Of a stretch of DNA of 43,605 bases, positions 1 to 43,605 are shown piece by piece. Numbering within the stretch: position 1 is the first letter of the stretch; each line of letters opens with the position of its first letter. A model generated the notes under the pieces. The model was not told the origin of the DNA. It worked only from the letters and a program-made list of their open reading frames with translations, and ran no database searches. The DNA is taken from contig PMLB01000123.1 in the NCBI GenBank assembly GCA_003158735.1, forward strand, positions 1 through 43,605. Direction: 5' to 3'. This stretch comes from Myxococcales bacterium. GTDB lineage: Bacteria; Myxococcota_A; Polyangia; Fen-1088. The position numbers were made by a program, and so were the translations under genes.

Positions 1-20
1 CTTCCAGGGTTCCCATGTCA
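1..20 (+). repeat. 3' end of an interspersed repeat (copy C, truncated by window edge)
   Basis: cttccagggttcccatgtca matches copy A ctttcagggttcccatatca at 18/20 positions; also similar to copy B right end. Confidence 0.65.
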
Positions 21-22
21 AA

Positions 23-781
23 ATGTTCCGCTCCATGTGGTCCAACCGTCCGGGCTTCCGAGCCCACACAATCCTAGCGCTCGTGTTGCTGGTCGCTGCG
101 TGCAAGAAAGGTGCGCCCCCGGCTCCACCATCCACGGCTCAGGCCGAGCTGCCGCCGCTCGACGTGAACAAGGATTCGGCGCTGCTCTTCACCCACGTTG
201 AGCCCAACGGGAATTTCGCCACGACCGACAAGGCCGATTCGGTGCCGGAGGTGGCCCGGCGTCTGGTGCGGGTCACTGACCCAGCCAAGGGCGTGGCCGA
301 GCGGCGGGATACGTCCAATGTCTACGTCGTCGACTTGCGCGAATTGCTGGCCAACGGCAAGGCGCGGGCATGGGCCATATCGCGCGAGGCATTCGAGACC
401 GGCGCGCTGGCGCAGCTGCCGCCCGGTGATTCCAGTGCGCTGGCAGGCCCGCATGGCCCGGCTTTGCCCGAGGAGCCCGAAGCAGCGGGCTCGGACGCTG
501 GGGCGGGGCATGCGCTCGCAGGAGGCCCGCCGGTCGTGATCCTATACGGGACGCCGTGGTGCGGGGCCTGCAAGGCGGCGCGCCAGTACCTGATTTCCAA
601 GCACATTCCCTTTGCCTACAAGGACATCGAAAACGATGCGTCCGCTGCGCGCGAGCTGCAACAGAAGGCCTCGCGGCTGGGAATTCCAGCGGATCGGGTG
701 CCCATCCTCGATGTGCGCGGTCGTCTATTGGTGGGATTCGACCGGACGAGACTGGAGGCACTGCTGGGCGATGCAACCTAG
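23..781 (+). CDS. Lipoprotein with C-terminal glutaredoxin-like domain
   Basis: Signal/lipobox-like N-terminus (LALVLLVAAC), then VVILYGTPWCGACKAARQYLISKHIPFAYKDIE...VPILDVRGRLLVGFD typical of glutaredoxin folds (CxxC = CGAC). Confidence 0.85.
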   Translation: MFRSMWSNRPGFRAHTILALVLLVAACKKGAPPAPPSTAQAELPPLDVNKDSALLFTHVEPNGNFATTDKADSVPEVARRLVRVTDPAKGVAERRDTSNVYVVDLRELLANGKARAWAISREAFETGALAQLPPGDSSALAGPHGPALPEEPEAAGSDAGAGHALAGGPPVVILYGTPWCGACKAARQYLISKHIPFAYKDIENDASAARELQQKASRLGIPADRVPILDVRGRLLVGFDRTRLEALLGDAT

Positions 782-969
782 TCGCGTGGGGAGCCCGCCG
801 GCCTTCGGGACGGACAGCCCACCCTGCCCACCCCGCGCGCTTCGCGCGCGCCCTCGCCGGCGGCGCACCATCGTGGGAGGGCATGGCGAGGCCGAGCGAA
901 GCGAGCGGGGAGGCGGTGGCGGGTGAGGAGCCGAAGGGCGGAGCGAACCCTTTCAGGGTTCCCATATCA
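777..969 (+). repeat. Interspersed hairpin-forming repeat, copy A (intergenic, glutaredoxin-tyrA)
   Basis: Shares agtcgcgtggggagcccgccggcc (24 nt), gcgaggccgagcgaagcgagcgggg (25 nt), gccgaagggc and gggttcccatatca (14 nt) with copy B at 3402-3531, in the same order and orientation. Confidence 0.9.
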
Positions 970-1018
970 GCTGTCCGGCGCCGACTTCGGCCGCATAACC
1001 TGGTAGTGTTCCTGCTGC

Positions 1019-1894
1019 GTGGATTCCAAAGTTCCATTTTCTCGCCTGGCGCTCATCGGTGTCGGCTACATCGGAGGCTCAGCCGCCCTGGCCGCGCGGC
1101 GGGCTGGACTGGTCGGCTCGGTGACGGGCTTCGATGTGGACGCCAAAGCTGGTCCGTTGGCCTTGGCGCGCGCTGTGGTCGACGAGATGGCGGACAGCGC
1201 GGAATCCGCGGTGGCCGGAGCGTCGTTGGTCTTGCTGGCGGCGCCGGTGTTGAGCTTGGCGGGTCTGCTTCGTCGCGCGGCCGGGAAGCTGGCGCCCACG
1301 GCGACGATCATCGACGTCGGCAGCGTCAAGCAGTCGGTCGTACTCGAAGCCGATGCGGCGTTGCCGGGTGGACGTTTCGTGGGTTGCCACCCCATGGCCG
1401 GGGCTGAGCATGTGGGCGTGGGCGCCGCCGACCCAGACATCTTCGCGGGACGGGTGTGTTTCCTGTGCCCGAGTGCGCGCACTAGCGACGAGGCGGCCAG
1501 GGCCGCGGCCCTGTTCTGGCAAGGCCTTGGCTGCCAGGTGGTGTCTATCGATCCATCGCTGCACGACCGCCTGATGGCGGCGGTCAGCCACTTGCCCCAT
1601 GTGGCTGCCTTCGCGTTGGCGGCCAGCCTGACCGATGCCCTCCCGCTCATCGAGTCGAATGTTTTGCCGGGCCGGCCCACCACCAGCTTGCGCGACACGA
1701 TTCGCGTCGCCGCGTCCAGCCCGCAGGTTTGGCGGGACATTCTCCTCGCGAACCGGGAGCATCTGCTACCACTGGTGAGTGAGTTGGAGCAACGATTGCG
1801 CACCATCGGCGCGGCCATGGCAACCGGCGACGCAGCGGCGCTCGAGGCGGCGCTGGCGCTGGGACAGGCGTGCCGCCTGCGGCTGGTGAAGTGA
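1019..1894 (+). CDS. tyrA: Prephenate dehydrogenase family protein
   Basis: GTG start; N-terminal NAD-binding GVGYIGGSAALAARRAG, VGSVKQSV, FVGCHPMAGAEHVGVGAADPDIFAGR motifs; adjacent to aroA region. Confidence 0.88.
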   Translation: MDSKVPFSRLALIGVGYIGGSAALAARRAGLVGSVTGFDVDAKAGPLALARAVVDEMADSAESAVAGASLVLLAAPVLSLAGLLRRAAGKLAPTATIIDVGSVKQSVVLEADAALPGGRFVGCHPMAGAEHVGVGAADPDIFAGRVCFLCPSARTSDEAARAAALFWQGLGCQVVSIDPSLHDRLMAAVSHLPHVAAFALAASLTDALPLIESNVLPGRPTTSLRDTIRVAASSPQVWRDILLANREHLLPLVSELEQRLRTIGAAMATGDAAALEAALALGQACRLRLVK

Positions 1895-2943
1895 AGGTGT
1901 CCCTTATTGGCTTCAGAGTTCTGCCGGGCGTGCTGGGCGCTTGGCTGGTCGTGTCCTGCGCGGCCCCAGTTTCGCCAGGCCCGGCAGCCGTTGCGGAGGC
2001 CACGCGCACCGCTGCCGACGACGACGATCTTTGGGCGTTGGTGCCCGCCGAGGCCGAGCTCTTGGTCTGGGCCGACATGACCCAACTGCGCGAGTCGGCT
2101 TGGACCAAGTCGGCCCTGTACAAGACGGCTCCCGAGGAGCGCGCCGCGCGGGCGCGATCGCGTGGTTTTGACGAAGTGGACGATGTGGATCGTCTGCTCT
2201 ACGCGACGGTTCCTCTCTTGCGTGAGGGTGCGAGCATCTTGATCGCGCAGGGCCGCATGGATGGCGGGCGCCTCAGCGAGGCCTTCCGGCGCCAGCATTC
2301 CCAGACGACGACGTCCGACTACCGGGGCGCGAGGGTGCTGGCCGAAGGTGAGGAAGCCATAGCCTTTCTCACCAAGCGAACTGTTGTGTCCGGCCCGCTG
2401 GTGGTGGTTCGTGCCACCATCGACTGCGGGCTCGGCTTGGCCCGCAGTGCGGCCAGCGAGTCGTGGTTGTCCACGCTTCAGGCCGTGCTTCGCGAGGGCA
2501 GGGGCCCATCGCGGCGCCTGCCAGCGTTGGCCGCGGCGGTGCGGCTCAGCCCGACCATGCGCGCACAGCTCGAAGCTGAGATGGGTGAGGGTGGGACGCT
2601 GGAACAAGTTGGGGCGCGCCTTGACCTTGGCCGTGACCTGGACGTGGCCATAGCCGGGCTGGTGTCCACGCACCAGCAAGCCATGGACCTAGTTGCCCGT
2701 CTGTCGACAGTGCTGCGTGAACAGCGCAACCGGCCGCTGATTTTGATACTGGGCTTGCAGTCTATCGTGGACGGCGTCCGCCTTGGCGCTCGGGAGAACC
2801 GGGTGGAAGGAAGGCTGAGCATTCCCGAGGATCAGCGTGCGGAGATCGTCGATCGCATGGCGCTGGTGGCGGAGCAGATCGCGCGCCGTCGTGCCAGCAC
2901 GGCAGGCTCGGGCGAGAATTCCTCCGAAGGAACCGTCCGATGA
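1891..2943 (+). CDS. Hypothetical secreted/lipoprotein
   Basis: ORF 1870-2943; likely GTG start near 1891 gives a signal peptide with Cys (GAWLVVSCAAP). Ends overlapping aroA ATG (ATGA). Confidence 0.65.
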   Translation: MKVSLIGFRVLPGVLGAWLVVSCAAPVSPGPAAVAEATRTAADDDDLWALVPAEAELLVWADMTQLRESAWTKSALYKTAPEERAARARSRGFDEVDDVDRLLYATVPLLREGASILIAQGRMDGGRLSEAFRRQHSQTTTSDYRGARVLAEGEEAIAFLTKRTVVSGPLVVVRATIDCGLGLARSAASESWLSTLQAVLREGRGPSRRLPALAAAVRLSPTMRAQLEAEMGEGGTLEQVGARLDLGRDLDVAIAGLVSTHQQAMDLVARLSTVLREQRNRPLILILGLQSIVDGVRLGARENRVEGRLSIPEDQRAEIVDRMALVAEQIARRRASTAGSGENSSEGTVR

Positions 2944-4424
2944 AGCAGCAGAATCAGAGTTCGGAACCCCTGCTGCGCATCAGCCGCAGCCCCGCGCTTC
3001 GGGGCAGGGTGAGTGTGCCTGGGGACAAGTCCATCTCGCATCGGGCGCTGCTGTTCGGCGCGCTGGCCGACGGCGCGGTCGAGATCAGTGGTCTGGGTCT
3101 GGGCGGTGACAACGCCAGCACCATGGCAGCCTTGCGTGCGCTGGCCGTACCCATCCAGCAGGCAGGCACAGAAGTGCGCGTGGAGGGTGTTGGCCTGGCG
3201 GGGCTGCACCAGGCGGCTTGCGCTTTGGATTGCGGGAATTCGGGCACCACCATGCGTCTCTTCTGTGGGCTTTTGGCGGGCCGGCCGTTCGCGTCCACCC
3301 TGACCGGCGACGCGTCGCTGTCTCGCCGACCAATGGCCCGGGTGGCGACGCCCTTGCGACGCATGGGTGCGGTAATTGAGGGCCGGCAAGAAACTACCCG
3401 GCCCAGTCGCGTGGGGAGCCCGCCGGCCCTGCCGGCGGCGTACCATCGCGCGAGGCCGAGCGAAGCGAGCGGGGCGGGGTGGCAGGTGGGGGGCCGAAGG
3501 GCATGGGAGCCCTCTGAGGGTTCCCATATCAACGATCTGTTTCCGCCCCTCACGGTACGCGGCGGAGCGTTGCAGGGAATCGAGTACCAGCTTCCGGTGG
3601 CGAGCGCGCAGATCAAGAGCGCCCTGATTCTGGCTGGTCTGCAGGCACGCGGCCGGACCGTGATCAGCGAGCCGGGCCTGTCGCGCGATCACAGCGAGCG
3701 AATGTTGCGGTTTCTCGGCGCGCCAGTGAGCGTTGAACCGGAGCAGCGGCGCGTGGTGGTGGATCCCACGGGATGGAACGGCCGTCTGCGCGCAGGCACG
3801 GTGAGCGTGCCCGGCGATCTGTCTTCGGCGGCGTTTCTGCTGGTCGCTGCGCTAATTGTGCAGAATAGCGACGTGACGGTCGAGAACGTTGGCCTCAACC
3901 CCACCCGGACCGGGGTGCTCGATGCCTTGATCGCCATGGGGGCCAATCTGGAAATCACGGTCACCGGCCAGGCCATGGGCGAGCCAGTCGGCAGCGCGCG
4001 CGCGCGGTGGAGCGACCGGCGGCTGCGCGGCACCACGGTGGCAGGGGAGCTGGCGCTGCGTTCTATCGACGAGATTCCGGCGCTGGCCGTGGCCGCAGCG
4101 CTGGCCGATGGCACCACCGATTTCGGTGACCTTCGGGAACTGCGCGTGAAGGAATCGGATCGCATCGCCTGCATCGCGCGCGAGTTGCAGCGAGCCGGCG
4201 TGACGGTGCGCGAGGCCCCAGACGGCTTTTCGGTGACGGGCACAGGGGGACAGCTCTGTCATGGTGGCCGCGTGCAGCCGGATGGCGATCACCGCATTGC
4301 CATGGCGGGTGCCATCTTGGGGCTGGTGGGTGCCGACGCAACCGAGGTGCCAAGCCAGGACATCGCGACTTCGTTCCCGGGTTTCGCCCAGCTCCTGCAG
4401 GTGCTTGGAGCGTCCGTGGGTTAG
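2940..4424 (+). CDS. aroA: 3-phosphoshikimate 1-carboxyvinyltransferase (EPSP synthase) containing an in-frame repeat insertion
   Basis: GDKSISHRALLFGALADG, LDCGNSGTTMRLFCGLLAG, LTGDASLSRRPMARV, LPVASAQIKSALILAGLQ, GDLSSAAFLLVAALI, DGDHRIAMAGAI. ~47 extra residues lie between IEGR and PPLTVRGG. Confidence 0.97.
   Translation: MKQQNQSSEPLLRISRSPALRGRVSVPGDKSISHRALLFGALADGAVEISGLGLGGDNASTMAALRALAVPIQQAGTEVRVEGVGLAGLHQAACALDCGNSGTTMRLFCGLLAGRPFASTLTGDASLSRRPMARVATPLRRMGAVIEGRQETTRPSRVGSPPALPAAYHRARPSEASGAGWQVGGRRAWEPSEGSHINDLFPPLTVRGGALQGIEYQLPVASAQIKSALILAGLQARGRTVISEPGLSRDHSERMLRFLGAPVSVEPEQRRVVVDPTGWNGRLRAGTVSVPGDLSSAAFLLVAALIVQNSDVTVENVGLNPTRTGVLDALIAMGANLEITVTGQAMGEPVGSARARWSDRRLRGTTVAGELALRSIDEIPALAVAAALADGTTDFGDLRELRVKESDRIACIARELQRAGVTVREAPDGFSVTGTGGQLCHGGRVQPDGDHRIAMAGAILGLVGADATEVPSQDIATSFPGFAQLLQVLGASVG
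3402..3531 (+). repeat. Interspersed hairpin-forming repeat, copy B, inside aroA and in frame
   Basis: Same ordered conserved blocks as copy A; translated as PSRVGSPPALPAAYHRARPSEASGAGWQVGGRRAWEPSEGSHI within AroA. Confidence 0.92.
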
Positions 4425-5482
4425 AATCTTCCCCCCAGCGCGACCTTGAGGGCCGGCTTCGCCACATCGGGCACCGGCGCGATCAGCACGTAGCAACTGA
4501 GCACGGCCACGCTGGCACCGATCCCGATCAGGGCACCGGCCACGGCTGGCCACTTCTTGCTGTCGTGGCCGACATTGGCCAACAAGGCGCCTCCTGCGAC
4601 GACGGTGGCGAAACCCAGGGCGATGCCTCCCGCGGCCAGAGGACGGCGCCAGGACGATGGCGGCGGGGGTGGTGGCGGGGGCGGGCGTTGCTGAGTCAGC
4701 CAAAGCTCGACCGGATTCTTGATGGCGTCGCCAAGTTGGATGATCTTCTGGCGGGCCTCGTCGACCGTGCACACGGGGCAGAATCGGGCCTGGGTGTCGA
4801 TGGCCACGCCCGCGGGAGTGGTACCTTCGGCGCTGAAAAGTCGCGCGGTCATGTCGTAGCTGTTTCCGGTGACCGCGACGGTGACGCGCACCACGTGGCT
4901 GACGTCCAGCATCTGGCCCAGGCGCTTTACGCACATCGAACCTTCGCATTGCTGCAGTTCAGGGAAGATGTCGATGTAGCGCGCGACATCGACGGAATCG
5001 AGCACGTAGATGGGCGCCGTGCGGGTGAGGCCCACCACGAACCCATCTTGCAGGCGCATGGCCAGGGCACGCGAAGCGTCCTCTCCGGTCACCTGGAATT
5101 CTGTGACGGCGACACGCGCGGTGGTCGGATACTGACCGTCCGGGTGGACGGAAACCGGGGGCAGAAGCATGCCGGCGGCCACACCGTTGGCAGGCGGCGG
5201 GGCGACGGGGATGACCGGCGGCGCGGCAGTCTTCTTGGCGGGCGGTGGGGCAGGCTGTGCGGGTGCGGTCGGGGCCGGATCCGGCGGCTTGGCAGCGGGA
5301 ACGGCAGATTCCGCCGCGCGGTCACCGTTCGACGCGACCCCGCCGGCCGAGCTCACGCGCGTGGCGGCCGGCTTCTTGCCGTTCGACGCGGGCAGGCCCT
5401 CGGAGGCAATCTTGGTCTGTCCCAGGGCAGTCTGAGCGCTCAGCAAGACGATCAACAAGGGAAGCAGGGTGGGCCTAGTCAC
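4421..5482 (-). CDS. Hypothetical secreted protein with Pro/Ala-rich linker and C-terminal transmembrane segments
   Basis: Signal peptide MTRPTLLPLLIVLLSAQTALGQ; conserved-looking globular part RVAVTEFQVTGEDASRALAMRLQDGF...; C-terminal hydrophobic helices; 4-bp tail overlap with aroA. Confidence 0.7.
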   Translation of the reverse strand: MTRPTLLPLLIVLLSAQTALGQTKIASEGLPASNGKKPAATRVSSAGGVASNGDRAAESAVPAAKPPDPAPTAPAQPAPPPAKKTAAPPVIPVAPPPANGVAAGMLLPPVSVHPDGQYPTTARVAVTEFQVTGEDASRALAMRLQDGFVVGLTRTAPIYVLDSVDVARYIDIFPELQQCEGSMCVKRLGQMLDVSHVVRVTVAVTGNSYDMTARLFSAEGTTPAGVAIDTQARFCPVCTVDEARQKIIQLGDAIKNPVELWLTQQRPPPPPPPPPSSWRRPLAAGGIALGFATVVAGGALLANVGHDSKKWPAVAGALIGIGASVAVLSCYVLIAPVPDVAKPALKVALGGRF

Positions 5483-5549
5483 GGGAAGGGCTCAGTTTGT
5501 CACATTGGGCACGCGTCGTCAGCGGCTACGGTCGGCACGGTTATGTCAG

Positions 5550-6242
5550 TCACTCTTTTTCTTCCAGCTTCTTCTTCATGCGCTTGAGAAGCGCATCAAA
5601 GGATTCCTTGTTGATGATCTTGCCGAACTCGGCCCGGTAGTTCTCCACCATGCTCTGCTCGTCGGTGATCACGTCGTAGACCAGCCACTTGCCTTCTTTG
5701 TCGAGGAGCTTGTATTCAATCGCCACGTCCACCTTCTTCCCCCGCGTTATGCTGTGCAGGGTGGCGGTCACGTCGGCCTCCTTGCCGTCGATGGTTTCCT
5801 TGTCAAAAGCTAGGTCGTAGTTCGGCGATCCGTGGACCTGCTTGATGTAGCTGCGTTCGATCAAATCCCGCAGCGTGGTCACGAATTCCGTCCGCTGCTT
5901 GGCCGAAAGGCCATCCCAATGTCGCGCGAGCGACCGTCGCCCCAGCTCCTCGAAGTCGAGAAAACCGGCCACGATCTTGCGCATCTCGCTCCGCTTGGCA
6001 TCGGCCTCGGGCGACCAGGACGGCGCGTGGCGTGCAAACAACTTCTTTAGTGCGCCGTCGGACCTTTTCAGCTCAGCCATGGGGCTCGACGGGGCCTTGC
6101 TGTTGCCGGCCGTCGCTTGGCTGGGCGCGGGACCTCCGTGCTTGGGTTCGGTGGCACCCGGCGTGGCTGTCGGCACGAGCAGGGCAAGCACGACCATGGC
6201 GTTGCGCGCGTTGGAGAGGACCGGCAAGACAAGGTATTTCAT
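5550..6242 (-). CDS. MlaC/Ttg2D family phospholipid-binding protein
   Basis: FDFEELGRRSLARHWDGLSAKQRTEFVTTLRDLIERSYIKQV and VAIEYKLLDKEGKWLVYDVITDEQSMVENYRAEFGKII are typical of the MlaC/toluene-tolerance family. Confidence 0.88.
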   Translation of the reverse strand: MKYLVLPVLSNARNAMVVLALLVPTATPGATEPKHGGPAPSQATAGNSKAPSSPMAELKRSDGALKKLFARHAPSWSPEADAKRSEMRKIVAGFLDFEELGRRSLARHWDGLSAKQRTEFVTTLRDLIERSYIKQVHGSPNYDLAFDKETIDGKEADVTATLHSITRGKKVDVAIEYKLLDKEGKWLVYDVITDEQSMVENYRAEFGKIINKESFDALLKRMKKKLEEKE

Positions 6243-6339
6243 GGAATGACAGCACGACTCTATACCGCAGGTGCCCGCCTAAAGGAAACGGGGCCGCTCC
6301 CGTGCGATGGGATGGGGTACGTGATAGCTTCAAATAGCG

Positions 6340-8598
6340 ATGTCCCCGACGTTCGATGCCAAGGCTTGGCTGGGCCAAATCACCGCGGACATGCGCGAGG
6401 CCTATGCCCGCAACCGGCGGGTGATGTCTTTTGGGGAGTACCTGACCCTGTTCGAGATCGACATGCCCCGCCAGGTGCGTTCGGCCGCGCAGTACCTGCG
6501 CGACGTATTTGATCGCTACGGGACCACCACGGTGCGCGGGCCCCGCGGCGCGCTCACCCACTGGCAGCTCTTCGACTGTCCCTGGGACCAGGGCCGCGAC
6601 AGCCTGAAAGGCCAGGAAGAGGTACAGGCTGCCGTCTACCGCCTGCTGTCAAACTTTGCGCGCCAAGGGCGCAGCAACCGACTCATCCTGCTGCATGGCC
6701 CGAATGGCAGCGCCAAGTCGACCTTCGTGTCGTGCCTGCAACGGGCCATGGAGCACTACTCGTCGCTGGATGAGGGCGCGCTTTATCGGTTCAACTGGAT
6801 TTTTCCCTCGCAGCGCTCGGGCAAGGGTGGCATCGGCTTCGGCGGAGGCCTGCCCCCTGAAAGTCGAGCTGCTGGCGAAAGCTACGCGTACCTGGAAGAC
6901 GATTTGGTCGAGGCGAAGATTGTCGACGAGCTGCGAGACCATCCCATCCTGCTCTTGCCGCGGGCGGAGCGGCGCGCTTGGATCGAGGGCAAGCTCAAGG
7001 ACCAGATCACGGCCGGTCTGCGGCCCGCGCTGGCGTTGCTCGACGGTGATCTCTCGCACCGCAATCGTCAGATCTTCGATGCACTGCTGGTTTCGTACCA
7101 GGGTGATCTCGCCAAAGTGTTGCGCCATGTGCAGGTGGAGCGATTCTTCATTTCGCGGCGCTATCGCCAGTCGCTGGCCACGGTTGAGCCGCAGCTCGCG
7201 GTTGACGCCCGGGTGCGCCCGCTGACCATGGACCGATCGCTCGCCACCCTGCCACCGGCGCTGCAGTCGCTCACGCTTTTTGAGTTCTGCGGCGAGTTGG
7301 TCGACGGTAACCGGGGGCTGCTGGATTTCGACGACCTGCTCAAGCGGCCTCTCGACGCATTCAAGTACCTCCTCGGCGTGGTGGAGGACGGAATGACATC
7401 GCTGGAAGTGGCCAGCATCGCCGTGGACACGGTGTTCTTGGCCACGGCCAACGAGAGCTACCTGGCGGCGTTCAAGGAAAGCCCCGAGTTCCAGTCTTTC
7501 AAGGGGCGCATGGAACTGGTGCGCGCGCCCTACCTGCTCGACCATCGGCTGGAGCAGCAGATTTACGACGCGCGCATGGGTGAGGCGATGGGCGCGCATT
7601 CGGACCGGCACGTGGCCCCGCACGTGACCTGGGTGGCGGCGCTGTGGGCGGTGCTCACGCGCATGAGAAAGCCCAGCCCGGAGAAATACCCCGAGGGGCT
7701 GGCTGACTTGGTCGCTCGCCTCGGCCCCGGCGACAAGGCGCGGCTGTACGCGGACGAGGCGCTTGAGTCGTTTTCGCCCGAAGAGCAGCAGCAGCTTCTG
7801 GCCGGCGTGGAGCTCATCGCCCGTGAGTCGGACAGCTACCCTCACTATGAAGGCCGTTCCGGCGCTTCGCCGCGCGAGATGACGCTGCTGCTGATGAACG
7901 CAGCCCAGAGCGCGAAGTGGAAGTGCGTTTCGCCTTTCGCCGTGCTGGAGGAACTGGAGGAGCTGGTGCGCGCGGTGAGCGTGTACGAGTTCTTGCGGCA
8001 GGAACCCATGCCCGGGGGATTTCACGACAACGGCCAGTTCATCACCCAAGTGCATGACCGCCTGATCGAGCGCATCGACGATGAGGTGCGTACCTCGATG
8101 GGCCTGGTCGACGAACGGCGCTATCTCAAGCAGTTCGAGCGTTACCTCACCCAGGTGTCCTGTTGGGTCAAGCACGAGAAGCACCACAACCCCGTGACCG
8201 GTCAGGACGAGGACGCAGACGAGGATCTCATGGCTGAGGTCGAGCGCGCGCTGCACGTGGAGGCCGGCGATGGGGGAGCCGCTGCCTTCCGGCGCGAGAT
8301 CATCGCCAAGATTGGCGCTTGGTCTCTGGACCATCGGGACCAGCGGCCTGACTATGAGCAGATTTTTCCGCGCCCCCTGGCCGAGCTGCGCGAGGCATTC
8401 TTTGCCGAGCGTCGAAAGGTGGTACGCAAGATCAACGAGGACATTCTGATCTATCTGGTCGACGGGCCGAGCCGAATGGCGCCGGATGCGGCCGCGGCGT
8501 CACGGCGGACACTGGACACGCTGCAAACGCGGTTTGGCTACTGCGAGCATTGCGCGAAGGATGCGGTGCTGGCGCTGGTTCGCAGCCGCTACAGCTAG
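6340..8598 (+). CDS. PrkA-family serine protein kinase / AAA+ ATPase
   Basis: Walker A-like LLHGPNGSAKSTF, FDCPWDQGRDSLKGQEEVQ and the later ATANESYLAAFK...RMELVRAPYLLDHRLEQQIYD resemble PrkA AAA and kinase regions. Confidence 0.75.
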   Translation: MSPTFDAKAWLGQITADMREAYARNRRVMSFGEYLTLFEIDMPRQVRSAAQYLRDVFDRYGTTTVRGPRGALTHWQLFDCPWDQGRDSLKGQEEVQAAVYRLLSNFARQGRSNRLILLHGPNGSAKSTFVSCLQRAMEHYSSLDEGALYRFNWIFPSQRSGKGGIGFGGGLPPESRAAGESYAYLEDDLVEAKIVDELRDHPILLLPRAERRAWIEGKLKDQITAGLRPALALLDGDLSHRNRQIFDALLVSYQGDLAKVLRHVQVERFFISRRYRQSLATVEPQLAVDARVRPLTMDRSLATLPPALQSLTLFEFCGELVDGNRGLLDFDDLLKRPLDAFKYLLGVVEDGMTSLEVASIAVDTVFLATANESYLAAFKESPEFQSFKGRMELVRAPYLLDHRLEQQIYDARMGEAMGAHSDRHVAPHVTWVAALWAVLTRMRKPSPEKYPEGLADLVARLGPGDKARLYADEALESFSPEEQQQLLAGVELIARESDSYPHYEGRSGASPREMTLLLMNAAQSAKWKCVSPFAVLEELEELVRAVSVYEFLRQEPMPGGFHDNGQFITQVHDRLIERIDDEVRTSMGLVDERRYLKQFERYLTQVSCWVKHEKHHNPVTGQDEDADEDLMAEVERALHVEAGDGGAAAFRREIIAKIGAWSLDHRDQRPDYEQIFPRPLAELREAFFAERRKVVRKINEDILIYLVDGPSRMAPDAAAASRRTLDTLQTRFGYCEHCAKDAVLALVRSRYS

Positions 8599-8601
8599 CT
8601 G

Positions 8602-9327
8602 CTAGTCCACCGTCGCGTCGTCGGCGCCACTGGCTCCGGCGTCCGGGCCACCCCCCGTGCCGCTGCCACAAGGCCCGACTATCCAGTTGCCGCCGTCGCC
8701 GTCAGCGGTGCCCGTTCCCCATTGGTTGCCAGCGTCGACATTCGCGTTCCCATAGAACAGGCCGGTGCCGGCCGAGCAAGACACGGTATCGGCAGCGTCC
8801 ATGAAGCCGAGCCAGGTGAAGGTGGGACTGACGCAAATAGCGGATCCCTCGGGCACGGCCGCGATGGCGAACGGGATCGGGGAGGCGTCGGTGCTGGCGG
8901 TCGACACGTAGCTGCCACAGAATGTCTTGATCGAGCTGCCGCTAGGTGGTTCCGGCAGCAAGGCGAATTCCCCGCGGTCTTCCGAGCTTTGGTATTGGTA
9001 CGAGCCGTAGGCATAGGCCGGTCGTGAGTCGCCAGTGAGCTGGTAGCCGGTGGTCGACGAAAGCGAGATTCTGGCGTTGGACTGGTCCAGCGCGCCCGCA
9101 AGGGATTCCGAGCTGCCGTTCAGAAAGAGAAGCCCGCCGCTGGCAGGAAGCGGGCCACTGGCTGCTTCCCTCACTGTGACATCGAGAGTTCCCATCTCGC
9201 CGGCGCCCACCATTACTCCGCGGTAGCTTCCAGGCCCACCGGATGTTGGCTTGCTGGCACAGCCCAGGAGCAACGACATGAAAGCCGCGCCAGAGAAGGC
9301 GAAATTGCGAAACGTAGAAATGTGCAT
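8602..9327 (-). CDS. Hypothetical lipoprotein
   Basis: N-terminal signal with lipobox-like SLLLGCASK; Gly/Ala/Asp-rich C-terminus. Confidence 0.6.
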   Translation of the reverse strand: MHISTFRNFAFSGAAFMSLLLGCASKPTSGGPGSYRGVMVGAGEMGTLDVTVREAASGPLPASGGLLFLNGSSESLAGALDQSNARISLSSTTGYQLTGDSRPAYAYGSYQYQSSEDRGEFALLPEPPSGSSIKTFCGSYVSTASTDASPIPFAIAAVPEGSAICVSPTFTWLGFMDAADTVSCSAGTGLFYGNANVDAGNQWGTGTADGDGGNWIVGPCGSGTGGGPDAGASGADDATVD

Positions 9328-9381
9328 GAAGAAAACTCCTCGGAGAGGGCTGAGCCTAGCAGCCCGCGGGGGCGTGCTCCA

Positions 9382-10621
9382 TCAAGCATGAGTGGAATTC
9401 TCGGTACGCGATGCCACCTCCTGCACGCGGTCGAGCACGGCGTGGGCGTTCATCACGCGGGCATAGATGTAAAGTGCAGCCGGCAATCCCTCGTCGAGGG
9501 CCGCCTCACTGACACGCAGGTGCTTGCTGACGGCAAAGACCACAGCCTGGGGTAGCCCCTTGCGTGCCAGCTCGATGCGCTTCCAGACAGCGTCGCGGCT
9601 CCAGAAGCCGAGAACTTCTAGATAGACCGTCTGCCCGGTTTGCTCGTGCACAAACTCCAGGTCGGGCACGCACTGGCCCACGCCCGGAAGATCGAGAATC
9701 GCGTCGCACAGGGCTGGCCGCCAGGGACCGGGCAAGGCCGAAAGATCGTGGAGCAGCGCGACCACTTCCTCGGAAAACGTGCTGGTCGGATGTCTGCCAT
9801 CATTGCCGTCGAGGAATTCTCCGGCCAGCGGGCCGCGCAGAGCATAGCGTAAGGGCCGCCGCTCGCGACCCCAGCGCAAGTCGGCCTCGATGGTGAAGCG
9901 GTCGCAGGTCATCAGCGCCGGCAAGGCGAGCGCGAGCTGGAGCCCATACTTGGTCACCGACTCGAAGAGGCTGTAGGGGCCATCGATGTGAAGATGATAG
10001 CCGGCGTGCTTGGGCAGGGCTTCGATGCGATGGAGCAGCCGCAGAAACTTGAGCTTGCGGAAGAGATGGCGATAGTTTGCAGGAGCCGCGCTCCACACCG
10101 TGGCGCGCACGCTCAGCGCGCGCAGCAGGACCGCCTGGTGTTGCGCGAGATGGTGCTCGGCCAGCAAGGCTTCGGGCGCAAGCAGGCGCGCCTCGCGAAG
10201 AATATGGGCGTCGGCTAGGTCGGCAAACAGCGCGCGCTCGATGCCGTCGCTGGCCACCCTGCGTTCGGTCGCCAGCGCCGCGACAACGGCGGCGCGATCA
10301 AAGGCGGCGTGCTCGGCCTCGCGGCGCACGCTGGCGGCCCGGGTGAAGAGCGTGCGGCGCAGTTCCATCGGATCCATGGCCGCATCTGCTTCGAATTCAC
10401 AGCGGTCGAGCACCAACTTCAGCAGGCCACGAGCCAGGCGTTGCTCGCGTGGCTCCACATCCACGGCGCCGCAGGCATCCAGCAGAGTGCCGCGAGACTG
10501 ACCGACATGCGCGCGCGCCAGGTCAAGATAGGCGGTGGCCAGTTCCAGCGCGCGAGGTCGCTCACCCTCGGAAACCGGCACCACGAACAGACGGTCGCCG
10601 CGCCGGCGCACGTGCACCAGG

Positions 10622-10635
<14 letters not shown>
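9382..10635 (-). CDS. Bax1-like (DUF790) nuclease, partner of XPB
   Basis: LLTADLVHVRRR... N-term; C-terminal PD-(D/E)xK-like VPDLEFVHEQTGQTVYLEVLGFWSRDAVWKRIELA. TTG start at 10635 overlaps the XPB 3' end by 14 nt; the longer ORF to 10809 is antisense/overlap artefact. Confidence 0.8.
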
Positions 10636-12058
<1,423 letters not shown>

Positions 12059-12481
12059 TCAGAGAAGCTCGTCGAGCCGCTCGCACACGTATTCGACGTA
12101 ACCGCGGCATTGCGCATGCACGCGCTGGCGATATGGGCACTGCGCAGCCGGGTCGTTGAAATCTAGGCCGGTGAGGGTGAAGCAGTTGTCGCTGCCAAAA
12201 CGCGCACGAAATCCCTTCACCAGCGACTGGACTTTGCTGACCAGGACGTCGCGATCGTCGCCCAGTTTGTCGCGGCCAAAAGCGGCGCTGAGCACCAGCA
12301 CGCCGCCAGTCAGCGCCCCGCACACGGACTTGGTGCGGCTGAGCCCACCGCCAAACCCGGTGGCGATGCGTGGGATCAGGTCACTCTGGCGGCCCATGCG
12401 TTTCATCCCGGCCATGGCCACAGCCTCGGTGCAGGTCAGGCCACTGTCGAAGATTTCGACTGCCAGCTTCGTGCTCGACAT
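12059..12481 (-). CDS. C_GCAxxG_C_C family protein
   Basis: CTEAV..., ATGFGGGLSRTKSVCGALTGGVLVLS and spaced downstream Cys residues match this redox-type family. Confidence 0.82.
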   Translation of the reverse strand: MSSTKLAVEIFDSGLTCTEAVAMAGMKRMGRQSDLIPRIATGFGGGLSRTKSVCGALTGGVLVLSAAFGRDKLGDDRDVLVSKVQSLVKGFRARFGSDNCFTLTGLDFNDPAAQCPYRQRVHAQCRGYVEYVCERLDELL

Positions 12482-12564
12482 GCGCTGATGGTAGCACCGC
12501 CACGGAAATGGTCAGGCAATTCTCCTGGGCGCGGCAAACGGCTTCATGTGACATTCTCCTTCGC

Positions 12565-14073
12565 ATGCGCGCAAAGATCGTCGTCGCCGTCGCGTTGCTG
12601 CTGGGCCTGGTGGTCTGGGACTTCGCCGCGGCCACCACCTTCGTGGGTGACGACTACCTGTTCCTCGCGTTCGCGCGGCTGGAACCCAATCCGCTGCTGG
12701 CCTTCACGCGCGACATGCACGGCGGCGAATACTACCGGCCCCTGCCCATGCTGCTGTGGTGGCTGCTCAATCGGGTAGGGCAGGGGGTGCAGTGGCCGTT
12801 CGCCCTGGCGGGGTTTCTGTTGCACGCGGGGAGCGCCGCTCTGGTCGTGGCGCTGGGCCGCGGGGTTGGGTTCACGCTGCGGGTTTCCTTGGTTGCGGGC
12901 GCGCTGTTCCTGATCGCGCCGGCCCAGCGCGAAGCTGCGCTGTGGTTCGCCGCCAGCACCGATCTTCTGGCCACGGTCGCAACCCTGGCGGCCCTGGTCT
13001 GCCTGTTGCGTGCGTCGCGAGGCTGGCAAGTGGCGTCGGTCGTGCTGGCTGCGCTGGCGTATTTCTCCAAGGAAACGGCGCTGGTCTTGCCGTTGCTCGG
13101 GGTGGCGGCGAAATGGGCTGTGGATTCACGTCGGCAGCAGGCCGCGACTGAGAACACAGGGAGGAGAGGAGGGTTCACAGAGCTTCTTCGGGCGTGCGTC
13201 GCGCCGGTGGTTCCGCATATGGTTGTGGCGGGTGGGTACTTGATGGTTCGGTTCGTGGTACTGGGGGGGCTGGGCGGCGTCAACGATCCGGTTGCGCCTT
13301 GGTGGGGACGAGGCCTGCAGATGGCTGCGGGCCTGGTCCATGCGGTGACGGCCTATGCGCTTCTTCCCGAGGTTCTGGCGTGGCTTGTGGGCGGCGGGCT
13401 GTTGCTGGTCGGCGGAGTGTTTGCGGTGCGCGCCCGCGCCTGGTTCCCCATCTTGTGGACGTTGCTGGCTTTGTTGCCGCTGCCGGCGGCTGGTTGGGTG
13501 GTGGGCGCGCGCTACTACTATCTGCCTGCGGTGGGGCTGATGCTGATGCTGGCCTGGGCCGCCGAAACGCGCGGGTCGGTGGTCGTGATGGTTGTCATCG
13601 CCTTGCTGGCAGCCTTGGGTTTGGGCTCGACCGCTGCGCGCATGGGCGAAGTCCGCCGCTACCGGGCGGTCTTGGCTGCGGCCCGAGATGTCGTGGCCAA
13701 GGGTGCGCAGGCGGGGCACACGATCTTCCTGGTGCGAAACGCGGTGAAAGACCTGGACCTGGCGCTCAAGTTCACCACGCCGGCGGGCCGCTTGCCACAG
13801 CCGCTGCTGGTGATCCCCGACGTGCCCGCCTCGTTCGTCTGGATGCCCGACGCGCTTGCCGACCGCGCACGCTTTCTGCTGGCGAGGCCGCCCTTGCCGC
13901 CTGCCGGGGCCTATCGCTTTGGTGGCCAGTCCATCGTGGGTCTGGCCCGGCGCGAGGAAGCCCCGGACCTCGACGAGGTGCTCGCACGGCTGCCCGAAAT
14001 TCGCTTCATCGAGCTGGTCACGGACGGCCGCGGCCAGGTAACCGGACGGGACCGAACCGAACCGCGCCCATGA
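12565..14073 (+). CDS. Multi-pass membrane protein, glycosyltransferase (GT-C)-like
   Basis: ORF 12370-14073; ATG at 12565. VGDDYLFLAFARLEPNPLLAFTRDMHGGEYYRPLPMLLWWLLN and many TM helices resemble GT-C-type glycosyltransferases. Confidence 0.65.
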   Translation: MRAKIVVAVALLLGLVVWDFAAATTFVGDDYLFLAFARLEPNPLLAFTRDMHGGEYYRPLPMLLWWLLNRVGQGVQWPFALAGFLLHAGSAALVVALGRGVGFTLRVSLVAGALFLIAPAQREAALWFAASTDLLATVATLAALVCLLRASRGWQVASVVLAALAYFSKETALVLPLLGVAAKWAVDSRRQQAATENTGRRGGFTELLRACVAPVVPHMVVAGGYLMVRFVVLGGLGGVNDPVAPWWGRGLQMAAGLVHAVTAYALLPEVLAWLVGGGLLLVGGVFAVRARAWFPILWTLLALLPLPAAGWVVGARYYYLPAVGLMLMLAWAAETRGSVVVMVVIALLAALGLGSTAARMGEVRRYRAVLAAARDVVAKGAQAGHTIFLVRNAVKDLDLALKFTTPAGRLPQPLLVIPDVPASFVWMPDALADRARFLLARPPLPPAGAYRFGGQSIVGLARREEAPDLDEVLARLPEIRFIELVTDGRGQVTGRDRTEPRP

Positions 14074-14168
14074 GCCCACGTGTGGCCACATTTCCAGCCA
14101 CATTTCCAGGGCTGGCCGTGCGCGACGGGCTGGCGTAGCATCCCGCTCCAGGAGACAACAGCAACGTC

Positions 14169-15050
14169 ATGGCAAAGGCGAGTCAGAATCACCTGGAGCT
14201 AATCAAATGCGCGGTCTCGCTGGCCCAGAAGCGAACCTTCGACCATTTGCTGTACGTGGGCGACATCCCGCTGCCCGAGGAAGTCTTCCGCGGTAAGCCG
14301 CGGGCGCGCAAGAAGTTGGTGCAGGCCGTGGTGAGCGAGGCCCAGCGCGCGGTGGTCGAGGCCACCGGCGTTCCCGTGATCCCGCTGCCTCAGTACGACC
14401 TGGGGCGGCCCGAGAAGCTGAAGCTGGCCCTGGTCAGCGGCATCGCCCGTGGGCTGTACTCCGAGGGTGACGTGGTGGTGGCCCTGCTCTCGGCTCGTCC
14501 CGTGGGCAAGCCGGATTCCATCCTGGTGGTCAATGTGGGGCCCGACGAGGAAGACGTGGGCTTCGGTTTCTTGCGCTCGGAAGGCGTGCAGCCCGAGATT
14601 CTGGAGGCGCTCATCGACCTGGCGGTCACCATCGGTGTGGAGGGCTGGGAAGGCCGGCCAGTGGGGGCGTTGTTCGTGATTGGCGACTCCAACAAGGTCA
14701 TGGAGCAGTCGCGACCGCTCAGCCTCAATCCCTTCCAGGGATACTCGGAGGACGAGCGCAACATGTTGAGCCCCGAAGTGCGCCGCGCCCTGCGCGCTTT
14801 TGCCGTGCTCGACGGCGCCTTCGTCCTGCGCGAAGACGGCGTAGTTCTGGCCGCAGGCCGCTACCTCAACTTCGACGAAAAGGATGTGCGCGTGCCCCTG
14901 GGCTTGGGTTCGCGCCACATGGCCGCCGCCGGCATGACCCACGAGACCGAAGCCATCGCTGTGGTGGTGTCACAGACATCAGGCGCCGTGCGGGTCTTCC
15001 GCCACGGCCGCGCGGTGCTCGAGGTGTCGTCGAGAATCCGGAGGTCGTAG
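14169..15050 (+). CDS. Diadenylate cyclase (DacZ/DisA_N domain)
   Basis: C-terminal DGAFVLREDGVVLAAGRYL...LGLGSRHMAAAGMTHETEAIAVVVSQTSGAVRVFRHG corresponds to the DGA and RHR-type motifs of DAC domains; N-terminal alpha/beta domain as in DacZ-type enzymes. Confidence 0.82.
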   Translation: MAKASQNHLELIKCAVSLAQKRTFDHLLYVGDIPLPEEVFRGKPRARKKLVQAVVSEAQRAVVEATGVPVIPLPQYDLGRPEKLKLALVSGIARGLYSEGDVVVALLSARPVGKPDSILVVNVGPDEEDVGFGFLRSEGVQPEILEALIDLAVTIGVEGWEGRPVGALFVIGDSNKVMEQSRPLSLNPFQGYSEDERNMLSPEVRRALRAFAVLDGAFVLREDGVVLAAGRYLNFDEKDVRVPLGLGSRHMAAAGMTHETEAIAVVVSQTSGAVRVFRHGRAVLEVSSRIRRS

Positions 15051-15821
15051 GTGCGCTTGAAGACCAACGGCACAATCGACCTGCCGATTCGGGCCAAGAG
15101 CGGCAAGAGGGTCGCGGACCTTCTCGCCGTGCTGCGTTCCATGGGCAGCGAGAAAGACCGGGCGGGCATGGCTCGCTATGGAATCAACGTCGAGAACGCT
15201 TTCGGCGTCTCGGTCTACAAGTTGCGCTGGATCGCGAAACGCCTCGGCACGGACCATGCGCTGGCGCTTGCCCTGTGGGCGACAGGAAACCACGAAGCAC
15301 GCCTGCTGGCCTGCTTTGTCGACGATCCGGCCGCGGCCAGCGAAAGTCAGCTCGAATCATGGGCACGCGACTTCGATTCGTGGGACATCTGCGACCAGGC
15401 GACCACCAGCCTGTTCGACCTGACGAAACACGCTTGGCCCAAGGCCGTCGCGTGGGCCGCACGCGACGAGGAATGGGTCAAGCGCGCTGGCTTCACGTTG
15501 ATGGCGGGGCTGGCGGTGCACGACAAGTCGGCCGGCGACCAGCGTTACCGCAAACTGCTGCCTTTGATTGCGCGTGGGGCGTTCGACGATCGCAATTTCG
15601 TCAAGAAGGCGGTCAACTGGGCCTTGCGCAACATCGGCAAGCGCAACCGGGCGCTCAACGCCGCTGCCATCGTTTGCGCGGAGAAGATCCGCGTGGCCGC
15701 CAACAAGCGCGCCGGCAGTGAACGTGGCGGCGACCCGGGAGCACGCGGCGCCCGCTGGGTAGCCGCTGACGCGCTCCGCGAACTCACGTCCGCAAAGGCA
15801 CAAGCGCGGCTCAAGGACTGA
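15051..15821 (+). CDS. DNA alkylation repair protein, AlkD-like (HEAT-like)
   Basis: GTG start immediately after the preceding TAG; YGINVENAFGVSVYKLRWIAKRLGTDHALALALWATGNHEARLLACFVDDP, FDSWDICDQATTSLF, NFVKKAVNWALRNIGKRN typical of AlkD family. Confidence 0.88.
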   Translation: MRLKTNGTIDLPIRAKSGKRVADLLAVLRSMGSEKDRAGMARYGINVENAFGVSVYKLRWIAKRLGTDHALALALWATGNHEARLLACFVDDPAAASESQLESWARDFDSWDICDQATTSLFDLTKHAWPKAVAWAARDEEWVKRAGFTLMAGLAVHDKSAGDQRYRKLLPLIARGAFDDRNFVKKAVNWALRNIGKRNRALNAAAIVCAEKIRVAANKRAGSERGGDPGARGARWVAADALRELTSAKAQARLKD

Positions 15822-15822
15822 A

Positions 15823-17100
15823 CTAGAAGTCCACCAACTCGCGGACCTTCGCCGCCAGCTCGGCCTCGGTCACGTCGTGCTGCTGCCGCGTGCTGAGATC
15901 GCGCAGAACCAGTTTCCCGCTCTGAAGCTCGTTGTCACCGACGATGAGCGCCAGGCGTGCCTTGAGTGCGTCGGCGCGCTTGAGCTGCGACTTTAAGCTC
16001 GCCGTACGATGTTCCAGCTCGGTGCGAACGCCTTGCAGGCGCAGTCGGTGTGCCACCGGCAGGGCCCAGGCTTGGGCTTTGTCTCCCAGCACGGCGATGA
16101 AAAGCGCCAATACGGGCTCGAATTCCTCGGCCGGCTCGACCAGCGCCAGCAGGACACGTTCGATGCCGACGCCGAAACCGATGGCCGGTACCTCGGGCCC
16201 GCCCAGCGAGGACACCAGACGATCGTAGCGCCCGCCGCCGCCCAGGGTGTTCTGCGCGCCCAGATCGCCAATCTTGGCCTTCACCTCGAAGATGGTGCCG
16301 GTGTAGTAGTCGAGCCCGCGCACCAGCTTGGTGTCCACCACGCTTTGCACTCCGAGCGCGGAAAGATGGCTGCGCACGGTTTCGAAGTGCTGCTTGGATG
16401 CGTCGCCCAGAACGTCGAGCAATATCGGCGCGTGGCTGGCAAGCGCCTGGATGTCGGGGTCCTTGGAATCCAGGATGCGCAGCGGATTGGTCTGCAGGCG
16501 CTGGCGCGAGCCCTCGTCCAGTTTGTCGAGATGGTTGGAAAAGTAGCCGCGCAGGGCCTCGCGATAGCTGGCCCGTTCCTCGGGCGCGCCCAGGGTATTC
16601 ACCGCAACCTCGAGGTCGGAGGACTTGATGCCTACATCGGCCAGCAGCGCCACCAACATGGCGATCATCTCGGCGTCGACGGAAGGCGCGGCCAACCCGA
16701 ACACCTCGGCGCCGACTTGATGGAACTGGCGTAAACGGCCGCGCTGGGCGCGTTCGTGCCGGAACATGGGGCCCAGGTAGTACCAGCGGGTCACGGGCTC
16801 GCGGGTCCACTGCGAACGCGCGATGTACGCTCGCACCGCGCAGGCCGTGCCCTCGGGTCGCATGGACACCGACTGCCCGTCGCGGTCAGAGAAAGTGTAC
16901 ATCTGCTTCTCGACCACCTCGGTGTCTTCGCCCACCGAGCGCACGAAGAGCGGCGTGTACTCGAGAATCGGTGTGCGCAATTCGTGATAGGCGAACGACT
17001 CGAGCATCGAGCGCGCTTTTTCTTCGACGAATTGCCACTTCGACACCTCAGGCGGGAGGATGTCGTTCATTCCCTTGACGGTTGGCGGCAGGTCAGACAC
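15823..17100 (-). CDS. hisS: Histidine--tRNA ligase
   Basis: VKGMNDILPPEVSKW, FRHERAQRGRLRQFHQVGAEVFG, LVRGLDYYTGTIFEVKA, GGGGRYDRLVSSLGGPEVPAIGFGVGIERV. Start uncertain: GTG at 17100, or upstream to 17208. Confidence 0.93.
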   Translation of the reverse strand: MSDLPPTVKGMNDILPPEVSKWQFVEEKARSMLESFAYHELRTPILEYTPLFVRSVGEDTEVVEKQMYTFSDRDGQSVSMRPEGTACAVRAYIARSQWTREPVTRWYYLGPMFRHERAQRGRLRQFHQVGAEVFGLAAPSVDAEMIAMLVALLADVGIKSSDLEVAVNTLGAPEERASYREALRGYFSNHLDKLDEGSRQRLQTNPLRILDSKDPDIQALASHAPILLDVLGDASKQHFETVRSHLSALGVQSVVDTKLVRGLDYYTGTIFEVKAKIGDLGAQNTLGGGGRYDRLVSSLGGPEVPAIGFGVGIERVLLALVEPAEEFEPVLALFIAVLGDKAQAWALPVAHRLRLQGVRTELEHRTASLKSQLKRADALKARLALIVGDNELQSGKLVLRDLSTRQQHDVTEAELAAKVRELVDF

Positions 17101-17244
17101 GACTGGTTTTATAGCAGATACCAGGCTCGGCGCGGCGGCTGCCGCCACACCCAGGCTGCTCACGCTCTCGCTTGCGCCCAGGCCGGCCGCGACCAGCCCG
17201 CTGCTCACGCCAGCCTTTGTGCAGGGGTGCTACCATGCCTGGCC

Positions 17245-19707
17245 GTGCTCGAATCTCGTCGCCGTCCCGGCTGGATCCTCTTCCCCCTCTTCGTGCTGTC
17301 GGGGGCCAGCGGTCTGTGCTTCGAGATCCTCTGGGCGCGACAGCTGCAGGTGGTGCTCGGCGCCACTAGCAAGGCGATCGCCGGCGTGGTCAGCCTGTTT
17401 ATGTTGGGCTTGGCGCTGGGCGGAACCTTGGGCGCCCGGTGGGCCATCCGCGTGCGTCGGCCGGCCCTGGCCTATGGTGCTGCGGAACTCGGCATCGGCT
17501 TGTGCGCGGCGGTGGTCACAGTTGTGCTGCCACACCTGGAAAGTGTGGACAGCGTGGGCCTGCGCTACCTCGTGGCAGCCCTGTGTCTGGTACTTCCCAG
17601 CACGCTTATGGGCTTGACGTTTCCCTTGGTGATGCAGGCTTGCGATCCCGGGGGCCGTGGCGGAGGTGGCGGACTGTACGCCGCCAACACGGCGGGCGCC
17701 ACCCTGGGCTGCATGCTGGCGGGCTTCTTGGGCATCGGTGGCCTGGGCGTCCGCGCCACCGCCGGGATCGCGGTTGCGGGCAATCTGCTGTGCGGCCTCA
17801 CCGCGCTGTTGCTTTTTCGCAGGGTGGTCGCAGCGGCCTACCACGCTCCCATCGACGGCACCGCGCCCGAGCCGTCAGCCGAGACCGACCCGCGCGTGCG
17901 GCCGCTGGTGTTCGCGGCTGCGGGCATGGCCGGCGCCAGCGCGCTGGGCGCTGAGATCCTCTGGACGCGCGTCCTCATACCCTGCGTGAACTCATCCAGC
18001 TACGCCTTCTCGGCCATCCTGGCCACCTACCTGGCCGGTCTGGCTTTGGGTGCGACCTGGGTGGCCCGTCGCTGCGTCCGGCTGTCGTCGTCCCAGATGG
18101 CGCGCTTGTTCGGCCTTTTGCAACTTGGGCTGGGGGTGCTGGTGTGGGCCACGCCCCGCTTGCTACGCGTGGCCGAGACCCTCGTGCCGGGCTACGTGGG
18201 CATCCGTCAGATCACGTCGCTGGCGGGCGGGTTGGCCATGATGGCGGGTGTGTTCGCCAAAGCCGCTATCGTGGTGCTGGTCCCCACTTTTCTGATGGGG
18301 GCGAGTCTGCCCCTGTGCATCGCCCAGATGGCGCGCACTGGCCTGGCGGGTGGAGCAGCAGCGGGACGGGTCGTGGCGCTGAACACGGTGGGTGGCGTGG
18401 CTGGCTCCGTGCTGGCCGGGTTTGCGCTGCTGCCTGGCCTGGGCAGCGGCAAGGCATTGCTCGTCGTTGGTCTTGGCAATTTCGTGGCAGCGCTGCTGCT
18501 GCTGGGGCCGAAGACCCCGTGTGGCAGTCGGCGTCTGGCCACGCTCGCGCTCACCGCGGTGGTCGTGCTCTTGCTCCTCGTCATCGGGCATCCTGACGCT
18601 CCGCCGTTCCTGGGGCGCCTGGCTCAGGGAGCGCAGCCGTTGCTGGTCGACGAGGGTCCGCAGGATACGACCGCAGTCATCGAACAAGGTCCGCCCGGAC
18701 GGCGCAATCGCACCATTTTGTCCAACGGCGTGTCGTATGCCGGCGACGCGCCGGCCGCTCAGCGCTACATGGGCCTTCTGGGGCATCTTCCCGTGTTGCT
18801 TTCGGACGACGCCGCTCAAAGTCTGGTGATCTGCGTGGGCACGGGTACCACGGCGGCCAACCTGGCCACCCACGACGAGGTTCGCCAGATCGACTTGGTC
18901 GACATCAGCCCGGCTGTGCACAAGACGCTGCCGCTCTTCGCGCATGTCAACCAATCGGTGTGGAACGATCCGCGCGTCCGAATGCATGAGGCCGACGGCC
19001 GCCAGTTCGTGACCCGGGCGCCGCAAAACTACGGTGTGATCACCCTGGAACCGCCGCCTCCGCGCACCGCTGGCGCTGCCAGCCTGTACACCATCGGCTT
19101 CTATGAACGGGCACGCGCCTCGCTGCGTCCGGGTGGCGTGATCGCGCAGTGGCTGCCCCTGCACGGCCTGACCGAGGCCGAGATCCTCATGCTGGCCCGC
19201 ACCTTCCTGACCGTGTTTCCCGAAGCGGCGTTGTTTCTGCTCAATCCCGACGAGGCGGCCCTGCTCGGTTCGCCCAGCCCGCTGGTGTTCGACGTCGATC
19301 GCGTGCGCCGCCGTCTGGAAAGCCCGGCAGTTCGGGCCGCGCTTGCTCGCATTGGGTTTGCCACCGACGACACGAGCCATCTCGCGGCCGATCTGCTGGC
19401 GCTGGCGCCGGTCAGTGGGCCGGCCTTGCGCGAGCTGGTTGGCGACGGTCCGGTGGTCACCGATGACCGTCCTCTCATTGAGCAGTTCGGTTTCATCCTG
19501 GCAGCGGACGCCTCCTGGCGGCTTGACCCCGATGGGCGGCGCGGACTGCTGCGCCGGCTGGCCGACCGGCCAGCACCGGCCCTGCCTAGCCGGGGCGCGG
19601 CCCTGCCTGATCTGACAGCCGCGCGTGAGACCCTGCGCTCGCGCATCCTCGCCTGGTTGGCCCAGGTCGAGCGAACCCCGGCCGCAGGGGGGCGCCGTTT
19701 GTACTGA
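17245..19707 (+). CDS. Fused MFS-like membrane / spermidine synthase-like protein
   Basis: SGASGLCFEILWARQLQVVLGATSKAIAGVVSLFMLGLALGG with TM helices, then VICVGTGTTAANLATHDEVRQIDLVDISPAV...LEPPPP methyltransferase-fold region. GTG at 17245; upstream of this the ORF is antisense to hisS. Confidence 0.83.
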   Translation: MLESRRRPGWILFPLFVLSGASGLCFEILWARQLQVVLGATSKAIAGVVSLFMLGLALGGTLGARWAIRVRRPALAYGAAELGIGLCAAVVTVVLPHLESVDSVGLRYLVAALCLVLPSTLMGLTFPLVMQACDPGGRGGGGGLYAANTAGATLGCMLAGFLGIGGLGVRATAGIAVAGNLLCGLTALLLFRRVVAAAYHAPIDGTAPEPSAETDPRVRPLVFAAAGMAGASALGAEILWTRVLIPCVNSSSYAFSAILATYLAGLALGATWVARRCVRLSSSQMARLFGLLQLGLGVLVWATPRLLRVAETLVPGYVGIRQITSLAGGLAMMAGVFAKAAIVVLVPTFLMGASLPLCIAQMARTGLAGGAAAGRVVALNTVGGVAGSVLAGFALLPGLGSGKALLVVGLGNFVAALLLLGPKTPCGSRRLATLALTAVVVLLLLVIGHPDAPPFLGRLAQGAQPLLVDEGPQDTTAVIEQGPPGRRNRTILSNGVSYAGDAPAAQRYMGLLGHLPVLLSDDAAQSLVICVGTGTTAANLATHDEVRQIDLVDISPAVHKTLPLFAHVNQSVWNDPRVRMHEADGRQFVTRAPQNYGVITLEPPPPRTAGAASLYTIGFYERARASLRPGGVIAQWLPLHGLTEAEILMLARTFLTVFPEAALFLLNPDEAALLGSPSPLVFDVDRVRRRLESPAVRAALARIGFATDDTSHLAADLLALAPVSGPALRELVGDGPVVTDDRPLIEQFGFILAADASWRLDPDGRRGLLRRLADRPAPALPSRGAALPDLTAARETLRSRILAWLAQVERTPAAGGRRLY

Positions 19708-19831
19708 TTCTTGGAAGATTCGTGGCTGGTTCAATCGGCGGTTCCGCAACCGAAAGCCGGATCTGGGACCGGCCGTCGGATACGGTTCCGACTACCGGCT
19801 CCGGCTGCCGGCGGAAACACAGATCCCCAGC

Positions 19832-20581
19832 CTACTCCGTGCGCACGACTGCGGCGCCTAGACCTTCCACCAGGCGCGCGGTGGCGCGTTCCACCAGAGC
19901 GGCGTCGCGGCCGTCGACGGTGATCTTCACCTTGTATTCGGCGACGCCGAGTCGAGGATAGGAGCCGACCGCAACTCCGGGAAACTCGGCCACCACCGCG
20001 TCGAGGGTTGCCGCGATGACAGCCTCGCTCTCGCGCGAGTAGACCGCGCGACTGAGGATGGGACCGGTGCGGAACAGCTCGCGCACCATCGCGAACTTGT
20101 ACCGAAATATCTCGGGCACCCCGGGCAGGATGTAGACGTTTCTCACCGCCACCACTGGCCAGTGTGAGCGGTCCCCGTCCGGGCCGTAGAGCAGTCGCGC
20201 ACCGTCAGGGATGTCAGCCATGCGCAGATCGCGTTCGTGCAGGCTGGGCCCCATGGCCGAACGAATTTTGGCCTCCAGTTCTAGATTGCGTGCCGGGCGC
20301 AGCCCAAAGGCCTTGGCCATCGCCGCCATGGTCACGTCGTCGTGGGTGGGGCCGACTCCGCCCGAGGTGAAGACATGGTTGTAGCGGCTGGACATGCCCC
20401 GCACAGCCTCGGCAATCTCGTCGATCTCGTCAGGGATGACGTCGATGCGGCGGACCGCCACCCCCAACTCGCGCAGCTCGCGCACAAGATAGCGGGCGTT
20501 CTCTTCCTCAACCTTGGCGGAGAGGATTTCTTCACCGATGACCAGGATTCCCGCGGTGGGGCCAAGGAAGGGTATGCTCAT
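19832..20581 (-). CDS. CinA N-terminal/MoaB-like molybdopterin-binding domain protein
   Basis: AGILVIGEEILSAKVEEENARYLVRELRELGVAVRRIDVIPD...VFTSGGVGPTHDDVTMAAMAKAFG; ATG at 20581 preferred over the longer ORF. Confidence 0.88.
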   Translation of the reverse strand: MSIPFLGPTAGILVIGEEILSAKVEEENARYLVRELRELGVAVRRIDVIPDEIDEIAEAVRGMSSRYNHVFTSGGVGPTHDDVTMAAMAKAFGLRPARNLELEAKIRSAMGPSLHERDLRMADIPDGARLLYGPDGDRSHWPVVAVRNVYILPGVPEIFRYKFAMVRELFRTGPILSRAVYSRESEAVIAATLDAVVAEFPGVAVGSYPRLGVAEYKVKITVDGRDAALVERATARLVEGLGAAVVRTE

Positions 20582-20622
20582 GTCGACTATGGCCAGGATA
20601 CATCCTCGGGTGGCATGTCCAC

Positions 20623-21051
20623 CTAGCGAAGTGGATTGACCCAACGAAGCTGGGGAAAGCGCGCGAAGTCGGCGTCGTTCGAGTGGAGTTCGGCTTGGTG
20701 CTCGATCGCCAACGCAGCCAGTTGCGCATCGGTGGTCAGGTTGCCGGCCGCGCCCAGCCCGCGCAGAAGGCGGAAGGCAATCTCCAGGTGGCGTGGGCCA
20801 GGAACCAGGAAGCTGACCTGGCTGCGGGATAGCCATCTCTCCACCTGGGCCACGGCGTTCTCGACGGTCATTGGATGATCGAAGATGCGCGGATTGGTCA
20901 CCACCCTGATGAAACCATAGAGCGCGGGGGCTGCAAGGCCCACGGGCGTGGGGTCGTTCATCAAGTGCTCCCACCAGCGCCGCGCCTTCGCGTGCTCGGC
21001 GAGACCGCTCATGTGAGCGTAGACCAGCAGGTTGACGTCAGGGATGGTCAC
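20623..21051 (-). CDS. PIN-domain toxin, VapC-like
   Basis: PDVNLLVYAHMSG...GNLTTDAQLAALAIEHQAELHSNDADFARFP: PIN acidic residues; overlaps upstream RHH-like gene by ATGA. Confidence 0.88.
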   Translation of the reverse strand: MTIPDVNLLVYAHMSGLAEHAKARRWWEHLMNDPTPVGLAAPALYGFIRVVTNPRIFDHPMTVENAVAQVERWLSRSQVSFLVPGPRHLEIAFRLLRGLGAAGNLTTDAQLAALAIEHQAELHSNDADFARFPQLRWVNPLR

Positions 21052-21317
21052 GATCGCTTCCGGCTCGCAGTCGCAAGGAGAGTTGCATCTTCCATCTCGT
21101 CGGCGTACTTGTTGAGCGCGGTCCTGTCCAGCCCCGGCAACAACGCCGCGTGATGTGCTGTGACCCGGTAGACAGCTTGCGCCTCGCCCGCGCCATGGGG
21201 AGAGAGGCCGCGGCGAATGGCATCGTTCACGACTTGTTTGAACGGTTTGCGTGCCCGATGCACTTCCCCCTCCACTAGGTGGAAGACATCGGCGTCAAGC
21301 GTGAGGGTTGTGCGCAT
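21048..21317 (-). CDS. VapB-like antitoxin
   Basis: RTTLTLDADVFHLVEGEVHRARKPFKQVVNDAIRRGL RHH-type N-terminus, immediately upstream of the PIN gene. Confidence 0.82.
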   Translation of the reverse strand: MRTTLTLDADVFHLVEGEVHRARKPFKQVVNDAIRRGLSPHGAGEAQAVYRVTAHHAALLPGLDRTALNKYADEMEDATLLATASRKRS

Positions 21318-21321
21318 GAAG

Positions 21322-21333
21322 GCATCATGATGC
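21322..21333. promoter_or_regulatory. Candidate VapBC operator palindrome
   Basis: Perfect 12-bp palindrome GCATCATGATGC beginning 5 nt upstream of the vapB start codon. Confidence 0.45.
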
Positions 21334-21471
21334 TATATGAACAAGTCGTCAAGATGCTACCAGAAGCCGGTTTGGCTATCGGGGAGCGACACCGCGGGAA
21401 GGTCGGTCTCTGTTTGCGTCATCGGTTTGACTACCCAAAAAATTGCGCCATTGGGCAGGCTCCCCATACTG

Positions 21472-21798
21472 ATGGACGGAGCCGTCATGCGTCGCGATAC
21501 CCGGTCAGGAAAAAACTGGATTCTGCGTGGACTGGCGGCTGTCTTGTTGGCCGTGACATTCGGCTATGTGCCGTACCACCTCTATGCGCGCTCCGGGTAT
21601 GCCCGCTATCGGGAATTGCGGCGCGATTGGGCGGCGGCGCAAACCCGCAACGCCCGTTTGCGCGCAGAGAATGAGCGGCTGGCCCGTGAAGTCGAGGCTC
21701 TGCGCACGGATCCGCGCGTGCTGGAACAGGTGGCCCGCACCGACATGGGGTGGGTGCGGCCAGGCGAGATTCTCTTCGATTTCGGCGAGGCACGATGA
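21472..21798 (+). CDS. FtsB/DivIC-like septum formation initiator protein
   Basis: Single TM (WILRGLAAVLLAVTFGYVPYHLY) followed by coiled-coil RYRELRRDWAAAQTRNARLRAENERLAREVEALRTDPRVLEQVARTDMGWVRPGEILFDF. Confidence 0.82.
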   Translation: MDGAVMRRDTRSGKNWILRGLAAVLLAVTFGYVPYHLYARSGYARYRELRRDWAAAQTRNARLRAENERLAREVEALRTDPRVLEQVARTDMGWVRPGEILFDFGEAR

Positions 21799-23981
21799 GA
21801 CTGTCGAAGCTGCGCGTCCGTCTGGGTTTCGAACTTCGGCGCGCTGTTCAAACAGTGTGGGGCTTTGCCTTGGTGGCGACCATGGGGGCGCTTCTGTGGC
21901 TGGGCTGGTTTCCCGATTTGCGCCGGCCTGGCGCCGACTGGACGCGCGGATTAGCCGCGGCTGCGCTGGCGGCCGCCTTGCTGGTCAAGCTGGCCGGACG
22001 CGTGGTTACCAGCGAGCGCCGACGCTCGCGTGCCCGCGAGATGGTTTCCGATCTTGAGATGGGCCTGCTCTTGCTCTCGGCGACCTATGTTTTTCTGTCG
22101 GTGGTAGGCGGGGTGACCGCGCCGCTCTACCCACTGGTCTATGCCTTGGTCAGCTTTCTGGTGACCTTCCATCCCTTGTCCGTCGGCTGTCCCCTGGCTG
22201 CTGCGGCGCTTGGATTCGAGGCCATCATGGCCTTTGGTCCCGGTGCCGCGCCGGGCGCTGCGGCGGTCTTTCCCGGGCATGCCGGCTTCATCGCCGTGTT
22301 CGCTGTGCTGAACGTGGCCTTCTTGCATGCCGAGGTGGCGCGCCAGCGGCGCGAGCGCCGGCGCTGTCTTGAGGCTGAGGTAGCGTCGATGCGGGAAGAG
22401 GCGCGTGATTTTCGCCTCATCTCGTCGGCGTTGAGCAGCGACAGTCAGGTGCGCACGCGAGCCCAGGAGGAAGAGAAGCTATCGCAGGGATCGATCGAGA
22501 CCATTCACGAGCAGCTGCTGCACACGGTGGACCTGCTTCGTCGATCCATGGGGTTGCAGACCTGTGCCCTGCTTTGGCTGGACAGCACGGGCGACAAGTT
22601 GAAGTTCAAAGAGCTGGCGAGCGATTGTTCCCACATCGCTGAGGGACCGCTCTCGGCGCGCACTGGCGTATTGGCCGCCATCATCAAAGACCGGCACCCT
22701 TGTCTGCTGGACTCACCGCGGCCGTCGCTGCTGCCCTACTACCAGGGGCCAGCCGATGTGTCGGCTTTCTTGGGAGTTCCGGTTTTCGAGGGACTGTCGC
22801 TGCGCGGGGTGCTGGTGGGTGACCGCAAGCAGGGCGCGGCCTTCTCGACGGCGGATGTTGAGCTGTTCACCGCCGCCGCGGATCAGGTGATGCGCATCGT
22901 GCAGTCGGAACGCGTGTTCCAGGCGGTCGAGCGCTCCAAGCACGAGCACGAGCGCTTCTATCGGGCCTCGGCTGCGCTCAACCGGGCGCTGACCCTGGCC
23001 GAGGTCTACGACGCCGCCATCGAAGGGGCGCGCGGGGCCTGCGAGTTCGACTTTGCCGCCATCGCGACCTGCGAGAACGCCGACGGGCAGCACCTGCTCA
23101 GTCGGGTGGTGGGCGAGGGGGCCGATGAACTGGCGGGGCGCACTTTCTGCGACCCGGGTTCCATCGCGTCCATGGTGGTCAAGAACAAGCTGGCGCTACC
23201 TGCCGCTGGCGACTGGCGGGATCGCGGCGGGTCCTACGTGTTCGAGTCGCGCGAGCGCTTCAAGAGTTTCGAGTCGCTCTACGTGTTGCCCCTGCTGGTC
23301 AAGGACGAGGTCATGGGAACCTTCACGGTGGCGGCCCAGCGAGCCGGCGCTTTTCCGGCTGACCGGCGCGAAATGCTGGGCGTGATTGCGAATCAGGTAG
23401 CCATCTCCATGCAGAACGGCCGCATGGTACAGGCGCTGGAGGAGCAGGCCACCACCGACGGGCTCACCGGCCTGGTCAACCACCGCACCTTCCAGGAACG
23501 CTTCTCCGCCATGTTGGGCCGGGCCGAGCGCCATTCCATGCGCGTATCCTTCCTGCTGACTGACATTGACCACTTCAAGAAGATCAACGATACCCATGGC
23601 CACCCGACGGGCGATCAGGTCTTGAAGCGGGTGGCCGCCATTCTGAAGGCCAGTGCGCGCAAGATCGACATCGTAGCCCGCTACGGGGGCGAGGAGTTTG
23701 CTCTGGTGCTGGAAGGCACGGATCGCGCAGGCGCACGCCAACTGGCCGAGCGCATCCGGCAAGAGGTCGGGGCACAGACGCACGACTCGGCCAAGGGCGC
23801 ATTCCGGGCAACGCTGTCGCTGGGCGTGGCGGTTTATCCCGAGGACGGCAAGGCCAAACAAGAGCTGATTTCCAATGCCGATCAGGCGCTGTACGCGGCC
23901 AAACACAACGGCCGAAACCGCACCGTGTGCCACGGCGAGATCGCGCGCGCCGAGCAGCCACGGGCGCGAGCGGCCGGGTAG
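21795..23981 (+). CDS. Membrane GAF-GGDEF diguanylate cyclase
   Basis: TM N-terminus, GAF-like regions, LTDIDHFKKINDTHGHPTGDQVLKRVA and ARYGGEEFALVLEGT; RxxD (RKID) inhibitory site five residues upstream of GGEEF. Confidence 0.92.
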   Translation: MRLSKLRVRLGFELRRAVQTVWGFALVATMGALLWLGWFPDLRRPGADWTRGLAAAALAAALLVKLAGRVVTSERRRSRAREMVSDLEMGLLLLSATYVFLSVVGGVTAPLYPLVYALVSFLVTFHPLSVGCPLAAAALGFEAIMAFGPGAAPGAAAVFPGHAGFIAVFAVLNVAFLHAEVARQRRERRRCLEAEVASMREEARDFRLISSALSSDSQVRTRAQEEEKLSQGSIETIHEQLLHTVDLLRRSMGLQTCALLWLDSTGDKLKFKELASDCSHIAEGPLSARTGVLAAIIKDRHPCLLDSPRPSLLPYYQGPADVSAFLGVPVFEGLSLRGVLVGDRKQGAAFSTADVELFTAAADQVMRIVQSERVFQAVERSKHEHERFYRASAALNRALTLAEVYDAAIEGARGACEFDFAAIATCENADGQHLLSRVVGEGADELAGRTFCDPGSIASMVVKNKLALPAAGDWRDRGGSYVFESRERFKSFESLYVLPLLVKDEVMGTFTVAAQRAGAFPADRREMLGVIANQVAISMQNGRMVQALEEQATTDGLTGLVNHRTFQERFSAMLGRAERHSMRVSFLLTDIDHFKKINDTHGHPTGDQVLKRVAAILKASARKIDIVARYGGEEFALVLEGTDRAGARQLAERIRQEVGAQTHDSAKGAFRATLSLGVAVYPEDGKAKQELISNADQALYAAKHNGRNRTVCHGEIARAEQPRARAAG

Positions 23982-24040
23982 GGGAGGGGCGGGCGACTTA
24001 CCTGCGTGCGAATCGATCGCGAAGCCGGGGCATGGACTGA

Positions 24041-24484
24041 TCAGGTCGACGGTTGTAGGCAGATGTACGGTTCGCCGGCTTGGAAGACGCCGACGTTGAA
24101 ACAAGTCCATCCCACCGGACAGATCTGGGGCGTCGTGTCGCAGCCGGGTGCCGTGCAGTAGCCGACCGGAACCCCGGGCTGTAGCGCGCAGTAGCTCACG
24201 GCCCCATTGCACTCGGTCTGACTGCTGCACGCGCTACCGAAATCCGCTGCGGTGCCGCTGGCCTCCGACGCGGAATCGAGATCGCCGCCTGCAGGCGCGG
24301 CGGCATCTGGGGCGGCTGCACCCGTGTCAGGCCCCGTGGTCGCTTCGGCGGCAGCGCCATCCGCGGGCAGAACCAGCTTCATGCAGTACCCCTTGTCGAA
24401 TTGTTGCCCCGCCGGACAGGGCGAGTCTTCCGTGCAGGACAGGGAAGTGGCCACCAACAGTACGACGCCCATGGTTCTCGTCAT
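24041..24484 (-). CDS. Cysteine-rich hypothetical lipoprotein
   Basis: Signal with LVATSLSC; CNGAVSYCALQPG..GYCTAPGCDTTPQICPVGWTCF Cys-rich tail. Confidence 0.65.
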   Translation of the reverse strand: MTRTMGVVLLVATSLSCTEDSPCPAGQQFDKGYCMKLVLPADGAAAEATTGPDTGAAAPDAAAPAGGDLDSASEASGTAADFGSACSSQTECNGAVSYCALQPGVPVGYCTAPGCDTTPQICPVGWTCFNVGVFQAGEPYICLQPST

Positions 24485-24511
24485 TGAATCACCTTTCCAG
24501 AAGTCCGCAGG

Positions 24512-25894
24512 TCAGAAAACGAACACCAACCGCGAGGCCAAACTGCGAATCGTCACGTTGCTGGGATTGGGTCCCTCGGTGTTGAAGAAATATGAGCTGG
24601 AGTACTGGGTCTTCAGCTGGGCCCAAGGCTTGAAATAGATGTTGAAGCCCAGGGAAGGCGTGCAAACGAAATCGTCGAGAAAATCCGGTGGGCTGACGTA
24701 CTGGATCTCGACGTAGACGTAGGGTTCGAAGCGACGGGCGAAGCGATGGGCCAGCAGCCCGTACCAGTAGTGGGCAAAGCGATTGGGGAGCACACTCCCC
24801 GGGGGCCCCAGGCCTGGTTCATTCTGGGCGCCTGCGTCGTACTTAACTCGATGAAGTAGCGCTTCGGTGCGGAGCCTCCAGCCACCCCAGTCCACCGACA
24901 GGTCGACACCCGCTGCCCATTCGTGATACGCCCACGCCCTGGTTTCCGTCACGCCGAAGCTGCCCGAGGAAAAGTCCAGTTGCTTGGTGTCGTCCGATGA
25001 AGTGCCCCAGTAGCCCGACATCCCCACGGTGAAGCGGGTCGCGCCGCTGTGGCGCAAGAACAGCCTTGCGCCAAGGGCCTTGTCATCGGTCAGGTCGACG
25101 TTCGTCATCGTCCGTCCATTACTCAGGTAGACGTGGTACCCGAGGTCCAGGGCGCCGAACACGAAACTACCGTACGCGTGAACGCCAACCAGACGCGCTG
25201 GGATAGCCTCTTCCACTTGAAAGGCTGGCAGCAGAAGCGAGATGAGCACAGGCGTGCCGTGATCGATGTTCCAGATCCCGTAGGGTGACGGGAAAAGTCC
25301 TGCTTGGATGGTGAGGGCTTGGCTATAGGACCACTCGCCCCAGGCCCGCTCGATCACGACACCGCCCCACGACACGTGCGCGCGGCCATTTGGATCGCTG
25401 GAATCGTAGACGCTCGTGTTCACGCGCTGATAGTTGGGGGTGAACGACTCGGACCCGTTTGGGTACAGCGTGAACCGCGTTTCGATGAGGGTGCGCCATC
25501 CCGGCCCGGGGCGCGTGTCGAGGTATAGGTTGACATTGCCCAGGACAAACGTGGTGGCGCGGGTCGGGTAGACGCCATTGAGCGGATCACCGCTATCCAG
25601 GAAGAGCCGCTGAAGTCCGACGTCCATGAAGCCATACAGATCGATTGCGCGCGCCGGGGTCGCGTGGCCAGCCTCCGCTTCCGCGGACTCCACTTCCTTC
25701 ATACGCTGTTCGATGGCATCCAATCGGGTGTCCAACGGAGGACCGGCGGGAGCCTCAACCTGGTCCACCTCCTTGGCTGATGGGTTGACGGCTGTTTGGT
25801 TCGTCACAGACGGAACGGGGGCAGGTTCGCCTTGTGCGCGCGCCAGGCCCGGCAAGAACGACAGCAACCCAATCAGGAATCGATGGTTTTTCAC
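24512..25894 (-). CDS. Outer-membrane beta-barrel/porin-like protein
   Basis: Signal peptide, short coiled coil (LDTRLDAIEQRMKEVESAEAE), LYGFMDVGLQRLF, alternating aromatic strands and terminal ...RLVFVF. Confidence 0.8.
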   Translation of the reverse strand: MKNHRFLIGLLSFLPGLARAQGEPAPVPSVTNQTAVNPSAKEVDQVEAPAGPPLDTRLDAIEQRMKEVESAEAEAGHATPARAIDLYGFMDVGLQRLFLDSGDPLNGVYPTRATTFVLGNVNLYLDTRPGPGWRTLIETRFTLYPNGSESFTPNYQRVNTSVYDSSDPNGRAHVSWGGVVIERAWGEWSYSQALTIQAGLFPSPYGIWNIDHGTPVLISLLLPAFQVEEAIPARLVGVHAYGSFVFGALDLGYHVYLSNGRTMTNVDLTDDKALGARLFLRHSGATRFTVGMSGYWGTSSDDTKQLDFSSGSFGVTETRAWAYHEWAAGVDLSVDWGGWRLRTEALLHRVKYDAGAQNEPGLGPPGSVLPNRFAHYWYGLLAHRFARRFEPYVYVEIQYVSPPDFLDDFVCTPSLGFNIYFKPWAQLKTQYSSSYFFNTEGPNPSNVTIRSLASRLVFVF

Positions 25895-26397
25895 GGCATC
25901 ACCACCTGGCTGCGACGGATGCGAGCCACGACCTTCACGCGTGGTTTTAGTTTCGAGTCGGGGATGTATCCGATTGCGCCGGGCGTGCGTGACACCAGAT
26001 CCACAATCGCCGCCGCCGAGGACAGTTGCCGCGGCGGCGGACTGTCGCCGCGAATCATCTGATCGATCCAGAACTGGGCCACGTCGTCGGGGTCCATGCC
26101 CAGAACGACGCGGTCGAAGACGACGCGTTCGGGGACGCTGGGCGCAAGGTTGATGGCAGTCACCGGTGTTCTGTCAGGCCAATCGCGCAAGACGCGGGTA
26201 AACACCGCCCGCAAATCGTTCGCCGAAAGCGCGCGTACGGGCGACGAGGGGTGGACGATAACCACAAGCTCTGCCGGTTCTTCGGCCCCGGACGGATGTG
26301 ACAGAAGGCAGCCGAGCATGGCCATGATGCCGAAGACGCCGCTCCACGTCCGCCTCGGCAAGTGCAGTCTCGCTCCACGCCGTCGCTTCGATCTCAA
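25891..26397 (-). CDS. Orphan phosphate-type (PBP-like) periplasmic binding protein
   Basis: ELVVIVHPSSPVRALSANDLRAVFTRVLRDWPDRTPVTAINL...FWIDQM...VDLVSRTPGAIGYIPDS; ATGA overlap with barrel gene. Confidence 0.82.
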   Translation of the reverse strand: MRSKRRRGARLHLPRRTWSGVFGIMAMLGCLLSHPSGAEEPAELVVIVHPSSPVRALSANDLRAVFTRVLRDWPDRTPVTAINLAPSVPERVVFDRVVLGMDPDDVAQFWIDQMIRGDSPPPRQLSSAAAIVDLVSRTPGAIGYIPDSKLKPRVKVVARIRRSQVVMP

Positions 26398-26497
26398 GGA
26401 AGTACCCCAAGACGCCTATCGGCGGCGGCTCGGCCAATCTTGAGCCAAGGCAGCGTCAAGCTGGTGCGCGGTCCTGCCGATTGTCCCCCAGGGCGCG

Positions 26498-28945
26498 ATG
26501 CTACTGCGTGGAAAACTGGGCCTGCTTGTGGGTGTTCCCGTCACCGGGGCGTTGCTGCTGGCCACGCTGGTACTGGCCGAGGCGTGGCGGGACGCCGAAC
26601 GTGCGACTGCGCTCGGTTCGGTGGAACACCTACAGAGGGTCGCTGAGCGATCCACAACCCTGGTGCGTGCGCTGCAGGCCGAGCGCACGAGTGCGGTCCT
26701 TACTGCCGCCAGCCGTGAGCGAGTTGCGCAGGGATCGTTGCTGCCCGGGCGGATTGCCAGCGTGGACAGCGCCCTTGCCGCGTTCCGCGAATCCGTCGAA
26801 AAGCTGGACCGGAAGCTCCTGACATCCGGCACCGACCGAGCCGTCAAGATGACCGTGACCCAACTTGCAATCCTACCGGAAGTGCGAGGCGACATAGGTT
26901 CTGGTGGCGCCCGAGGTTTCGATCGACTGGGCACGGGGTATGGCACCATGGTGGAGGCACTGATTGCGCTCGTTACCAGTTTGCGTGAAGTCAGTTCGGA
27001 TAAGGAGATCGCGGCTGATGTGGCCACCTTGGTCTCGCTTCTGCGCGTCGATGAACAGGAGGCTCGCCTCGACGCTTTGTTGGGACTGGTGTTCTCGGTG
27101 GGCGAGTTTCCGCCCGGGTCTTTTCGAAAACTGGTTGCCATCACGACCGAGGCCAAGGTGCACAGCGCAACCCTTCAGGTCGATGCCGGCGAGGTGACGC
27201 GCGCCCGCTTCAACGCGTCCCTGACGTCGGGCCCAGGCCAGGAGGTGTCCGCCATCGTGGCCGCCGCCCTCGCTTCGGTACAGGACATACCGAAAGTCGA
27301 TCCGAATCATTGGTATGTCCAGCACGGCCAACAGATAACGACTCTCCGGCAACTGGAGGACCGAATGCTCGCGCGAATCGCAAGCCGCGCCACCCAGAAG
27401 AAGGCGGAACGGCAGCGCATGGTATTGCTCGTGCTGATCGTGGCTGGGCTGGCGGTTCCAGGATCCCTGGCGCTGGGCTGGAAGGTGGCCAGAAGTGTGC
27501 ACCTGTCGCTGGCGTCACTGCATGCCGTTGCCAATCGCGTACGCAGGGAAGGTGACTTCAGCGCGCGGGTGGTCAGTGCCAGCGCGGACGAGGTGGGTCA
27601 ACTGGGCGACGCATGGAACGAGATGATGGCCGGGATTCAAGCCCGCGACCGCGAACTGGCGGACCATCGTAGGCATCTGGAAGAGACCGTCTCGCAGCGA
27701 ACTGCCGATCTGGCGTCGGAACGTCAGAGACTGGCGCTGATTCTTACGTCGGTCAATGAGGGCATCGTGGGGTTGGACCCAAACGGGTGTGTGACCTTTC
27801 TGAACCCGGCTGCGGAGCGACTGTTGGGTCTGACCGCTTCGGATACCGTGGGACGTCCCTTTCATGAGGTGGTTCAACATGAGATGGGAGAGGCCAAATG
27901 CGTCAGGGAAAGCTGTCCGATCCTACGCACGCTGAACGACGGTTCTCTTGGCAGCCTGACGGGCGACCGGCTCGCGCGAAGCAACGGTGTCCCCTTGGTC
28001 ATTGAAGGATCAAGCACACCCATCGTCGTCGAGGGACGCACTGCCGGTGCCGTCCTGAGCCTGCGGGATGTGACCGCCCAGAAGAATCTGGAATTCCAGT
28101 TGCAGCAAGCACGCAAGCTGGAGGCGATTGGCCAGTTGGCCGCTGGAATTGCGCACGAGATAAACACCCCGATGCAGTTCATCGGCGACAACGTACGCTT
28201 TTTGCAGGAGGCCGTCGGTGACATGCAGGTCGTTCTGGAGGGGTATCGTAGCGCGGTCCAAGGAGACTCGGGGCTTGCGTCCGAGGTGCGGCAATCACTT
28301 GAACGGCTGGAGCAGGACAAGGACGTTGGCTACCTGATCGAGAACGTGCCGCGATCTTGCGAGAGCGCCCTGATGGGCGTCGCCCGGGTCAGCAAGATCG
28401 TCTACGCGATGAAGGAGTTTTCTCATTCAGGAGGCGAAGAAAAGGAACTGGCGGATCTGAATCGTGCGACCGAGAGTACCGCCACGGTAGCCACCAGCGT
28501 ATGGAAGCACGTAGCGGAACTGGAACTCCACCTGGAAGCCGATCTGCCTACACCTCCCGTACACCTTGGTGAAATCAATCAAGTCATACTCAACCTCATC
28601 ATCAATGCCGCCCATGCCATTGCAGACGTCGTCAAGGATGGCGGCGCCAAGGGACGCATTACCGTGTCGACTGGGCACGACGACACGCATGTCGAGATTC
28701 GCGTGGCGGACACCGGGACTGGGATCCCGGAGTCCGCACGGGAACGGATCTTCACGCCATTCTTCACAACCAAGGAGATCGGCAAGGGAACCGGACAAGG
28801 ACTGTCGCTGGCGCGGTCGGTGGTAGTCGATCGCCACCACGGCACCATTGCATTTGAGACGGAGACGGGACGCGGTACGACCTTCATCGTACGCCTACCG
28901 CTCCAGGATACTGATGCCCCAGCGGCCCAGACGCCCCCAAAATGA
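26498..28945 (+). CDS. Sensor histidine kinase: NIT-like sensor, HAMP, PAS, HisKA, HATPase
   Basis: NIT-like VEHLQRVAERSTTLVRALQAERTSAVLTA; HAMP-like DEVGQLGDAWNEMMAGI; PAS EGIVGLDPNGCVTFLNPAAERLLG; GQLAAGIAHEINTPMQFI; NLIINAAHAI; VADTGTGIP; FTPFFTTKEIGKGTGQGLSL. Confidence 0.93.
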   Translation: MLLRGKLGLLVGVPVTGALLLATLVLAEAWRDAERATALGSVEHLQRVAERSTTLVRALQAERTSAVLTAASRERVAQGSLLPGRIASVDSALAAFRESVEKLDRKLLTSGTDRAVKMTVTQLAILPEVRGDIGSGGARGFDRLGTGYGTMVEALIALVTSLREVSSDKEIAADVATLVSLLRVDEQEARLDALLGLVFSVGEFPPGSFRKLVAITTEAKVHSATLQVDAGEVTRARFNASLTSGPGQEVSAIVAAALASVQDIPKVDPNHWYVQHGQQITTLRQLEDRMLARIASRATQKKAERQRMVLLVLIVAGLAVPGSLALGWKVARSVHLSLASLHAVANRVRREGDFSARVVSASADEVGQLGDAWNEMMAGIQARDRELADHRRHLEETVSQRTADLASERQRLALILTSVNEGIVGLDPNGCVTFLNPAAERLLGLTASDTVGRPFHEVVQHEMGEAKCVRESCPILRTLNDGSLGSLTGDRLARSNGVPLVIEGSSTPIVVEGRTAGAVLSLRDVTAQKNLEFQLQQARKLEAIGQLAAGIAHEINTPMQFIGDNVRFLQEAVGDMQVVLEGYRSAVQGDSGLASEVRQSLERLEQDKDVGYLIENVPRSCESALMGVARVSKIVYAMKEFSHSGGEEKELADLNRATESTATVATSVWKHVAELELHLEADLPTPPVHLGEINQVILNLIINAAHAIADVVKDGGAKGRITVSTGHDDTHVEIRVADTGTGIPESARERIFTPFFTTKEIGKGTGQGLSLARSVVVDRHHGTIAFETETGRGTTFIVRLPLQDTDAPAAQTPPK

Positions 28946-29002
28946 CCGACAGGGCCGCGGAGATCCACGTTCAGACAGGTGAGGAGTTCGGCTCCGCGGA
29001 TG

Positions 29003-29146
29003 CTAGGGCAATGTGATGCGCCCAGGAGCGTCGCTGGCTCCGGTCTGAGTGTGACAGCTGTTGCAATCGCCGCTACTTGCGGTGGAAACCATCACGCGCT
29101 CGATGCCGGAGCCGTTCACGACCTTGGCCGGGCAGGAGTGTCCTCT
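29003..29146 (-). pseudogene. C-terminal remnant of a CxxCH (c-type heme motif) protein
   Basis: Reverse-strand reading RGHSCPAKVVNGSGIERVMVSTASSGDCNSCHTQTGASDAPGRITLP* with an in-frame TGA immediately upstream; not in the ORF track because no start codon/too short. Confidence 0.6.
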
Positions 29147-29296
29147 TCATGACCATTTGATGAGAGCTTTCGGATCCGAATTACAAAGACAAGGCGGCGC
29201 GCGTGGCGGCCAGGTAGCGGAGGAGCGGGCTCAGCCGCCTGAACCTGCGATCAACGGACCGCCAGGTTGACGCCGTCCTGAGGTACACTCCGCCGC

Positions 29297-31666
29297 ATGT
29301 TCTGGGTCAAACTCCCGCAGCTCCCGCGCACGCTGCTCTGCCGCCTGCGGCCTTGGGCTTTGCTCGTCGTCGCCGCGGCTGCGGTCGCGCTCACTCTACT
29401 TTTCCTGAACCAGCGGCAGCCCCTGTCGCAGTGGCTGTTCTGGCGCTTCGCCGTCATTTATGGCTGCGTGCTGTTTTTCGGCGCAGCCTGTTTCAGCGCG
29501 GGTCACGCGGCGCTGGGGTTGCTAGTCAAGAGCCGTCCCTTGCCCCTGCGCGAGCGACTCTTGCTGGATGTCGCTGCGGGCGTGCTGCTGTTTGCCCTTG
29601 CGGTCTTTCTCGTTGGGGTTTGCCACGGTCTCGGCCATGCGTCTTTCTGGGCCATTCCCGGCGTCCTCCTGGCGGTTGGCCTGCCTCGATGTCTTCGTGA
29701 TGCGCGCAGAATCGGCCCCCATCTCGCGCATCACTGGGTGCGGTCGCGGCCGATCTCGGGGATTGTGCCCGCGCTGGCAACAGGGTTTGGCGTCGTGGGG
29801 TTGTTCCTCATCTACCTGTCGGTTCTGGTTCCGGAGAACTTGGCTTTTGATTCGCGCTGGTACCACTTGGCCATTGCCGAGCGCTACGTGGCGGCAGGAA
29901 GGATTGGCGCCTTTCCAGAAGGTTGGTTCCTGGGCACGCACCCCCACCTTGCCTCGTTGCTTTACACCTGGGCCTTCACCCTGCCGGGATTCGATCTGGC
30001 TGCGCGCATAGTCTTGTCGGCGCATATCGAGTTCTTTCTCTTTCTGGTCACCTTGGCTGGCATCCCTGTGATGGTCGAGCGCCTGCTGCCCAGAAGCCGC
30101 GTGCGCGGCGCCTGGGCGGCGACTTTCCTCTTCCCCGGCATCTTCCTCTACGATTCGAGCCTGGGCGTGGCTGCGGATCACGTCCTGGCTTTCTGGGCCA
30201 TCCCGATTGCCTTGGCGGCCTTTCGCTTGGTGGTCGCCTGGACGCCCAGCCGTGGCGTTCTTCTGGGAGCCATGCTGGCTGGTGCGGCCATGACCAAGTC
30301 GCAAGCCCTCTACTTTCTGGGCCCGGCCGCGCTCTTCGTCGCCGGCAGCGCTGTGCTTGCGCTCGTGCGCCGAACGCAAAGGCTTGGCTACCTGGCCAAG
30401 GTCCTGTGCCTGCCCACCCTGGGGGCGTTTGCCCTCTTCAGCGCGGCGCACTGGCTGGCCAACCTGATCTGGTACCGAAACCCTGTCTATCCCTTCCTTG
30501 CTAGTGTCTTCCCGTCGCGGCCTTGGGTTCCTGGGCACCCGGGGTATTGCTACGATCCAGGGTGGACCCCTGAGGGAACCCTCTGGGCACGCGTGCGCGA
30601 GACTCTGCTGGCGCTGTTCACCTTTGCGTACAAACCCCACGACTGGCCCGGTTTCCACCGTGATCTGCCGGTCTTTGGATTTCTTTTCACACTGAGTCTC
30701 TGCTTGCTTCCGTTCTTTCCGCGGGCCAGGCGGACGATGCTGCTGGCGCTGGCAGCCCTGGTGGGCATCGCCATCTGGTTCTGGACCGCCCACCAGGATC
30801 GCTATTTGCAAGCACTTCTGCCCTGGCTGGTTGCGGTCACGGTCGCGGCGTTCACCCTGGCCTGGAGAACCGGGTGGCCCGCGCGCCTTGGTCTGGTAGC
30901 GCTGGTGGCGATGCAACTGATTTGGGGGGGCGACATTCCTTTCCTTCCGACCCACGCCATGGCAGGCCGGCCGCCCAGTGCCATCGCCATCGACCTGCTT
31001 TCCACGACGTTCCGCCACGAGACCAGACAACGGACTGACCCGCACACCGGGTTCGATGAGGTCCGGGAAGCTCTGCCCAAGAACAGCGTCGTGTTGTTGC
31101 ACGACGAGTACGTCCAGCTAGGCATCGGCCGCCCCGTCGTGTCGGACAATCCACGCTGGGAGGGAGGACTTGACCTCGGTAAAGTGGGGGGACCGGCGCA
31201 GGCGTTCGAGCAACTGCGCGCCTACGGGGTCACCCACGTCTTGGCGCGGCCCGATCTCTGTCGCAACGGAGAGGTGTCCCTGGCCAGCGAGGTGGTGTTG
31301 CACCAGCTCTTGCAACACTGGGGAGTCGGTCGTCGTCGCGTGGGCTGGCTCGATCTGTGGGCCTTGCCCGCGCGCGCTCCGCAGGCGCGATCCTCGGGCC
31401 CGATCGTGTACGCGGGCTGTGGAAAGCGTGCCCAGGTGGGTCTCGATGCGATCTCCGGTGCCTACGAAGAGGATCGAAAGGCCGGCCCGGAGGCGGCGCG
31501 CTTCCTGCAGCCCGCCGATGAGGCGCTATTCCGAGGCGCGCAGGCCGCGGTCATCGACGAGCGTTGCCCGGTGTCGATCCCTGACGGCGTCGCCTCGTAT
31601 TGGGAGCGCGTCACGCACTGGAGGCAGGCTCATCTCTGGCTTCGCAGGAGGGGCGGGTCCCCATAA
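29297..31666 (+). CDS. Multi-pass membrane protein, GT-C glycosyltransferase-like
   Basis: VPENLAFDSRWYHLAIAERYVAAGRIGAFPEGWFLGTHPHLASLLYTWAF loop and multiple TM helices, soluble C-terminus. Confidence 0.72.
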   Translation: MFWVKLPQLPRTLLCRLRPWALLVVAAAAVALTLLFLNQRQPLSQWLFWRFAVIYGCVLFFGAACFSAGHAALGLLVKSRPLPLRERLLLDVAAGVLLFALAVFLVGVCHGLGHASFWAIPGVLLAVGLPRCLRDARRIGPHLAHHWVRSRPISGIVPALATGFGVVGLFLIYLSVLVPENLAFDSRWYHLAIAERYVAAGRIGAFPEGWFLGTHPHLASLLYTWAFTLPGFDLAARIVLSAHIEFFLFLVTLAGIPVMVERLLPRSRVRGAWAATFLFPGIFLYDSSLGVAADHVLAFWAIPIALAAFRLVVAWTPSRGVLLGAMLAGAAMTKSQALYFLGPAALFVAGSAVLALVRRTQRLGYLAKVLCLPTLGAFALFSAAHWLANLIWYRNPVYPFLASVFPSRPWVPGHPGYCYDPGWTPEGTLWARVRETLLALFTFAYKPHDWPGFHRDLPVFGFLFTLSLCLLPFFPRARRTMLLALAALVGIAIWFWTAHQDRYLQALLPWLVAVTVAAFTLAWRTGWPARLGLVALVAMQLIWGGDIPFLPTHAMAGRPPSAIAIDLLSTTFRHETRQRTDPHTGFDEVREALPKNSVVLLHDEYVQLGIGRPVVSDNPRWEGGLDLGKVGGPAQAFEQLRAYGVTHVLARPDLCRNGEVSLASEVVLHQLLQHWGVGRRRVGWLDLWALPARAPQARSSGPIVYAGCGKRAQVGLDAISGAYEEDRKAGPEAARFLQPADEALFRGAQAAVIDERCPVSIPDGVASYWERVTHWRQAHLWLRRRGGSP

Positions 31667-31764
31667 ACCCAACGTGAAGTGGGTGTCAGGGCGCCGCAAC
31701 ACCTACACTGGCGGCGGTTGCGCTTTAGCGCAGACTGAAAAGTGCCGCTGTACGCTGACGAGGC

Positions 31765-32193
31765 ATGATGAGTTCATCTTTCGTCAGGGTGCGACTAGGG
31801 TGGGCGCTGGCCATTCTGTCGCTGGCCATCGCGGGACCGGCCTGGGCCGACGACCCCAAGCAGGAGGCGAAGGCGCGCTACACCACCGGGCAGAGCCACT
31901 ACAACCTGAATGAGTTTCAGGAGGCTTTGCAGGATTTCAAGGAGGCCTACCGCCTCTTCCCTGATCCGGTCTTCCTGTTCAACGGCGACTTCAACTTCTG
32001 GTCAGGAGCCAGCAGACCCGAGCTGGCCAGCTCGGGCGATGTTTCGTGCCAGGACTGGAGTAGTTCGAGCGCCATGGCCCACGGCCTGTACGGCGACGCC
32101 AATCTGTCTGGCGGCCCCGACTGGTTCGTCGGCTCGGGGAACACCTTCACTTGTGACAAAAGCGACGTGCGTCTGCTTTGCGCGGAGCCCTAG
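31765..32193 (+). CDS. Chimeric secreted ORF: TPR N-terminus fused to DUF1554-like C-terminal tail
   Basis: Signal peptide, TPR KARYTTGQSHYNLNEFQEALQDFKEAYRLFPDPVFLFN, then abruptly GDFNFWSGASRPELASSGDVSCQDWSSSSA...CDKSDVRLLCAEP. Confidence 0.6.
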   Translation: MMSSSFVRVRLGWALAILSLAIAGPAWADDPKQEAKARYTTGQSHYNLNEFQEALQDFKEAYRLFPDPVFLFNGDFNFWSGASRPELASSGDVSCQDWSSSSAMAHGLYGDANLSGGPDWFVGSGNTFTCDKSDVRLLCAEP

Positions 32194-32200
32194 ACCTGCG

Positions 32201-35089
32201 CTATCTGGTCCGCCGCGGCTTGCTGGGGAGCGCCAGGTCCACGGGACGGTCGAGGTCCGACGGTGTCGCCAAATCGACAGGCGTACCCAGAGAGGCTGGG
32301 CTCGGTTCCAGGTCGACTGGCGCATCGAGATCCAACGGGGGCTCGCTCACGCCGCTCGGCGCGGCCGCTTGCGGGGCCAGCGGCCGGAGAGTCATTCTGC
32401 CCGCTGTCGCTGCGGCATGCGGCGAGGTAGGGGAGGGTCGCGGAGCGGCTGGGGCGCGTGAGACTTGTGATGGCCGACCAAGCGGACCTTGAATGCTCCC
32501 CAGCAGGGGGCCGGCCGGCTCCCTGTTGGCTGCTGGGATCTCAATCGCGTCGCCTGACCCAACCGCTGTGCGAGCTGCGTGGGTCGCTGGCGGCGAGCCG
32601 CTCGGGGCCTGCGGCTTGTGCGACACGGTCAGGTAGGGGAGGGCGTCGTCAACCTGGCGCTCGAGTGCGCGGGAGATGTGCTCCTGACGTCGCTCCCACA
32701 CCAAGTTGATGGTCATCTCGTGGATTTTGGCCTTGATCACCTGATACGGCCGCTCCACCTGCATGCCCTTCGCGCTCACGTGGATGATGTGATAGCCCTT
32801 GGGCACCTTCAGGGTAACGTTGCCTTGCTTGGGCGTGGCCGCCGCCTTGGCGCGATCTTGGTCGAGCCATACCCGTGCCCCTTCCACCGGGCCGCTGTCG
32901 TCCACCACCGTGATCTTGAACTCCGCCTCGGACGCCTCCAGGTTGAAGGCCACGAAGGCGGTCTTGCGGGGAAACACCTCGACCGCCTCATGGGGTTCGC
33001 TCAGGGTCAAGACCTGGCGCCCGCGCGTGTAGATGCCGTACAAGTGGACGAAGTACGTGCCCTTGGGAATGCCCCGAAAGGTCGTGCTGCGCTCGACCTG
33101 CCAGGCCTCGAAGCGCCGCTTGCGTTGGCCCAGCCATTCCAGTTTCTTTTTGTATGCGGTGGGGTTCTCAATCACCGGCGTCTGGTTACTTTGTGAGATG
33201 CGGATCGAGAACATCTCTTCCTTGGAATCGGGATCCCACTGCACGCGCACCACGATGGTGCCGCGGAACGAGAGAACCACCAACCACGCGATGGATCCCA
33301 GCAGCGCCAGCAGGGACAACCCGACGACCAAGGGGTTGAACATCACCAGGCCCGTGGACCGCCCGATGAGCGCGCTGCTGGCCCGGTAGACTTTCTGCTT
33401 GGCAACGTCGAACAGGATCAAGTCGACGTTCACCCAAGGGGCCAACCCGGCCGGCTGAATGCGGTACATGAGCACGGCTTCGCCGCCCATGTCGTGCGCC
33501 ATCACCGCCAGCGCGTCCTCCGTGGCCCTGCTGGCAGCAAGCTCCTCGGTGCGGATCTTCGAGCGTGAGGCGGAGAGCTCCCAGGGCGGGCGCATAAGCG
33601 CTTCCAGTAGGCCGTCCGAAAGCCTTTCGGAGCGAACCAAGAAGGGCCAGTACAGGGGCTGGCCGCTTCCGGGCAAGGGCGCGATGGTCACCGCGGTCAG
33701 CGTCGGTTCGTAGAGCAGGTCGAACTTCTGCAGGAGCGTGTACAGGTTGCGCGCCAGCGTCGAGGGCGGCCCCACCGGCTTCTGTGGTCCTTGGGCAGTG
33801 GCGCGTACCTGTTCTGATTCGTCTTGGCGTGACTTGATTTCCTGGCTCAATGCCGCCGCCGCGGGGTCGGCCCCGCCTACCTTGTCCAAGCGGGCGCCCA
33901 CGGCCTTGACCTGTTCCGTGCTCAGATCCTCAACCTTGATGAGCGGCGCCGCCTGGCTGACCGCCGCCCCGCCGGCCAAGGCACGCGCAGCCACGGTGGA
34001 CGCCAGGCCGGGCTCCTGAGGCGCGAGTTTCTGCGCGGCCGCCAGAGCAGCCGCCTCAACCTGCGGTCCAAAGGTTCCCGGTGCCGATGCGGCCACGATG
34101 GGCAGGGCCACGCGCCACTCGGAGGCAGGCCGGCCCAGCAAAGGTGACAGCGCCTCGTCGCGTTTCTCCACGGGATCGCCCCGTTCGACCGCCAGGGCGG
34201 TCCTCGCCACCACCACGGCCGGCACGCTGCGCGCACCCCTGAGCGCGTCGAGTTCGCGCTCAGCAGCGTCGAAGTCACGCAACGCGATCTGGGCGCGAGC
34301 CTTGGCGGCACGCAGGGCGACGTTCTTGGGATCAGCCGCCAGCCCCTCGTCGGCCAGCTCGGCAGCGGCAGCCCAATCGCCCATGAGCAGGCGCGCCTGC
34401 ACGCGCGTCTGCTTGAGCAAGCTGGGCTCCTCGGCCAGGGAGCGGAGGACGTCCAGCACGGCGGGCAGATGGGCGGCCGTGTTGGGCAGCGCGACCTCGA
34501 TGGCCCGCGCGACGGCGGCTGCGTCGCCAACCAGCAACGCCGCCTGTGCTGCCACAAAGGGACGCAGGTCCGCCAGGCCAACGGCCGGACCGTCGACCAC
34601 GGTGGCGCCGATGGTCGGGGCCAAGCGTTCGGCAATTTGGCGAGCCATGGCAGCGAGCTCGCCCATGGCCCCGCCCACCGAAATGCGGCCGACTCGCTTG
34701 CCTGCGGGACCGTAGATGAGGCCGGTTGCGGTCAGCCGCTTGGCAGACGACTGCAACTGCGCGACCAAGATGCGGTCAGCGCCCAGCTGCTCGGCCAGCC
34801 GAGGCGCCAATTCGTTGCTCACGGTCAAACTGCCGCGCGGGGCACGGCCGGTGAACGCCTCGATGGCAAGGGCCAACTCATGCCTTGGCACCAGATGGCG
34901 TTCGCCAGTTTTCAAGTATGAGCGGAGGAGCAGGGACACCGCAGCGGCCTCTACGCTAAGTTCCGGCGGGGCAGCCAGGTCAGGCAGCACAGCGGTGGCT
35001 TGGGCCGCCGCGAGTCGCGCGGACGTCAAGACCCCGAACAAGAGCACGGTCACGAGAGCTGAACGAGCGCTGGTGCGGGGTGCGGGCAT
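32201..35089 (-). CDS. Hypothetical TPR/PEGA-like repeat membrane protein
   Basis: ORF to 35281; ATG at 35089 gives signal peptide (SALVTVLLFGVLTSARLAAAQ). TPR-like Ala-rich helices, TM (FNPLVVGLSLLALLGSIAWLVVLSF), PEGA-like beta modules near GIPKGTYFVHLYGIYTRG and VPKGYHIIHVSAKGM. Confidence 0.7.
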   Translation of the reverse strand: MPAPRTSARSALVTVLLFGVLTSARLAAAQATAVLPDLAAPPELSVEAAAVSLLLRSYLKTGERHLVPRHELALAIEAFTGRAPRGSLTVSNELAPRLAEQLGADRILVAQLQSSAKRLTATGLIYGPAGKRVGRISVGGAMGELAAMARQIAERLAPTIGATVVDGPAVGLADLRPFVAAQAALLVGDAAAVARAIEVALPNTAAHLPAVLDVLRSLAEEPSLLKQTRVQARLLMGDWAAAAELADEGLAADPKNVALRAAKARAQIALRDFDAAERELDALRGARSVPAVVVARTALAVERGDPVEKRDEALSPLLGRPASEWRVALPIVAASAPGTFGPQVEAAALAAAQKLAPQEPGLASTVAARALAGGAAVSQAAPLIKVEDLSTEQVKAVGARLDKVGGADPAAAALSQEIKSRQDESEQVRATAQGPQKPVGPPSTLARNLYTLLQKFDLLYEPTLTAVTIAPLPGSGQPLYWPFLVRSERLSDGLLEALMRPPWELSASRSKIRTEELAASRATEDALAVMAHDMGGEAVLMYRIQPAGLAPWVNVDLILFDVAKQKVYRASSALIGRSTGLVMFNPLVVGLSLLALLGSIAWLVVLSFRGTIVVRVQWDPDSKEEMFSIRISQSNQTPVIENPTAYKKKLEWLGQRKRRFEAWQVERSTTFRGIPKGTYFVHLYGIYTRGRQVLTLSEPHEAVEVFPRKTAFVAFNLEASEAEFKITVVDDSGPVEGARVWLDQDRAKAAATPKQGNVTLKVPKGYHIIHVSAKGMQVERPYQVIKAKIHEMTINLVWERRQEHISRALERQVDDALPYLTVSHKPQAPSGSPPATHAARTAVGSGDAIEIPAANREPAGPLLGSIQGPLGRPSQVSRAPAAPRPSPTSPHAAATAGRMTLRPLAPQAAAPSGVSEPPLDLDAPVDLEPSPASLGTPVDLATPSDLDRPVDLALPSKPRRTR

Positions 35090-35181
35090 CGCGAGGATCT
35101 TCGTCTGATCTTCGTAGGGTTTGCTCGACAAATCAATGCGCTTCGGCGACGCAGCGCGATCGCGTGATACACTAACCGCCC

Positions 35182-36414
35182 ATGTTCCGCTCATGCTTGC
35201 GACTTGCCGCCGGTTTGGCTGTGGTGGCTGCGTGCGGCTGCCGCTCCGATCCCGACAAGCCGCTCGGGCCCGCCGACTCATATGTCTTGTTCTCTCCGGT
35301 CGCGGGAAAGCTGGAGGGCTCCCTTCCTGTCATGCGCCGTCTCGACATCAAGGACCAGGCGGTGCAGCCACTTCCCCAGCTTCTCGAGTCCAGCTTTGCT
35401 TTTGAGATGCTGCGCACAGCCTACCTGGCCAAGCAGTTCGTTCGCGAGGCCAGCGCCGACGGCCGGCGTTTCACGGCGGCCGCCCAGCGCACCGCCGCGG
35501 AGCCGACCTGTCTGGTCTTGGGGATCGAGCGACAGCCCTACGGACGCGGACTGGCATTGCCCCAGACCTTCGGTGGCTTGCAGTCGCGTCCCCACCTGCC
35601 GTGGATTGGCTTGCCCGCCGATCCCTCTGCCGACAAAGCGCTGGTGCAAACCCTGGCCGGTCGTCTGGCCACCTATGTCGCGCATTTTGTCGCCACGGCA
35701 GGGGCGCTGTCCGACGGGGTCGCGCCTCCGCCGGTTCTGGTCGAAGGCTACCGCATCGCCATGGAAGTCATTGCGCGCGAATGGCGGGAGAGCCCCGGGC
35801 CGGCAGGCGTGATCCAGGTCGAAGAGGGTTCAAGCGCACAGCGAGAGATCTTCGCCAACGTGCGCGAGAACCGATATGTGCTCCAGCAAGACGGAGTGAC
35901 CCTGCGTGCCGCGCGCGATTTGCTCGAGGATCCGGGCGTGGCCGCCACGGTTATCTATCGCATGGCTCAGTCGCGTGCCTTGGCTGGGCGAGTGGCGCCC
36001 GAAGCCTTCTACGCGCCCTTGGCCTCGAACCGCTTTCCCCCCGGCGTGAGCCCGGCGGCAGTGCTGGGGACTTTTAGGAATTTCCAGGCCAAGTTCCTGG
36101 GCGCCTGGGCCACAGCGGTGCTGCGCGGCCAGGCACCCCGCGATGTGATCGACTTGGTCGATCTGTACGGCGCCACTTTTCCGGCCGAGCGCGCCGAAGC
36201 GGTCCGCATCTTCGTGGTCACGACATTCGGGGCAACCGTCAAGACCGGCGGGGTGTCGACCAGGCCCCAGGATTCCACCCGGGCACTCGCCGAGCTGACC
36301 GCGCTCAAGGCCGAAGTCGTGGCGGCACGACGCTCGCTTCGTGAGGCCTTGTTCGTCAGCACCAGCGACGCAGGAGCGGGGCCGGGCAGGGTGCCCAGTC
36401 GTGGACAGGAGTGA
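35182..36414 (+). CDS. Hypothetical lipoprotein
   Basis: Lipobox-like GLAVVAACGC; long open frame with ordinary coding composition. Confidence 0.7.
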   Translation: MFRSCLRLAAGLAVVAACGCRSDPDKPLGPADSYVLFSPVAGKLEGSLPVMRRLDIKDQAVQPLPQLLESSFAFEMLRTAYLAKQFVREASADGRRFTAAAQRTAAEPTCLVLGIERQPYGRGLALPQTFGGLQSRPHLPWIGLPADPSADKALVQTLAGRLATYVAHFVATAGALSDGVAPPPVLVEGYRIAMEVIAREWRESPGPAGVIQVEEGSSAQREIFANVRENRYVLQQDGVTLRAARDLLEDPGVAATVIYRMAQSRALAGRVAPEAFYAPLASNRFPPGVSPAAVLGTFRNFQAKFLGAWATAVLRGQAPRDVIDLVDLYGATFPAERAEAVRIFVVTTFGATVKTGGVSTRPQDSTRALAELTALKAEVVAARRSLREALFVSTSDAGAGPGRVPSRGQE

Positions 36415-36490
36415 GCGGGAAAAACTGGCGCCATTTCACAATGTTACGGTATGAAAGCTCGGTGAATTGTTTCAAGAAAATGGGGGCGCA

Positions 36491-37495
36491 ATGAAGCGCG
36501 CGCTTATCACGGGAATCACCGGTCAGGACGGCTCATATCTGGCCGAGCTGCTGCTCGCCAAGGGCTACGAGGTCTTTGGAGTCATCCGACGATCGAGCTC
36601 ATTCAACACCGAGCGCATCGATCGCATATATCAGGATCCGCATAGCGCCGACTACCGGCTGCGCCTGGTCTTTGGGGATCTCGACGACGCCAGCTCGATC
36701 AACCGCATCATCCAGTCCACCCAACCGACCGAGATCTACAATCTGGGCGCGCAGAGCCACGTGCGGGTCAGCTTCGACGTGCCGGACTACACAGCCAACA
36801 CCGTGGCGATGGGGACCTTGCGGCTGCTTGAGGCGATTCGCGAAAGTGGGGCGCGCTGCCGCCTGTATCAGGCATCTTCCAGCGAGATGTTCGGCTCGTC
36901 GCCGCCGCCGCAGAACGAGGACACCTTGTTCCGGCCGCGCAGCCCCTATGCCTGCGCCAAGGTTTTTGCCCACCAGCTGTGCCAGAACTACCGCGAGGCC
37001 TACGGCCTCTTCATTTGCTGCGGGATCCTGTTCAACCACGAATCCCCCAGGCGCGGCATACCGTTCGTCACACGCAAGATTACGCGCTCGGCAGCCCGCA
37101 TCCTGCATGGGCTCGACAAGAAGCTGTTCTTGGGCAACCTGGACGCGCAACGCGACTGGGGATTTGCCGGCGACTACGTCGAGGCCATGTGGCTGATGCT
37201 GCAGCAGGACCGGCCTGACGACTACGTCGTTGCGACAGGCGAATCGCACTCGGTGCGGGAGGTGCTAGACGTTGCCTTCGGCACCCTGGGCCTGGATTGG
37301 AAGAGTTTCGTCGAGACCGACTCGCGCTACCTGCGCCCGACCGAGGTCGATTACCTGTGCGGTGACGCCAGCAAGGCCACGGCCAAGCTGGGCTGGAAAC
37401 CACGCGTGCGTTTCCGCGAACTCATTGAAATGATGGTACGGTCGGATGAGGCCGACGTACGAGCCGCGCTGGCTGGCCGCGCGCCCAACACCTAG
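36491..37495 (+). CDS. gmd: GDP-mannose 4,6-dehydratase family protein
   Basis: [105 protein letters not shown]. Confidence 0.96.
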
Positions 37496-37529
37496 TCCAC
37501 AACAACCTTCTCACCGTCGAGAGCCCGTC

Positions 37530-38252
37530 TTGTCGCGAACACTCATCGTCATCCCAACCTACAACGAGCGCGAATGCGTTGAACCGATTGTGGCGGCCGT
37601 TCGGGCGGCCGTGCCCCAGGCGACCATCGAGATAGTCGATGATAACTCGCCCGACGGCACCGGCGCCGTGGCCGACCAGCTCGCGGCGCGCGACCCCCAA
37701 GTTCGCGTGTTGCACAGGGCGCACAAGGCAGGTCTAGGTGCCGCGTACATGCAGGCTTTCTCGGAGGCCTTGGCGGAAGGCTGGGAGCGCATCGTGCAGA
37801 TGGATGCGGATTTCTCGCACAATCCGACCGATGTGCCGCGGCTGCTGCAGGCATTGGAAGAGGGCGCCGACATGGCTGTGGGGTCGCGCTATGTGCGCGG
37901 CGGCGGCACTCAGAACTGGGGACTGGGGCGCCGGCTCATCAGCCGCGGCGGCGGGGTCTACGCGCGCGTGGCTCTCGGTGTTGCAGTTCACGATCTAACG
38001 GCCGGGTTCAAGGCTTGGAAGGCCGCGACCTTGCACGGTATCGACATGGCGGCAGTCAACGCTCGCGGCTACGGGTTCCAGATCGAGATGACCTACCGGA
38101 CCCTGCGCGCGGGATTCCAGGTGCGCGAAGTGCCGATTCTCTTCGTCGACCGGCGCGTGGGTCTTTCCAAGATGTCGGGCTCGATTTTCTTCGAGGCACT
38201 GACCCTGGTTTGGCGCCTTCGGTTCAGGGTTTCCCGGGAGAAATCCCACTAG
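37530..38252 (+). CDS. Polyprenol monophosphomannose synthase (Dol-P-Man synthase-like GT2)
   Basis: LIVIPTYNERECVEPIV, VDDNSPDGTG, VQMDADFSHNPTDVPRLL, VGSRYVRGGGTQNWGLGRRLISRGGGVYAR, DLTAGFKAW; TTG start near 37530. Confidence 0.92.
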   Translation: MSRTLIVIPTYNERECVEPIVAAVRAAVPQATIEIVDDNSPDGTGAVADQLAARDPQVRVLHRAHKAGLGAAYMQAFSEALAEGWERIVQMDADFSHNPTDVPRLLQALEEGADMAVGSRYVRGGGTQNWGLGRRLISRGGGVYARVALGVAVHDLTAGFKAWKAATLHGIDMAAVNARGYGFQIEMTYRTLRAGFQVREVPILFVDRRVGLSKMSGSIFFEALTLVWRLRFRVSREKSH

Positions 38253-38362
38253 GACAGCCACTCATCTCGACAGCCCCCGTCTGTGGTACGCTCGCGACCA
38301 GAGCATGAGCACCGCTGGGCGCAGCTTTTCGTGGGACGCGAGCTGTTTGCGTTGATGCTCAG

Positions 38363-40207
38363 ATGAACGAGCATCCAATCGATCCGTTTCTGGCAGCCTG
38401 GTCCGACGCCTCAGGAACGGACGGGTTTGCGTCGCGCCCGCTCGCCAGCCGCGCGCTGCAACTGCCCGGTCCTTGGACACGGGCGCGGCTGCACGCTGCG
38501 CTGGCCGAGATCTTGGTGCAAGAGCCGGAGCAACGCGACCAGTTCGAAGAGACCTTCGCCCTTTGGTTCGGCACGGACGTAGGCGATCAAGAGGGTGAGA
38601 TCCTCGATCTCGATGCGTGGCTGCGCACGCCTTTGGCGCCTGTGGGCCAGGCCGGCGACGCTGGCGAGGACAGGGTTGCGGACGCAGAATGCCTGGTGGG
38701 CCTGCAGCAGCCGACGGCCATCATGTCGCCGCACCAGCGCCGACGAGGACACTGGTCGTGGGCGGCGCTGGATGCCACGGTCTTGCTCATCGTCGTGGCT
38801 TGCGCGCTGGGAGTTGGCCGCAAACCGTCGCCCAAGCCTGGCGCAGCCAGCCCGCGGCTGTCGCGCAAGACGGTGCCTGACACCAGCTCGGTTGTCGAAG
38901 GGCACAGCCAGCCAACCGAGGTGCGGAGAAGCCACGCCAAGCTCAGGTTGGCTGCGACAGATGGCGAAAAAGAGCGCGAACAACGCGACCAGGGAGACTT
39001 GCTCACGCCGTCGAGATCCTCGATGAGACAAAGGACACTAACCGAGGAGCACTCGCGTGATCAGCGCGCGACCGCTGGCTCCCCACCTGATGCGGAACTG
39101 TCCGCGGCGCAAGGCGGTCAGAGAGTGGCTGTTGCAGGTCCGGCGGAACCGCCTACCGCGCCCGACGGGCCAATGAGCCGCGCGCAGGCTATTGAAGCGT
39201 TAGGCAAGGCTGGGATCGTCAAGAAAGAACATCGCAGCGGACTCGGCGGTCTCAAGTGGTTCTATTCAAAAGGTAGTGTCGAACCTGAGGCGATCCCGGC
39301 GCTAGACAGCCTGGGCGGGTCGATCGGGCTTCTCTTCTCAGAAGAAAGTGCCCCGAAGCTTTCGCCGCTGCGTTCCTTGCAACGGCTCAAGGGACTGGAC
39401 CTGGGTTGGACGAAGCTGAGCGACGTTTCAGCACTTGAGGGGATATCGCTAACCCACTTGGAACTGAGCGGGACGAAGGTGAGCGACGTGTCGGCGCTCA
39501 AACGGATGCCGCTCACCCATCTTGACCTGGCTTGGACGCAGGTGAGCGATCTGTCAGCACTTGCGGGCATGCGGCTCACCTACCTGGAGCTAGGCGGGAC
39601 GAAGGTCAGCGACCTTTCGGCGCTCAAAGGCACGCCGCTAACCAGTCTGTCCTTGTTCAGGACGCAGACGAGCGACCTGTCACCCCTCAAAGGGATGCCG
39701 CTCACCCATCTGGATCTGGGGCGGACCAAGGTCAGCGACGTGTCAGCACTCAAGGGGATGTCTCTGACCAAACTGGACTTAAAAGGGACGCCGGTTAGTG
39801 ACGTGTCAGCACTCAAGGGGATGCCGCTGCAGTGGCTGGATCTTGGCGGAACCAAAGTCGACGATGCAGCAGCGCTCAAGGGCATGTCCCTGACCAGACT
39901 GGATTTGAGCGGGACGCCGGTGAGCGACCTGTCAGCACTCAAGGGGATGCCGCTACAGTGGCTGGACCTCAGCGGAACGCCGGTGAGCGACCTGTCAGCA
40001 CTCAAGGGGATGCCGATACAATGGCTGGACTTGAGTGGGACGAAAGTTACCGACGTGTCAGCTCTCGAATCCTTGCGACTCCTGCAGACGTTGTACGTCA
40101 GGGGGCTGGTCTCTCCAGTTAAGGACTGGTCGCCGGTGCCTTCGGGGGTGAAGATCATTCCCTCGCCACCAACACGCCAGACAGCATCATCTAGGACCGC
40201 GCCGTAG
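38363..40207 (+). CDS. Leucine-rich repeat protein with N-terminal helical domain and central TM segment
   Basis: TM ALDATVLLIVVACALGVG; eleven 21-residue units of the form LTHLDLSGTKVSDVSALKGMP. Confidence 0.85.
   Translation: MNEHPIDPFLAAWSDASGTDGFASRPLASRALQLPGPWTRARLHAALAEILVQEPEQRDQFEETFALWFGTDVGDQEGEILDLDAWLRTPLAPVGQAGDAGEDRVADAECLVGLQQPTAIMSPHQRRRGHWSWAALDATVLLIVVACALGVGRKPSPKPGAASPRLSRKTVPDTSSVVEGHSQPTEVRRSHAKLRLAATDGEKEREQRDQGDLLTPSRSSMRQRTLTEEHSRDQRATAGSPPDAELSAAQGGQRVAVAGPAEPPTAPDGPMSRAQAIEALGKAGIVKKEHRSGLGGLKWFYSKGSVEPEAIPALDSLGGSIGLLFSEESAPKLSPLRSLQRLKGLDLGWTKLSDVSALEGISLTHLELSGTKVSDVSALKRMPLTHLDLAWTQVSDLSALAGMRLTYLELGGTKVSDLSALKGTPLTSLSLFRTQTSDLSPLKGMPLTHLDLGRTKVSDVSALKGMSLTKLDLKGTPVSDVSALKGMPLQWLDLGGTKVDDAAALKGMSLTRLDLSGTPVSDLSALKGMPLQWLDLSGTPVSDLSALKGMPIQWLDLSGTKVTDVSALESLRLLQTLYVRGLVSPVKDWSPVPSGVKIIPSPPTRQTASSRTAP
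39386..40078 (+). repeat. Tandem 63-bp coding repeat (11 units) encoding 21-aa LRRs
   Basis: Units read directly from LKGLDLGWTKLSDVSALEGIS to IQWLDLSGTKVTDVSALESLR; adjacent units share up to a 39-nt identical run. Confidence 0.92.
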
Positions 40208-40256
40208 CTGCGCGGGCTAGATTCACCAGACATTTGAACTTGGGCGCTACAAGTCA

Positions 40257-40284
40257 ATGTCCGATAACAGATATTATGTCAACT
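40257..40284 (+). other. Candidate XerCD/dif-like recombination site
   Basis: ATGTCCGATAA-CAGATA-TTATGTCAACT: 11+6+11 architecture; right arm 9/11 to E. coli dif XerD arm TTATGTTAAAT; AT-rich in a high-GC convergent intergenic gap. Confidence 0.55.
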
Positions 40285-40395
40285 AGCCGAGCCTCACGAT
40301 TTCATCTTGGGTCTGGCGGGAGGTTCTGGGATTCCAGGCGCTCCGCGGCCTCTCCTCTCTCTGTGTGTTCTCAACCTCGGGTAGCCTGAAGCGGC

Positions 40396-41028
40396 TCATT
40401 CTTGGTGAGGCTCGATGCTGAGCTGCTTCCGCGTGCGCTGCTCGCGCAAGTCGGCCAGCGCGAGTTCAAGTTCGGAGGAACGCGTGGGCCCGGCTTCGAT
40501 GGCGGCGATGGCCTTGTCAAGAGTTGCGATGTCAGCGACCGTGCGGGTGCGCAAGGCCGCGTACATCTCGGCGAACTGGGCGTGAAAAGAGCGCAACTCG
40601 TCCCCTCGGCGCAGTTGGCGTAGCACGGGCGGCAGGTGGTCGTCGCGAATGCGGGCGCAGGTGGTGGCGATGTTGTGGAGCGGCCCCGCCACCTTGTGGG
40701 TCAACCAGATTCCTGCGACGGCGATAGAGAGCACCAGGACCACACCGAAGCCGGCCATGCCATAGAGGACGATGCGATCGTTGGCTCGGAACTGCGCCCA
40801 CAGCTCGGCGCCGGCAACCGGATCGGCCTGGACGGTCATCATGACGATGCGGGACGACACCTGGGTTGCCTGATAGATCTTGTAGCCGAGAACTCCGGTG
40901 AGGAGCACAGCCACCGCCATGATAAAGGCCGTGTAGCGGAGTTGCAGTCCCACGTCGAGAAGGTAGTTGCGCAGCTTGCGCTTGCCCGCGAACGTTGCCT
41001 TGTCGGATTTTGCGTTTTGCTTGGTCAT
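40396..41028 (-). CDS. Two-TM HAMP-domain protein lacking a recognisable output domain
   Basis: TM LRYTAFIMAVAVLLTGVLGY and IVLYGMAGFGVVLVLSIAVAGIWLTHKVAGPLHNIATTCARIRDDHLPPV; ATG at 41028. Confidence 0.78.
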   Translation of the reverse strand: MTKQNAKSDKATFAGKRKLRNYLLDVGLQLRYTAFIMAVAVLLTGVLGYKIYQATQVSSRIVMMTVQADPVAGAELWAQFRANDRIVLYGMAGFGVVLVLSIAVAGIWLTHKVAGPLHNIATTCARIRDDHLPPVLRQLRRGDELRSFHAQFAEMYAALRTRTVADIATLDKAIAAIEAGPTRSSELELALADLREQRTRKQLSIEPHQE

Positions 41029-41053
41029 ACTTGTCTCTCCTCCCGGATCCCGG

Positions 41054-41860
41054 CTAGCCACCTTGAGAACGGAAGAATTCAAGAAGGCTGTCACCCAGTT
41101 GGCCTGCAGTTGCTTCGATGCAGTCACGTCGGGCGTTCAGCTTGTCGGCCTCGCGCCGGCCCCCTTGCACGGCGGCGCCGGCACTGGTCCACAGGATCAC
41201 GCTGCGCGACGGCCAGCGCGCGACCATGACCTTGATCTCGCAATTGATCTCCGCACTACCGCCCGACTCTTCCAGGCGCGACACGCTGCCATCGACCAGG
41301 AACCCGACGCGGCTGGTGCGGCCCCGTCCCTTCGAGGCTGGCGCATCCGAGGCGAAGGTCAGTTTGGGCAGCTTCTCGAGGGATTGCCGGAGCGAGCTGT
41401 GCAGCGAGGCGAGCAACGCGGAATCCGCGGCCTTCACGCCGCCGGTGAAGGGGCCCAAGGTCACGAAGATCTTTCGGTCGTCGACCTCTTGGTCCTCAAG
41501 AGTGGACAGTGCAAGCTTGGCTTGGGTGCTGACAAAGGAATCGTGCTCTCGTCCCAGGAGCGCCTTCAGTGCCGCCGTGGCTGGCGCACCACCCAGCTTG
41601 CCCAGCGATTGCGCCGCCATGGCTCGCACCAACTTGTCCTCGTCGTTCAGCGCCTTGATGAGCGCATCCGCGCCAGCTTTGTCACCCAGCTTTCCCAAGA
41701 GCAGCGCGGCCTGCACCCGCACCTTGAAGCTGGGATCGCCGAGCAGTGCTTTGGAGAGATCATCGACCTTGCCGGCCCAGCCCAGTCGGGCCGCGACCAG
41801 CACGGCGAACACCGTGGCGATCGCTGCCGTCGGCAGGCGGGAGCGAGAAAGGACGCTCAT
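41054..41860 (-). CDS. HEAT-repeat secreted protein
   Basis: Signal peptide then DPSFKVRVQAALLLGKLGDKAGADALIKALNDEDKLVRAMAAQSLGKLGGAPATAALKALL; ATG 41860 overlaps upstream stop (ATGA). Confidence 0.83.
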   Translation of the reverse strand: MSVLSRSRLPTAAIATVFAVLVAARLGWAGKVDDLSKALLGDPSFKVRVQAALLLGKLGDKAGADALIKALNDEDKLVRAMAAQSLGKLGGAPATAALKALLGREHDSFVSTQAKLALSTLEDQEVDDRKIFVTLGPFTGGVKAADSALLASLHSSLRQSLEKLPKLTFASDAPASKGRGRTSRVGFLVDGSVSRLEESGGSAEINCEIKVMVARWPSRSVILWTSAGAAVQGGRREADKLNARRDCIEATAGQLGDSLLEFFRSQGG

Positions 41861-43041
41861 CCGGTCGTGCGCAGCCTCGATGACGGACCGCTCGAAGGAA
41901 GCTCGATGACGAAGGCCGATCCGCCTCGGGGGATGTCCTCTATCCAGATGGTCCCGCCGTGCACGTCCACTATCAACTTTGCCAGAGCCAGCCCCAGACC
42001 GTGACCGATAGGCACATGCTTGCCTGCCTGGGAATAGGGTTCGAAGATTCGTGCGTGCTGGTCCGTCGGAATACGGTCGTGATCGCCGCCCACACGGGCA
42101 TGGGTCAGCCCACCCGCACATGAGATTTGGATGCGGCACTGCCGGTTGCCCGGCTGGCGCAAGACGTGGTCAATCAGATTTGCCAGGGCCTCCTGGAGAT
42201 AGTCAGGGTCGCCCTGCACAGGCTGAACGTTGGCCGCACTCTCGACGGCGATGGTCTTGTTGTGGGTGCCCGTCGAGGACTCGATGACGGCCTTGGCTTT
42301 CTCGGCGAGATCGGCCAAGAAAACCTGCTCTTCGCGCAAGGCGACCCGGTCTGACTCGAATCGTTCGTAGTCGAGGACGGTGCGCAGGCCGCGCGCCATA
42401 TCACGAAACAGGGAGCGGCAGTCCTGAATACACTCGTCCACCTCGCTCTTGGAGGAGACGCGGCCGGCCGACAGCAGCTCCTGGGCCAAGAATTCGAAAT
42501 TCGCCTGCACGGCGCCAATCGAGTTCTGCAGATCATGGATCAATCCGCCCACCCAGCGCCTTCTATCCCGGATGGCGGTGCCCTGAACGAGGCGTTTCTT
42601 CTCCTCGCGCCGGTACAGCACCTGAGTTCGCAAGAGAGCCCACAGGCGCGCCCGCCGTTCGTCGACGCTGGTGGCGGCGGAAAAGACCGCATCCGCGCCC
42701 GCGGTCACGGCGCTCAGATGTTGAGCCTCGGTGCTCTTGTCGTCGGTCCACAACACAACGGGCACGAAATGCGTGCGGGCGTTCGCCTTGAGGCGTGCAC
42801 AAAGATCGACCCCCCCCGTCGCTGTCACATGGGCCTCGATGATCACCAGATTCGGGCGGTGCAGGAGCACCTCTTCGAAGGCAAGGTCCGCGCTGCCCGC
42901 CACTTGGACGTTGATGCCCTCGGATTTGAGAAACTCCACCAGATGCCGAGCGGATGGCCGGCCTGACGCAACCACCAGGCCTTCGACCTGACCCGGGGTT
43001 GGTACGACATCGTTTCGTGTCGTCCGTTCACTAGAAAGCAT
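41857..43041 (-). CDS. Receiver-like domain plus histidine kinase-like protein (degenerate motifs)
   Basis: N-terminal receiver-like VEFLKSEGINVQVAGSADLAFEEVLLHRPNLVIIEAHV...; HDLQNSIGAVQANFEFL; IFEPYSQAGKHVPIGHGLGLALAKLIVDVHGGTIWIED. Confidence 0.82.
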   Translation of the reverse strand: MLSSERTTRNDVVPTPGQVEGLVVASGRPSARHLVEFLKSEGINVQVAGSADLAFEEVLLHRPNLVIIEAHVTATGGVDLCARLKANARTHFVPVVLWTDDKSTEAQHLSAVTAGADAVFSAATSVDERRARLWALLRTQVLYRREEKKRLVQGTAIRDRRRWVGGLIHDLQNSIGAVQANFEFLAQELLSAGRVSSKSEVDECIQDCRSLFRDMARGLRTVLDYERFESDRVALREEQVFLADLAEKAKAVIESSTGTHNKTIAVESAANVQPVQGDPDYLQEALANLIDHVLRQPGNRQCRIQISCAGGLTHARVGGDHDRIPTDQHARIFEPYSQAGKHVPIGHGLGLALAKLIVDVHGGTIWIEDIPRGGSAFVIELPSSGPSSRLRTTG

Positions 43042-43177
43042 TCGACGGCGAATCCCGCGCCGGGAATCAATGTATCAAAAACCGCGTAATTTTTCAACGC
43101 TTAGCAATGGTCACGTTGCGTCCAAAGGTTGGAGCACATATGGCCACATGTAGGTTTTTTGACTTCATTGTGGGTTA

Positions 43178-43190
43178 TGACACTGTGTCA
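43178..43190. promoter_or_regulatory. Inverted repeat TGACAC-T-GTGTCA directly upstream of the PilZ gene
   Basis: Perfect 6+1+6 palindrome ending 2 nt before the ATG at 43193. Confidence 0.35.
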
Positions 43191-43192
43191 GG

Positions 43193-43588
43193 ATGAGAAA
43201 CAGTGATTCTGCTAGCCGAGCACCCTGCCCTTCGATCCAGGAGAAGCGCCAGCATCTGCGCTTCGACAAGGTCTTCCCCGTGCGGGTGGAGTCGATCTTG
43301 TTCGGCGAACTGGATTGTGTGGCCCGAAACGTTTCGGCCGGGGGAATCTTCGTCGAAATGACCGAGCCTCTTCCCCTGGGGGCCCATGTACGGGTTTCGT
43401 TCCTCAGCGCTGACAACTCGGCCGAGATCGTCGCGCTCGGTGAGGTCAAGAATCACTACTTCATGAACTTCGCGAGAGAAGGCCTGACCCAGTCCGTGTC
43501 CGGCATGGCCGTTCGCTTCTACGGTTTCGAAAACGAGAGCCAGCAGATCCTGGCGGACTGTTTGGATCGTTTCCGCGTGCTGAACTAG
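43193..43588 (+). CDS. PilZ-domain protein (putative c-di-GMP receptor)
   Basis: EKRQHLRFDKVFPVRVES...RNVSAGGIFVEMTEPLPLGAHVRVSF: RxxxR-like and (D/N)xSxxG motifs. Confidence 0.85.
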   Translation: MRNSDSASRAPCPSIQEKRQHLRFDKVFPVRVESILFGELDCVARNVSAGGIFVEMTEPLPLGAHVRVSFLSADNSAEIVALGEVKNHYFMNFAREGLTQSVSGMAVRFYGFENESQQILADCLDRFRVLN

Positions 43589-43605
43589 TGCCTCCGGTCA
43601 GAAGA

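Follow-up and report, generated by a model that had tools for sequence, protein, structure and literature searches.

The DNA analyzed here, referred to in the following as the window, is a stretch of 43,605 nt (contig PMLB01000123.1, assembly GCA_003158735.1) from a fragmented metagenome-assembled genome of an uncultured myxobacterial genus. The host genome is labeled G000 and its genus g1. Near the start of the window lies aroA, the gene for EPSP synthase, which contains one copy of a repeated element (copy B); a second copy (copy A) and the end of a third lie upstream. The features are as follows:

1–20, forward strand: 3′ end of a third element copy, the rest of which is lost at the contig start
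779–781, forward strand: TAG stop codon of the open reading frame (ORF) 23–781, made of a host T and the first two element bases, AG
780–969, forward strand: element copy A, 190 nt, beginning in the stop codon of ORF 23–781
2940–4424, forward strand: aroA (3-phosphoshikimate 1-carboxyvinyltransferase), 494 codons, profile TIGR01356
3405–3531, forward strand: element copy B inside aroA, 127 nt, AGTCGCGTGG...CCCATATCA, delimited by family members and empty sites
3503–3527, forward strand: 3′ hairpin of copy B, ATGGGAGCCCT-CTG-AGGGTTCCCAT, with an 11-bp stem predicted by folding of the strand and also present in the 82-nt unit described below

The aroA frame runs uninterrupted across copy B, and the product matches the NCBIfam profile TIGR01356 in two blocks with a score of 357.6 bits (cut-off 287). 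AroA is 494 residues long in the host and 452 in the closest congener, G007, to which it is 96% identical, corresponding to a net gain of 42 residues. At the DNA level, the net insertion is 126 nt (42 codons), against 127 nt for copy B itself. The protein junction reads ...GRQETTRP[SRVGSPPALPAAYHRARPSEASGAGWQVGGRRAWEPSEGSHIN]DLFPPL... in the host and ...GRQEAARPGDLFPPL... in G007, and VGSPPALPAAYHR is an example of a peptide within or across the insert. The original prediction had placed an interspersed repeat in frame inside aroA, at 3390–3533 and contributing about 47 residues. The open frame and the matches across the host genome bear out the insert itself, whereas its bounds contract to 3405–3531 and its contribution to 42 residues. 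A conserved loop at this position in related orthologs would have argued for a different origin, but the site was empty in four congeners: G007, G009, G010 and G012. In a fifth, G008, the element sits at the identical nucleotide, and the bases flanking the junction are common to G000 and G008. The flanks are syntenic with G007 along the whole locus.

Further copies, which the original prediction had left to be sought, are numerous in the host genome. Used as a DNA query, copy B found at least 64 matching pieces (best non-self E = 1.6e-43), and copy A found at least 53. The resemblance between aroA and the intergenic copy at 777–969, first noticed as shared blocks, was confirmed as three blocks of 27, 28 and 25 nt at 96, 96 and 88% identity, respectively, far beyond chance. 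With up to one mismatch allowed, the 3′-end motif AGGGTTCCCATATCA had 55 occurrences in the host genome, against none for its reversed control. By the same measure, each of the seven g1 genomes contained 35–94 occurrences, with 3–41 in genus g4 and a single one in g5, and none was found in genera g2, g3, g6 and g7; across genomes, the reversed control gave 0, with a single exception of 1.

To describe the element, 97 complete copies were assembled from G000, G007 and G008. The minimal unit is 82 nt long (AGTCGCGTGGGG…GGGTTCCCATATCA) and runs from an AGTC tag through hairpin 1, a short linker and hairpin 2 to an ATCA tail, the ends of the element being AGTCGCGTGGGGAGCC and GGGTTCCCATATCA. The tag is mostly AGTC, with TGTC, CGTC and CCTC as variants. 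Folded as DNA, the 82-nt unit reached z = −6 relative to shuffled sequences; copy B alone was unexceptional as either RNA or DNA, with z about −1. Longer copies, from 124 to ~300 nt, carry their extra sequence between the two ends, in the linker, and tandem copies recur at 81 nt. The length of an orthologous copy can vary between genomes by a multiple of three, as in pilQ (82 versus 148 nt) and at the copy A site (190 versus 250 nt). Long copies outside genes favor a length of 1 modulo 3 (21 of 36, p = 0.002 against 1/3, in a set of copies that share ancestry).

Besides aroA, in-frame copies are present in at least 14 conserved genes, considering copies from G000, G007 and G008, with the frames running through the element. 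By profile, the host genes encode MutS, LeuRS, LigA, DHPS, RdgB, GalM, a histidine kinase, RecC, thioredoxin reductase, PDH E1, PurL, a PilQ-type secretin, a T6SS FHA protein and an Rsm22-like protein; the gene names of filled loci are mutS, leuS, ligA, folP, rdgB, galM, recC, purL, trxB, aceE, pilQ and rsm22-like. The commonest sense reading of the element is SRVGSPPAxPAADHRGRxWEPSQGSHI, and the core of the MutS insert is VGSPPALPAADHR. Other frames are used in leuS and recC, and the opposite orientation in pilQ and folP. Apparent frame breaks in rdgB and ligA of G000 are assembly gaps (NN). A statistic comparing frames in genes and elsewhere was set aside as circular, because the in-gene copies were partly picked by their open frame; support independent of the choice of frame comes from the conservation of the host genes and from clean empty alleles in sister species. 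At L246:8247 and L252:15543 (reverse-strand coordinates), the element occupies the space between two oxidoreductase-subunit-like genes and lies ahead of a CheW-like gene (names by inspection); the gene downstream may take its start region from it.

The pattern of presence was obtained from a junction-protein search of seven congeners, DNA comparison and further loci. Sister species carry empty alleles for most filled genes, including mutS, leuS, recC, galM, purL, trxB and aceE. Like aroA, the genes mutS, galM, rdgB and recC are filled in G000 and G008 and empty in G007. The ligA gene is filled in G000, G007, G008 and G009 and empty in G010 and G011, and trxB is filled in G007 and empty in G000 and G011. 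In aceE (pyruvate dehydrogenase E1), which is filled in G007 and G009, a deleted element has left a 9-nt in-frame scar (ACCCATGTC) in G000 (L295), showing that losses occur. Among clean pairs of filled and empty alleles, the net gain was 81 nt (mutS, trxB and aceE), 126 nt (aroA), 135 nt (recC) or 138 nt (leuS, filled in G000 and G009), all multiples of three. No target duplication was visible in comparison with the empty alleles. The 1–3 bases adjoining the element usually differ between filled and empty alleles, and paired flanks resembled each other somewhat more than shuffled pairs did, a weak excess of short repeats (2 of 300 shuffles reached the observed mean).

In a tree of the 5-kb aroA region, G000 grouped with G007 (100) and G008 with G009 (96). 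Nevertheless, G000 and G008 share filled sites in five genes (aroA, mutS, galM, rdgB and recC), and both sisters are empty wherever both were seen; given the species grouping, this sharing is homoplastic. Other same-site sets link G000 with G009 (leuS) and G007 with G009 (aceE). Local recombination was rejected as an explanation for the aroA site shared by G000 and G008, as the identity profile contains no tract of raised identity. Similarity among the elements is uninformative on descent versus re-insertion, since the positive controls, the copy A site and pilQ in sister species, failed to cluster. One account, compatible with a mobile element, is that same-site sharing reflects highly site-specific re-insertion instead of one ancestral insertion followed by losses. 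Besides the homoplastic patterns, this would fit the G007 empty alleles, which look ancestral and not excised, and the loose target consensus that is visible. However, the aceE scar in G000 demonstrates that loss happens, and the shared element-flanking bases in G000 and G008 also weigh against it. We consider repeated insertion a tentative explanation whose chances fall somewhat short of even.

A different question is whether AroA still functions. The insertion could have given rise to a non-functional or impaired allele in a gene that is being lost, and an insert-bearing guanylate kinase of Rickettsia is described as having a changed substrate affinity (Abergel et al., as cited in PMC2229807). 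However, dN/dS was 0.12–0.23 on both sides of the insert, in comparisons with both G007 and G008, corresponding to purifying selection, and the invariant residues of AroA are retained. The search of the host genome gave a single aroA match and no second copy. An AlphaFold model of AroA, based on 24 homologues, had a mean pLDDT of 88.6 overall and matched solved EPSP synthases, with 3slh as the best PDB match. The insert residues, 155–196, had pLDDT values below 50 (~29 in the core) and were placed between strands 145–150 and 200–207. Such a structural model had been suggested as a check, and in it the insert is predicted to be disordered, between strands, and the fold kept. Given the selection, the retained residues and the confident predicted fold, an impaired aroA is improbable. 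The insert is probably a 42-residue disordered surface loop on an otherwise intact EPSP synthase fold, and a tolerated loop is the simplest reading of the model. From the open frame and the purifying selection on aroA, we infer that the insert is translated.

Alternatively, the element might be removed after transcription or translation, like a splicing element, leaving the mature protein insert-free. The element's strong structure and the many essential genes that tolerate it would suit this idea, but positions 1–6000 of the window gave no match in Rfam, to an intron or otherwise, and copies occur in both orientations and several frames. Moreover, the in-gene copies keep the frame, which RNA splicing would not require, and we regard such removal as very improbable. 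Slightly less credible again is an assembly artefact, that is, a repeat-driven false join in the metagenome bin. The genome is indeed fragmented and contigs often end in the element, as at window positions 1–20 and in both G008 contigs with aroA. However, the junction is identical in the independent G008 assembly, aroA and many other genes remain in frame, different genes are filled in each assembly, and synteny with G007 extends throughout the locus. Finally, an ordinary lineage-specific loop that is repeat-like by chance, although it would lie between two strands where EPSP synthase length varies, is refuted by the empty sites in the sister G007 and three other congeners together with the matches between insert DNA and dozens of unrelated loci.

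The placement of copies outside genes bears on how a mobile element would insert. Here, the frames of neighboring genes were set by a codon-usage score trained on the host genome, not by annotation. Where a gene reads into a copy, 33 of 57 copies begin exactly at the stop codon of that gene. Genes reading into the 5′ end (sense, n = 35) stop at the edge in 19 cases (17 as T|AG, one offset), read through in 14 and stop inside the element in 2. Those reading into the 3′ end (antisense, n = 22) stop at the edge in 14 cases, mostly with a TGA from the reversed ATCA tail. At the copy A site, G000 has ACC T|AG, G008 is empty (ACC TGA), and G007 is filled with a copy of 250 nt. Of 12 sites where a stop-edge copy could be compared with an empty allele, 11 (the copy A site and ten others) have the natural stop of the empty allele at that same T, with L217:3938 as the exception, and the target is thus best described as CT^AG-like. 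Comparison of the alleles shows that the element ends re-form a stop codon in either orientation, TAG in sense and TGA in antisense, through a chemistry that we infer, so that the upstream gene keeps its end point. GTAG REPs often provide the TAG stops of neighboring ORFs (PMC3733652), so the stop-codon effect has precedent. The placement at stop codons suggests how the element spreads without killing its host.

The original prediction had compared this hairpin element in a core gene to the Rickettsia palindromic elements (RPEs), and the comparison is supported by the empty sites in the orthologs and by the many further genomic copies. The likeness lies in its features: an interspersed palindrome found between genes and in frame in unrelated conserved genes. 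Nearly half of RPEs lie within genes, in frame (PMC10969869, PMC2229807), and translation and activity have been shown for one insert-bearing protein (PMC2229807, PMC10969869, PMC2996958). RPEs and the protein-coding palindromes of Wolbachia and Methanocaldococcus are likewise short, present in many copies, intergenic and in frame in unrelated conserved genes (PMC2229807, PMC10969869, PMC2996958). In contrast to these, the fen element resides in Myxococcota, free-living and GC-rich, and has two separate hairpins, an 81-nt frame-neutral unit and tandem arrays. It also uses several frames and both orientations, with empty alleles and stop-codon placement documented.

Other classes of small repeats resemble the element in part. 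Like it, CGTC REPs have an NGTC-type unpaired tag, a short unpaired tail, intragenic copies that include DNA repair genes, and no dedicated transposase (PMC3733652). However, they have one 8–9 bp stem beginning with AT, a CGTC tag and mostly a CCA tail (PMC3733652), whereas the fen element has two longer stems, predominantly AGTC, an ATCA tail and an expandable linker. GTAG REPs and REPINs with RAYT share the hairpin ends that often give the TAG stop of a neighbor (PMC3733652), but the fen element has no GTAG tag at the hairpin foot, and no copies of it flank the host's Y1 transposases, whose occurrence does not parallel that of the element. MITEs (ERIC, Correia/NEMIS, RUP) are also small and non-autonomous, and some fuse in frame to genes (PMC2229807); in the fen element, no extended terminal inverted repeat is established, and the ends share a short imperfect similarity (GTGGGGAGCCC / ATGGGAACCC). 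For a comparison with IS200/IS605-derived miniatures (PATE-like), an autonomous relative or a transposase with the element's ends was sought; the portion of the genomes fetched contained one implausible 5′/3′ pair and no credible pair around a gene.

A Y1/RAYT transposase was also considered as the mobilizer and rejected, as none of the three Y1 genes in the host has an element within 1.5 kb, and G009, G011 and G012 gave no Y1 domain match despite their many copies. The three host genes (L285, L286 and L287) are closely similar members of the Y1 family, ~318 codons long and unlinked to the element, and may serve another repeat.

No such family is described for Myxococcota in the literature searched, outside which most subscription journals lie, and the original prediction likewise knew of none for this lineage. 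We class the element as a new family of a known kind, in which the two-hairpin, frame-neutral, stop-codon-associated design is the new part. The best explanation, with a probability of about 0.88, is a non-autonomous palindromic mobile repeat (REP/MITE-like) of the fen myxobacteria clade, including its mode of insertion and the loops. Presence at the same nucleotide departs from the species tree, which counts against it, as do the negative search for an autonomous relative and the lack of an established target duplication. In the clean cases an insertion adds 81 nt (27 codons), the target being a loose Y^RG-type site that is clearest as CT^AG in stop codons, and longer copies have an expanded linker. 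Copies surviving in genes stay in frame and would lengthen the product by a loop of at least 27 residues, with selection removing frame-breaking copies and tolerating loops and linkers. A transposase acting in trans is assumed as the mobilizer. A stronger version, which we advance with some hesitation and would not quite bet on, is that the element is gene-safe: a frame-neutral unit of 81 nt, directed at CT^AG-like sites and above all at stops, that re-forms the stop either way, can be read in several frames and re-enters the same gene sites across species.

Most known protein-coding palindromes come from obligate intracellular Rickettsiales, whereas the phylum here is free-living and GC-rich. 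Since natural filled and empty alleles exist in many conserved genes, such as aroA, mutS, ligA and leuS, one can test directly what selfish peptides cost a working enzyme and what becomes of them. The enzymes encoded by aroA and folP are herbicide and drug targets, and their inserts could mislead annotation.

Elsewhere in the window, three segments, at 17118–19832, 20586–21430 and ~23986–32295 (2.7, 0.8 and ~8 kb), match the syntenic region of G007 barely or not at all; at the position of the first, G007 contains just one 82-nt element. The ORF at 38363–40207 contains a tandem 63-nt (21-codon) repeat at 39383–40075, detected as nine overlapping 189-nt matches that are 64–73% alike, and the same repeat is present in G007.
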